DNA from: Tubiluchus corallicola
Lineage: Eukaryota; Priapulida; Priapulimorpha; Priapulimorphida; Tubiluchidae
DNA length: 64,000 bases
Assembly: GCA_030141605.1 (NCBI GenBank)
Contig: JAQGDQ010000732.1
Location: forward strand, 41,751 to 105,750
Direction: 5' to 3'
The position numbers were made by a program, and so were the translations under genes. This document shows, in pieces, positions 1-64,000 of this stretch. Below the pieces are notes generated by a model that saw only the letters and a list, made by a program, of their open reading frames with translations, was not told the origin of the DNA and did no database searches. Positions within the stretch are counted from its first letter, which is position 1. Each line of letters opens with the position of its first letter.

Positions 1-286
1 AAAGTTTTATATCTTCAAGCAAAGAAAACAAGAGCCATACTATTCAAAGACTTTTATAAACAATTGCGATGTTTAGAAAATGAGTCTCCTGTGAAGATAT
101 TTGTACTTGTCAGTGCTTCTGCCTTTGCAATTACACACGATTTTCCTTGTCACATTTTTTAAAATTCGCTATTTGATGACAGTTTAGGGGCTGCATTGCA
201 TGTAAAACTGGAAAAAAGTAGTATAATAACCACATGCATAGAATGTTATTAAACTGATGAGCAATACAACTCTTTATCATACTGAC

Positions 287-1120
287 CTGTCAATGTAAAT
301 GATATATGATTATGCTGAAAATCATATTTGAATATAGGCTCCCTTAATCGTGTTATTATTGGACTGTCATATATGCCAAGAAAATTGAAGTGCTTGTTGT
401 TTGAGAAGTCAAAATCTAATAAGGCTAGCTTCGCATTATCACGGATAATCAGATCCCGAAGATATACCATTTTGCTGAATGCCCTTTGATGTATGAAGAA
501 AAGTCTTTCATTGTAGGCTATTTCCAGTCGATTAAATTCAAATTCACTGTTGTGGATACAGTCCTTTTGCAGCCGCTGCAAATTTGTATAACGTATGATT
601 AGGCTAATAAGCTGACGTCCTTCTAGAAACCTTTCAGGAAGTTCAGAGTCTGCATAGTAATCGATGTAAAGATTTCGAAGTTTTATATCTCGTGGTTGTA
701 ATCCTGCTTGCAACCAAATACTGGGTAGTTCCAATTTACTGTAGTTTTTACAATTTACATCTTTATATTTGGCACCTACTGAAACATCGCATTTTGTTAA
801 ACTTAAAGAACTCGTTAAAGTTTTATAAGTTGTTGAAGTAAAGACACTTGTCGAGTTGATGCTGGTTGTTATATTCAGCTCTGACATTGTGGCGTTTGAT
901 GCCATCGCTGTTGTGTTCATCATCGTTGTATTTGCAGGTGACGTTGTTGTTTCTGATGCAAGGCAAAGAAAATTCTCATTTTCAAAATAAATGCATTCTT
1001 CTGTAAAATCACTGCGGCTTGCATTAAGCACTTCGTCAGGATAATAACAATCAACTATTGACTGTCTCCAATTTTGTGTCTTTATCCATAACAGCTGACA
1101 GTCGCAAATGAGGCAAAGGC
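287..1120 (-). CDS. LRR gene cassette exon 7 (LRRCT - long Thr/Ser linker - LRRNT - LRR)
   Basis: Internal exon of 834 nt, phase 1 at both ends. The acceptor (TTTCAG/GC) is at the high-coordinate end and the donor (CAG/GTCAGTATG) at the low end. It opens with an LRR C-terminal-cap start (CLICDCQLLWIKT), then NASRSDFTEEC with a glycosylation sequon. The linker is the longest of the array, about 60 residues rich in Thr/Ser/Asn with many N-x-S/T sites and mucin-like in look. An N-terminal-cap-like segment (Cys...NCKNYSK) and LRR-like repeats ending NHISFTLT follow. It is clearly more diverged from exons 3-6 than they are from each other. The intact donor implies at least one further exon beyond the left edge. 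If the donor is not used, reading runs 12 codons into a stop. Presumed extracellular binding module; ligand unknown. Confidence 0.8.
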
Positions 1121-1674
1121 CTGAAAGCATAAGAGAAATAACTATTTATATTTGTATTTATGAGTTTAACTGGTCACAGAGCAGTACCAGTTGTTAAGTT
1201 TTCCTGTGCTTGTAAACTTGCCTTTATTTTCATTTTCTCGTTTGTGTATAATTTATTTCTGATCAAATCAAATTGGATTAAATATTTTTTTTATTTTTTT
1301 CAAAGGCATTTATAAGCAGACCATTCCTCACTGCGAAAAACTGTATTTAGGGTTTCAAGGTTTAATTAGATCTTGCTTGCCGTGCTGCAAACAAAATAAA
1401 AATACTTTGTTTATATAATATAATCAAAGACTTATGTACGATATGATTATGTGATTAAATGTTTTATGAGAGATATATAAGATATAGGAAATTATTATAT
1501 ACTCACAACAGAATTTTACAAACAATTTTCCTGATTATCACATTTTTTAAAGTTCGCTATTTGATGCCAGTTTAGGGGCTGCATTGCACGTAAAACTGGA
1601 AAAAAGTAATATAATAGCCACCTGCGTACAATGTTTTTAAACTGATGAGCAATACAACTCTTTATCATACTGAC
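1121..1674 (-). other. LRR gene intron 6
   Basis: Intron of 554 nt between cassette exons 7 and 6. Its low end (about 1530-1670) is near-identical to 150-286, just beyond exon 7, so the tandem duplication unit includes flanking intron. No gene seen inside. The stretch 1-286 is the start of the next intron. Confidence 0.7.
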
Positions 1675-2385
1675 CTGTCAATGTAAATGATATATGATCA
1701 CGTTGAAAATCGTATTTGAATCTAGGCTCCCTTAATCGTGTTATTATTGGACTATCGAAAATGCCAAGAAAATTGAAATGCTTGTTATCCGAGAAATCAA
1801 AATCCACTGACATTAGCTTTGCATTGCCACGAATATGCAGTTCTCGAAGGTATACCACTTTGCTGAATGCCTTTGGATGTATGGAGGAAAGCCTGTCATT
1901 ATAAATTATTTCAAGTTGATTAAATTCAAATTCACTGCTGTGGATGCTATCCTTTTGCAGACTCTCCAAATTTGTGTAACGTATGATTAAACTAACAAGC
2001 TTATGTCCTAAAAGAAACCCTTGAGGAAGTTTAGAGTCTACATAATATTCTATGTAAAGACTTCGAATTTTTACATCTCGTTGTTGTAATCCTTCTTGCA
2101 ACCAAATTTTGGGTAGTAGCCATTTGGTGTAGTTTTTACATATGATGTCTTTATACGTGAAGGAAAATCTCACTTCACATTCCTTTGGACCAGTCGCCAT
2201 TGTTGTTGCTGGTGACCTCGTTATTCGTGATACATCACAGACCACAGTGTCATTTAGACACTCTTCAGTAAAATCGCTGTGACTAGCATTAAATGATTCA
2301 ACCGGATGATAACAATCAATTAACGATTGTCTCCAGTTGCCTGTCTTTATCCACAAAAATTGACAGTCACAAATTAGACAATTGC
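1675..2385 (-). CDS. LRR gene cassette exon 6
   Basis: Internal exon of 711 nt (237 codons' worth), phase 1-1, acceptor CTTGTAG/GC and donor CAG/GTCAGTATG. Domain order: LRRCT start CLICDCQFLWIKT; NASHSDFTEECLNDT with two sequons; short Thr/Ser linker; CEVRF...ICKNYTK N-cap-like segment; LRR-like repeats ending DHISFTLT. Spliced to another cassette, the junction reads FTLT-G-NCLICDC, a normal LRR-to-LRRCT transition, which supports the splice sites. Upstream in-frame codons at 2386-2509 are intron read-through and not part of the exon. Very similar to exons 3, 4 and 5, so a recent duplicate. Secreted or cell-surface module by inference from exon 1. Confidence 0.85.
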
Positions 2386-5105
2386 CTACAAGTACAAAAC
2401 AAAAGTATTTATCAAGAAAAATTTGAAAATTTTTCATTTCAGATTTGTTTTTGCAATTTTTTATGAAGGCTGATATTATCATTTGAAGCTGACTGGTTAT
2501 AGCTTTCATTGACAGGACCAGTTCAATTTTCCATCATCAGTATTAGCTAATTTTTTCTGCGCATTAGTAATATTATAATATCATATTGAAGCCTAATCAC
2601 CTTCTTTGTCATCGTAAATTTTAATAGTACTGATTTAATATTTTTAAATTACACTTTTAGGAACTATTCTTTTTACACTCATTAATCAACAAAAGAATTT
2701 GTAATGTGCAACAACCGGGCTTTATGGAGTTTGTACGAAAACCTCGAAATGTGAAAAAAGTGAAGAAGCTGCTTTGTGAACACACTTTGTTTGCTGTCCT
2801 TTTTGTTATGTTTTGCATCTCGGCAAATTAAATATTCATTTATGGTAAGTTCCAGTACTTTTTACAAGCAAGCTTTTGAGAGAATTACAAAAAGAATTAT
2901 AACATTAATAACGTATTCTTAAAATTTGTTTTTTAACACCAAATATTTATAAAGACCTGTTTGGCGTGCAAATGTGTGATGAAGGTTGATTGTACCCAGT
3001 CAGCTTGAACATTTTTAAATTGGTGAGCTATACATCTGATTACATTTCTGACCTGTCGAGGTAAAGAGCATATGATCATGTTGAAGATCTTTTTTGAATC
3101 CAGGTTCCTTTAGGCGTGTTAATAATGGACTATCATATGCTTTGAGAAAACAAAATCTAGTGAGATTAGTTTTGCACTGTCACGAAGATGCAGCTCATGA
3201 AGATGTAGAATTTCACTGAATGTCCTTGGATGTATGAAGAGAAGTCTATCATTCAGTTTCAGTGCTGTAGATTTCCTGTATTTGGAGTTGGTACACCTGA
3301 TGACATGCTATTGGCTCACCCAAAGTGTTACGAAAACTTAAAACAACTTTTTGTTATTCAAAATATTTTTTTAAACACATGCAATTTTAATAGTAATTGT
3401 AAGACATGACCGGTTGAGAGCAACATACCCATTATTGTGACAACAAGCATATTATCTTAAGCAAATCTGTTAATTAAATAATGATGTGGACATGCTAGTA
3501 TTCTGGACTATGTTCTGGAAAAAACTCTAAATCAAATTACGAAGAAACATCATTATCAGAAATTTTCTAAAACTTTGTTAAGTTTCTTTTGCCTATTGTG
3601 TAGATTAATACAAACAACAGGTATTGGCTGTTACTGACCTTGTAATTTTCCATATTTATTTATACATCTGTGTCTTAATAGCAGTTAGGGTACCGATAGG
3701 AAGCTGTTGCAGATATCTTAGCAGCAACAACATATTAATTTTGTAACATTTTATTGGAATAGTATGAAGCCAATCTTTATATGCATATGGCTTACTTATC
3801 ATTGTTAGAAACCACACTTGTAAATCAATGACATATCCAATATCCAATTCTTTAAAAAGCAGTGTTAATTACTGAAGTAGCTACTCTCAAAAACGTAACC
3901 TAAAAATAGCAAATATTGATATGCATTTCATGCGAATGATAGAGTGATATTTTTGAACAAGTAGTCGACATTAATGTAAAAAAAACTAACAATTTCTGAA
4001 AATTATTATTTGGTTGCATGTTGACACTTCCATTTGAGAAACTATACTGTGACAGAATCACCTGTATTCAGCTGTAATTACATACAGATTGACAATGTAA
4101 ATGTTGAAGCATGCTTCATTCGTTTGTTAACTAATTCTGCTCTGGGTTAGTAGATAACTTTTCTTCCAAACAACCATTACCATCAAGGAATGTACGACTC
4201 CACTAAGTCTCATTTTTGATTTTTAATTTTAACACAAACAACAATTGCATGATGTAACCGATTTGGCCATTTTACACATGCTTTTCAGCATCATTGGCAT
4301 ATTTTCCACTTACAATCAGCAGTAAAATTACCAATTTGAAAAACGTGCTTTTCACCAAAGCAGGTATGTTAAAATTGCCTTATTTTTTGTTATAATATTG
4401 TAATTATAGTGACTACTGTTATAGATGCTTGTTTGTGACTGAAAGAAATGCACATTCTTAAATATCTGCAGAAGCATGGCTCTCTCTTGTCAAAAGCACA
4501 GTTAAACACTGAGGTGGTTGCACGCAAACAAGAAAGCTTTAAATAAATAAAATGACTTTCCCGTACGTTTTAGACAGCAGGAATATGATATATTTCAGAA
4601 AAGCCACTGGCACAAGCAACTAATGTCTTTTCCGAAAACTGATTCTAATGTATCTTGCCACTTGAATTTGGGTAATTATACTGTGAAGAAGCGATTCTAT
4701 TCAGCAATTGTAAGACAATGCTGATTGGTGCACAATCTTGCTGTGCTGAGTTTCTATTGGAATTTGCAAATTTGAGAAAGATAAATAGGCTGCACCGGGA
4801 ACACTTTTGTTTATTAGTTTTTTTAATAAATTCCACGTATAAATAAATTATATCTTTATAATTTGTTTTCAGGAAATTATATCATAAGACCTTATAAGCT
4901 GATACTACTTTCTGCTGATAAACTATTACGAGTTTGGCAATATAAGGAACGTGACATCACTATCACCTGTTCAAAAAAAATTTGTTTGTTGATGCAAAAT
5001 TGCTAGGCCTGGATAGCGCACGAAAGTACGATAAGTGTAGGCCAAAAGCAACCTACTGAGAATGTTATTAAATTAGCTAGCAATCCTCCACTTTAACATA
5101 CTTAC
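2386..5105 (-). other. LRR gene intron 5 with a decayed exon
   Basis: Longest intron of the array (2.7 kb). It contains a degenerate cassette exon at 3053-3273 (listed separately). The segment 3300-5100 is repeated in the other long introns, for example about 6220-7900 and 11,260-12,900. Short ORFs here are not conserved as protein. No independent gene seen. Confidence 0.7.
3053..3273 (-). pseudogene. Decayed LRR cassette exon fragment
   Basis: The minus strand still shows the 3' end of a cassette exon: a donor-like GACAG/GTCAG, sequence matching the final LRRs, and the 'IHPRTFSEIL' region closest to exon 1. It has an internal deletion around the NKHFNFLG region, frameshifts, and no LRRCT half. 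It lies inside intron 5 and is presumably spliced out. It shows that the array once held another member. Confidence 0.7.
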
Positions 5106-5822
5106 GTTTCAAGGTGAACGATATATGATCATGTTGAAAATCGTATTTGAATCTAGGCTCCTTTAGTCGTGTTATTGGACTATCGTAAATGCCAAGAAAA
5201 TTGAAATGCTTGTTATCTGAGAAATCAAAATCCACTGACATTAGCTTTGGGTTGCCACGAATATGCAGTTCTCGAAGGTATATGACTTTGCTGAATGCCT
5301 TTGGATGTATGAAGTAAAGTCTGTCATTATAAATTATCTCAAGTCGATTAAATTCAGATTCACTGCTGTGGATGCTATCCTTTTGCAGTCTCTCCACATT
5401 TGTATAACGCATGATTAAACTAATAAGCTTATGCCCTAAAAGAAACCCTTCAGGGAGTTCAGAGTCTACATAATATTCAATGTAAAGACATCGAATTTTT
5501 ACATCTCGTTGTTGTAATCCTTCTTGCAACCAAATTTTGGGTAGTAACCATTTAGTGTAGTTTTTACATATGATGTCTTTATATGTGATGGAAAACCTCA
5601 CTTGACATTCTTTTGGACTTGAAAAACCTGTCACCATAGTTGTTACTGGTGATGTCGTCGTTCGTGATACATCACAGGCCACAGTGTCATTTAGACACTC
5701 TTCAGTAAAATCGCTACGACTAGCATTAAACACTTCAACGGGATGATAACAGTCAATTAACGATTGTCTCCAGTTGCGTGTCTTTATCCACAAAAGTTGA
5801 CAGTCACAAATTAGACAATTGC
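5106..5822 (-). CDS. LRR gene cassette exon 5
   Basis: Internal exon of 717 nt, phase 1-1. Acceptor ACTTTTAG/GC and a strong donor AAAC/GTAAGTATG. It encodes LRRCT start CDCQLLWIKT, NASRSDFTEECLNDT, a short linker (TTTSPVTTMVTG...), cap segment CQVRFSI...ICKNYTK, then LRR-like repeats through 'HPKAFSKVIYLRELHIRG' to HISFTLK. The donor splits a codon so that C+GC gives Arg before NCLICDC of the next cassette. Relative to exons 6 and 7 one Ile codon is missing in the SPI(I)TRL motif. Read-through past the donor gives RKYVKVEDC and a stop. Same inferred role as the other cassettes. Confidence 0.85.
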
Positions 5823-7948
5823 CTAAAAGTAGAAAATAAAAGTATTTATCAAGAAAAATTTGAAGATTTTTCGTTTTTGATTTAGTTTTGCAATTTTTTA
5901 TAAAATTGTCAAGGCTAATACCATCATTTGAAGTTAAATAGCTATAGCTGACACTGACAGGAACACTTCAAATTTCCATCCACATTTTGAGCTACTTTTT
6001 TGCTCATTAGTAATATTGTATCCTTCTAATGAAAAAGACTTCTTGAAGCTCGCATCTCCTTTGTCATTATGCATATATTTTAGATTGTTTGAAATTTCGA
6101 CAGTATTGATTCAATATTATGAAACGAAACTTTTGGGAACTATCCTTCTTGCACACTTTTATGAACTTTAGCTGGATATAGAGTAATATTTCCATTATAA
6201 CTACCTGCCCTATAGTAAACATTTCTTGTATTTGGAGTTGGTACACATGGTATGATCAATGAGCAACATACACGTTATTGTGACAACAAGCATATTATCT
6301 TAAGCAAATCTGTTAATTAAATGGTGTGGACATGCTAGCATTCTGGACTATCTTCTGGAAAAAGCTTTAAACCAAAGTACAGAGAAACATCATCATCAGA
6401 AACGTCTAAACTTTGTTAATTTTCTTTTGCCTATTGTGTAAATTAATACAAACAACAGGTACTGGCTGTTACTGACTTTGTAATTTTCCATATTTATTTA
6501 TACATCTGTGTCTTAATAGCAGTTATGGTACCGATAGAAAGCTACTGCAGATATCTCAGCAGTAACAACATATTAATTTTGTAACATTTTATTGTAATTA
6601 TATGAAGCCAATCTTTATATGCATATGACTTTCTTATCATTGTTAGAAACCACACTTGTAAATCAATGACCCATCCAATATACAATTCTTTAAAAAGCAG
6701 TGTTAATTACTGAGGCAGCTACTCTCAAAAACGTAACCTTAAAATGGCAAATATGGATATACATTTTATGCGAATGATAGAGTGATATTTTTGAAGAAGT
6801 AGTCGACATTAATGCAAAACCAACTAACAATTTCTGAAAATTATTATTTGGTTGCATGTTGACACTTCCATTTGAGAAACTATACTGTGACAGAATCGCC
6901 TGTATTCAGCTGTAGTTACATACTGATTGACAATATAAATGTTGAAGCATGCTTCATTCGGTTGTTAACTAATTCTGTTCTGGGTTAGTAGATAACTTTT
7001 TCTTCCAAACAACCATTACCATAGAGGAATGTACGACTCCACTAAGTCTCATTTTTGATTGATTGGTTTTTAATTTTAACAAAAACAACTATTGCATGAT
7101 GTAACCGATTTGGCCATTTTACACATGCTTTTAAGCACCATTGGCATATTTCCGACTTACAATCAGCAGTAAAATTACCAATTTGAAAAACGTGCTTTTC
7201 ACCAAAGCAGGTATGTTAAAATTGCCTTATTTTTTGTTATAATAATGTAATTATAGCGACTATTGTTATATATGCTTGTTTGTGACTGAAAGAAATGCAC
7301 ATTCTTAAATATCTGCAGAAGCATGGCTCTCTCTTGTGAAAAGCACAGTTAAACACTGAGGTGGTTGCACGCAAACAAGAAAGCTTTAAATAAATAAAAT
7401 GACATTCCCGTACGTTTTAGACAGCAGGAATATGATATATTTAAGAAAATCCATTGCCACAAATGGCTAATGACGTTTCCGAAAACTGATTCTATTGTAT
7501 CTTGCCACTTACATTTAGGTAATTATACTGCGAAGAAACGATTCTATACAGCGATTGTATGACAATGCTGACAGGTGCACAGTCTTGCTGTACTGAGTTT
7601 CTATTGGACGTTGCAAATTTGAGAAAGATAAATAGGCTGCACCGGAAACACATTTCTTTATTAATTTTTTATTAAATTCTACGTATAAATAAATTATATG
7701 TTCATAATTGTGTTTTCAGGATATTATACCTTAAGACCTTATAAGTTGCTTGTACTTTTTGTTGGTAAACTATTAAGAGATTGGAAATATTAGGCACCAG
7801 CAGCGCTATCATCGTTCAAAAGTTTTTTGGTTGACGCAAAGTTCCTAGGCCTGGATAGCGCACAAAAGTACGATACGTGTTGGCCAATAGCTGGCTTCTG
7901 AGGACGTTATTAAAATTGGCAACCAATCCTCCACTTTAACATACTTAC
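5823..7948 (-). other. LRR gene intron 4
   Basis: Intron of 2.1 kb, colinear and near-identical over long stretches with introns 5 and 2. No independent gene seen. Confidence 0.7.
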
Positions 7949-8665
7949 GTTTCAAGGTGAACGATATATGATCATGTTGAAAATCATAATTGAATCTAGG
8001 CTCCTTTAGTCGTGTTATGGGACTATCATATATGCCAAGAAAATTGAAATGCTTGTTAGCTGAGAAATCAAAATCCACTGACATTAGCTTTGCATTGCCA
8101 CGAATATACAGATCTCGAAGGTATACCACTTTGCTGAATGCCCTTGGATGTATGGAGGAAAGTCTGTCATTATAAATTATCTCAAGTCGATTAAATTCAG
8201 ATTCTCTGCTATGGATGCTATCCTTTTGCAGTCTCTCCAAATTTGTATACCGTATGATTAAACTAATAAGCTTATGCCCTAAAAGAAACCCTTCAGGAAG
8301 TTCAGAGTCTACATAATTATCGATGGAAAGGCTTCGAATTTTTACATCTCGTTGTTGTAGTCCTTCTTGCAACCAAATTTTTGGTAGTAACCATTTAGTG
8401 TAATTTTTACATATGATGTCTTTGTACGTGATGGAAAATCTCACTTCACATTCCTTTGGACTTAAAAAACTAGTCGCCACTGTTGTTGCTGATGATCTCG
8501 TCGTTCGTGATACATCACAGGCCACAGTGTCATTTAGACACTCTTCAGTAAAATCGCTACGACTAGCATTAAACACTTCAACCGGATGATAACAATCAAT
8601 TAACGATTGTCTCCAGTTGCGTGTCTTTATCCACAAAAGTTGACAGTCACAAATTAGACAATTGC
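7949..8665 (-). CDS. LRR gene cassette exon 4
   Basis: Internal exon of 717 nt, phase 1-1. Acceptor CTTGTAG/GC, donor AAAC/GTAAGTATG. LRRCT start CDCQLLWIKT, NASRSDFTEECLNDT, linker TTRSSATTVATSF, cap segment CEVRFSI...ICKNYTK, and LRR-like repeats with 'HPRAFSKVVYLRDLYIRG'. In this copy the reading frame stays open about 34 codons past the donor into the intron, unlike its neighbours. That looks accidental because the donor is intact and conserved. One of the central, most recently duplicated cassettes. Confidence 0.85.
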
Positions 8666-10131
8666 CTACAAGTACAAAATAAAAGTATTTATCAAGAAAA
8701 AATGAAGATTTTTCATTTTTGATTTAGTTTTGCAATTTTTCATAAAATTGTCAAGGCTAATACCATCATTTGAAGTTGAATAGCTATAGCTGACACTGAC
8801 AGGACCACTTCAAATTTCCATCCACATTTTGAGCTACTTTCTTTGTTCATTAGTAATATTGTATCATTCTAATGAGAATGACTTCTTGAAGCTCGCATCT
8901 CCTTTGTCATTATGCATATGTTTTAGATTGTTTAAAATTTCGACAGTATTGATTCAATATTTTGAAACGAAACTTTTGGAAACTATCCTTCTTGCACACA
9001 TTTATGAACTTTAGCTGGATATAGAGTAATATTTCCATTATAACTAACTGCCCTATAGCAAAAATTTCCTGTATTTGGAGTTGGTATACCTGATGACATG
9101 CTGTTGGCTCACCCAAAGTGTTACAAAAACTCGAAACAACAATGGTTATTCAAAATATTTTTTAACACATGCAACTTTAATAGTAATTGTAACACACGAC
9201 CAGTGGCGACTGCACGACTCCACCAAGACTCATTTTTGATTTACTTGTTTTTTTATTTTAACAAAAACAACAATTGCATGATGTAACTGACTTTGGCATT
9301 TTAAACATGCTTTTAAGCACCATTGTCGTATTTTCGACTTACAATCAGCAGTTAAATTACCAATTTGAAAAACGTACTTTTCACCAAAGTGCACATTTTA
9401 ACATTGTTTTATTTCTTTGTTATAATATTGTAATTCTAGGGACTGTTGTTATATATGCTTGTTTGTGACTGAAAGAAATGCACATTCTTAAATATCTGCA
9501 GAAGCATGACTCTCTCTTGTGAAAAGCACAGTTAAGCACTGGGGTGGTTGCACGCAAACAAGAAAGCTTTAAATAAATAAAAAGACTTTCCCGTACGTTT
9601 TAGACAGCAGGAATATGATATATTTAAGAAAAGCCACTGGCACAAGCGGCTAATGACTTTTCCGAAAACTGATTCTAATGTATCTTGCCACTTGAATTTG
9701 GGTAATTATACTGTGAAGAAGCGATTCTATTTAGCAATTGTATGACAATGCTGACAGGTGCACAGTCTTGCTGTACCGTGTTGTTATTGGAATTTACAAA
9801 TGTGAGAAAGATAAATAGGCTGCACCGGAAACACATTTCTTTATTAATTTTTTATTAAATTCTACGTATAAATAAATAATATGTTCATAATTTGTTTTCA
9901 GGAAATTATATCATAAGACCTTATAAGCTGATACTACTTTCTGCTGATAAACTATTACGAGTTTGGTAATATAAGGAACGTGACATCACTATCACCTGTT
10001 CAAAAATTTGTTTGTTGACGCAAAATTGCTAGGCCTAGATAGCGCACGAAAGTACGATAAGTGTAGGCCAAAAGCAACGTACTGAGAATGTTATTAAATT
10101 GGCTAGCAATCCTCCACTTTAACATACTTAC
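8666..10131 (-). other. LRR gene intron 3
   Basis: Shorter (1.47 kb) than the related introns. It matches them at both ends but lacks roughly 0.7-0.8 kb corresponding to about 6240-7020, with the joint near 9200. Several short ORFs here (8829-9468) are intron sequence without protein conservation. Confidence 0.65.
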
Positions 10132-10839
10132 GTTTCAAGGTGAACGATATATGATCATGTTGAAAATCGTGTTTGAATCTAGGCTCCTTTAGTCGTGTTA
10201 TTGGACTATTGTAAATGCCAAGAAAATTGAAATGCTTGTTATCTGAGAAATCAAAATCCACTGACATTAGCTTTGGGTTGCCACGAATATACAGTTCTCG
10301 AAGGTATATGACTTTGCTGAATGCCTTTGGATGTATGAAGGAAAGTCTGTCATTATAAATTATCTCAAGTCGATTAAATTCAGATTCACTGCTGTGGATG
10401 CTATCCTTTTGCAGCCTCTCCAAATTTGTGTAACGTATGATTAAACTAACAAGCTTATGTCCTAAAAGGAACCCTTCAGGAAGTTTAGAGTCTACATAAT
10501 ATTCAATGTAAAGACTTCGAATTTTTACATCTCGTCGTTGTAATCCTTCTTGCAACCAAATTTTGGGTAGTAGCCATTTGGTGTAGTTTTTACATATGAT
10601 GTCTTTATACATGAAGGAAAATCTCACTTCACATTCCTTTGGACCAGTCGCCATTGTTGCTGCTGGTGACCTCGTCGTTCGTGATACATCACAGGCCACA
10701 GTGTCATTTAGACACTCTTCAGTAAAATCACTACGACTAGCATTAAACACTTCAACCGGATGATAACAGTCAATTAACGATTGTCTCCAATTGCGTGTTT
10801 TTATCCATAAAAGTTGACAGTCACAAATGAGACAATTGC
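10132..10839 (-). CDS. LRR gene cassette exon 3
   Basis: Internal exon of 708 nt, the shortest cassette, phase 1-1. Acceptor CTTGTAG/GC, donor AAAC/GTAAGTATG. The open frame runs the full length: CLICDCQLLWIKT at the start, NASRSDFTEECLNDT, linker TTRSPAATMATG, cap CEVRFSF...ICKNYTK, LRR-like repeats to HISFTLK. The linker matches exon 6 while the LRR end matches exon 5, which suggests gene conversion or unequal crossing-over within the array. Same inferred extracellular role. Confidence 0.85.
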
Positions 10840-12945
10840 CTACAAGTACAAAACAAAACTATTTATAAAAAAAATTTGAAAATTTTTCATTTTTGATTTA
10901 GTTTTGCAGTTTTTTATAAACTTGTCAAGGCTAATATCATCATTTGAAGTTGAATAGCTATAGTGGGCACTGACAGGACCACTTCAAATTTTCATCCACA
11001 TTTTGAGCTACCTTTTTGTTCATTAATAATATTGTATCATTCTAATGAGAAAGTCTTCTTGAAGCTCGCATCTCCTTTGTCATTATGCATATATTTTAGA
11101 TTGTTTGAAACTTCGATAGTATTGATTCAATATTTTGAAACGAAACTTTTGGGAACTATCCTTCTTGCACACTTTTATGAACTTTAGCTGGATATAGAGT
11201 AATATTTCCATTATAACTACCTGCCCTATAGTAAACATTTCTTGTATTTGGAGTTGGTACACATGGTATGATCAATGAGCAACATACACGTTATTGTGAC
11301 AACAAGCATATTATCTTAAGCAAATCTGTTAATTAAATGGTGTGGACATGCTAGCATTCTGGACTATCGTCTGGAAAAAGCTTTAAACCAAAGTACAGAG
11401 AAACATCATCATCAGAAACGTCTAAACTTTGTTAATTTTCTTTTGCCTATTGTGTAGATTAATACAAACAACAGGTACTGGCTGTTACTGACTTTGTAAT
11501 TTTCCATATTTATTTATACATCTGTGTCTTAATAGCAGTTATGGTACAGATAAGAAGCTACTGCAGATATCTCAGCAGTAACAACATATTAATTTTGTAA
11601 CATTTTATTGTAATTATATGAAGCCAATCTTTATATGCATATGGCTTTCTTATCATTGTTAGAAACCACACTTGTAAATCAATGACATATCCAATATCCA
11701 ATTCTTTAAAAAGCTGTGTTAATTACTGAAGTATCTACTCTCAAAAACGTAACCTTAAAATAGCAAATATGGATATGCATTTCATGCGAATGATAGAGTG
11801 ATATTTTTCAACAAGTAGACGACATTAATGCAAAACCAACTAACAATTTTTGAAAATTATTATTTGGTTGCATATTGACACTTCCAGTTGAGAAACTATA
11901 CTGTGACAGAATCGCCTGTATTCAGCTGTAGTTACATGCTGATTGACAATGTAAATGTTGAAGCATGCTTCATTCGGTTGTTAACTAATTCTGTTCTGGG
12001 TTAGCAGATAACTTTTCTTCCAAGCAACCATTACCATTGAGGAATGTACGACTCCACTAAGTCTCATTTTTGATTTATTGGTTTTTAATTTTAACAAAAA
12101 CAACAATTGCATGATGTAACCGATTTGGCCATTTTACACATGCTTTTAAACATCATTGGCATATTTTCGTCTTACAATCAGCAGTAAAATTACCAATTTG
12201 AAAAGCGTGCTTTTCACCAAAGCAGGCATGTTAAAAGTGCCTTATTTTTTGCTATAATATTGTACTTATAGTGACTGTTGTTTTATATGCTTGTTTGTGA
12301 CTGAAAGAAATGCACATTCTTAAATATCTGCAGAAGCATGACTCTCTCTTGTGAAAAGCACAGTTAAACACTGGGGTGGTTGCACGCAAACAAGAAAGCT
12401 TTAAATAAATAAAATGACTTTCCCGTACGTTTTAGACAGCAGAAATATGATATATTTACGAAAAGCCACTGGCACAAGCGGCTAATGACTTTTCTGAAAA
12501 CTGATTCTATTGTATCTTGCCACTTGCATTTGGGTAATTATACTGTGAAGAAGCGATTCTATTCAGCGATTTATATGACAATGCTGAGAGGTGCACAGTC
12601 TTGCTGTACTGAGTTTCTATTGGACGCTGCAAATTTGAGAAAGACAAATAGGCTGCACCGGAAACACATTTCTTTATTTATTTTTTATTAATTTCCACGT
12701 ATAAATAAATTATATCTTTATAATTTGTTTTCAGGAATTTATATCATAAGACCTTATAAGCTGATACTACTTTCTGCTGATAAACTATTACGAGTTTGGT
12801 AATATAAGGAACGTGACATCACTATCACCTGTTCAAAAATTTGTTTGTTGATGCAAAATTGCTAGGCCTGGATAGCGCAGGCCAAAAGCAAACTACTGAG
12901 AATGTTATTAAATTGGCTAGCAATCCTCCACTTTAACATACTTAC
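10840..12945 (-). other. LRR gene intron 2
   Basis: Intron of 2.1 kb, near-colinear with introns 4 and 5. Landmark shared segments include the CTGTGTCTTAATAGCAGTTA stretch and the GACAGCAG...ATGATATATTTA stretch. No independent gene seen. Confidence 0.7.
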
Positions 12946-13659
12946 GTTCCAAGGTGAACGATATATGATCATGTTGAAAATCATACTTGAATCTAGGCTC
13001 CTTTAGTCGTGTTATGGGACTATCGTAAATGCCAAGAAAATTGAAATGCTTGTTATTTGAGAAATCAAAATCAACTGACGTTAGCTTTGCATTGCCTCGA
13101 ATATACAGATCTCTAAGGTATATCACTTTGCGGAATGCCCTCGAATGTATGGAGGCAAGCCTGGCATTATGAATTATTTCCAGTCGATTAAATTCAGATT
13201 CTCTGCTATGGATGCTATCCTTTTGCAGTCTCTCCAAATTTGTATACCGTATGATTAAACTAATAAGCTTATGCCCTAAAAGAAACCCTTCAGGAAGTTC
13301 AGAGTCTACATAATTATCGATGTAAAGACTTCGAGTTTTTACATCTCGTTGTTGCAATCCTTCTTGAGACCAAATTTTGGGTAGTAACCATTTAGTGTAG
13401 TTTTTACATATAATATCTTTATACTTGACAGCAAATCTCACTTCACACGCTCCTGGACTCGTAGAAAATGTTGTCGCCATTGATGTAGGTGGCGGCGTTC
13501 GTGATACAGCACAAACTACAGCGTCGTTTACGCATTCTTCGGTAAAATCACTGCGACTAGCATTAAATACTTTAAAGGGATGATAACAATCAATTACTGA
13601 TTGTCTCCAGTTGTGTGTCTTTATCCACAAAAGTTGACAGTCACAAATTAAACAATTGC
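12946..13659 (-). CDS. LRR gene cassette exon 2
   Basis: Internal exon of 714 nt, phase 1-1. Acceptor ACTTGCAG/GC, donor GAAC/GTAAGTATG. First full cassette after the signal-peptide exon. It encodes CLICDCQLLWIKT, NASRSDFTEECVNDA, a distinctive linker (TPPPTSMATTFSTS), cap segment CEVRFAV...ICKNYTK and LRR-like repeats with 'HSRAFRKVIYLRDLYIRG'. Somewhat more diverged than exons 3-6. Spliced from exon 1 the junction gives FTLT-G-NCLICDC, a coherent LRR/LRRCT boundary. Confidence 0.85.
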
Positions 13660-15133
13660 CTGCAAGTATAAAAGAAAACTATTCATTGTGAAAAATTTGA
13701 AGAATTTTCATTGATGATTTGATTTTATGAAATTGTCAAGGCTGATTTCAAGGTTGAATAGCTATAGCCTGCACTGACACTGAGGTTTCCATCTCCACTC
13801 CAGTTTTCCATCCACAGAATAAGCTACTTTTTTCTGTGCACTAGTAATATTGTGTCATTCCAATAAGAAAGACTACTTGAAGCTCGCGTCATCTTTTTTG
13901 TCATTATGTATTGATTTTAGATGAGTTTGAATTGTTGTAAGTATTGATTCAATATTTTGAAATGAAACTTTTGGGAACTATCCTTCTTGCACATATTAAT
14001 CCATTTTTGCTGGACATACTGTAATATTTCGTTATAAATGTCATACTGCAGCACAAATTTCTTATGTTGGGAGTTGGTGGCTTGTGACATGGCTATCTAG
14101 TGATTCAAAGTATTGTAAAAACTTACAATAACTTTTACAATTCCAGACATTTTTTGATACACGTGCATTTTTACCTGTAATTGTAAGGCATGACCAGTTG
14201 CAAGCAGCATACACATTATTGTGGCAACAAGCACATTATCTTAAGCAAAGCTGTTAATTAAATAATGATGCGGACATTCTAGTATTTAGAACTGTGTTTA
14301 GAAAAGATACATCATCACCAGAAACTTCGTAAACTTTGTTAAATTATTTTTGCCTAATGCGTAGTTTATTACAAACAACAGGTGCTGGCTGTTACTGATT
14401 TCACAATTTTTCATTTTATTTATATATCTGTGTCTAAAACGCAACTATGGTACCGATTGAAAGCTGCTGCAATCATTTAGAGCAGCAACGATATAATATT
14501 TTTTTAAAAATTTATTTTAATTACATGAAGCCAAATTGTATATGCATATGCCTTTCTTGGGATTGAAAGAAATCACTTATCTACATGCCATTACATGTCC
14601 ATCTCCCTGAAAAGCAGCATTAGGCACTGAAGTAGCCACTCTCAAAAAAGTAGCCTTGGAATTGAAAATATGTATTGACTTTGACATACATTTTACAGAT
14701 TTGACAAAATTATATCGGTCAACTTTAATGCATTCATTTCTGTTTTTGAGAATTCTTATTTGGTTGCACTTTGCTACTTCCATTTGAGTAATTATTCTGT
14801 GAGAGAATCGTCTCAATTCAGGAGAATTAAAGACTGTTGCACATCACAAATTCTTTTGGTGACGAGTTTTTATGAAAACTTCGAAATATAAGCAAAGTTA
14901 AGAGGTGGCATGCGTTGTTAAATTATTTTGTTTACTAAGCTTTTAATAATCTTTGCATATAGACAACTTATACATTAATTTTTGTTTGATCTGTAGTCTT
15001 TTTTTCACGCTAATTTTTGCGAGGTTTACGAAAAGTATAATATTAATAAAGCATTTTCAAAAACTACTTGTTTACACCAAATATTTGCAAAGAGAAATAA
15101 ATTTGAAGTGGGAGAACAATATATCTTACTGAC
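13660..15133 (-). other. LRR gene intron 1
   Basis: Intron of 1.5 kb. More diverged relatives of the array introns are recognisable (for example about 14,200-14,560). The minus-strand ORF at 14,577-14,816 is not conserved in the other introns and is not supported as a gene. Confidence 0.65.
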
Positions 15134-15710
15134 CTGTCAAAGTAAACGATATATGATCATTTTGAAAATCGTATTTGAATCTAGGCTTCTTTAGTCGTGT
15201 TATTGAGCTATCGTAAATGCCAAGGAAATTGAAATGCTTGTTATTTGAGAAATCAAAATCCAGTGAAATTAGTTTTGCGTTGCCGCGAAGATGCAGCTCA
15301 CGAAGATATAGAATTTCACTGAATGCCTTTGGATGTATGAAGAGAAGCTTATCATTATCAGTTATTTCCAGTCGATTAAACTCAGTTTCAGTGCTGTAGA
15401 TACAATTTTCTCCAAGGGAACTCAAACTTGTACGCCGAACAATTAAATCAAGAAGCTTACGTCCAAAAAGAAACCCTTCAGGAAGTTCAGAGTCTATATA
15501 ATAATCAATGAATAGACTTCGAATTTTTACATCTCGTTGCTGTAAACCTTCTTGCAACCAAATTTTGGGTAGTTCCACTTTAGTGTAGTTTTTACATGCT
15601 ACATCTTTATACTTGGCAGCAAATCTCACTTCACATTCTGAAAGCATCTGGACGCAAGGATTATATAATACAATCAAAAGACATACCACGGCAAAAATAA
15701 TCAGAAACAT
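15134..15710 (-). CDS. LRR gene exon 1: signal peptide plus first LRR module
   Basis: First coding exon, 577 nt, ending in phase 1 at donor GACAG/GTCAGTAAG. The start is the ATG at 15,710-15,708; an in-frame GTG two codons upstream is not needed. Residues 1 to about 20 (MFLIIFAVVCLLIVLY...) form a hydrophobic signal peptide. Next come CEVRFAA...ACKNYTK (N-cap-like, Cys-x10-Cys), then LRR-like repeats with 'HPKAFSEILYLRELHLRG', ending NDHISFTLT. It lacks the LRRCT and linker half found in the cassettes, so it is the 5' terminal module. The protein is therefore secreted, or membrane-bound if a later exon supplies an anchor. The family was not identified further. Confidence 0.8.
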
Positions 15711-15759
15711 TATCACTACAGAAGCTTTTAAAACGACGGCTCTTCTGCACTTAATATGA

Positions 15760-15772
15760 GTTAACTGAATGC
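15760..15772 (-). promoter_or_regulatory. Possible initiator of the LRR gene
   Basis: On the minus strand the sequence ATTCAGTTAAC lies about 55 nt upstream of the ATG and matches the arthropod TCAGT-type initiator. No convincing TATA box sits 25-30 nt upstream; CATAAAG is about 45 nt up. Tentative. Confidence 0.3.
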
Positions 15773-15830
15773 CGAAACCGGATTAGTTTAGAGTACGTAA
15801 GAGTGCGGCTTTATGAAGCTATGCACACCT

Positions 15831-18782
15831 TCTCAAGGTGATTCTGAGATGGCGGACACATCCCTCGCTAGCCTCAACAGCTTACAGCCTAGCTCAGAAA
15901 GCGAATCAAATTCGTTTTCCAAAATACCCAATAGAGCTTTCAAGCATTTCAATACATTGTTGATTAGAATGCCTCTTGTCACAATGATTCCACACTAAGA
16001 ATAACACAACCCACAAAACACGCAGATCAGAACACACACAAAAAGAATTTGTTCTAAAATGTATTATTATTACTTATATACGCCTACGTATAGCAAATCG
16101 ACATAAAATTTGTTGAAATTAGCAAGCTGTAGGCATGTAGCCACATTTTGCAGATCACAAATGAGATTGTATCACGTTCTAAGAGCTGTAAACATGCACG
16201 CTAGTTACCCTAATTTTCCTCAAATTTGTATGCCAGGTTTTGCCGTCAACCACAAGGATCCAGAACAAATCTTCCTGCTCACCATAAATGTTGGGGTTCT
16301 CCAACATGTATTGTTTTTCCTAAAGTGAGGATCTGGTACTGCAAAAGTAAATGTCCTTCTTCATCATTGTAATACGACTGTTGTGTGAGTTACTGTTTGT
16401 GCAGTTATTAAAAGTAGTTTTGACGGTTTCTTAAGACTTCTTATAGCTGATTTAGCTATAAGCTAATTGTATTGTCCAGTGACTCCCTACCTTCTATGAA
16501 ATAAAGGCTGTAGCGAAGTGTGCATAGTTCTAAGTTGGTTGCAGGAAATCTGGCTGGAACTGAGCCATAGGCTTGCTAAAATGCTGCATGCAGTAGTTTT
16601 TCTCTCAAATTTCTGTGTTAAAATAAACCTCTTCATTATGTGAAAAGGTATTTCGCATAATGAAAAACGAAAAACATAAGGTTATTTGACATGATTTTCT
16701 GAGATTTCAAATGCAAGCATAAAGAGATCATGTTTAACACTGCCGCAGTTGTGAGCTATCATCTGTTGATCTGTGTGAATGCTTGTCTGCATAGATGCCA
16801 GATAGTCTACAATGCAACAACGTAAACATTGTTACTATAATACTGAACTACAAAACTTCTAGAAAATCATTTTTGCAAATAACGCTGCTACGCAAGAGCA
16901 ACTTCACAACTAAGTTTTTTAATCATAACTTGCACCTAATACTATTACGTTGAGAAAATATGACTGACAAACGTGTGTTTAATCTATTACATTTACAAAC
17001 GTCCCATCTCATTGCCAAAAATTATAATAAGCGAGAGTTTGAAGATCTGGGAACATCAATGGCACTTGATGTTCTAGATTGGAACACTAGCAAAGAAAAT
17101 TTAGCACTGAAACTGAATTTAATCGACTGGAAATAACTGATAATGATAAACTTCTCTTCATACATCCCAGGGCATTCAGTGAAATTTTGTATATGAACCA
17201 AGTTCATTGTTTCGGGGCCCAACGTGCACAAAATATCGTGATAGTCAGGGGTAAATTTGTTACCAAAAAGTTGAAGTGGCAGTTGAACCAACGCGTAGCC
17301 TACGCGCTTTTTAACAAAACTATAAAGGATGCTACTAGGGAGCGCAAAGTTAAGTAGCGTTTATATGACATGCGGATGTGTGTGCGTTTTGAATGGTGCG
17401 AAATAGATAAAATCGATTTATATTGTTTACAATGCACCCGTTTTTGCAGCCTATCTATGCGTTATTTTTTTCAGCTAATCCTATTTGATTTTTCCACAGG
17501 TCCAAAACGCATTTGCATCAGCATGCAACCTAAATGCCACTTCAATAAGTTCAATAAGTAGATCGTTCACATTTCATTCTTGGACATGGTCACGTGTACC
17601 CCAATTTAACGATTTCATTAACATGAATGTGTTTTAGTAGAAAAATAGTTTCTTGCTAGTTGGAAGTCATTTAATTTGGACAAAACTGTACATTGCCTGT
17701 TGTTTCCTAGTTTTCATCTATCTTCTTTGATTGAACCCATGTATTTGGTATTTGCAACATTTCCAGGGTTGATCTCGACTCTAGAAATGCTATATTCTTT
17801 AGTTTTCTTGTAGACGACTTTGAGATTCCTTTTTTCTAGTTTTTAGAGCAGTTTTAATGTGTGCGGAATTTTCAAATTCTAATCCATCCATGTCGTGGGC
17901 GTGTTGTTGGGCTATTAGAAATGGCTGATAGGAATCCGATGCAGGAGCAGCATGACCAACCAGATATCAACAAAAAACATTAGTGTTTAAAGATGCATTA
18001 GTGTTGTTTGCTATAGAACTTTCAGTATTTCAGAAAAATTGACTGCAAAACCATCCAACGACATTTTTTAATTGTGCGTACTTTTTAAAAAGCATTTACA
18101 TCAACAAAAAACACTAATTTTTAAAGATATTTGTGTTTTTTCAGAAGAAATTTGAAATTATATTCAGTAAAGATTAAAGAGCCAATTAAAAACGCAAACC
18201 GACGAACCGAAAATATAATGAATTCTGTTCCTACCTTTATATTTTAGCGTAAATAATTTAATATTAACAATACCGTAATAAACGTGACGAGAATGAAGTC
18301 GGCTAGCCTGTTATTGTTCTAGTTGAACACAGACCGCATAATAAGTATGTTTGAGACCTCACAAGATACTAGATCTCTTCAAAATTTCACCCACGGTTTT
18401 ATTCTAGGTCGCGTGGCAAAGATGTTTACTCACATATTTCTGATTAGGTCTACAAATAGTTCAGTTTAAACAAGTCCCTATTGTTCAAACTATGGCGCGA
18501 GCCACTGCTGTTTGTATACTGCAGTACGTAAAATAAAGGTTGGACATAAAAAGTAAGCCCTTTTGAAATATTCATTAGAACTAGTTCTATTCGCTTCGAA
18601 ATGTAAACACAAGTTTTATAGACAATACCTACTTTAAGCAATACAAAATTTGGATATTTGGACAAAAAACAACCATTAAGTTAGATAGTTAAACCAAGTG
18701 AATAAATTTAAAGCGGATTACGTAGCTTTAATTAATTAATTAATGAACGAATTGGAAAAAATATTGATGTTGACTTGACGTT
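15831..18782. other. Gene-poor region upstream of the LRR gene
   Basis: AT-rich DNA with short unsupported ORFs (15,813, 16,110, 17,370). The only recognisable coding remnant is the inverted LRR fragment at 17,101. A stretch at about 16,390-16,640 loosely resembles 35,230-35,460 and may be an old dispersed repeat. Confidence 0.5.
17101..17196 (+). pseudogene. Inverted LRR exon fragment
   Basis: The plus strand reads TETEFNRLEITDNDKLLFIHP and then RAFSEILYM without a stop, almost the same as the matching part of exon 1 (15,126-15,400), but in the opposite orientation and without splice sites. It is a displaced, truncated piece of the array's first-exon type. Confidence 0.75.
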
Positions 18783-18965
18783 CAAGAACTCACACTGGAG
18801 AGAAAATTCCAAGTGCAGTCGGTGTGATGCTGAATTTGCTCAGCGAGGCCATTTCAAAAGATATTTAAGAACTCACAATAAAAAAAATCATCCAAGTTTG
18901 CTGTGATGCTGTGTTTAGTCAGACACACATCTTGAAAAGACATTTAAGATCTCCCAACAAGTGCT
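18783..18965 (+). pseudogene. C2H2 zinc-finger gene remnant
   Basis: The plus strand shows a THTGEK linker, then after a one-base frame change KCSRCDAEFAQRGHFKRYLR with a following THN, which has the Cys-x2-Cys...His...His spacing of a C2H2 finger. A second, damaged finger follows (CDAVFSQTHILKRHLRS). Frameshifts and the absence of a longer array make it a pseudogene. A further scrap of finger linker (HRRIRAGENPFVCSYC) is at about 19,997-20,047. Confidence 0.6.
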
Positions 18966-20984
18966 TGGTGAATCTTCTATTTATCGACTAGCTTAGTCTG
19001 GTGTACACTTGCACGATCATGCGCACTAATTTATTGATGGCCTCTTGCTGCTGCAGGTGAAGAGAACAGTCTACCGCTTAGAGTTCCGTAAAAAAACCAA
19101 CCGCTCAGCTAAAGACAAATTAACGTGGTCTCACCTTTCAATAGAAAGTTCTCCTTAAAAACAGTGTTGACTTGAGGCCGTAGTGTATCAGAGTGTGTCA
19201 AGTGCATTTCATATAATATTATAATTTTCCATGAAATCACATTGTGTGAGGAGCATAAATGTGCAAAAATTGTCAAATAAAAGGAAATCGTTGCTTTGTG
19301 AGAGCAGTTTTATATGCAAAACAACAAATTCAACACAATTTAAACACAACAATCACATCACTATCAAGCAATGCAATGCAGCAGCATTTATACGCACAAC
19401 CCACTTTAATTTAAATTGTTTCCTTTAATTTTTCATAAGTCCTATAATCAAAAATATCAAACACCGTAATACTAGGTATAATGAATATTATGTCAATTAT
19501 TGCAGAACCAAATTTTCTAAACATTTTATTTCTTTTGTAGGTCGTAATGTTTAGAATTCTATTTCTTGTAATATCAGAAGAGTATCAAGCCTACCCAGAT
19601 TTAAGAAGGAGGTGTTTCTCTTAAATATATATTAGGTGGATTTGGTCTTTAACGTTTCTTGCCATATTGTGTTCATCACGCTGGTTGCTACTCACTGTCC
19701 GTCCCTGTATACATAAATGACTGTCATGGTACAGAAATTTCATTCCATTTTCGTCATTATCACCTCATCGTTTTTTTAATTTTTTGTAATTTTTAGCTTT
19801 CTTTCTTCTCTTGTACTTATATTACTTACTTAAACCCTAATTTTACCTTCATTTTGTCTTCTCTTTCCATTGCTTGCTCACCTCTTTTATCCTAGCCCTA
19901 ACATGTACAACACACAATACATTGCAGTTTCAGCATTTCCTCAGTCAGTAACAAAAAGCTCTCACAGGAAAAGTGATTAGGTAATCACAATTGGCACAGG
20001 AGAATTCGTGCAGGAGAAAACCCTTTTGTATGTAGTTATTGTAATACTGTACTGCAGGTTTAGATGTGCGTCCTTGAAGAGAGATGCAGGAAAAATGACG
20101 CCATTTTGTTGGGCAGGTTTCAGCTTTCTGCTAATCAGTGCTTATGCGTGCATGCGATATTTTTGCAATAATAATTTTTTATTACATATACTCAGTGTAG
20201 TGAATTTTTTTCAAATCGTATAAAAAAGCAACAACAACGTGTTTTGACATGTAATGGCATCCTACATTTTCATTTCAATGTAATAATATTGTTATTGATC
20301 TTTTATTAATTTTCTAAACTGCATTCAGAATATGCATGCTAGTCCGGCGTACATGCACTTTGTTTCGCGAGCTGACCGCCAGTTAGCGGGGCCGTCACCT
20401 TTGCTTACATCAGTGTAACCATAGCGATAACCGCAGCATGTAACGATAATCCGGTAAATATAATAATTTCTGTTTTTCTAACAATGGTATTTTATACACA
20501 AAACAACTTCCCTGAATAACTTAAAAACTGAATTGAAGAAAAGGACAGTTAGTGACAGACAATTTTGTTTCAAACAATTTCGAGTAAACAATTTTTTTAG
20601 TTTTATTTTATTTTAGCAGCCTTACATTTGGTGAAAAAAATAATTTGCAGTTGGCATACTTTTAATTTATAGAATAATATAATTTTGTAGTTTTATTTCA
20701 AATAGCAAATGATAATGGCTTGACGAAACGTCTATATATAAAAAGTGATTGATACATCATGTTCCACAATCGTAGAATAATTCAATTTCCATTCGTCTTA
20801 AATGCAAAATCTGATAATTTTTAATTAGCTGGTTAATTAATTATATTAGTAACAATTCTGAGAGGGTACCCTTTCACCACTAATCAGTAATTACTTTTGC
20901 ACTTTGCAATAACTTAAAATGATGTTAAACTAAATAAACTTACTCCACTTTGGATTTTTTTAAAAGTACTCATTAAAGGTACAG
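18966..20984. other. No supported gene
   Basis: AT-rich DNA; apart from the zinc-finger scrap near 20,000 nothing recognisable. Short ORFs at 19,231 and 20,008 have no supporting features. Confidence 0.5.
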
Positions 20985-21470
20985 CTATTAAATTTCACTG
21001 TTATTCTTTACTTAGTTAAGCTATGTTAATGCTACAACATAGGCCTATACATATTATATCTTGTAGGCCTATCATTGAAATAAAAAATTAGCATGATAAG
21101 TATTACAAATCATTTTTAATAACACAAAGTACAATGGAGTCATATTATAACACACAGTTTAGAAGAATATACAATTTTTTTTAATAACACAAATATTATA
21201 TTCGCGTAGTACAATGCAGCAATATTATAAACATAGGCCTACACACATTAAATCATGTATCTTTTAAATAAAAAATAAGTAGAGTAAGTTATTCATTCAT
21301 GTGTTTCTTCACTTCGAATAATACGAAATTATTTTAATAACACAAATACTATATACACGTGTAATACTGTGCAGTTATATGCACGTATAGTGTACTATGC
21401 ACTAATATTGTAACATAAGCTATACACATTAAATCATGTATCTTTGAAATAAAAAATATCCTTGATGAAT
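20985..21470. repeat. Imperfect tandem repeat of roughly 120-160 bp
   Basis: A motif of the type ATAGGCCTA-CACATTAAATCATGTATCTT-AAATAAAAAAT, together with AATAACACAAATA..AT and AATATTATAAC blocks, recurs three to four times with drift at about 21,040, 21,235 and 21,420. Non-coding. Nothing is seen from 21,471 to 22,005. Confidence 0.5.
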
Positions 21471-22005
21471 TATTGGCACACAGTAAAACTCGTAACACAA
21501 TAATTCACAATCGATATAGTAGGCCTAGAACACAAGCTTAATTAACATTGGGTCATTTTTGAAACACCTTTCACTGTCAACCATACCTGTCTTAGTAACC
21601 AATACCAAATATTTATCAACTAAGAGACGTCATTTACAACAGCAAGTTTTTACAAAACAAAAATCGTAATTTTACTTTAAATTATGTAATTGTAGTTTTT
21701 CGGCTTATTATTTTTTCAACTAAAGCAGAGCCTCCTAGCAGCGGTAAACAAAAATAAAAAACGGAGTGCATAAATATGGGGTGGTTTTCTTAACTAATAC
21801 AGTAACTAGAACAGTACTTAATTTGTAATCATTTAGTTATGTCTGTGTTGCTACAGTAGCAGAAAAAATTACAGGTTTTATATTATTTTGAAGGGTGTGG
21901 CCCTGAAGAAGTTAATTATTAAGCAACTTATTATCATAATTAGTTACGTTGTCAAACGAGGAGCCGGGGGAGGCACTACAATGTCCTCTTCCACAGGAGA
22001 TCTTG

Positions 22006-22084
22006 TTAGAATGTATTGCCTCCGCCCGACCCCCAGCACCAAGTTGTCCTTTCCACCACAAATGAAAAGTTTGGACATCTACGT
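22006..22084 (-). CDS. Terminal exon of an unrecognised minus-strand gene (partner of 22,999-23,224)
   Basis: Acceptor GTTTGTTTTTCAG/A on the minus strand. It joins in frame (phase 2) to the exon at 22,999-23,224, where AG+A gives Arg, then RRCPNFSFVV and a stop at 22,006. A homologous terminal exon with the same acceptor style, phase and an RxRCPN(F/Y) start lies at 27,816-27,942, which raises confidence that both are real. Function unknown. Confidence 0.4.
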
Positions 22085-22284
22085 CTGAAAAACAAACGTT
22101 CATTGGTGTCAACAAAACAGTGTTAACCTAACCAACTGCAGTCTCCCCAGAACCTGCTAAATGTACAACATAAAAAACATGAAGCTTTGCACTTTCAATA
22201 TACAAATTGTCAAAATTTACAGCTCTATACAAGATTTACGTAAAATTTTGAAATGCTTTCAAAAGTTTACAACATCCTGCAGCA

Positions 22285-22713
22285 GCTGCTGTTAATGCAT
22301 TGTTTAAACTAAACATGCAGTATTAGTAGCTGCTTTTATGCATTGTTTAAACTCAACATCCAGTAGTAGCTGCTGTTAATGCATTGTTTAAACTAAACAT
22401 CCAGTAGTAGCTGCTGTTAATGCATTGTTTAAACTAAACATGCAGTATTAGTAGCTGCTGTTAATGCATTGTTTAAACTAAACATCCAGTAGTAGCTGCT
22501 GTTAATGCATTGTTTAAACTAAACATCCAGTAGTAGCTGCTGTTAATGCATTGTTTAAACTAAACATCCAGTAGTCGCTGCTATTAAGGCATTGTTTAAA
22601 CTAAACATCCAGTAGTAGCTGCTGTTAATGCATTGTTTAAACTAAACATCCAGTAGTAGCTGCTGTTAATGCATTGTTTAAACTAAACATCCAGTAGTAG
22701 CTGCTGTTAATGC
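22285..22713. repeat. 41-bp minisatellite, about 11 copies
   Basis: Unit begins TTAATGCATTGTTTAAACTA and continues AACATCCAGTAGTAGCTGCTG. Units differ by a few bases (CCAG/GCAG, GTAGTAG/GTATTAGTAG). Each contains the palindrome GTTTAAAC. It lies inside the intron between the exons at 22,006 and 22,999. Confidence 0.9.
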
Positions 22714-22998
22714 AAAGCTACAAAGCTACTCATAACGTGACATTCAATTTTAATAAATTGTCAAGTAACATAAGAATAGAAACAAATTCAAGTTTGTATT
22801 AATGTAGAAACATTTAATAGAAGTTTGTCTAAATTTGTACCAAATAAATTAGCACATTGTTTAATTTTGTTAATTTTGATCAGCTTATGCATCTCAGAAA
22901 TGTTTAAATTGAAGTTTTAGCAAGAAATAATGATCTAATTTGAATACTCTTCCCTCACTGACTTATATAAAATGACCAGAGTAGCAAAATGACCTTAC

Positions 22999-23224
22999 CT
23001 TGGGGGATTATTGTTTCGTTCGATCAGACGCTCGAAATGCTCAGCCAACGGCGGTCGTGCCTCACGTGGAGGATGATCTCCACGAGCGACAGTGACGTTC
23101 ATGGCAGCCTCTTCTTGCTGCCGCTGCCGCTCGTATCGATAAGGGCACGCCGCCGTTGACCGATGGGTCAAGTGAACATCATGTAGGTTCCCCACCCCCG
23201 CCTCACTCCCTGAAGCAAAAGCAC
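22999..23224 (-). CDS. Internal exon of an unrecognised gene (Arg/Glu/Pro-rich)
   Basis: 226-nt exon on the minus strand with a strong acceptor (TTTGCTTTAG/GTGC) and a strong donor (CCAAG/GTAAGG). The frame needs one base from a preceding exon and ends with two bases, matching the exon at 22,006-22,084. The product is hydrophilic: a stretch HRSTAACPYRYERQRQQEEA, then REARPPLAEHFERLIERNNN. It is GC-richer than its surroundings, as expected of coding sequence. The upstream exon(s) were not found. Family not recognised. Confidence 0.45.
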
Positions 23225-24065
23225 CTAAAGCAAAAAATAAATGTCATTATTTTAAATTTCATTCTGCAATCTCTTAACACATGACGGTAGGTATAAAATT
23301 CACAAAACGCACAATGGCTGCTTGCTGACCCAAGTCACGTGACGCGCTGAGGTTTATTCTTAGATTTCATTATAAGACGCTTTAGATGTGCTCTTATTGG
23401 CTGAGTAATAATACAAATTTTCACAGTTTTATCAAAAAGAGAGGACACAATAAAATCAATACCACAACCAGGTGACTACTCATAAGATTCTTACAGTATT
23501 TCACTTGTGGTATTTCTTATAGGTAAATAAAAATGTGATTTTGCACTTTATTTTGTACTGAGGACCAAAAAAGTATTTTCCCGTGAACGATTACAATTTC
23601 TGTAAAATTTCAAGTTTTGTAAAATAAGTTTGCGTAATGCTTTATTGACATAAAAACGAAAATAGAGACTCATGTCTTTAACATAAAACGCTTAGCCGAA
23701 GCATAGTGATTAAACTTTTTAAAAAAATTCTTTAAAACTTGGTAAGTAACTTAGTATGGCGATACATTTCATCACTGGTAGTATAATTACACAATAGGTA
23801 CTTAAACAATCTGAAAAACCGGTAGTTACTGATAAAAACTTTCTGATAGAATTTGATCATTAAAGGATCACAGGACCCAATGTTAAACTGGAGGTCAAAA
23901 CAACATATTCTTTAAAATGTTGAAAAGAAACTTTCAAGGCACTCAGAAAGAGTCAAGCAAGTTTTTTCAGATTTGACCAGTTAATATTCTGCTCACCTTT
24001 TCACCATCTTTCGTCCTTTAATCTGAAAGTACAAGTCACTGTCGATTATTTTAATATCCTGGTCT
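23225..24065. other. No supported gene
   Basis: AT-rich non-coding DNA, presumably an intron or the 5' side of the gene ending at 22,006. Confidence 0.4.
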
Positions 24066-24097
<32 letters not shown>

Positions 24098-24107
24098 ACT
24101 GCTACTG

Positions 24108-24178
<71 letters not shown>

Positions 24179-24188
24179 ACTGCTACTG

Positions 24189-24268
<80 letters not shown>

Positions 24269-24286
24269 GTTACTACTACTACGCAC
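24066..24286. repeat. CTG/CTA triplet microsatellite
   Basis: About 220 bp made of blocks (CTG)n, (CTACTG)n, (CTA)n, (CTG)n, (CTACTG)n, (CTA)n: two copies of the same compound order. The long Leu, Ser and Val/Ala ORFs across it are artefacts of the repeat. Confidence 0.95.
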
Positions 24287-25889
24287 ACATTTGTAAAAAG
24301 GTCTCCTGTTTTACAGTTTGAAAATGGCACACAGTTGTACTTTAAGTACACTTTGTACAAAGAGCCAAAATGAATAATATTAGCCTTGCACTTTAGCATT
24401 AATTCAGCACAACTGCTTTTAACAGATGTTTTGAGTTGCCACAGTTTATGATAATTAGTCACCCTCCCTTTAGAAGAATACGTTGTAAGCCTTTGTTCGC
24501 GTAACTACTGGTAGTTTTAGAAGTTGTTACAGCCCATGACCTCGTACCACCCACAGTTTTACAATTGTTCAGCTTCTAACCTTGAAGCTCCACCAACAAA
24601 GTATTCGCTAACCTCATTACGTAACATAAGTTACATCAGTTTGAACACTCTACTAACTGTTTCTTATAATAGCTTTTAAATCTTAACGTTCTTTATCTAG
24701 AACAGCCAATAAAAATTCCCTGATTACATAACCAAACTCGTGCTCTGCCCAGCATAGCAAGTTCTCCAGCTTTGCTTGCCAAATTCATTGCAATTGTGCA
24801 ATTATTGCAACGTTTAACTGTGAACTATAGGCATAAACTCACCAAATACCTCATCTTAGTTACTCGCCCACTTCGCATTATGAGTCGCATAAGCTGAGTC
24901 AGCAAGCTTTTGTAGTTTTGTGACTTCTCTTCTGTAGTTGTTAATGAACTTCCACTTCCGTTGACCTCAATCCACCCACGCAAGGTCACCGACCACTTCT
25001 CCAATGACACTTTCTCACTTCCACAGGAAACCACTGCTCAACCAATCGCAGGTAATGTTATGGGCTTCCTAGTTTAAAGTGGAGGTCATAACATTACCTG
25101 TAGGTTGGCTGGCCTGGTGCCTATGAATAGAACTGTATAATGTTCCCTGTTCAGCTCAATATAATCATACGTAAATAAATATATGCATACGATACAATAA
25201 TATAATAACAATAAGAAGCAAGTTGTTGTAAGGAGGAAGAAGCACTTTCTAGTCTTCCTCCTACAGGTGGACACCACAACTGATAACATCATTCTATAAC
25301 TACATAAATTCAATTGTTTCGGGAAACCTGTCAAATTTTATGGAACAACTACTACATCACTCAAGGGAAACACTTGAACATTTGAAGAACTCTTAACACA
25401 ATTCTGTTGAACCAACAATAATTCTTACAACAGATGCGTCGAAAAACGTTTACTCGGTAGATTATGAACAACAATCAAACAAAATAAGTCTAACTGATTT
25501 TTTAAAACTAAAATCAAGCTAAACATTTTAAATTCATCAGGGATTTTCAAGCAAAGTTTTATAGCATTATATTTAATTGTTTGCCGAAAAATATTAATAT
25601 AGTGCTGTGGTATATAATAATTAGTAGGTGCAAGTTTGGTATAGTGATCATGAGTATGGAGAACTGGAGTATAATATTTAAAAGGTGATCGTACTCTGTA
25701 TTTTTGAAAGCAAATTCTCTTATCAAAATCACATAGTCAATTAATGAGCATCAACTTAGCGTTCATCGTTTGATCATTTTCCATTTTTTTTTCATTTTAT
25801 TCATCTAGTGGAAATCCAAAGCTACATAGTAATACCGTAGATGATGCCGTAAAGTTTGAAAAGGTGGAAGGTATTTACGAAATTTTCAT
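24287..25889. other. Gene-poor region holding a repeat fragment
   Basis: Contains, in inverted orientation, a segment at about 24,985-25,175 that matches 53,090-53,230 near the left edge of duplicated block 2, including a 50-bp hairpin (25,050-25,099). No other coding support. Confidence 0.5.
25050..25099. repeat. 50-bp imperfect hairpin, also at 53,136-53,185
   Basis: Arms begin AGGTAATGTTATG and end CATAACATTACCT around an 11-nt centre (about AGTTTAAAGT). The same structure of the same length is at 53,136-53,185 in opposite orientation, and one arm survives at 40,350-40,365. Confidence 0.75.
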
Positions 25890-25953
25890 TTCGCGGGATT
25901 TGAACTCACAACCGCAATGTCTGTAGGCGAACACGTTACTCGTTGTGCCATCC
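25890..25953 (-). repeat. tRNA-derived SINE-like head
   Basis: The minus strand begins GGATGGCACAACGAGTAACG (A-box-like) and about 40 nt later has AGTTCAAATCCCGC, which fits the Pol III B box. The acceptor stem does not pair as in a functional tRNA, so a SINE or tRNA pseudogene is preferred. Confidence 0.5.
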
Positions 25954-27283
25954 AAACAAATGACGTCACTACTCAGCAAGAAGCCTTACCAATGCGCGCA
26001 CAATTAGATCTTAAAATCACAGATGTCGCCACACGAATAAAATTTAAAAATACATAACAACCAATACAAAAAATCATAACGCACCACAAACTGTTTGGGA
26101 AACCGCAAAAAAATATACAAATACTCACTCAAAGATGTCGCCACGTGATAAAGTTTAGAATACACGTAGACAACAATGCTAAACAACTCTAACGTACCAC
26201 AAACTGTTTGAGTAAAGCAAGTCTATATATAAATAGATTTTCGGCTTTGTAATAAGTGGGGATGGCATCTCCGATAGAATAACTGGTCATACGACAGGGC
26301 TCTGGGAATATGTGACCTCCATCGGATGGAACTGTAGAGTACGCACAATACTAAGTATGATAGCCGATAGGCGGTAGCTATTGTATGATTAGTTATATGG
26401 CTGTACAGTATACCATAAAAAATGCTGCATAGAGGTAGCCCAGAAGCTTGCGGGTATGACCCATCTGAGGGGACGAGTCCTTTTTGCAAAATTAAATTTT
26501 GATTTGAAAGCTTACACGTCTCCCAATGTAACACCAGAATTATGTCTAAAATTTTTAAAATCAAAATTAGAAGTCTTTTGAAGTCCCAAAATTGTTTTCT
26601 GGAATTTTGGCATGTTAACAAGCATTAGACATGCAAACTGTAGACATTATTTGAAATTTTATATGCTCTTTAGTTTTAAAAATTACCTTAAATTACGAGT
26701 AAAACGGTATTTCTATTTTTAAGTAAAATCATGATGTCACAGTATTTAAAATGGCAGACTGACGAAAGAATATTAAAAAGATTTGCAAGGCTGGTGCTCT
26801 CTTTTTTGAAAACAACTGCAAGCTTCCCAATAGCAGTATATCACACCATCCAGCTTTCACTGTTTCCCTATGGCAAAGTCAGAATTCGACAGCAAAATAC
26901 GTTATACTTAAAGAAGGGGCAAACTTCACTAACAAAGCAAAACTTTAAATTGCATTTTGTCAAAAATAAGTCTTTTGGTGAGTCAGTGGTGCACACTGGG
27001 AAGGCGAGTCAACGACATTTTACCACTTGCTGCAAACATTGGGATTTTTCCCATCTAGTAGCGTACTAAGTAATACAATTTCAAGTGGAAAGTTTTTCGA
27101 GACATAGTTTAACATATTGCCTTTTCTTCCGCTTTGAGATTGCCCTACTACTACTAATACACCACCATTATTACTGCATACATATGTCTATGTGTTTTTA
27201 CAACATTCCAAAAGACCAACAATACCCAATGCGGCAGCACATTATGCATGTGTCAAAGCCACCACCACCCATGTGACAGCACA
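25954..27283. other. Gene-poor; short tandem duplication
   Basis: At about 26,022-26,100 and 26,130-26,218 an approximately 85-bp segment (GATGTCGCCAC...CACAAACTGTTTG) is repeated. The ORF at 26,731-27,069 contains a hint of a damaged zinc finger (HTGK followed by CC) but no real array. No gene supported. Confidence 0.4.
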
Positions 27284-27369
27284 TTACACATGTTTGAAAG
27301 ATACTTTCACCCAATTCACCTGTTCAACCGTATGTGTAACCCCTAAGTATTGTAAGAATTGCAAACTCA

Positions 27370-27548
27370 TGTTGGTCACATACTGTAAAAATATGCCTTC
27401 AACAACATTGCCTGGCTGTTGTGCAAATTGTGGCAGACAAGATTTTCTGTGCGAGACAGTTACATCAGAGAACCAGATGATAGAAATCATCAACGCTTTT
27501 ATTGGTGTGATTTGACTTTGTCTGACGCTCTTTTCACGCATACTGTAG
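27370..27548. repeat. Arm of an inverted repeat (partner 29,105-29,285)
   Basis: A segment of about 170 bp including CCTGGCTGTTGTGCAA, ATCATCAACGCTTTTATTG and TTTGACTTTGTCTGAC recurs reverse-complemented at about 29,105-29,285. The short Cys-rich ORF at 27,192-27,515 overlaps one arm and is not supported as a gene. Confidence 0.7.
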
Positions 27549-27815
27549 CTTTTGTGTCATCGTGATCCTCCTTCCAACCCTCCTCCTTAGGTATAATAAC
27601 AGACAAAACTTTAGCTACCTTGAGATGCACATCAAGGATCAGTAATTTTAGAGGATATTTGGAAAAAGGACAAATTCGAGCATGCCAGTAGAATTGATGA
27701 ATTGTCAAATCAGAATAACTTATTCTCTTATGTTAACAACTTATAATAGTTTACCTGGTCACTCTAGGAACCGGGGGAGGCGCCAGAATGCCTTGTTCCA
27801 AAGTGCACTGGGATA

Positions 27816-27942
27816 TCACTCGGTGCCCCCCTGCTCGACTCCTAGAACTGTATTCCCCACGCCCTCACAGCCATAAAAAAGGCCGACCACCAAACGTTGT
27901 CGCTGACGTATGGGGATCGGCCCGTAGTTAGGGCATCGTTGC
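27816..27942 (-). CDS. Terminal exon homologous to the one at 22,006-22,084
   Basis: Acceptor GTTTGTTTTTCAG/G on the minus strand. With two bases from a previous exon it reads RQRCPNYGPIPIRQRQRLVV and ends VEQGGTE-stop at 27,816. The start RxRCPN and a later G.GNT resemble the exon at 22,006. No preceding donor exon could be matched nearby; the exon at 28,615 has its own stop. Unknown function; may be a pseudogene copy. Confidence 0.35.
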
Positions 27943-28614
27943 CTGAAAAACAAACACTCACTTTAGCAAATAATTAAAGAAAGTCTTTCTAACTAGTTAA
28001 CTGATTATTATTATTAGCAAATGTTTCAGAATCTGGGACATGTGATGCAAAAACGTGATGCATTGCATTTCTAATAAAATACTTGCCAGTAAAAGATTTT
28101 ACCACTAAACAAATGTAGCAAAAGGCAAGGTTTAAGAACTTAGTTCGCACATGCGCATCAGCTTAATAGATTTTAAGTTTTTCACTGTGCTGAGTGACAC
28201 TCAATCAGACTTCAAAAGAACTTACAATTAGTTTGCTCTGAAATGTTGTTACAACAATGGAAAATAGTTTACAAAGAGACCGGTGGGCAAGGAGAAGTAC
28301 AGTTAACATTAGATGTCTTATTATAATAATTATGATATTACCAAACTTAAGGCAGTTTAACGGTGGTCATTTAAATTTACATGTTTTGTACAGCATTACT
28401 GATGACAGGCGTGAGTACAAAAAAGGCAGTATGTATATGGTATAAAATTTCAAGACGTATTTTTCAAGCTTAATACGGAGTCTAAATAAAAAAAATTACT
28501 CAGCAATTATCCGAACGTTTCCAAGAAAATTAGAAGCATTCAAATTTCAAGTGAAAATCGTTAAAAATTTTAGCACAACACAAGCATTATAAAATTTTGA
28601 GTTCCCAGTTTTAT

Positions 28615-28780
28615 TTAAAATGTCAAAGTAGACTCCTGATCTAGAGCCTCGAGCTGCCGCATGCCCCCCTGCCTCTTCTCTAAATCGAAGCATTTCATAG
28701 CTATGGGGGCATGTAATTCGATGAGTCCGTATCTGATGTCAACATTGCTCATCCCTTGGCACATTTCGTAATAATGACAC
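28615..28780 (-). CDS. Terminal exon with overlapping polyadenylation signal
   Basis: Acceptor TTTTTTGCTTTAG/G, then a 55-codon frame (RCHYYEMCQGMSNVDIRYGL start) ending in TAA. The AATAAA polyadenylation signal overlaps the stop (28,610-28,615), which fits a last exon. The acceptor resembles that of the exon at 22,999-23,224. Product not recognised; upstream exons not found. Confidence 0.4.
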
Positions 28781-29616
28781 CTAAAGCAAAAAAGTACCAA
28801 AATCATGCTTCTGTTTCAGTTTTCATTAACCCGCATTTAAATACATGAATGATGTCGTTACAGTCATGTGCAGCTTTCTGATATTCTGCAACACGATTTT
28901 TTGGTCAAAAAGATGAATTTGCTAATTTACAACTTAAATTTAGTGTCATTTTCAGACATTTATTAAGCACACCTAACAAGCTCGTCCTGCACTTGTTCAC
29001 AAGCGGGCTGCAATAATTTGCATCAAAATAAAATCAAAGCAAAAAAGCAATGATGATTTTATCATTCCGTCATCTGACTCATCTTATTGACATAGCTTCA
29101 CACAAAAGCTGCAGTATGCGTGAAAAGAGAGTCAGACAAAGTCAAATCACAGCAATAAAAGCGTTGATGATTTCCATCATCTGGTTCTCTGCGTGAGACA
29201 CTGGCAATATATATATGTGATGCGTCTGTCTTGCACAACAGCCAGGCAATGTTGCTGAAGGCATATTTTTACAGTATGGAGCCAACATGAGTTTTTAACT
29301 TCGATTGTGTGTTATTTTCAGGTGTTTTCACAAAAAAATATTCATGAATTATGAAACTGTTTATGTGTAACAGTAATTTACAGCCATTATATCAGGTAAA
29401 TGCTGTTGAAATATGTAACCATTTTTCTAAAACATTGTTAATGTGTTATAGGGCGTTTCCAGATGGAATTCGACATCGTCCATATTAGGAGCCTTGGTCA
29501 CTTACCATATCTTGAGCTATAAGTGAAAAGATTTGATATAAAAATGGTGCAAACTAACACTTGATGTGCATACATTAAGAAAAGTAGAACTGTCCCATGT
29601 TTGTACTTGTAATGCT
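28781..29616. other. Intergenic or intron, contains inverted-repeat arm
   Basis: Carries the 29,105-29,285 arm described above; otherwise AT-rich without coding support. Confidence 0.5.
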
Positions 29617-29757
29617 TTTGTTTTGTTTCTGTGTGTAGTATACATAACTCACTTGTTTTGTTTCTGTGTGTAGTATACATAGCTCACTTGTTTTGTTTCT
29701 GTGTGTAGTATACATAGCTCACTTGTTTTGTTTCTGTGTGTAGTATACATAGCTCAC
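29617..29757. repeat. 35-bp tandem repeat, 4 copies
   Basis: Unit begins TTTTGTTTCTGTGTGTAGTA and continues TACATAGCTCACTTG; the copies are nearly identical. Confidence 0.9.
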
Positions 29758-32057
29758 AAACATTTTGCCCTTCCTTAGTGCCAAGATAAACAGAAACGGT
29801 GAACGCTACAAATCCAGACATGGTATAGTTTTACTTTCCTCAATAAAGTATGCCCGTTAGTTGCTAATTTGCAACAATAATTTTTTGTATTTTACTTGGC
29901 AAATTTTATTATTAACAACTGTTTTGAGATCTGTCTTAGAAATGACAATGATAATGCAACCTTACTAACTTGTCACATGCAAACATTAGTGATAACTTTT
30001 TTTGCAACTCTAAGTAAAATCATAAAGATTTAGAAATGTTGAAGACAGTAAATTCTAGGAATCAAAATGGCCACATTTGATTGTATTATCGAAAGGTAAC
30101 TATTTTTTCAAGAATGACATGGGTAAAAGAATCATTAGCATAGAATTTTCCATTCGCATGGCTAGTTCTTTGCTCATACATGCATTTCATCATTTGGTAA
30201 TTAAAAGGTCACTGGCTCCTCCATCTGTCAAATGCATTGCACAAAAATGTGCTGTTTTTGGCACATTGTTAACATTTCCTTTCCCTCCCGGATGTACGAT
30301 GTTCATATATGATGCAATGTAATGGTACCAACAAAAAAATATTATATATGCATTAAATTGCTAATATGCACTAACGATTTTTTAAAGTGATTTCTCTGAA
30401 ACTTTTTTCAGGTGCCCCTTTTATGTGTCCTTTAATATATATCATTTTCCTTTGTTTTATTTCAGTACCATCAAGTAAGCATCCGAGGCGTGGTAGCTGG
30501 TTCCTCACGTACCTCCAGCCAATTTAAATTGGAGATATCCTAACAGTATGCTATTGACATGTAACAGTATGCTATCAACAGTGACATGTATTGCCAGTGT
30601 ATTGCTCAGAAAGATAAGCTATTTTTGTTATTTAGTTAAATGTTACTACATACATAACTAATCATGTTAGTCTACATTGTTGTCGTAGAATATGAACTAT
30701 TTAAATTCCACACCACCTGCTCTTTTGAGACACGATTTAGACGACATTTTTATCGTTTTTGCTATTCAGCAACAATTTAGCAAAACTTCAATGGTTATTG
30801 TTTTTGCAGAACAATATTTCATATTAACATTTAATTATTGCTTAGCTTTTCCTTTAATGATGCATAACAAATGCCGGTAATTTCATTCCCTTATAACTTG
30901 GATCCTGATATTGACTTTGTTCATTGGCATGGCGCATTTTGATTCTAATTAGATTTCAGACATTTTGCTGGTTGTAACGGTTTCTACATGGATCTGCACA
31001 CTTCTATTCGTGCAGTTTTGACTGAACTTGTGTTGTAAATTGGCTATAGACATTTTTTCCATGTTGCCATGAAAATATAACATTCTGTAAGCATTTGTTG
31101 CTCTAGAATTTCATTAAATGTTTCTTTAGAATTAGTAGAAGTGGAATTCCCAAGACTGAAATTAAATTTCCTGAAATACATCAATGAGATTAGTGTGACG
31201 CCCTTGCTGTATTGGAGTTTAGTTTTATTAAGCCTGCTAACTTGAGAACAGTGACAGCAGTGCAATGTCATATTATACATGCATAGAGAATTTACTTCTG
31301 CTACATACTACATACGTAACTATGTACTTTGACGTGAGCAGACACAGGGTTTAAAATGCGAGTGGCGTGTGGATGACATGTTGTTGCCACAGGGTGTTTT
31401 CTAAGGCATTTTGTAGAAAACTGAAGAACTCATTCTTTAAATATCAATACTAGGAGCACTGTAAAGCTAATGTTAATGGTTGAATTTGAAAAAAGCCAAA
31501 AGACAAAGGGAAAAGGACAGTCAGTAATGAAAATATGTCTGTTATGCAGTCCAACTAAATTAGGGTGTAATTCATGATTGTCACGAGGACTAGTACTTGC
31601 ATGTGGTAGGGTCGAGTCAATGTAAAAAATCGCGCTTTTAATAACACAAACAAAAGGTGTATTATTTATGGGTATGTGATGCTGCCTATATTGGTAATGG
31701 CTTCATCCAATCATGTGTTAGAGAATAACACAAACAAAAAGTGCAATTATTTTATGGGTAAGGGAAGCTTTGCCACCACCTCTATTTCCTTATTTTTGAA
31801 AATTGGCTCCATTCTCTGTAAGAGATAATCTCTTGCAACCGGATTTCAACATACATTTCATGTAATTATGATCAGTTCTGCAAAACTATAAATGAACAAA
31901 AACAATAATTTTCTTAGTGCAAAATGTGCATCAGTTTTCACAGTTTCGTTGTACTTCTCCATTTTTTCCATTGCTATGTTTTTAACTTCAGCTTTGTCAG
32001 CTTTGGAGTTCCTGCAAAAAAAAATAATGTTTGATTAATTTAATGTGAGGATAGAAC
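29758..32057. other. No supported gene
   Basis: AT-rich sequence with short ORFs (30,077, 30,692, 31,044 minus) lacking splice or family support. A short motif (AACAAACAAAA-GTG-ATTATTTATGGGTA) is duplicated at about 31,640 and 31,730. Confidence 0.5.
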
Positions 32058-32520
32058 ATGATGTGTATCTGTATTACTTGCTTACTTGCTGCTCCCACCA
32101 GGTGGAGGCAGGCCAGCACAGGTAGCATCCCGAACCATCACACGCCACAGCTTCCTGTCCTCCCAGTACGACGGCAGCTCTGTGAGATTGTCAGAAACTT
32201 GCAGGTAGCAGTCGAGCCCAAGAGGAGACACAATCACCTGCTAAACAAACCCAACTCCCTTGCCTCAACGAAGATCTTTACGATCGGGCATAGCGGGTGG
32301 CAATGGGTCCGTAACAAGGCTAAGCCGTCTGGGGTTTTATACCCCTTGAGGTCCTACCATGGCAGGCTTGCTGCCGGCGGTGAAGGGCCGTGTCCTGGCT
32401 AACTGAGGGAGCTCTGGTACCCTGTGGGCGAGGTGGTCTCGTCCCCGAGGAGGCAGCCCCTCCAGACTTACCAGCCAGCGGCGTGCTAACAACTCGCCCT
32501 GGTGCTACAACCTGTTTGCG
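32058..32520. other. GC-rich island, possible retroelement 5' fragment
   Basis: Abruptly GC-rich compared with both flanks. A plus-strand frame of 114 codons (32,058-32,402) is open but shows no domain I recognise. The composition and sharp edges suggest an inserted element piece rather than a host exon. Confidence 0.35.
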
Positions 32521-32582
32521 AAACCAGCAAAGTTCAGTATGTGTATTATGAAAATAGGAATTCAGAAAGTGTTGCTTAGTTC

Positions 32583-32640
32583 AATTACAGAATGCCCGCT
32601 TCCCAACTGAGAGGTCGCAGGTTCAGCTCCTGACTAGGTC
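32583..32640 (+). repeat. tRNA-like SINE fragment
   Basis: ACAGAATGCCCGCTTCCCAA followed by GAGAGGTCGCAGGTTCAGCTCC. The second part matches the tRNA T-arm/B box (GGTTCRANNCC). No complete cloverleaf. Confidence 0.4.
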
Positions 32641-34878
32641 ATATCAAAGACTCAACGTGCTATCCCTGGACTATGTCCTAAATGAGATTATTATTAGTAG
32701 TAGTACCTTGGAACAGCAGTGGCAACCAAAACACTATTCACAGGAAAAGGCAATTTTTGATGGTATTAGGTATTAGTGGAGGTAATCGTAAAACTGACCC
32801 ACATCATGATCTAGACCATTTCGTATTCTTTCTAGTGAATTAGAAAACTATAAAAATTGGAAGTTCGGCCTAGGAAAAGGACTTTTGCAGCCACATATCT
32901 TATATGTTAATAAACATATTGAATTGACACAAATTAAAAATTATTTTTCTCCATTTACAAAATAATATGCAATAATGACCAGAAGCAGTCTGCAATGGTG
33001 CAATAGCTGAATAATACACAGGTAAATGGGGCCTGAGAGATAGTAATAAGAGAAAGGGAGAGAGGACAGCGAGGTGACCAAAACTTCATAAAGTCAGCTG
33101 TCCTTTTGATATGTTAAACTGTAAATAAGGCAGCACTAGTAAGCAGAGGTGCAGACAATGAATTTAATTCAATCAATTTGATTTCCTAAATTAGAAGTCA
33201 CTAAAAATGGAGGTAAATGACCGTAAGGTTAGACATAAATGTTAATAAATAAATACAGTCATAGAAAAGTAGAATTAACATGCATTGCTAAATATCATTG
33301 CTAAGGAAAGGGAATTATAATAGAAGATATATATATGACAATGGCAATAAACTATTAATGTAATGGTGATTTTCTTAATATCGTAGCGCAGGCCCACTTT
33401 GCAACCTCTACCTTTATTCGAAAGCATGACATGGTTACCAAACAAGAGTTACATGTCACCCCTTAAAGTGCTATTAGTTCAAACCAAAGTCTTCTAAATT
33501 ATTCTTTTGCAAATATTTCGGTTCTTATTGGCTAAATCTTCACACCTTTTTGCTTTCAACCATTCAGGTTTCATTTTGCCTCTATTTCTGACATGTACAC
33601 TAGTTTGGGGAAGGTTATGACATCAGGCTGGAAACCTGCTGTACTTAAGAGCTGCAGTGGTAATCGGATTGTGCAGAGTTGGTGGTTCTTGTGCTTGTGT
33701 TTCTTCTATCAGACTTTAAGGTCTCCTACTACCCGCTATATGACAAGTTAGAACCTGTTTTTCTTTATATTGTTCAAAATCTTGTCATAGTCAGTTTAGG
33801 CCTTGTAATATTTAAATCTCTTTCCAGTTAAATTTTTAGTGTTATTTAATTCAGTTTTGTTTAATTGTGGTTATGTGGAAATCATTATTAGGCTGCTCCG
33901 CCTCAGTACGAATAATATATATATTATTTTTAATAAGTAGTATTAGTGTTATTAATATGAAGGAGGGACATCAGTTAATAGTTTCACTGCAGTACAATTA
34001 TTCTTTTATGATAATGATAGTGTATGAAACATAACAATTTAATACAGTATGATGTAATAATTTTGATGTCACTGTGTGCCTAATGTCATTATATTGTACC
34101 GAATGTGATAATAATAAATAATAAAAAAATAAAATAATAATAAAAGTTTATTGCAATTGTAAATTTTATTTTAACAAATCATACTTAACAAATAATCACC
34201 CATCCACTTGGTAATCTAATTATCAAATTACTTTAACAAAAAATAGCTAAACTCTGCTCCTCATCATTTAAATTTAAATGCTTTTGCTAAATATCATGTT
34301 CTGCTAGTGTTACACTAAAATAAATAATTTTTTTATATTTAAATTAAAAAAAAACATTATATAACTAGTACTTTAATTGCAACCAGCAAAAATTATGGTG
34401 CTGCAGCACATGAGTAATTTTTGAATATTAAAATGTTAAATTTTAGAGATTTTAAAGCCCAAAAAGTAACCCTCTGAAAAAATATCAGAAAACTTTTCCC
34501 CTGAAAATGTACAATTTATTAGGAGGACAGTAGCCACTTCCTCAGACCACAGTCCAGGACGTCCTCAGACCACAGTCCAGGACGCCTTTGTGTAGTTGAA
34601 ACATAGAAGTGTTCTTCCAATACGAAACACTCTTGATAACTTTCTATTCTTTAAGATAATGAAATCGATTACACAGCTAAGAACCAAGGCAGCAGGAAGT
34701 TTTATTTAGATTTCAAATTAAATAGGTCAATGAGGACTACTGAAATCACACTAACTATTACAGAATCACTTTTAACTTCTACGTCACTTTTTAGCCTTTA
34801 CATCACGTTTTAATCTTACATTCTGCAAACTATTCATCTCTCTGTTAACAAATTTTTTTGCAGAACTCAAAGTATTAG
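32641..34878. other. No supported gene
   Basis: AT-rich intergenic DNA. A 24-bp direct duplication (CTCAGACCACAGTCCAGGAC...) is at about 34,538-34,586. Confidence 0.5.
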
Positions 34879-35055
34879 ATGTTCAAGAGTTTGGAGGTGT
34901 GGTACGACACTAAAGACAAGACTGCAAAAACCTCAACTGATACGACTCCAAGAGAGACCAGGAAAAAGTTGACAACAAGAATTAGAACAGCAATGAAAAC
35001 AAAAACAACATCAACTACCACATTTCAAACAATTGTGGAAAGAACCTTGAAATAG
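34879..35055 (+). CDS. Possible short terminal exon, Thr/Lys-rich
   Basis: A 58-codon frame starting MFKSLEVWYDTKDKTAK, rich in Thr and Lys, preceded by a good polypyrimidine acceptor (TTTTTTTGCAG at 34,862) and followed by AATAAA signals near 35,094. The frame directly after the acceptor contains a stop before the ATG, so either this is the start of its own frame or the fit is accidental. Weak. Confidence 0.2.
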   Translation: MFKSLEVWYDTKDKTAKTSTDTTPRETRKKLTTRIRTAMKTKTTSTTTFQTIVERTLK

Positions 35056-35701
35056 CTTTCAAACTGTTTGTTTGGGATTGTCCAGTGACTGTATAAATAA
35101 AAGAAATTAAATTAAATAAAAGTGGTTTAGAAAAAACCTTTAGAATCGTTTTGTGTGAAAAGCGTATTTTTTAGGTCTACATAATTATCATCATAATTCA
35201 TATAGTAAAACTTTGTGGGAGTTGGTATTTGTGCATTTGTTGCAAGCTGCTGCCATCTACTGCCTAGTTTGTAAGGCTTCTGATAGCTGACTTAGTGCAC
35301 ATCCTCTAGCTGCTTAAAATAATGCATCCAGTGAACGATGGTCAAGTGTACATGGTTCTAAGTTAATGCCTATAATTTGGGCTGTAACTTGGTTTGCAAA
35401 ATGTGTCTAAATGCAGTAGCTTTTAGCTTATGATATTATTTCAGTGTTAAAATAAATCTGGTGCAGGAAAAACTAGTTGTAAGCGTTCTCCACTTTCATT
35501 GGCTTGTACCCACTGTGAGTCTGTGAGGTAAATGTTAGTAATAAAAAAGTCATACAGAATATAACTCATTGCAGTCATTGGAGTCAAGATCAAAGAATCC
35601 TGCTGTATTGTATGATTTGCAAGATTATATTATAGTTTGCAACAAAAGCAGTTCTAATTTATTACAAAAAGGATTAGATAGTAAAAAAATGTCAAGGGAT
35701 C
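35056..35701. other. No supported gene
   Basis: AT-rich. About 35,230-35,460 loosely resembles 16,390-16,640. Confidence 0.4.
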
Positions 35702-38029
35702 ATGACTTCTAGTTACATGGGGGATTTGAGGGTTATATGCAGAAAGAAATGTTCAGGCTGCTGTAGTTCTAAAGTACAATTTAAAGATGGATTCTGTCTT
35801 GAGTGTTATAAAAATATTTTTGAGAGGGGGCTATTACAGAAACAGCACATAAAGGGATTCCGACATATTCCGGGGGAGATAAAATAGATAATGCTGTTAA
35901 AGCAAATAAGTTAGCATAGAGCACAGAGAAGTCCAAAGGAACTTGGAAGGTTTAAGTCTAAACATAATAACATAAGTAGGCAAAGTTGGGATTTTTTTAT
36001 ATAGGCAGTACCCTAATTAGAAGGAAGATACATCTGAACTCTATTCATTGTTTTGTCCAGCTGATAGAGATGACCGGCCTGTTGTTGGCTCATTTTAATG
36101 GTATATCGCATAAAATGCAAACTTTGGTAGGCATTCATATGAAAAATACCACAGCTGATGTATGTAGACAGGGATTGCTGTTCATGAACAGGAACAAGAA
36201 GTAAGACACACGCCATGTTTCATTTGTGGAAGAACATGATAGTTCGGCTAGATGTCTACCACTTCATTAGAAGACTAGGATCCTGCACTCTCGAGTCTCA
36301 TCAACTGTATGCACCATTCATGAGGCAAATCTCAGCAGCCATATTCGAGTGGGATGACAAAGATGTGCAAAATCTCATCAAAGCCAATCGCTCAGAGGTG
36401 GTGAAGCAGCAAATTTCACTATCCAATGCAAATGTCAGAAGACAATTGACCAGATGTGAGCTAGCTCGGCACTGTCGTCATGCGACAAGAGGAGTGGAGG
36501 AAATGACCCGCCTTCTCGACATAATCAACAAAGTATTGTCTGGAGAACAAGGCAAGGACACCATGGGCGTTCCTCTTGTCGACGTATGAGGGCAGAATGG
36601 GCTCAACAAAAACGTCATGTGAAATGCCTGCAAGAGCCACCAAACTACCAGCTCTACACTCAGACAGGCACTCTATGGAAAGGAGATGTCATCCAGCCAG
36701 TATATAGATGTGCACGTGGCTCAACATCTATGGAGTCATTTCATTCTCAATTTTTCAACTTCAATCAGGTATTAATTCAAATGTTTTTGTTCCTCAGTTT
36801 GCGATAAATGACATGGATTTCTTTGTTTGGCACTTCAAATTATTATAACATGCATTTTTCCAAGGCTTCTTCTTTTTGGTATTTAGTATTAATTTCTATA
36901 TATTGCAATTTCAGGAACGAGTGTAATCAAACGCACTTCCAAGCTTACCTGTTTGAAGGTATTGTGAGATGGAACGAGGATAGGCATGCTGCTTCAGTTA
37001 GTACCACCACAAAAATTTCTCAACGGCCGTTCAGCGGTGAATTGAAGCAGAGAGTGGATGAACTCAACAGGAAGGTTTTTAGATGTGACTACGATTCCTC
37101 AAGGTTTGTGATATTACATTACTTTAATGTGTTCAACATGCTCAGTTGTTTAACATTATTGTGCCTGATGTGTCAAAACATGTATTTTTTATTGTCTGAG
37201 TTTTAATTATAATTTCTTTTTATAGGTGAGCTGATAAGCGTAGCATACTTCTTCTCACAAACTGGTAAAGTCTTGAAGCCACCTTTGTTTGACCCTGATG
37301 TGAAAAATGAAGAAGATGAAGTTGACGAAGAAGACGAGGCAGTACTGAAACCTCATTACCAAATGGAGGCTCATTCTGCAGGATTATGGCCAGATCCAGG
37401 AACTGCTATTATCAAATCCGAAGGTGCAAGCTCACACCACTCTGCAGATGTTTCAGATAAATCAGAAAACGCTGGCCGACTGGTAAGTTTGCAGTGCATT
37501 TTTATTATTGACAATTTCACTGTTTAAAAACTGTGACTTACGCTGCATTTACATATATATATTGACTGTGATGTGACACTGTAACACTATTGTAACACTG
37601 TATATTGTCCTTGTAGGTTCAACAAGAAAGCGAACTGTACAGGGTATGGACCCACCATCACAGCCGTTAACATCACCGCGTCCACTTCCACCGGCACATC
37701 GACTTCCCGATGTACCTCCAGTTGTAGAATTCCGGGAAAGATATACCTAAATTCTACATCCGAACACAGCTGGTGAGGCATCTGCGAGAAAGCAAAAGTT
37801 GCCTGATGATGCTGGGAAACCACCAAGTGTGCCTCGCTCAACATCGTACAGACATCGGCGCATGCGAGAACACGGGCAATCTCCAAAGTGCAAGCGAATG
37901 AAGCCTTCCAATTGTTGCAAGAAATGTGGGTTTGAAAGGACTGCTGACACAGGCCATCGGTGTCAGCATGGATACGTTTTCTGTCCAAACGAAGGTATTC
38001 CATATGAGCGGCGGCGGCTGCGGCAATAA
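35702..38029 (+). pseudogene. Intron-bearing transposon-type gene, broken
   Basis: Coding pieces in order: 35,702-35,887 with paired Cys (CSGCC, CLEC); 36,215-36,589 with RLDVYHFIRRLG, SHQLYAPFM and ELARHCRHATRG; 36,586-36,768 with HVKCLQEPPNYQLYTQTGTL and YRCARGSTSMESFH; 36,922-37,103 with FQAYLFEGIVRWNEDR; 37,225-37,482 with YFFSQTGKVL and an acidic stretch; 37,800-38,029 with a CCKKCG...GHRC...FCP zinc-binding tail. From memory this order belongs to a repeated family of large uncharacterised proteins in animal genomes, probably transposon-derived (possibly DUF6729-type; name uncertain). Donor/acceptor-like sites separate the later pieces (CAG/GTATT at 36,768; CTG/GTAAGT at 37,482; TTGTAG at 37,616). 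A frameshift at about 36,586, a degenerate 36,000-36,215 and phases that do not all join indicate a pseudogene. Confidence 0.55.
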
Positions 38030-38245
38030 CACCAACAACAAATTCTTGGACAATTCATGGCACACGTGCAAACACAACTTGAACGAATTTCACACATACA
38101 GCAACAGCAACGGCAACAATTACAACAACAGCAAAATATAAATCGCAGAAACAGACAATACAGACAACGGCCATACTTTCCACAAAGACGGCGCCCAACC
38201 AGAGGGAACAATTGTATAATTTACAATTTCTATAACTCACAATGA
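38027..38245 (+). pseudogene. 3' part of a Gln-rich secreted-protein gene (copy 0)
   Basis: An open frame of the same kind as the tail of the gene at 48,729-49,385: a QQ/ILGQFMAHVQTQLERIS-type segment, a Gln run, then RQYRQRPYFPQRRRP and a final NCIIYNFYNSQ. The 5' exon and the Glu-Gln-Gly repeat are missing. It abuts the end of the transposon-type gene, so its 5' half was replaced or lost. A histone-type stem-loop follows at 38,379. Confidence 0.65.
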
Positions 38246-38378
38246 GGAATCCAAACACCAGTACGCTGTCAGTGAGGGCACCACGACGAAGTACACCACT
38301 TCTGCATAGAGATCTGCATAAAATAACCAACCGGAAATACACCACTTCTGCATAGAGATCTGCATAAAATAACCAACC

Positions 38379-38394
38379 GGCCCTTTTCAGGGCC
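38379..38394 (+). terminator. Histone-type mRNA 3' stem-loop (copy 0)
   Basis: GGCCCTTTTCAGGGCC followed by ACAAA matches the metazoan replication-dependent histone 3' stem-loop consensus (GGYYCTTTTCAGRRCC plus ACA). A purine-rich GAAAGAAAA lies about 14 nt downstream, like a histone downstream element. It is 134 nt after the stop of the Gln-rich frame. No histone coding sequence is nearby. A 46-bp tandem duplication sits just upstream (38,287-38,380). Confidence 0.8.
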
Positions 38395-38469
38395 ACAAAA
38401 TTTATCCGAAAGAAAATTCTGATTTTGCAAATTCAACTGTCTCCTAATTATTAAAATTTAATTTTAAAC

Positions 38470-38590
38470 ATAAATTCAAACACAATATTTTTTATTTTTG
38501 TTTCCTTCATAACAATAATATACACATTGCATATGTCAAATAAAACTCAGTTTTAACTGTTTAGTGGTTAATATTCAATCAAATAATATC
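38470..38590 (+). repeat. Direct repeat with 40,010-40,130
   Basis: About 120 bp (ATTTTTTATTTTTNTTTCC, AACAATAATATACACATTGC, TGGTTAATATTCAATCAAAT) recurs almost unchanged at 40,010-40,130, placing copies of the same module end-to-end around Gln-rich copy A. Confidence 0.8.
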
Positions 38591-38711
38591 GTTTAATTTC
38601 GGTCAAAATTTCGAAAAAAAATACTCTAATTTCCGCGTAACAAGAACAATTAAGACGTGTACTCTAACGTCCGCAATGTAACAATTCACTCGTCTTTAAT
38701 CCCTGGCGAGC

Positions 38712-39479
38712 TATAAAAATTCTGTAGCCGCCAAATTTTCAGCACTTACCTAACGCACAGACTGTAGATGTTAATTAGATGTTCTATTTTTGGCAATTTT
38801 TGCTTCACTAGTCTAATAAACAATCACAAGACGCGTTTCACATTGACATTATTATTTTTTGGCATTCTTTATCTTTGTCTTGTCTTCGGAGGAAAAAACA
38901 GTAATTTCGAAGGTAATAAATTTCTCTTATGTTAATTTACATTAGCATTTATTATCAAAATATCTAAAACTATTTAAGTCTAAAGTTTTCTGAATAACAT
39001 GTTTGGTTTCATACATGTTATGTTATGCATAAAATGAAATGAAGAATAATTTTCCATATTGTTTGAAAAATCTTTGTTTTTTTAACAAAAATGTGTCTAT
39101 GTTACAGAAAATGGAAAAATTGCAGTTGAATCCAATTGAACAGCAACAAGAACAACAACAGGAACAAGGACAGGAACAAGGACACGAACAAGGACACGAA
39201 CAAGGACAGGAACAAGGACAGGAACAAGGACAGGAACAAGGACACAAACAAGGACACGAACAAGGACAGGAACAAGGACAGGAACAGGAACAACATCAAC
39301 AACAACAACACCAACAACAAATTCTTGGACAATTCATGGCACATATGCAAACACAACTTGAACGCATTTCACGCATACAACAACAGCAACAACAACAATT
39401 ACAACAACAGCAACAACTATTACAACAACAGCAACAATTACCACAACAGCAAAATATACATCCCAGACAAAACAGATGA
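38712..39479 (+). pseudogene. Gln-rich secreted-protein gene, pseudogene copy A
   Basis: Same layout as the intact copy at 48,687-49,385: TATAAAAA at 38,712, exon 1 at about 38,831, donor GAAG/GTAATA at about 38,912, acceptor GTTACAG at 39,107, exon 2 at 39,108-39,479. The start codon is ACG instead of ATG, exon 1 has an extra A that shifts the frame before the donor, about 80 bp is inserted between the TATA region and exon 1, and exon 2 ends early at a TGA where the intact copy has CGA. The Glu-Gln-Gly repeat is longer here than in the intact copy and includes HEQG and HKQG variants. A non-functional paralogue. Confidence 0.75.
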
Positions 39480-39594
39480 CGATATAGACAACGCCCATAC
39501 AACAACAGACGACGCGGATCCAACTGCGTGTACAATTTCTTCAACTGATGATATCATGATGATATGATGGAACCACTTCTGCTTCCGAACTTTT

Positions 39595-39715
39595 TTTCGA
39601 AATTTTGACCAAACAGCCTGCAGAAAAAACCTTCTAGCGGTGCCTGGTGGGACTCTCGGAAGGAGATATATGGCTCATCAGAAAGAGGAAGAACGGGGCT
39701 ACATGCCCTTAAATA
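39595..39715 (+). repeat. 110-bp dispersed module (also 49,434 and 52,131)
   Basis: TTCGAAATTTTGACCAAACA, GGGACTCTCGGAAGGAG and AGGAAGAACGGGGCTACA occur in the same order at 39,595-39,705, 49,434-49,543 and 52,131-52,242, all plus strand. Two of the three are followed by the histone-type stem-loop. Non-coding; function unknown. Confidence 0.8.
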
Positions 39716-39724
39716 TAACCAACC

Positions 39725-39740
39725 GGCCCTTTTCAGGGCC
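39725..39740 (+). terminator. Histone-type mRNA 3' stem-loop (copy A)
   Basis: Identical GGCCCTTTTCAGGGCC + ACAAAA, again followed by GAAAGAAAATTCTG, 246 nt after the Gln-rich frame of copy A. Confidence 0.8.
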
Positions 39741-40358
39741 ACAAAATTTATCCGAAAGAAAATTCTGATTTGCAATTTATTAAATTAATTTAAATTAAAT
39801 TTAAAAAACAAAATTAAAACAGAATTCTTCTGACTTTTCAATATTAATATCTCTTATATTAATTTCGCTGGTATCTTAATATATATATTTATATATAAGA
39901 TTCGAGGCTACAGCCCCGACGAGGGCACCATTTGCGGCGATCTATACATCAAACGAAAGGTCTCGATCTAGAGTCGTGCCATTGAACAACTCTCCCTAAT
40001 TATTAAAATTTAAAATTCAAACAATATTTTTTATTTTTCTTTCCTTCATAACAATAATATACACATTGCATATGTCAAATAAAACTTTAACCGTTTAGTG
40101 GTTAATATTCAATCAAATAATATCGTTTTGAACGTATTGGCCATTATTTGCCTCTATATACTGTAAGCTGAGAACTCATACACAAGTTATATATAGCCAA
40201 AATGCAGTACGGCTTTGATTTGGTGCGAAAAACAAGAAAATAGTAACTGCGAAAAATGATAATAATTAACAACAATAACACCAACAACAAATTCTTGGAC
40301 AATTCATGGCACACGTGCAAACACAACTTGAACGAATTTTACTTTCAGGTTATTATAA
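39741..40358. other. Repeat debris, including a fourth Gln-rich gene fragment
   Basis: 39,898-39,990 matches 49,612-49,705 (GATTCGAGGCTACAG, AAAGGTCTCGATCTAG). 40,010-40,130 is the direct repeat described above. 40,270-40,340 is a scrap of the Gln-rich exon (ATTCTTGGACAATTCATGGC, ACACAACTTGAACGA). No functional gene. Confidence 0.6.
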
Positions 40359-41025
40359 CATTACCTGCGATTGGTTGAGCAGTGGTTTCCTGTGGAAAGA
40401 ACGAACACGTGACATCGTCAGTTGTCTTTTGGTTGTCGTGGAATGCACTTCTCCTCTCTGCCTGCCGAGTGTCGTGGATTCTGTAAGGTTTGAAGCATTG
40501 TCATCAGGTTATTTTTTTTCTATTGTGTTGTTCTTCTCAGCCGTCCCTTTTGCATTCAAAGTCTTGGTTTTGTTGTTTCGTTTGTTTAAATTTCTGGAGT
40601 GTCCGTTATGCAGCGCTTACCCGCATCACCGATGGCGGACCGTAAGGCTATCTACTGGGTCGAGCCCCGGAACAATATTGAAGTATTACTCCCCATCGCC
40701 TTAATTGTTCTGAAGAACAGCTATTTTACCTTCCACAACAGAAAATCAGGTAATAAACGCCATAAGAATGGAATCAGCGGCGATTATAATAATTACATTG
40801 TCCAAATGAGAAATAAAACTTATATTATGCCTACGGAGCTACAAATAATGGACAGACTGAAAGTAACCTTGCTAACACAGCTAAAGCTTTTAATACTTTC
40901 TTTCAATCTGTTGGGAACAATATGTGTAAAAAAATTCTCAATCTTTCTATTCATATCTCAAAGGCGAAAATAGACCAACTATTTTTCTTAATCCAACAGA
41001 GAATTGTGAAACCAAAAAATATATT

Positions 41026-42482
41026 ATGAAATTAAAAAATAACAAATCCCCTGGGCATGAAAATGTTCAAACCATGTTTTATAAACTTGCAGTTGATATT
41101 ATATCACCTGTATTAACTACTATGTTTAACTGTGCTATTTCAAGTTTAATATTTCCAGATATATTAATGATTGCAAAAATTGTTCCTGTATTTAAATCTG
41201 ATGATCCTGTATTTAAATGTGATGATACTAATAATCCCTCTAATTATAGACCAATTTCTATACTATCTCCAATAACAAAAATATAATTTTTGATAGACTA
41301 AATAATTTTTTTATTAATACAAAGGTTATATCAAAACTTCAATTTGGATTTAAGAAAAACTATTCCACAGAATTAGCTACTGCCAAATTTATTGAAAACA
41401 TGCTGCACAACATTGATAACAAACTCTATACGTGTGCTATATTCCTTGACTTATCTAAAACATTTGATACTGTGCAGCACAATATACTTCTCTACAAATT
41501 ACAACATTATGGCATCAGAGGCACTGCACTTCAGCTACTAACATCTTACTTATCTAATCGTCAACAATTCACCGTCATCAATAATACCTCTTCAGATCGA
41601 GCACACTTCACCTGTGGAGTTCCCCAGGGGTCAACATTGGGCCCATTACTATTTCTTATTTATATAAATGATCTTCCTATGGCATCTAACTTTAATATGC
41701 GCATGTTTGCAGACGATACTAACCTATTCATATCTGTCACCAATCTTCTCAGTCTTGAAACTAGAACTAATGAAGAACTAATCAAAATTAGCAATTGGAT
41801 GATAGCTAACAAACTATCAGTGAATTATAACAAGACTAAGTACATGTTGATTACTAAGAAACCTGTTCTACCTATTACAATCAAAGTAAACAGTAACGGT
41901 CTTCATCAAACAACCGGCATCAAATATCATGAAATGGAATACACATATAAAAACCATTGCATATAAAGTCAATAAAAACTCCAGTATATTCAGCAAACCT
42001 AGGTACTACGTAGATACAAAAACCCTGAAGAAGATATACTATTCTCTTATACATCCCTATTTGCTTTACTGTATTCTATGTTGGGGGAGAGCAAAAAATA
42101 ACAGCCTGCGACCATTAATTACAGCCCAAAATAAAACTGTTAAATTTATTACTTTCTCAAACCGGCATGATCATGCTGTATGCTCAGTTATGCTCAGTTA
42201 AACCAATTAATAGTAAAAGACATATATACTCAACAGTTATTTAAATCTATGCATAAATTTACTAATAATGCTCTCCCCGAACTATTTGCAAATTACTTTA
42301 CTCAAACTAGAAACATACTTTCATACAACACCAGAGTGTCTCGTAGGGGTAATTACTTTCAGCCCAGATTTAACACTATAAATGGCTTAAATACATTGCA
42401 TCACCTTGGCACTAAATTGTGGAATAATTTAGATCCACTACATCATGTAAAACTGCAGTTAAACTATTTTGTAATCACCTGA
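41026..42482 (+). pseudogene. Non-LTR retrotransposon reverse transcriptase (CR1/Jockey-like), copy 1
   Basis: Reverse transcriptase of a LINE, which would copy element RNA at a nicked target. Conserved RT blocks in order: KLKNNKSPG, NYRPISILSP, FDTVQHNILL, GVPQGSTLGPLLFLIYINDL and the catalytic FADDTNLF, then a C-terminal region (HPYLLYCILCWG, GLNTLHHLGTKLWN). The catalytic Asp pair is present. The frame is broken at about 41,287, at about 41,925 where 23 nt present in copy 2 are missing, and at about 42,180. No endonuclease domain is recognisable upstream, so it is 5'-truncated or rearranged. A 5' segment at 40,599-40,973 may be LINE leader. Confidence 0.85.
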
Positions 42483-42654
42483 TTATCACCTATTAATAGG
42501 TCTTACTCCCAAACTTAACTCAATTGCTGTTTTGCACATTTATATTCTCTTCTCTACTCTAGATTACTGAAACTTATTACCCACAATACAAAAAAAACTT
42601 TTTTATGATAAATCTCTTTGTAAGGATCCTTTACACACATATATGCATATGTAA

Positions 42655-42795
42655 ATATGCATATATGTGTGTGTATAAGTATGTGTACGTATGTGTGTAT
42701 GTATATATGTGTACGTATATGTATATGTGTGTGTATGTATGTGTATGAGTTTTTATATACATCTTTGCGTGCGTGCGTGCGTGTGTGTGAACCAA
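42655..42795. repeat. TATG/TGTA-type microsatellite
   Basis: Alternating ATATGTGTGTATGTA-like sequence ending in GTGCGTGCGTGCGTG. In duplicated copy 2 only the few flanking bases are present (55,475-55,490), so it expanded after, or collapsed since, the duplication. Confidence 0.85.
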
Positions 42796-42995
42796 AACCA
42801 CATGGGTGCTGATAATGCGTTACATGGTTTACTATCCTATTCCCAAAAATAAAAATATGCTTGCTTGCCCGCTTGAATATACTTGCTATATTTATGATTA
42901 AATTTGCTTTTTTGTTTGCTTTTCATTCAATAGCTGCATTTATAGATTGACGATTAATCTCGGTTTGTAGAAATTGATTTACTTGGTGTGAAATC

Positions 42996-43841
42996 ATGTT
43001 AGAGACTAAGTTGTTTCTAATTATTACAGGACTTTCGGTTGTTACGAACGCTGAGGTCTTAAGGGTGGACTGCGATAAAAGTGGTTCACACTTTGTTGAC
43101 TTTGGCGAACGAGGAGAGAGAAGAAAAGTTGATGTGCGTGTAGAGGGAGTCGCATGCGCGCTAGATGGGAATGAATATGATGCCATAACCATTCCCTGCA
43201 CATGCGACAACGATGGAAACGCACAAAAATGGTATCTTTGCAGGTACAAGTGCCTGCAGAGAGATTCCAAAGGAGATAGAATGCTTAACCTGACTTTGGT
43301 TGTTGTCAGAAGGATGAAAGTCACTGAGAAAATGTTGTCATTCCAGATGCGTACTGCAAAAGTTGGTAGAGCGAAGAGAACAGCTATCGGAGAAGATACC
43401 AAGCAGACCGTATCTATAAATGAGTGGCAAATGTCTATCAGTGAGAGGATTGATCAAGTGTTGGAAGTAGGTTATAAGCACTGGATTATTACAGCATTGG
43501 CTATAGCAATATACAGGCTCAGACCCGGACCTCTAAGAAATGCATTGGTTGGATTCGCTTTGGTGTATGTTCTAACATACGGTTTCGGTCCGGTTGAAGC
43601 AAGAGACTATGTCTCACGTATAGAACTAGAACCAATGGCTAATGTAAGTGAGATCAAACTTGAAGATATCAAGAGTGATTCTCATTTCAAATATGGCATG
43701 CCTGATACTGAATGGTATGTTGAAGTGGATAACAAACTTAATGTTGTTATACACCTGATGAGAAAATATTGGGCTATGCTGTTGATGGTGCTGATTAAGT
43801 CATATCTAACAAAATCACTGATGTTCATTTATTACATTTAA
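42996..43841 (+). CDS. Flavivirus prM-like ORF, candidate endogenous viral element
   Basis: Intact 281-codon ORF with the layout of a flavivirus prM plus the beginning of E. Residues 1-19 are a signal peptide. Residues 20-128 hold six cysteines (26, 54, 68, 70, 82, 86) with a CxC pair and one glycosylation sequon (98-100). A furin-type RAKR ends at 128. Residues 129-202 (74 long; flavivirus M is about 75) end in two hydrophobic helices split by a short RPGP turn, with a signal-peptidase-like VEA at 200-202. Residues 203 onward would be the start of an envelope segment, truncated after about 50 residues; the last codons come from flanking LINE DNA. In viruses prM chaperones E during assembly. 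Here the insertion lies in a LINE 3' region and is absent from the duplicated copy. An in-frame TGA lies 18 nt upstream of the ATG. Identification rests on architecture, not on a database match; another arthropod virus glycoprotein or a host protein is possible. Confidence 0.5.
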   Translation: MLETKLFLIITGLSVVTNAEVLRVDCDKSGSHFVDFGERGERRKVDVRVEGVACALDGNEYDAITIPCTCDNDGNAQKWYLCRYKCLQRDSKGDRMLNLTLVVVRRMKVTEKMLSFQMRTAKVGRAKRTAIGEDTKQTVSINEWQMSISERIDQVLEVGYKHWIITALAIAIYRLRPGPLRNALVGFALVYVLTYGFGPVEARDYVSRIELEPMANVSEIKLEDIKSDSHFKYGMPDTEWYVEVDNKLNVVIHLMRKYWAMLLMVLIKSYLTKSLMFIYYI

Positions 43842-44298
43842 TACTTACTGTACAAATTTTCTTCGTTTGTTTTTTTTTTGTTTTTTTTGTGCATTTATTA
43901 TTTAACTACATTTTCGTTCATTTGCTGCATTTTAGTTCACTCGCTGCATTTATGATTTAACCAGATTGCTTGCTTTTTTGTTGTTGCATTCATGACTTGT
44001 TCAGTTGTTGTTTTAATTTTTAATTGCGTTATTTGCTTGTTTTTTTCCATTGGTATAATTATAATATAACTGCCTTGCATTTTGTTTATTTGCTACACTT
44101 TAGACCTAACTACGTATTTATTCACTTAACCATGTAGTCTGTCGTGCTTTACAATATTTCTAAGTTATAATAGGGGTGGCTGACTCGATGACCTCCTGGT
44201 CTTTCGCCATCCTATCTCTACATACGTTACATAATTTGTTGTATTTGCGCTATAAATATTATATTAGAGATGAATAAAGCTTTGAATTGAATTGAATT
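43842..44298 (+). mobile_element. LINE 3' end with AATAAA and AATTG tail
   Basis: T-rich 3' region shared with copy 2 (55,715-56,150). It ends ...GAGATGAATAAAGCTTTGAATTGAATTGAA: a polyadenylation-like AATAAA followed by a short TTGAA-type tail, as many CR1/Jockey LINEs have. This marks the 3' boundary of the LINE, which inserted into the coiled-coil element before the block duplicated. Confidence 0.7.
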
Positions 44299-47200
44299 TC
44301 GAATTATTAAAATTAGTAGATAGCCTAAAAAATGCAAATTTGTTGGATTTCCAGTCTTATGGCAATTCCAAACCAACAAAAACCAGGGCACTTGCAAAAG
44401 CACTATACAGTTTGGGTATTAAAGTAGGGTGGGCTTTAGATTTAATCGAAGACACAAGTCCTGCTGCCACACGAACATTGTACACAAAAGTGAAAAATTT
44501 TCAAAAACGGTTATGCGAAAAATGTCAGAAAATGCAAAAGACAAGGTTGTGGCAGCAGTCTTTAGTGCCTTGCCTTCCACAAGTAGTGGCAGTGCTAGTG
44601 AAAGTGCACATCACTACAACCAAGCAAGCCAAACTTTGAATTTAGGTACTGTAATAAAATTGGGTTGTCTCTAGAAGAAATTTTGAGTTGCGCAGGTGGA
44701 AATAAGTTTGAGAGTTCCTCACAAAGTAAATCAAAATTTTCTGTAGATCAGCTTAGTAAGGGAGTTGCTTGGGAAGTGTACACTGCTTGTGCTAAAAACA
44801 CAAAAAAATTCAAAAATGTGTTAGTTGCTTGCTGTGAACCCTGTTTGCTGTGAAGACAAAGACGTTTTGCTTCCAAAACTCAAAAATAGACTCTACCATA
44901 TGCACGTGCTAATGAAAAAAAATCCAAGAGTGCATTATGCTACTTGAAAAAGCCTTTCTTAGGCCAGGATGAACAGATAACAGCCAATATTTCAAATGCT
45001 AGTTCTAGTTCGTCTACTTATGTTACAGTCTACAAGAAGAGGACCGCATTTCTTGAAAAACAGAAAAGGGATTCAAATGCAGCTTATAATGTAGAAACAG
45101 AGAGCTTAAAAATGATATCGCTCAGCTTGAAAAGCGGTTACAAACCATTTCTTTGCTGAAAAAGAACGCACAGTGTAAGAAATTGACAAATGCAGCAAAT
45201 CTGGAACTGGTTGGTAGCACAAAGAATTTGAAAAAGAAATTGATGAGAAGCAATTCCAAAATTGGAAAACAGAAAAGCAACATTGAAAATTTGAAAAAGC
45301 AGTGGGAAGCATGTTCTGCAGAAAATCTCAACCTGACAGAAAAATTGTCTGAGTTTGAAAGTAGCAAAGAAGCGATGGAGAATGAAGTGCTTGGTAGAGA
45401 AAGTTTATTAAAACGAGCCGAGGAGAAAGAAGCAGAGTTACAATCTCACATTGATGCATTATTGAAAAGTCGTGGAAAATAATCCAAAAAAATTCTTACT
45501 GCAAGAAAAAGTTTCAGAAATTCAAACAAAAAAATTTAGTGAGTAACTCTGCAACAGTTTCTTGTGAACTGGAAAAAATAAAAAAATCATTAGCTGAGGG
45601 ACTGAAAGAAAACAGTAATTCAAAGCAAAGTATAGAAGAACTTGTAGAAGGAACATCAGATATGACAACATCGTGCATGAAGTTTACAGGAAGCTAGTAT
45701 CTTTAAATGTCGGAACAAGATCATGTGCAGAAGTTGTGAAGATAGTTTTGGAAAAGATGGCCAGTGCAAAAGTGGGGCGTTTACCAGGAAAAGATTTTGC
45801 GAGGATTGTTATACTGGAAGCTAAAATACTAGCTCAGGTACATGTACTGGGCATGCTACTACCTGAGGAAAATATTACACTGTGCAGAGCTGGGACCAGC
45901 AAAGAGGGAAAGCCCTATGGGACGTGCAATATTCAAACGAGTTAGAGAGAAGCACTCACTATTGGTACTAGGGATTTGCCCAATAAATTATGTTCCTTCA
46001 CAAGATTTTTTTACAGGTTCTTTTATGGTTGGATCAGATCCTAGTTCATTTTTAAAATAATCCTCATCTTCCAAGGTTCAAAGCGAGATTCTTAAGGAGT
46101 TACCTAACTAAAAAGTTGTCAGGCTGTACATTGCTTCACTTAGGTATACAACCTCACGCCCTGATTACACACTATTGCGTGTATGCAAAGATCAACAGGA
46201 TTCGCTATAATTATAATCGTTCTGACGTTACATATCGACTTTCTTGCTTTAACGAGTTAACCAAATTTTTTTATCGTATAATCCGTGTTAATCAATATAC
46301 GTAGTTAAAAATAAACCACTGTATTTTTTATTTCGCATCATGTAACTGCGTTTTAAAAAGATTTTATTACGTTTTCTGTGAATTTTATTTTCTGGGAAAT
46401 GGCTATTCTAGGAAATGGCTATTCTAGGAAATGAAAAATCTTTATGGGAATTTTTTTCTAGCAAAAAACTTTTCTGTGAAGTTTTTTGCCGGGGGATATT
46501 GCAAAAAATTTTGTTACATTTAGCTAAGCTTCACGTTTTAAATGTAGATGAACAAAAACAGTGGGCAGATAGATTTGTTTCAAAAATTAAGAATACAATG
46601 ACTGATCGATATTGTAAAAAAAAGTTGCAGTCTTATGCAAGAATATAAGGAAAGGGTGCTTCCAAATATTATAAAGGGATACGACAGAATCACAACAGTT
46701 GAGATTCTTGTCACAAAATGAACAACTTTTTTGTGGAATGCATTTTATTGTAGGTCTAGGCACTCAAGCCTATGCTGCCCTGAATGTTTGGGAGAAATGC
46801 ATTTTTGGTGATGCATTTGAAGATCGGGTCGGGTATGCTAAAGTAGGCTGTTTTCCTACAGCAAATGAAAGTGGAACAACTAGGCTGGTAAGGACAGTGT
46901 GCAAAGCTGTTGGATCCAGGGCATGTGAAAAGTCAGGAAGGCAAGAACATTTTGCCATTGTGGCACTATTCTAAATTCTTTTGAGCTCATTTATAATATG
47001 AATGATGTTTACCAGCAATTGCAGAATAAGTTGTGGGTCTGGGCAGTTGATTCCAGTGAGCTTTTAAATGGTAATAGTAGGTTGTTTGGAGAAATGGGAC
47101 AGTGGGACGGTATATCAGAAAAGCTGTTCCAAGCCAATGAATCTGGCATACAAGCAAAACAGGCCTTAGAAGTGATATGTGCAGGATTTTTGGTTGTTGT

Positions 47201-47896
47201 AAAATGCATGCTATCAGATCATTTGCTTAGGGGAAGCCATACAGAGTCTAGTGGACAGGATGAGTTAGCTACTGCCCCTGTTCCTAGTACTAATGTTAGT
47301 GCTGAAAGGGATTTTGGAATGTTGGATCGGATAATGAGTGAAAAGCTAATGCCACCTTTATCGCGATTGAAGGATTAATAATGTATAAGCAGAATAAGAC
47401 AGCAGATTGGTTAGAAGTCAGTGAAGATTCAGACAGAAGAACTTGTAGCCTGGCGAAAAGAAGTGCAAATAAGGAAACAACCGAAACAAATGCAACACAA
47501 GGAAAGTAATCTAGCAAAAGAATAAGTAGAACAAGAAAAGAAAGAAAAATTAAGCAGGGCATTATTCAGCATAGGTGATTTGAGAATGCAGATTCAGTAC
47601 AGGAAAGTAGTTTTAGGACAGGGTAATGTAAAAAAACTGTTTAAATTTGCCTTCAGATCAGCAAAAATTTACTGCAGAGAAATTAGCCACCAATTCAGCA
47701 AGAGTCAGGCAATGTCAGCAGTTGTTAGACAGCATCTATGGTGCAATGAAGCAAGTGCTATTGCAACAACATCAGAAACAGAACAAATCAGAAGTCAATT
47801 CTTAACTTACGGTAATCTGGAAGAGATGGCAAGTACACGAAAAAGATGCGGAATAGCAGGTGAGGGTAGTCTCCGCAGTGACATAGATCCTTGAAA
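44299..47896 (+). pseudogene. Coiled-coil transposon-type gene, copy 1, decayed
   Basis: Pieces in order: 44,299-44,560 (FELLKLVDSLKNANLLDF start, KALYSLGIKVGWALDLIED); 44,944-45,482, a charged heptad-rich coiled coil (LKKQWEACSAENLNLTEKLS); 45,673-45,945 (MHEVYRKLVSLNVGTRS start, GRLPGKDFARIVILEAKILA); 46,699-46,974 (HFIVGLGTQAYAALNVWEK, RLVRTVCKAVGSRACEKSG); 46,998-47,378 (TNVSAERDFGMLDRIM); 47,580-47,896. This order (coiled coil, EAK.LAQ region, D-G-T-x-K, LVRT..KA, SERDF..LDR) is one I recall from a widespread uncharacterised, probably transposon-derived animal protein family. Many frameshifts and stops separate the pieces, so it is dead. About 46,075-46,400 may be an intron or a later insertion. 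Confidence 0.6.
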
Positions 47897-48334
47897 ATTG
47901 TTAGCTAGAAGAATGAAGCACCTCCGTTTGGTAAGGGAGAATTGTTCGATTGTGTTATAGTCAGAGTTGGAAACAGATGTGGGACAAGATATGATGGTTA
48001 CAAGAAAATTTGTCTGTGAAGATTAGCAAACTTAAGAGATGACATTGAAAAGGGTAAGCTTGTTGAGATAGAAGCAGACTTTAGTGGGGAAAAGCATACA
48101 GAATTTGTGGATTGATGAGGACAGTGGTGAAGAGATTTCGTACAGAGGTGGAGAAGTAGCAGAGTGGGATGGGAACACTGTATTCAGTGTTGGTTTTCAA
48201 GCAGATGAGGAGGAGGATGAAGATGAGGATTGAGATGAAGATTACAACACTGAAGAACACTGCAAAAATTACCTGTGCTGAAAGACTATGATCAATTTGA
48301 ACTCAGAATTCTGTAAAAAAATAATAACAACGAA

Positions 48335-48686
48335 GATTATGTTTATGAAATGTAATTTATAAATTATATGTTTTTCACTTGTATTCTTCAATTGTATGGT
48401 TAGTGCAGTTTTTTTGCTTTAACATGTCAAAACATTGGAAAATTCTATGACTCAATTAATAACTTGACACTTAGCAGCGTCGTGTTTTTTACACTTCGGC
48501 GGATAGAAAACAGGATTAACCGTGCACCACATTACTAAGGCGTTAGAGTACACACTATAAAAAATTCTGCTGCTCAATATCTGAAACAGTACGTGTACTC
48601 TAACGTCCGCGTAACAAGAACAATTAAGAACGTGTACTCTAACGTCCGCAATGTAACAATTCAGTCGTCTTTAATCCCTGGCTAGC
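48335..48686. other. Upstream region of Gln-rich gene B
   Basis: Non-coding. It carries two copies of ACGTGTACTCTAACGTCCGC (about 48,590 and 48,629), shared in part with the region upstream of copy A (about 38,657); possible regulatory sites. Confidence 0.5.
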
Positions 48687-48719
48687 TATAAAAATCTCTA
48701 GCCGCTAAACTTTCAGCAC
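48687..48719 (+). promoter_or_regulatory. Core promoter of Gln-rich gene B (TATA box + initiator)
   Basis: TATAAAAA at 48,687-48,694 and TTCAGCAC at 48,712-48,719, with the initiator A at 48,715: 28 nt apart, the expected TATA-to-start spacing. The ATG follows 14 nt after the predicted start. The same TATA element precedes pseudogene copy A at 38,712. Confidence 0.6.
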
Positions 48720-48728
48720 TACTTCAAG

Positions 48729-49385
48729 ATGCGTTTCACATTGGCATTATTATTTTTTGGCATTCTTTATCTTTGTCTTGTGTTCGGAGGAAAAGACAGT
48801 ATTTCGAAGGTAATAAATTTCTCTTATATTAATTTACATTAGCATTTATCAAAATATCTAAAACTATTTAAGTCTAAAGTTTTCTGAATAACATGTTTGG
48901 TTTCATACATGTTATGTTATGCATAAAATGAAATGAAGAATAATTTTCCATATTGTTTGAAAAATCTTTGTTTTTTTAACAAAAATATGTCTATGTTACA
49001 GAAAATGGAAGGATTGCAGTTGAATCCAATTGAACAGCAACAAGAACAACAACAGGAACAAGGACAGGAACAAGGACAGGAACAAGGACAGGAACAAGGA
49101 CAAGAACAAGGACAGGAACAAGGACAGGAACAGGAACATCAACAACAACAACAACAAATTCTTGGACATTTCATGGCACATGTGCAAACACAACTTGAAA
49201 GCATTTCACGCATACAACAACAGCAACAACAACAATTACAACAACAGCAACAACTATTACAACAACAGCAACAATTACCACAACAGCAAAATATACATCC
49301 CATTCAAAACAGACGACGATATAGACAACGCCCATACAACAACAGACGACGCGGATCCAACTGCGTGTACAATTTCTTCAACTGA
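48729..49385 (+). CDS. Secreted Gln/Glu-rich repeat protein, two exons (intact copy B)
   Basis: Exon 1 is 48,729-48,809, a 192-nt intron is 48,810-49,001 (donor AAG/GTAATA, acceptor TGTTACAG), and exon 2 is 49,002-49,385; both junctions are phase 0. The 154-residue product starts with a clear signal peptide (MRFTLALLFFGILYLCLVFG). Next come a short KDSISK-KMEGLQLNPIE segment, a Glu-Gln-Gly repeat (EQGQ units, about residues 40-62), a conserved LGHFMAHVQTQLESISRIQ helix-like segment, Gln runs, and an Arg-rich tail (RRRYRQRPYNNRRRG) ending NCVYNFFN with one cysteine of the mature chain. This is not an expansion artefact: the signal exon, splice sites, the AHVQTQLE(S/R)IS segment and the basic tail recur in the paralogues at 38.0, 38.7-39.5 and 40.3 kb. 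Family not recognised. Possibly a secreted structural, adhesive or antimicrobial-like protein; that is speculation. Confidence 0.7.
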
Positions 49386-49433
49386 ACTTCATATGAATTA
49401 TCGAGAACCACTTCTGCTTCCGAACATTTTTTC

Positions 49434-49543
49434 GAAATTTTGACCAAACAGCCTGCGGAAAAAACGTTCTAGCGGCGCCTGGTGGGACTCTCGGAAGGAG
49501 ATATATGGCTCATCAGAAAGAGGAAGAACGGGGCTACACGCCC
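49434..49543 (+). repeat. 110-bp dispersed module, second copy
   Basis: Copy of the module at 39,595, between the stop of Gln-rich gene B and its stem-loop. Confidence 0.8.
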
Positions 49544-49559
49544 TTAAATATAACCAACC

Positions 49560-49575
49560 GGCCCTTTTCAGGGCC
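49560..49575 (+). terminator. Histone-type mRNA 3' stem-loop (copy B)
   Basis: GGCCCTTTTCAGGGCC + ACAAAA, 175 nt after the stop of the intact Gln-rich gene. The downstream purine tract is partly changed (GATTTGATAAGAAAATTC). Third instance of the same structure behind a Gln-rich gene copy. Confidence 0.8.
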
Positions 49576-49794
49576 ACAAAATTTATCCGATTTGATAAGA
49601 AAATTCTCGATAAGATTCGAGGCTACAGCTCCGACGAGGGAACCATTTGCAGCGATCTATACATCAGACGAAAGGTCTCGATCTAGTGTCAGGCCATTGA
49701 TGGTTTATTTTTCGAATTGGGCCCACCGGAAGGAAGGGGGGGCGAAAAAACCCCAAAAATGGCCATTTCTCGACCGTTTTTTGCAAAACTTATA

Positions 49795-51977
49795 CAGTGG
49801 CCGCCGCTTATTATGGACACGGTTATTGTGGACAGCCGGTTATTGTGGACAACTCGCGAGGGACGGAATTTTGCCCTAATAAAATCCGCCGGTTAATATG
49901 GACAGCGAACATTCTTGGCACGTGAACCAGCCGTGCCAACCACGGCCTGCGCGCGTGATTGAAAAGAGCTTCCCGCTCTGCTGCCTGTGTGAGTCATTGC
50001 ATCAGTCAGTTCGCCGTTTGCCGTGGCCCGTGAAGGTTGGGTGCGCTCTCTGTATCACCTCGCGTAATCAACTGTGTCCAGAAGGCTGTCCTGCTTTGTC
50101 TTGGCAGTGAACTCGATTAGACTCGCATTGTGTTGTGCTTGTAATTGGTGTGTTTTGCATTGCAGTGAACAAGGCTAGGTTTGCGAAGTGCCGTTTTGAT
50201 CACCTCTCCGTAGCCTAGCTCCACTTAACTTTTGCATAACCTCATCTCCGCACGTCCTCTTCTTCTTATTCTTCTTCTTCTCTCTCAGATGGGTAAGCGA
50301 AAGGACCGTTCTGTGACTGAGAAAGTGGCACTGTTGAACAAGTTCTACGATTTGAAGAAGGAGAACCCTAGGGTCAGCTTGCGGGATGCGGCAGAAACCC
50401 TTGAAACGAAAAAGAGCGCTCTGCACTTGATGATCAAGAACGAAGCCGAACTTCGTCATGAAGCTGCTGAGGACGGTGTGCAAATCAAGCGACATCGGTG
50501 TGGAAAGGATGAAGACATCGAGGACGCTCTGCTGCAGTTCTACAACTGGGCCCACCAGCGAAACATCCCTCTTAGTGGTCCATTGTTGATGGAAAAGGCC
50601 AAGGCAATCGCTGAAGGAGCGGGTGTTGCGTTCAATCCAACCGATGGGTGGTGTTCAAGGTGGAAAAAGAGAAACGGTTTGACTTTCATCACATTGCGAG
50701 GAGAAGCAGCCGAGGCCGAGACATCAAGTGCCGACGATTTCTTGAAGAAGGAATGGCCGACTTTGTTGGGTCAGTTTGACAGGAAGGACATTTTCAACAC
50801 CGACGAAACGGGGATCTACTTCCGCGCTCTTCCTGGTTCGACGTACGTCAAACTGCGCAACAAGAAGACGGCAAAGGGCTTCAAAACTGCCAAGGACCGG
50901 ATCACTGCACTTGTCACGTGCAGCCTCGAAGGAGAGCGGCTTCCCCTCCTGATTATCGGCAAATCCAAATCGCCACGGTGCTTCAAAGGCCGTGAACTGC
51001 CGAATGACTGGATTTACAAGTTCAGCCACAATGCATGGATGACGGCAGCGATCTGGGAGAGTTTTCTGCGCGAACTCGACCTCCAGATGGGGCGGCAGCA
51101 GTGAAACATCTTGCTTTTGGCAGACAATTGCAGCGCCCATGCACAGGTTCAGGGACTGAAGAATGTGACGATTCGCTTCCTGCCACCAAACACGACTTCG
51201 GTTCTGCAACCATGTGACCAAGGGATCATCAGGGCGCTGAAGGCTCTCTTCCGGACAGCGATTCGCCGCAAAATCTTGCAGATCATGGAGGATCTCGAAG
51301 ATGAAAATTCTTCTGCACACGAAGTCGTGAAGAAGTTGAACGTGTTGCAAGCCATGGAAATGCTCTCTGCCGCGTGGAAGACGGTCAAGCCGGAGACCAT
51401 TGTGAACTGCTGGAGGAAGGGAGGCTTTGGAAATGTCGACGAGGAGGTCGACGAAGTTGCAACTGCAATTCCCGTCCCGGAAGAGGTCCCTGAAAGCGAC
51501 GCCGAGGACTTCATTGCTTGGGTGGCAGTCGATGACGACGCAGAAATTGCTGAAGAGAGGACGAGTGAAGAGATGACGCATGACCTGGTGTAACGCGTTG
51601 CTGCAGCAAAAACCGAAGTTGAAGATTCCGAAGAAGACGACGATGAGGAAGAAGCGGAGCCTGTTGTCTCGTCGAAAGAAATGAGGGCCGCCCTTGAGGT
51701 GCTGGAGCGAGGCCACAGGCAGAACGGTCTCAACATTGAGAGCTTCGAAACTGTGATAACTTCCTTCCGTTCAAGGTTGAGAGAAAAGTTTCCTGCCAAA
51801 CAAACTCGTCTGACTTCTTTTTTTCAATAAAACAGGAGACGAGTTGATACAGACAGTTTTTTGCCTTTTTTAATGAAGGGGAAGGGTCTTCATGGGTCAC
51901 TTCGCTTAATATGGACAGCCGCTTAATATGGACATACACTGCTGGCCCGAGGTGTCCACAATAAGCGGCGGCCACTG
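49795..51977 (+). mobile_element. Tigger (pogo-group, Tc1/mariner superfamily) DNA transposon, complete
   Basis: 2,183 bp bounded by inverted repeats starting CAGTGGCCGCCGCTTATT; the two ends match over about 26 bp with one mismatch. The TA dinucleotide target duplication is intact at 49,793-49,794 and 51,978-51,979. Sub-terminal TTATTGTGGACA / TTAATATGGACA repeats lie inside both ends, as expected of transposase-binding sites. The interior is much more GC-rich than the host DNA around it, a sign of foreign or recent origin. It interrupts another repeat that resumes at 51,980. Confidence 0.93.
50289..51830 (+). pseudogene. Tigger transposase, full length with two in-frame stops
   Basis: A single frame of 514 codons from ATG to the final TAA. 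It has an N-terminal psq-type HTH (about residues 1-55), a CENP-B-type HTH (about 75-140, GWCSRWKKRNGL), and a DDE core with first Asp in FNTDETG, second in LLADNCSAH and third in NTTSVLQPCDQGII, about 30 residues after the second as in pogo/Tigger. An acidic region follows and a KQTRLTSFFQ-type end. Only two defects are visible: TGA at 51,102 (an Arg CGA is expected just before NILLLADNC, so probably a CpG C-to-T change) and TAA at 51,591. AATAAA overlaps the final stop (51,826). The enzyme would cut and paste the element in the nucleus; this copy is probably inactive but young. Confidence 0.92.
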
Positions 51978-51979
51978 TA

Positions 51980-53135
51980 CCTCTTATTTCTGAAGAATGG
52001 GAACGGGCCGAGGGTGGTACTGGGTATGGATAGATAGCCCGTTCAGCGGTAGGTGTAGTAGGCACATTTAGAATTCGCGAGAGGGCCATGGCGCCCCGCA
52101 ACGGGCGTTTTCCCGGAACCAACTCGCGATTTTTTCGAAATTTTGACCAAACAGCCTGCGGGAAAAACGTTCTAGCGTCGCCCGGTGGGACTCTTGGAAG
52201 GAGCTTTATAGCTCTTTACAAAGAGGAAGGACGGGGCTACACGATGATGTGGGTTATATTTTAGGGCAGGTCCACCGAGAGGAGTATCAACGAGTTAATT
52301 ATGTGTTCTATTTTCCGCAATTTTTCAATAATTTTCGCTTAGAAAACTGCGACGCATTCCATTGTGCTGACGTCATCCATTGTACTCTGTCTATAAGTTT
52401 AACTCAGTAAAAAGCTGCTGCTGGCTTTGCGTTAGATAAACAGACATACAGTAGGCATGATGTGATGCGCTACAGGCTTTGCGTTAGGTAAGTAGGCAGG
52501 ATGTTACGGGCTTTGTGTTATAAATGAGGACTAGGTAGAATGTTCGCGTATTATTGATTACACGTGTATTTATATGCAAAATCTTTTGCGGGTCCTTTGC
52601 TAGTCCTTAATAATTAATCTTGGTCTTAAGATTATAATAATTAACACGAATGCCTAACTCGTTAGCTTTATAATCATATACTGGGTGAGTCAGAAAGTCT
52701 AGCTGCATCATAGCTTAGTGATCATGCCACTGAGGCAGCCAACTCAGACTCAGCAAATCACTAGAAAACAAGTTTAATAAAAATTTGACACCATTATACT
52801 TGATATTATGTGATTCGGTGAGAGCATATGTGCATACATTATTTTCACAGCTTGTACACAATTTTAATGTTTGTGTCCAGAATAGGATAATTTGTGCTTG
52901 CCCAAGCAGGAGCTTGCCGAAACAGCATCCAAACAGGAGTACTGGAGCAGAAGTAATTTGAACTCTATCAAATTCAAACAGCTGTTTTTACTTGTAATTT
53001 GTGTTCGCAGTATACCACAGCAGTGATTGTAATGCAGTGTAGAGGCAAACTACTAGCTTAACCCTTAATATTGAGCTGAACAGTGAAAGGTGCATTATAC
53101 AGTTCTATTCATAGGCACCAGGCCAGTCAGTCTAA
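51980..53135. other. Remainder of the interrupted repeat and flanking DNA
   Basis: 51,980-52,130 is GC-rich and continues the element into which Tigger inserted. 52,131-52,242 is the third copy of the 110-bp module. 52,250-53,135 has no coding support; AGGCTTTGCGTTAG-type phrases recur at about 52,420-52,510. Confidence 0.5.
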
Positions 53136-53865
53136 AGGTAATGTTATGACTTCCACTTTAAACTAGGAAGCCCATGGCATTACCTGCGATTGGTTGAGCA
53201 GTGGTTTCCTGTGGAAAGAACGAACACGTGACATCGTCAGTTGTCTTTTGGTTGTCGTGGAATGCACTTCTCCTCTCTGCCTGCCGAGTGTCGTGGATTC
53301 TGTAAGGTTTGAAGCATTGTCATCAGGTTATTTTTTTTCTACTGTGTTGTTCTTCTCAGCTGTCCCTTTTGAATTCTAAGTTTTGGTTTTGTTGTTTCAT
53401 TTGTTTAAATTTCTGGAGTGTCCGTTATGCAGCGCTTACCCGCATCACCGATGGCGGACCGTAAGGTTATCTACCGGGTCGAACCCCGGAACAATATCGT
53501 AGTATTACTCCCCTCGCCTTAATTGTTCTGAAGAAGAACAGCTATTTTACCTTTGACAACAGAAAATTAGCTAATAAACGCCATAAGAATGGAATCAGCG
53601 GCGATTATAATAATTACATTGTCAAAATGAGAAATAAAACTTATATTATGCCTTGTTAACCTTGTTAAAACAGCTAATGCTTTTAATACTTTCTTTCAAT
53701 CTGTTGGGAACAATATGTGTAAAGATTTTTCTCAATCTTTCTATTCATATCTCAAAGGCGAAAATAGACTAACTATTTTCTTAATCCAATAGAGAATTGT
53801 GAAACCAAAAAATATATTATGAAATTAAAAAATAAGAAACCCCTGGGCATGAAAATGTTCAAACC

Positions 53866-55310
53866 ATGTTTTATAAACTTGCAGTTGATATTATATCACC
53901 TGTATTAACTACTATGTTTAACTGTGCTATTTCAAGTTTAATATTTCCAGATATATTAATGATTGTAAAATTTTTTCCTGTATTTAAATCTGATGATCCT
54001 GTATTTAAATGTGATGATACTAATAATCCCTCTAATTATAGACCAATTTCTATACTATCTCCAATAACAAAAATATAATTTTTGATAGACTAAATAATTT
54101 TTTCATTAATACAAAGGCTATATCAAAATTTCAATTTGGATTTAGGAAAAACTATTCCACAGAGTTAGCTACTGCCAAATTTATTGAAAACATGCTGCAC
54201 AACATTGATAACAAACTCTATACGTGTGCTATATTCCTTGACTTATCTAAAACATTTGATACTGTACAGCACAATATACTTCTCTACAAATTACAACATT
54301 ATGGCGTCAGAGGCACTGCACTTCAGCTACTAACATCTTACTTATCTAATCGTCAACAATTCACCGTCATCAATAATACCTCTTCAGATTGAGCACACTT
54401 CACCTGTGGAGTTCCCCAGGGGTCAACAAGGGCCCATTACTATTGCTTATTTATATAAATGATCTTCCTATGGCATCTAACTTTAACATGCGCATGTTTG
54501 CAGACGATACTAGCCTATTCATATCTGACACCAATCTTCTCAGTCTTGAAACTAGAACTAATGAAGAACTAATCAAAATTAGCAATTGGATGATAGCTAA
54601 CAAACTATCAGTGAATTATAACAAGTCTAAGTACATGTTGATTACTAAGAAACCTGTTCTACTTATTACAATCAAAATAAACAGTAACGTTCTTCATCAA
54701 ACAACCGGCATCAAATATCTAGGACTACATTTAGACGTTGACATGAAATGGAATACACATATAAAAACCATTGCATATAAAGTCAATAAAAACTCCAGTA
54801 TATTCAGCAAACCTAGGTACTACGTAGATACAAAAACCCTGAAGAAGATATACTATTCTCTTATACATCCCTATTTGCTTTACTGTATTCTATGTTGGGG
54901 GAGAGCAAAAAATAACAGACAGCCTGCGACCGTTAATTACAGCCCAAAATAAAACTGTTAAATTTATTACTTTCTTAAACCGGCATGATCATGCTGATAT
55001 GCTCAGTTATGCTCAGTTAAACCAAGTAAAAGTAAAAGACATATATACTCAACAGTTATTTAAATTTATGCGTAAATTTACTAATAATGCTCTCCCCGAA
55101 CTACTTTAATCAGTTGCAAATTACTTTACTCAAACTAGAAACATACTTTCATACAACACCAGAGCGTCTCGTAGGGGTAATTACTTTCAGCCCAGATTTA
55201 ACACTATAAATGGCTTAAATACATTGCATCACCTTGGCACTAAATTGTGGAATAATTTAGATCCACTACATCATGTAAAACTGCAGTTAAACTATTTCGT
55301 AATCACCTGA
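53866..55310 (+). pseudogene. LINE reverse transcriptase (CR1/Jockey-like), copy 2
   Basis: Same RT blocks as copy 1 (NYRPISILSP, FDTVQHNILL, FADDTSLF). It keeps the LGLHLDVDMKWNTHI region lost from copy 1. Breaks: frameshift near 54,078; CGA-to-TGA stop at 54,390; one base missing in the GVPQGS region (54,430), damaging RT motif B; further shifts after 54,952 and a TAA in CTACTTTAATCAG (about 55,105). No active enzyme. Its 3' end runs to about 56,145, where the AATAAA tail is partly deleted. Confidence 0.85.
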
Positions 55311-56148
55311 TTATCAACTATTAATAGGTCTTACTCCCAAACTTAACTCAATTGCTGTTTTGCACATTTATATTCTCTTCTCTACTCTAGATTACTGAAA
55401 CTTATTACCCACAATACAAAAAAAACTTTTTTATGATAAATCTCTTTGTAAGGATCCTTTACACACATATATGCATATGTAAATATCCACATGGGTGCTG
55501 ATAATGCGTTACATGGTTTACTATCCTATTCCCGAAAATAAAAATATGCTTGCTTGCCCGCTTGAATATACTGGCTATATTTACGATTAAATTTGCTTTT
55601 TTTTGTTTGCTTTTCATTCAATAGCTGCATTTATAGATTGACTGCATTGCTTGCTTTTTGTGTTAATTTGTCACATTATGATTACTGATGCTCATTTATT
55701 ACATTTAATACTTACTGCACAAATTTTCTTCGTTTAGTTTTTTTTTTGTTTTTTTTGTGCATTTATTATTTAACTACATTTTCGTTCATTTGCTGCATTT
55801 TAGTTCACTCGCTGCATTTATGATTTAACCAGATTGCTTGCTTTTTTGTTTTGTTGTTGCATTCATGACTTGTTCAGTTGTTGTTTTAATTTTTAATTGC
55901 ATCATTTACTTGCTTTTTTTTCATTGGTATAATTATAATATAACTGCTTTGCATTTTGTTTATTCGCTACACTTTAGACCTAACTACGTATTTATTCACA
56001 TAACCATGTAGTCTGTCGTGCTTTACAATATTTCTAAGTTATATAGGGGTGGCTGACTCGATGACCTCCTGGTCTTTCGCCACCCCATCTCTACATACGT
56101 TACATAATTTGTTGTATTTGCGCTATAAATATTATATTAGAGATGAAT

Positions 56149-59100
56149 TGAATTTCGAATTATTAAAATTAGTAGATAGCCTAGAAAATGCAAATTTGTT
56201 GGATTTCCTGTCTTTTGGCAATTCCAAACCAACAAAAACCAGGGCACTTGCAAAAGCACTATACAGTTTGGGTATTAAAGTAGGGTGGGCTTTAGATTTA
56301 ATCGAAGACACAAGTCCTGCTGCCACACGAACATTGTACAAAAAAGTGAAAAATTTTCGAAAAATGTCAGAAAATGCAAAAGACAAGGTTGTGGCAGCAG
56401 TCTTTATGCCTTGCCTTCCACAAATAGTGGCAGTGCTAGTGGAAGTGCATCAGATTTTCAGTGCACATCACTACAGCCAAGCAAGCCAAACTTTGAATCT
56501 AGGTACTGCAATAAAATTGGGTTGTCTGTAGAAGAAATTTTTGAGTTGTGCAGGTGGAAATAAGTTTGAGAGTTCCTCACAAAGTAAATCAAAATTTTCT
56601 GTAGATCAGCTTAGTAAGGGAGTTGCTTGGGAAGTGTACACTGCTTGTGCTAAAAACACAAAAAAATTCAAAAATGTGTTAGTTGCTTGCTGTGAACCCT
56701 GTTTGCTGTGAAGAGAAAGATGTTTCGCTTCCAAAACTCAAAAATAGACTCTACCATATGCACGTGCTAATGAAAAAAAAAATCCAAGGCCGCATTATGC
56801 TACTTGAAAAAGCCTTTCTTAGGCCAGGATGAACAGATAACAGCCAATATTTCAAATGCTAGTTCTAGTTCGTCTACTTATGTTACAGTCTACAAGAAGA
56901 GGACCGCATTTCTTGAAAAACAGAAAAGGGATTCAAATGCAGCTTATAATGTAGAAACAGAGAGCTTAAAAAATGATATCGCTCAGCTTGAAAAGAGGTT
57001 AGAAGCCATTTCTTTGCTGAAAAAGAATGCACAGTGCAAGAAATTGACAAATGCAGCAAATCTGAAACTGGGTGGTAGCAAAAAGAATTTGAAAAGGAAA
57101 TTGATGAGAAGAAATTCCAAAATTGGAAAACAAAAAAGCATCATTGAAGATTTGAAGAAGCAGTGGGAAGCATGTTTTGCAGAAAATCTCAACCTGAAAG
57201 AAAAATTGTCTGAGTTTGAAAGTAGCAAAGAAGCGATGGAGAATAAAGCGCTTGATAGAGAAACTTTATTAAAACGAGCCGAGGAGAAAGAAGCAGAGTT
57301 ACAGTCTCACATTGATGCATTATTGAAAAGTCGTGAAAAACAATACAAAAAAAAATTCTTAGTGCACGAAAAAGTTTCAGAAATTACAACAAAAAAATTT
57401 AGTGAGTAACTCTGCAACAGTTTCTTGTGAACTGGAAAAAATAAAAAAAATCATTAGCTGAGGTATTGAGAGAAAACGGCAATTTAAAGCAAAGTATAGA
57501 AGAACTTGTAGAAGGAACATCAGATATGACAACATCGTGCATGAAGTTTACCAGAAGCTAGTATCTTTAAATATCGGAACAAGATCATGTGCTGAAGTTG
57601 TGAAGATAGTTTTGGAAAAGATGGCCAGTGAAAAAGTGGGGCGTTTACCAGGAAAATATTTTGTGAGGATTGTTATGCTGGAAGCTAAAATACTAGCTCA
57701 GGTACATGTACTGGGCATGCTACTAACTGAGGAAAATATTACACTGTGCAGAGATGGGACCAGCAAAGAGGGAAAGCACTATGGGACGTGCAATATTCAA
57801 ACGAGTCAGGGAGAAGCACTAACTATTGCTACTAGGGATTTGCCCAATAAATTATGTTCCTTCACAAAAAATTTTTTACAGGTTCTTTTATGGTAGGATC
57901 AGATCCTAGTTCATTTTTAAAATAATCCTCATCTTCCAAGGTCCAAAGCGAAATTCTTAAGGAGTTACCTAACTAAAAAGTTGTCAGGCTGGACATTACT
58001 TCACTTAGGTATACAACCTCACGCCCTGATTACACACTATTTGCATGTATGCAAAGATCAACATGATTCGCTATAATTATAATCGTTCTGACGTTACATA
58101 TCGACTTTCTTGCTTTAACGAGTTAACCAAATTTTTTTATCGTATAATCCGTACTAATCAATATACGTAGTTAAAAATAAACCTCTGTATTTTTTATTTT
58201 GCATCATGTAACTGCGTTTTAAAAAGATTTTATTACGTTTTCTGTGAATTTTATTTTCTGGGAAATGACAGTTCTGGGAAATGGCTATTCTAGGAAATGA
58301 AAAATCTTTATGGGAATTTTTTCTAGCAAAAAACTTTTCTGTGAAGTTTTTTTGCCGGGGGATATTGCAAAAAATTTTGTTACATTTAGCTAAGCTTCAC
58401 GTTTTAAATGTAGATGAACAAAAACAGCGGGCAGATAGATTTGTTTCAAAAATTAAGAATACAATGACTCATCGATATTGTAAAAAAAAGTTGCAGTCTT
58501 GTGCAAGAATATAAGGAAAGGGTGCTTCCAAATATTATAAAGGGATACGACAGAATCACAACAGTTGAGAGTCTTGTCACAAAATGGACAACTTTTTTGT
58601 GGAATGCATTTTATTGTAGATCTGGGCACTCAAGCCTATGCTGCCCTGAATGTTTGGGAGAAATGCATTTTTGGTGAAGATCGGGTCGGGTGTGCTAAAG
58701 TAGGCTGTTTTCCTACAGCAAATGAAAGTGGAACAATTAGGCTGGTAAGGACAGTGTGCAAAGCTGTTGGATCCAGGGCATGTGAAAAGTCAGGAAGGCA
58801 AGAACATTTTGCCATTGTGGCACTATTCTAAATTCTTTTGAGCTCATTTATAATATGAATGATGTTTACCAGCAATTGCAGAATAAGTTGTGAGACTGGG
58901 CAGTTGATTCCAGTGGCTTTTAAATGGTAATGCTAGGTTGTTTGGAGAAATGGGACAGTGGGACGGTATATCAGAAAAGCTGTTCCAAGAAAATGAATCT
59001 GGTATGCAAGCAAAGCAGGCCTTAGAAGTGATATGTGCATGATTTTTGGTTGTTGTAAAATGCATGCTATCAGATCATTTGCTTAGGGGAAGCCATACAG

Positions 59101-59823
59101 AGTCTAGTGTACAGGATGAGTTAGCTACTGCCCCTGTTCCTAGTACTAATGTTAGTGCTGAAAGGGATTTTGGAACGTTGGATCGGATAGTGAGAGAAAA
59201 GCTAAATGCCACCTTTATCGCGATTCAAGGATTAATAATGTATAAGCAGAATAAGACAGCAGATTGGTTAGAAGTCAGTGAAGATTCAGAGAGAAGAACT
59301 TGTAGCCTGGCGAAAAGAAGTGCAAATAAGGAAACAACCGAAACAAATGCAACACAAGGAAAGTAATCTAGCAAAAGAATAAGTAGAACAAGAAAAGAAA
59401 GAAAAATTAAGCAGGGCATTATTCAGCATAGGTGATTATGAGATAGTGAAGAAGCTGGTGGAATAAATTTTTCGAGGTACAGTTCTCCAAGTACCAAGCT
59501 TTGTGATTTGAGAATGCAGATTCAGTACAGGAAAGTAGTTTTAGGACAGGGTAATGTAAAAAAACTGTTTAAATTTGCCTTCAGATCAGCAAAAATTTAC
59601 TGCAGAGAAATTAGCCACCAATTCAGCAAGAGTCAGGCAATGTCAGCAGTTGTTAGACAGCATCTATGGTAACAATGAAGCAAGTGCTATTGCAACAACA
59701 TCAGAAACAGAACAAATCAGAAGTCAATTCTTAACTTACGGTAATCTGGAAGAGATGGCAAGTACACGAAAAAGATGCGGAATAGCAGGCGAGGGTAGTC
59801 TCCGCAGTGACATAGATCCTTGA
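56149..59823 (+). pseudogene. Coiled-coil transposon-type gene, copy 2, decayed
   Basis: Duplicate of 44,299-47,896 and in places better preserved. The coiled-coil section is open for 201 codons (56,804-57,409), with repeated heptads (NDIAQLEKRLEAISLLKK) and a KK-rich middle. Then 57,537-57,896 (GRLPGKYFVRIVMLEAKILA, DGTSKEGKHYGTCNIQTSQG); 58,281-58,514; 58,565-58,831 (HFIVDLGTQAYAALNVWEK, RLVRTVCKAVGSRACEKSG); 59,046-59,366 (TNVSAERDFGTLDRIVREKL, then ATFIAIQGLIMYKQNKTADW); 59,575-59,823. Frame changes between the pieces show it is inactive. Both copies share several lesions, so the gene was already dying when the block duplicated. Confidence 0.6.
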
Positions 59824-60267
59824 AAATTGTTAGCTAGAAGAATGAAGCACCTCCGTTTGGTAAGGGAGAATTGTTCGATTGTGTTATAGTCAGAGTTGGA
59901 AACAGATGTGGGACAAGATATGATGGTTACAAGAAAATTTGTCTGTGAAGATTAGCAAACTTAAGAGATGACATTGAAAAGGGTAAGCTTGTTGAGATAG
60001 AAGCAGACTTTAGTGGGGAAAAGCATACAGAATTTGTGGATTGATGAGGACAGTGGTGAAGAGATTTCGTACAGAGGTGGAGAAGTAGCAGAGTGGGATG
60101 GGAACACTGTATTCAGTGTTGGTTTTCAAGCAGATGAGGAGGAGGATGAAGATGAGGATTGAGATGAAGATTACAACACTGAAGAACACTGCAAAAATTA
60201 CCTGTGCTGAAAGACTATGATCAATTTGAACTCAGAATTCTGTAAAAAAACAATAGCAACGAAGATT

Positions 60268-60996
60268 TAAGTGAAGACTATGAAGACTGCTGTGAAAAAC
60301 TGCTTCCTAGAGGATTATGATAACCTGGAAGTCCTGTAAAAATATTAATATAATAACAAAACAAGTATTTAAATGACAACAATGAAGAATTTTCATCTTT
60401 TGGAAGATTACTGTAAATCTGAACTTTGAGCTCTGTAAAAAACAAGTGCAATTAATAGTCATCAGTTGTCAGCTTTGACCTACCAACAGTAATGGAACCA
60501 CAATATGGAGTTCTCCCTGAAGAAATGAACTCAGCATTCAGAACCATAATGGGATTCATGGGCGGCAATTTTCCCTCCCAGCCCAAGTAGGACCTCTCAA
60601 ACCAGTAAATGATTGGCTAGCTGAATTCAATAAGTGTAAATAGAATAAACTCTATCCTACAAAAAAAGTATTGCATCTGAGATCAGCATTTTAGCCGATG
60701 CAGAACTAATACATATGAGTGATGAAATGAGCAATCCAAATGATGTTGATCTGGGATTCAACACACAATGACCAATATTTTCAGGAATGCTACAAAGTGA
60801 TGAGGAAAACGAGATAGTAGTGAAAAGAGTGGAACGTGAACACCAACAGTTGCCACAACAAAAGACTTCAAAAAATTGACATTAAGACAAAGAAATCTGT
60901 TGGAAGAGAGCATTTCTGAATTAAAACATTTAACTGAGCAACAAAAATCACGTCTTTACAGGATGGAGCAATCATTGGTTGAAACTATAAAATAAA
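60268..60996. other. Degenerate coding-like sequence
   Basis: Short frames such as 60,490-60,590 (EPQYGVLPEEMNSAFRTIMG) and a Glu/Gln-rich stretch near 60,790-60,980 look like a decayed protein region, perhaps the continuation of the coiled-coil element. Not classifiable. Confidence 0.3.
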
Positions 60997-61220
60997 GTAT
61001 GACGTACATTGAATAAGTTTAATATTCATGCCCGTTAACTGTTTCATGTTATTGCAGAGGTGTCATTTACTTCAATAATAATATTATTTCAATAGCAGCA
61101 CCAACAGAGTGAGCAAGATGGTTACAAAGCTGGAACCCATCGAACAAAAAAGGAGACTCAGCTCCCTATCTCCATCATGGGAGCAGGCGCTGAGGAGGGG
61201 GACCCTGCCACCCATTCAAC
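60997..61220 (+). repeat. Direct repeat, first copy (second at 62,472-62,685)
   Basis: About 220 bp shared in order: TGACGTACATTGAATAAGTT, TGTTTCATGTTATTGC, GAGGTGTCAT, AGCAGCACCAA, GCTCCCTA, GAGGAG..GGGACC. In this copy a frame from 61,119 reads KLEPIEQKRRLSSLSPSWEQ, possibly an exon with donor CCTG/GTATAA at 61,240. In the second copy the homologous frame is altered and stops. Confidence 0.75.
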
Positions 61221-62064
61221 TTCGTGGCAGGAGGCCCTGGTATAAACACTTACATTATTGCTTAACTTACCTTCTGTATTAATATTTCCCAGTCAAAGAT
61301 AAACATCAGAATCTATTATACAAAAAATGGCGTGTTGTGTAAAAGTTAAATGCAAAAGAATGTTGCTGCTGTGGATTACAAAATTATATTAAACTGAAAT
61401 AAATCGAGTTTTTTTGTCAAACTCTTACATATTGCTATTACAATTTTGAATAATTATGGGTTTTCAGGCAATAAAATCTGATGTTGACAACAATCAGTAA
61501 CTCTTGCATGGTATTAACAATTAATAAGTAATATTTTCCCAAAAAATTGCTTTCAAGTAAAATATACTGTATTAGTAATTGTAGTTTTATCTGATGCAAA
61601 TCATAGTTCATCTGATGTTTTATGTCAAACGTGCTAGAAGCCCACATCCATTATGGCTGTATGCAATAAGAAGAAGATATGGAGGTGCTGATAAACAAAC
61701 GTTAAATAAATTTAAATATCTACTATATTTACCAGCCATTATTCAACAATTGGATTTTAAAGGCAAAAGCTAAAACCAACATTTTTTTGTTTCTGTTCAA
61801 CAATGGAAAATCTTGTAGCAAGTGGACTGAAAAAAAGAAAGATGCTAATTTTGTGTGCAATTTGAGACTTGAACTTGAGACATAGGAACTAGAAATCTCA
61901 AATTAGGCCATATTTTCATCTCCATTTTTTTTACTTTAGCCACCGAGTATTTTGTGCTGGGACTGCGGGCTACTACGACCATCCCCCCCACCCCCCTCCT
62001 CCAGCTCTCCAAGCCTGCTGTCCCTTGCTCTACCAGGGCTTTAGCCGGCGTCCGGGTAAGATCT
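61221..62064. other. No supported gene
   Basis: AT-rich. Near 61,960-62,060 a short C-rich patch (ACTGCGGGCTACTACGACCA...GGGCTTTAGCCGGCGTCC) could be an exon ending at GTAAGAT, but no product can be assigned. Confidence 0.4.
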
Positions 62065-62250
62065 CACATTCACTTGTTGAACCATTCACATTCACTAGTT
62101 GAACCATTCACACTCACTTGTTGAACCATTCACATTTACTTGTTGAACCGTTCACATTCACTTGCTGAACCATTCACATTCACTTGTTGAACCGTTCACA
62201 CGGCTCACATTCACTTGTTGAACAGTTCACACGGCCCACATTCACTTTTT
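62065..62250. repeat. 22-bp tandem repeat, about 8 copies
   Basis: Unit CACATTCACTTGTTGAACCA plus TT, with variants (ACTAG, CACTCAC, AACCG). The last copies have an extra CACGGC(T/C) insertion. Confidence 0.9.
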
Positions 62251-62471
62251 GTCATATTCAGCATTTCATAAGAATTAATACACGCTCCTACACTGAAGTC
62301 CCGACAGTTTACTTTTTCACCCACGAGGACGCCACTAGTCCCAATGTTTCACAATAATGTCTTCAATGACATATTTCTTTCTTTGCTTTAACTTTGCGTT
62401 ACTAGAAATATGCTCAATAGCTGTTCATGTCTCTTAGTGATAATTCAGATGTTGTGAGAGTTGGAAAAACT

Positions 62472-62685
62472 ATGACGTACATTGAATAAGTTTAATATTC
62501 ATGCCCATTAGCTGTTTCATGTTATTGCGGAGGTGTCATCTACTTCAATAATAATTTATTTCATGAGCAGCACCAATAGAACAAACAAAAATATCCTAAA
62601 GTTGGAACCGTTAGAGAGGCAAAGAGGATTCAGCTCCCTATTACCACCATGGGGGCACACACTGAGGAGAGGGACCTGCCACTGA
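62472..62685 (+). repeat. Direct repeat, second copy (first at 60,997-61,220)
   Basis: Diverged copy of the 220-bp repeat described at 60,997. The region 62,686-63,067 holds nothing recognisable beyond the leader of the ORF at 63,068. Confidence 0.75.
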
Positions 62686-63067
62686 GATAAAATCCAGATG
62701 GAAAGTATCAACTGGACCAAGGTAATTATGTTTCACACAGGCATAAATAGGTACAGACTCAATATTGCTCTCTCTCTTGGATATGTGAATAGCAGTGGTG
62801 TGTGTACATCGTCTCTGTATATTCGAGCTAATTTAATATATTTATAGTGAGAGTTGCAAAGTGAAACTTATATCATATTCTGCATGAATAAAAAACGCAT
62901 CCAGTTTAATGATTGGTTGAATTCTAAGAAAAACGATTGCCAAGATATTTCTGAAAAACTAAAATTCTGCAATAATTCTTTTGTGAAGTTTTGCGTTACT
63001 TACCTGGTAAAACGTGTTTTCTTCCATGTATCAGTGTAGGGGTGATATCACGCCTAATTAACAGACA

Positions 63068-64000
63068 ATGGCAACATGTATATTGTGTAGACGCAAGTAT
63101 CCTGATGCGTCAAGCAGGATCGAATTTGGCTATCTCATTCTTTGTAACAAATGTTACAACGCTAGAATATCAGAAAGCGGAGGTGCTATTGTACCCATCC
63201 AAGTTGAAAATGCCCAGGAAAGAGGCTCAGTAAGCAAGAATGCTGTATGCAGTGACACAGACGATGACAGTATAAATCTAATTCACAACGAACTGAATTA
63301 CTTTGCTCAAAATCAGTTGGAGGCAGGAGTGCCATTTGTAGATTTGGCAAAGGTTATTCACGACTTTTATTCGGAGGAAAAATGTGATGAGGCGAAAGCG
63401 GTGCTTATTGGTCTTATACCACGCGACAATATAGACAATCCAGAATTCGTGAAGAACAGAATCGGTCCATCCAAAAAGGCAAATGTGTGCAATGACATAC
63501 TGAAGCTATTGCAATACGGCCCTATAATAAATGCTGTGCCTGCACCGAGATTTGCGGCCGCTTTCTCTCAAAACATCCCGCCAATGAGTCTGAAATCAAT
63601 GGATACATCAGTATTGTTAAAACAACTTCAAATTGTGCAGCAGGACCTAGCGGTATTGAAAGATAAATTCATAACGAAGGAGGACTTAAATGAAATCTTA
63701 GACGCACGTTTTGCCAGCTCTAACATTGCCATAGCAAAGCAGAAGAGCTATTCTTCAGTAGTCCAGTCAGCAGGTGTGTTATCTTCCTCTTCAGAGTCAA
63801 TCCCGCATAAGCCACCTACCACAAAGACGGTGACGCTGGGTGATTCAGATAAGGATAGTGATGGCTTCACTAAAGTCGTACGTTCTGGTAAACGCCCCAG
63901 ACTTCCTTCAACAAAGCCAGCATCTAAGCGGGTTATAACTGGTACTGCAACCAACAGTGAGGTAAAATCCAGCAAGCCGTTACGACAGTTGTTCGTTACG
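63068..64000 (+). CDS. LINE ORF1-like protein, open at the right edge
   Basis: Continuous frame of 311 codons from ATG at 63,068 to the window end without a stop. N-terminus MATCILCRRKYPDAS...LILCNKCYNAR has two CxxC pairs, a zinc-binding-type finger (about residues 4-30). The middle has acidic and helical segments (about 65-215, with SVLLKQLQIVQQDLAVLKDK likely coiled coil). The C-terminal part is a Ser/Lys-rich linker (SYSSVVQSAG, DSDGFTKVVRSGKRPRLP) ending SKPLRQLFVT. That zinc finger/coiled coil/'SYSSVV..GFTKVV' linker/LFVT order is typical of ORF1 of CR1/Jockey-type LINEs, where ORF1p binds element RNA and ORF2 (endonuclease-RT) follows. No lesion is visible, so it may be a recent, possibly active element continuing beyond 64,000. 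Confidence 0.6.
   Translation, partial: MATCILCRRKYPDASSRIEFGYLILCNKCYNARISESGGAIVPIQVENAQERGSVSKNAVCSDTDDDSINLIHNELNYFAQNQLEAGVPFVDLAKVIHDFYSEEKCDEAKAVLIGLIPRDNIDNPEFVKNRIGPSKKANVCNDILKLLQYGPIINAVPAPRFAAAFSQNIPPMSLKSMDTSVLLKQLQIVQQDLAVLKDKFITKEDLNEILDARFASSNIAIAKQKSYSSVVQSAGVLSSSSESIPHKPPTTKTVTLGDSDKDSDGFTKVVRSGKRPRLPSTKPASKRVITGTATNSEVKSSKPLRQLFVT

Follow-up and report, generated by a model that had tools for sequence, protein, structure and literature searches.

Slit proteins are secreted and carry four LRRNT-LRR-LRRCT domains in series that are followed by EGF, LamG, and CT domains. LINGO-1/LRRN6A and LRFN5 are membrane proteins with one LRR domain and an LRRCT, succeeded by Ig or Ig/FN3 domains, and NLRs are cytoplasmic receptors that carry one or two LRRs per exon. 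Arrays of LRR-coding cassettes have been described for lamprey VLRs whose germline cassettes, according to the available part of the source, are incomplete and are copied in by a gene-conversion-like process (PMC13428168). Here, we describe an array on the minus strand of a 64,000-nt stretch of Tubiluchus corallicola DNA (hereafter the window) in which one signal-peptide exon is followed by at least six similar LRR cassette exons in tandem. It probably represents the 5' portion of a single animal gene whose product, secreted or anchored at the surface, would consist of many serial LRRNT-LRR-LRRCT domains with Ser/Thr-rich linkers and N-glycosylation sites.

Organization of the exon array

The exons are listed below in the order of transcription (a slash in splice motifs marks the exon-intron border):

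15134 to 15710, minus strand: E1, 577 nt from the ATG to the donor CAG/GTCAGT, phase 1 at its end; predicted signal peptide (MFLIIFAVVCLLIVLY...), LRRNT-like cysteines, and LRRs
12946 to 13659, minus strand: cassette C1, 714 nt, phase 1-1; LRRCT, linker, LRRNT-like part, and LRRs
10132 to 10839, minus strand: cassette C2, 708 nt, phase 1-1
7949 to 8665, minus strand: cassette C3, 717 nt, phase 1-1; a mosaic of a C4-like LRRCT half and a C1-like LRR centre
5106 to 5822, minus strand: cassette C4, 717 nt, phase 1-1
1675 to 2385, minus strand: cassette C5, 711 nt, phase 1-1
287 to 1120, minus strand: cassette C6, 834 nt, phase 1-1; 57-residue Ser/Thr-rich linker
1 to 286, minus strand: 5' portion of the intron that follows C6; the array would go on past the window

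These recomputed exon lengths and outer coordinates agree to the base with those of the preliminary description, and the acceptor, donor, and phase 1 at both ends that it had assigned to each cassette are likewise borne out by AG/GT borders throughout and by phase 1-1 and a length divisible by three in all six. The cassette lengths differ from each other by multiples of 3 in every case; between introns I2 and I4, none of the eight gaps is a multiple of 3 and seven are single bases. Not one of the 64 in-order cassette subsets that can be placed behind E1 (the empty subset counted) contains a stop, in line with the earlier claim that any subset joins. All seven donors match the familiar donor consensus MAG/GTRAGT at 8 of 9 positions; counted over both strands, the window has 7199 GTs, of which 0.63% score at least as high. 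At all six acceptors, position -3 is a pyrimidine, as are 10 to 12 of the 14 bases before it, with scores as high found at 0.6% to 4.9% of 7226 AGs.

Each cassette border falls inside an LRR domain, after the last LRR and ahead of the LRRCT. A phase-1 intron would thus cut every domain before its cap, and each exon would therefore encode a circularly permuted domain in the order LRRCT, linker, LRRNT, and LRRs. Splicing of one exon to the next would complete one domain and begin another, with E1 providing the signal peptide and a later exon beyond the window providing the final cap and tail. Bases 1 to 286 hold no further exon, and over 159 nt they are 91% alike to the intron that precedes C6. 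The array probably extends past the left edge of the window, so that there are at least six cassettes, and a terminal exon is not in view.

The predicted protein

E1 starts with a hydrophobic segment, a putative signal peptide judged by hydrophobicity, in which 19-residue windows starting at residues 1 to 8 score above 1.6. The Pfam model LRR_8 matches E1 alone at E 7.5e-4, under the curated cut-off, and the in-silico spliced product of E1, C1, C2, and C3 at E 2.3e-15, over the cut-off. Neither E1 nor the spliced exons match the Pfam models LRRNT and LRRCT, and our use of these names refers to the cysteine pattern and to PDB matches with the LINGO and LRFN5 caps. A profile built from five in-silico joined modules, each composed of the LRR half of one exon and the LRRCT of the next, matches LINGO-1 (2id5) with a whole-chain E of 3.6e-7, and the part of this match that crosses the exon joint (profile positions 46 to 189) reaches E 1.7e-4 by itself. 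Weaker matches were obtained to the LRR domains of Slit (1w8a, E 0.0025; 2v9s, E 0.012). N-glycosylation sequons recur along the array, with NAS in all six cassettes and NYT or NYS in all seven exons, and C6 has seven sequons of which five lie within its Ser/Thr-rich linker.

Outside the cassettes, the LRRCT parts of C4 and C6 gave only short tblastn matches with E of at least 0.7, so that within the window only a later cassette can supply the cap for an LRR half. A separate transcript for each cassette is less likely, since the leading LRRCT would cap nothing; inspected by eye, the cassettes also have no signal peptide of their own save for a hydrophobic reading of the pyrimidine tract. The locus thus combines a hydrophobic start, LRRs, and a LINGO/LRFN5-like LRRCT cap as found in extracellular LRR proteins, and we infer an extracellular product that serves in adhesion, in the matrix, or in recognition.

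Searches for relatives covered several large collections. Neither tblastn of phage records with C4 nor a search of viral contigs with the same cassette found any, and in the contigs of GTDB genomes, 76 stretches matched one of two patterns from the alignment of the seven exons with none confirmed. Among ca. 5.8 billion predicted proteins, scoring of the 8000 candidates that share most words gave a single match (E 0.49), which was rejected as a relative at 37% over 11% of the query, and a search with all seven rows of the exon alignment (7172 candidates) gave none at E up to 1. These absences say little about animals because the searched collections are taken to be mainly prokaryotic and viral. 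Two NCBIfam families were matched by one of the seven rows each (E 0.0083 and 0.062), which we regard as chance. There are no tRNAs in the window, and Rfam at gathering scores reports only two histone 3' stem-loops far from the array. A scan for sigma-70 promoters upstream of E1 found 6 against a background of 6.2 (sd 2.3), though such a motif is not meaningful in an animal.

Duplication history and selection

Three further features accompany the exons:

4188 to 9207, minus strand: two-exon segmental duplication of 5 kb (C4, C3, and intron), 89.8% identical to 9208 to 14201 (C2, C1)
3045 to 3258, minus strand: dead cassette or remnant exon inside intron 5 that spans some of the LRR region and bears a deletion and a changed frame
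17103 to 17192, plus strand: isolated inverted fragment of 90 nt, 93% identical to part of E1

The 5-kb duplication and the longer pieces common to introns I2 to I5, which are 88.7% to 94.4% identical, mark this as tandem genomic duplication that included the introns; some pieces of 200 to 346 nt near the I5 acceptor are only 70.5% to 79.5% identical. Together, the 5-kb duplication, the mosaic cassette, and the dead cassette show growth of the array via unequal exchange. Because each cassette is in phase 1 at both ends, unequal crossing-over within introns could insert, delete, or recombine entire domains with the frame preserved.

The remnant is nearest to E1 (75.6% over 238 columns, compared to 68.9% to 70.8% for C2 to C6, with C1 absent among the matches listed), which could mean that C5 and C6 were formerly part of a second tandem gene, or that there are two or more tandem genes: one from E1 to C4 and then a second unit with the dead E1-like remnant as first exon, C5, C6, and whatever lies beyond. 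The sequence downstream of the remnant also resembles the intron after E1 (2727 to 2955 versus 14864 to 15093, 69.7%), and E1, C5, and C6 share the donor CAG/GTCAGT while C1 to C4 have AAC/GTAAGT. However, no LRRCT-coding stretch that could end a first gene was found between C4 and C5, the remnant lacks its 5' part so that a signal peptide cannot be shown there, the sequence upstream of it is intron-like (3271 to 4071 versus 14057 to 14821, 72%), and C5 is very near to C2 (93.8% nucleotide identity). We therefore hold two or more tandem genes to be quite improbable.

Omega is 0.19 to 0.30 in all 15 cassette pairs and 0.29 to 0.43 in the six pairs with E1, indicating that the cassettes are under purifying selection. 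In a random-substitution test of six chosen pairs of 21 (1000 runs each, multiple hits uncorrected), nonsynonymous counts were lower than in every run for C2/C4, C1/C3, and C5/C6 and fell between the run minimum and the run mean for E1/C6, C3/C5, and E1/C4. One dead cassette and one displaced fragment might be taken as signs of a decaying or non-functional repeat array, but six intact cassettes with such omega values and the preserved splice sites (7/7 donors, 6/6 acceptors) make this disfavoured reading very improbable.

Serial or alternative use of the cassettes

The preliminary description had left the choice between a giant multi-LRR secreted protein and a receptor diversified by Dscam-type splicing. 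Its first option is well supported by the signal peptide, the open phase-1 joints, the homology across the joint, and purifying selection, and our best reading is an LRR protein of many modules, Slit-like and secreted or at the surface, whose class 1-1 cassettes are joined serially, with all or most of them presumably included together.

Its second option, that cassettes are chosen alternatively, one at a time or in variable subsets or numbers, and yield isoforms with different LRR surfaces or lengths, seems unlikely. A weak hint in its favour is that exposed beta-strand positions (picked by eye) are more variable among C1 to C5 than other LRR positions, with only 5 of 300 random LRR column sets as variable. 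However, this effect fades when C6 and E1 are added (36/300), pN/pS is still below 0.5, and C1 to C5 are at least 80% identical where compared. The pairing of docking and selector sequences that the preliminary description had proposed to look for in the introns did not emerge, as no duplex scored above the best of 30 shuffles in 11 of the 12 comparisons and the exception in I5 (score 63 versus 35) is one 32-nt inverted copy absent from the other introns in the same test. This test addressed docking of the Dscam exon-6 type in the intron after E1, and a docking site may instead be located beyond the window, on the 3' side of the array, as the accessible part of one report describes for other clusters (PMC6071210). 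One intron pair, I2 and I4, was scanned over its full length: identity is 84% to 86% in the first two and the last 150-nt windows and 93% to 100% in the middle. The flanks are thus the less similar part, with no sign of constraint on them. Symmetric exons of class 1-1 are moreover common among modular extracellular proteins, as far as the available text of PMC8001218 goes. Dscam-type splicing thus appears not supported by the intron sequences, and an immune role is speculation.

A variant in which permuted cassettes are used in variable number and combination, creating a multi-domain LRR repertoire by splicing with germline turnover by unequal cassette exchange, strikes us as rather unlikely. 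If true, variable cassette inclusion would be a splicing-based counterpart to VLRs; an exact-word search of open-licence PMC papers did not find such a splicing-based LRR repertoire.

Comparison with known systems

The serially joined protein that we favour resembles Slit in having capped LRR domains in series after a signal peptide and in the weak profile match, but it comprises six complete domains and a seventh begun, as tandem copies that are each coded across two exons. EGF, laminin-G, and cystine-knot parts were not seen in the window, outside of which the gene's 3' end lies. LINGO-1 is the best match with a solved structure, across the LRR-LRRCT joint, but the LRR domain of LINGO-1 and LRFN5 is single, and we know of no tandem cassettes in LINGO-1/LRRN6A or LRFN5. 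With the class 1-1 modules of metazoan extracellular proteins, as covered by the available text of PMC8001218, the array shares phase 1-1, lengths divisible by three, and multiplication through intronic recombination; unlike in these modules, the borders fall within the LRR domain, which is circularly permuted, and not at its edge. That paper's main text, in its available form, contains neither "leucine-rich" nor "LRR".

Judging from the accessible parts of the respective sources, Dscam1-type mutually exclusive arrays (PMC5465998, PMC6071210) likewise consist of tandem exons of similar length in an extracellular receptor-like gene, but no docking/selector set was found in the testable intron of our array and its cassettes can all join serially. 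NLRs with alternatively spliced modular LRR exons (PMC6642158, available in part) also carry LRRs in modular exons, though the array exons encode whole extracellular capped domains. Like the lamprey VLR loci of the partly available PMC13428168, the array is composed of LRR-coding cassettes; unlike these, all six cassettes are complete exons with acceptor, donor, and complete frames. The array is a clean natural example of how an entire LRR domain with its caps can be multiplied by virtue of one phase-1 intron within it, and it also exemplifies mosaic exchange between cassettes under purifying selection. If its transcripts proved variable, it would constitute a splicing-based LRR repertoire.

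Exon structure and splice sites

Borders read by script place the first exon (E1, signal peptide and LRRs) and six cassette exons (C1 to C6, in transcript order) on the minus strand, in exact agreement with the preliminary description, which had put one such exon and six cassettes at 287-15710:

15134-15710, minus strand, E1
12946-13659, minus strand, C1
10132-10839, minus strand, C2
7949-8665, minus strand, C3
5106-5822, minus strand, C4
1675-2385, minus strand, C5
287-1120, minus strand, C6

The introns (I1 to I6, in transcript order) measure 1474, 2106, 1466, 2126, 2720 and 554 nt, with GT at 7/7 donors, AG at 6/6 acceptors and phase 1 at every joint of the array. Joined from E1 to C6, the exons form a stop-free frame of 1659 codons, and the claim that any subset of cassettes joins openly held as well, with no stop codon in any of the 64 in-order subsets behind E1. 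All seven donors score 8/9 against the donor consensus MAG/GTRAGT, as do 0.63% of 7199 GTs; the acceptors are preceded by pyrimidine-rich stretches, and 0.6-4.9% of 7226 AGs are equally good. At the same position, the donor reads CAG/GTCAGT in E1, C5 and C6 and AAC/GTAAGT in C1-C4, so that a change away from consensus at exon position -1 is paired with an intron change towards it and the score is kept.

LRR domains across the exon joints

Scanned singly, E1, C4 and C6 (the three exons covered) stay below the Pfam LRR_8 cut-off; the protein spliced in silico from E1, C1, C2 and C3 matches LRR_8 at 2.3e-15 in six stretches. A profile of five in-silico joined modules, each the LRR half of one exon with the LRRCT of the next (the sixth joint, C3/C4, being omitted), matches LINGO-1 (whole-chain E 3.6e-7), the FSH receptor (9.5e-4), TLR13 (0.0011) and Slit (0.0025). 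The LINGO-1 stretch at profile positions 46-189 (E 1.7e-4 alone) crosses the exon joint at ~168 into the CDC...LLW cap, and a single cassette, cap first, matches LINGO and TLR13 only as separate cap and LRR pieces. Together, these matches place the split after the last LRR, ahead of the LRRCT, bearing out the earlier proposal that cassettes run from mid-domain to mid-domain, and each LRR domain would so be capped by splicing to a following cassette.

"LRRNT" is our label for two cysteines (C-x12-C) ahead of the first LRR, a region with no model match. Sequons are kept (NAS in 6/6 cassettes, NYT/NYS in 7/7 exons), and the linkers are 42-62% Ser/Thr/Pro, that of C6 carrying five sequons in 57 residues. 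Over 19 residues, a Kyte-Doolittle mean >1.6 is reached only in the signal peptide and in one window, at residue 1376.

Selection on the cassettes

Omega (Nei-Gojobori) is 0.19-0.30 in 15/15 cassette pairs and 0.29-0.43 in the six E1/cassette pairs, which marks the units as genuine coding exons; by region, pooled pN/pS among C1-C6 is 0.20 for the LRRCT, 0.68 for the linker and 0.32 for LRRNT-LRR. Random substitution (1000 runs per pair, six chosen pairs out of 21) clearly supports constraint on C2/C4, C1/C3 and C5/C6, where the observed value is lower than in any of the 1000 runs. The support is less sharp for E1/C6 (observed 70.6; runs mean 85.5, minimum 70), C3/C5 (30.5; 41.5, 29) and E1/C4 (56.8; 64.4, 53). 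Fourfold sites differ by 7-17% among C2-C5 and the longer pieces common to I2-I5 by about 6-11%, which is of the same order, as expected if the introns are near neutral; 200-346-nt pieces near the I5 acceptor differ more (20-30%).

Mode of splicing

Recognition repertoires should differ at exposed strand positions, which we picked by eye with the LRR strand pattern LxxLxLxx (25 columns from five LRR strands). Among C1-C5, these columns vary more than randomly drawn column sets (5 of 300 sets as variable), but the effect is not clear with all seven units (36 of 300), and their pN/pS remains at 0.47-0.49. Taken together, these values would allow the modules to differ in function, though not to be strongly diversified.

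Splicing after the model of Dscam exon 6 would call for a single docking site in I1 and a selector ahead of every cassette. The preliminary description had suggested looking for such pairing, and the first 700 and last 600 nt of I1 were compared, ungapped and against 30 shuffles each, with the final 500 nt of all six introns. In 11/12 comparisons the best duplex did not rise above the shuffles; the remaining one reflects an isolated inverted copy of 32 nt in I5. This stretch lies in opposite orientations at approximately 2686-2717 (intron 5) and 14832-14863 (intron 1) and lies beside a longer match in which 2727-2955 and 14864-15093 share the same orientation. The comparison covers docking sited in I1; in other clusters, according to PMC6071210, the docking site lies after the array, here a region outside the window. 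The same source reports stronger selection on introns flanking mutually exclusive exons. In I2/I4, the sole pair scanned end to end, similarity is higher in the middle than towards the exons; eight other intron pairs, compared over 100-nt ends only, gave 0.43-0.95.

Symmetric 3n modules are also described as suited to exon skipping (PMC8001218), which counts against strictly serial joining, and some skipping of cassettes may well take place. Judged from the sequence, constitutive serial joining, probably into a Slit-like multi-module LRR protein, is a simpler reading than diversification.

Growth of the array

Segments 4188-9207 and 9208-14201 align at 89.8% over 5061 columns, so that C4 corresponds to C2 and C3 to C1. 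C3 is a mosaic of C4-like and C1-like parts: its first 165 columns are 98-99% like C4 and its LRR centre (columns 450-615) is 97-98% like C1, in agreement with half-specific trees that group C1 with C3 in the LRR half (support 0.986) and with C6 in the LRRCT half (0.961). The identity of I2/I4 (93-100% in the middle, 84-91% in outer windows) is a pattern of patchy homogenisation. Divergence is greatest for C6 and E1 and smallest for C2-C5. A further piece lies within I5:

3045-3258, minus strand, cassette remnant without the 5' half, GT at the donor place, closest to E1

Such traces would be expected if symmetric exon-intron units had exchanged sequence by gene conversion and unequal crossing-over, which we infer as the mechanism. 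An inverted 90-nt E1 fragment (93%) lies apart from other exon sequence at 17103-17192.

Other features of the window

A large direct segmental duplication (40359-48338 and 53178-60267; pieces 94.8-99.3% identical) carries a reverse-transcriptase ORF in the first copy (41250-41966; RVT_1 E 1.2e-26) and in the second an ORF resembling it by eye (54377-54952). The ORF at 50229-51104 has transposase-like DDE_1 and Tc5 DNA-binding domains and is adjoined by a second ORF, the region 50229-51593 falling in a GC-richer bin (0.451). These neighbouring transposons, together with the GT-AG introns and the LRR-LRRCT homology, suggest an animal host. Two histone 3' UTR stem-loops (Rfam, 39.7 bits each) lie at 38374-38420 and 39720-39766, near Gln-rich repeat ORFs, and inspection by eye of the listed ORFs in their surroundings revealed no histone. 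There is also a tandem repeat at 22271-22714 (41-bp unit, 10.7 copies) and a 287-aa ORF at 42978-43841 with hydrophobic segments by eye and nothing above the Pfam cut-off (best E 0.084).

Relation to known systems

Exact-word searches of open-licence PMC papers, with partial coverage and in some cases very narrow terms, listed no description of an array of exons that each hold a circularly permuted capped LRR domain. In metazoan extracellular proteins, shuffled modules are as a rule symmetric and of class 1-1 (PMC8001218), and NLRs are a known case of LRRs in modular exons that are alternatively spliced (PMC6642158). The window holds no pointers to an immune role; such a role would not be strange, because in amphioxus a Slit2-N-type LRR receptor of apparently exon-shuffled origin promotes bacterial binding (PMC10199209).
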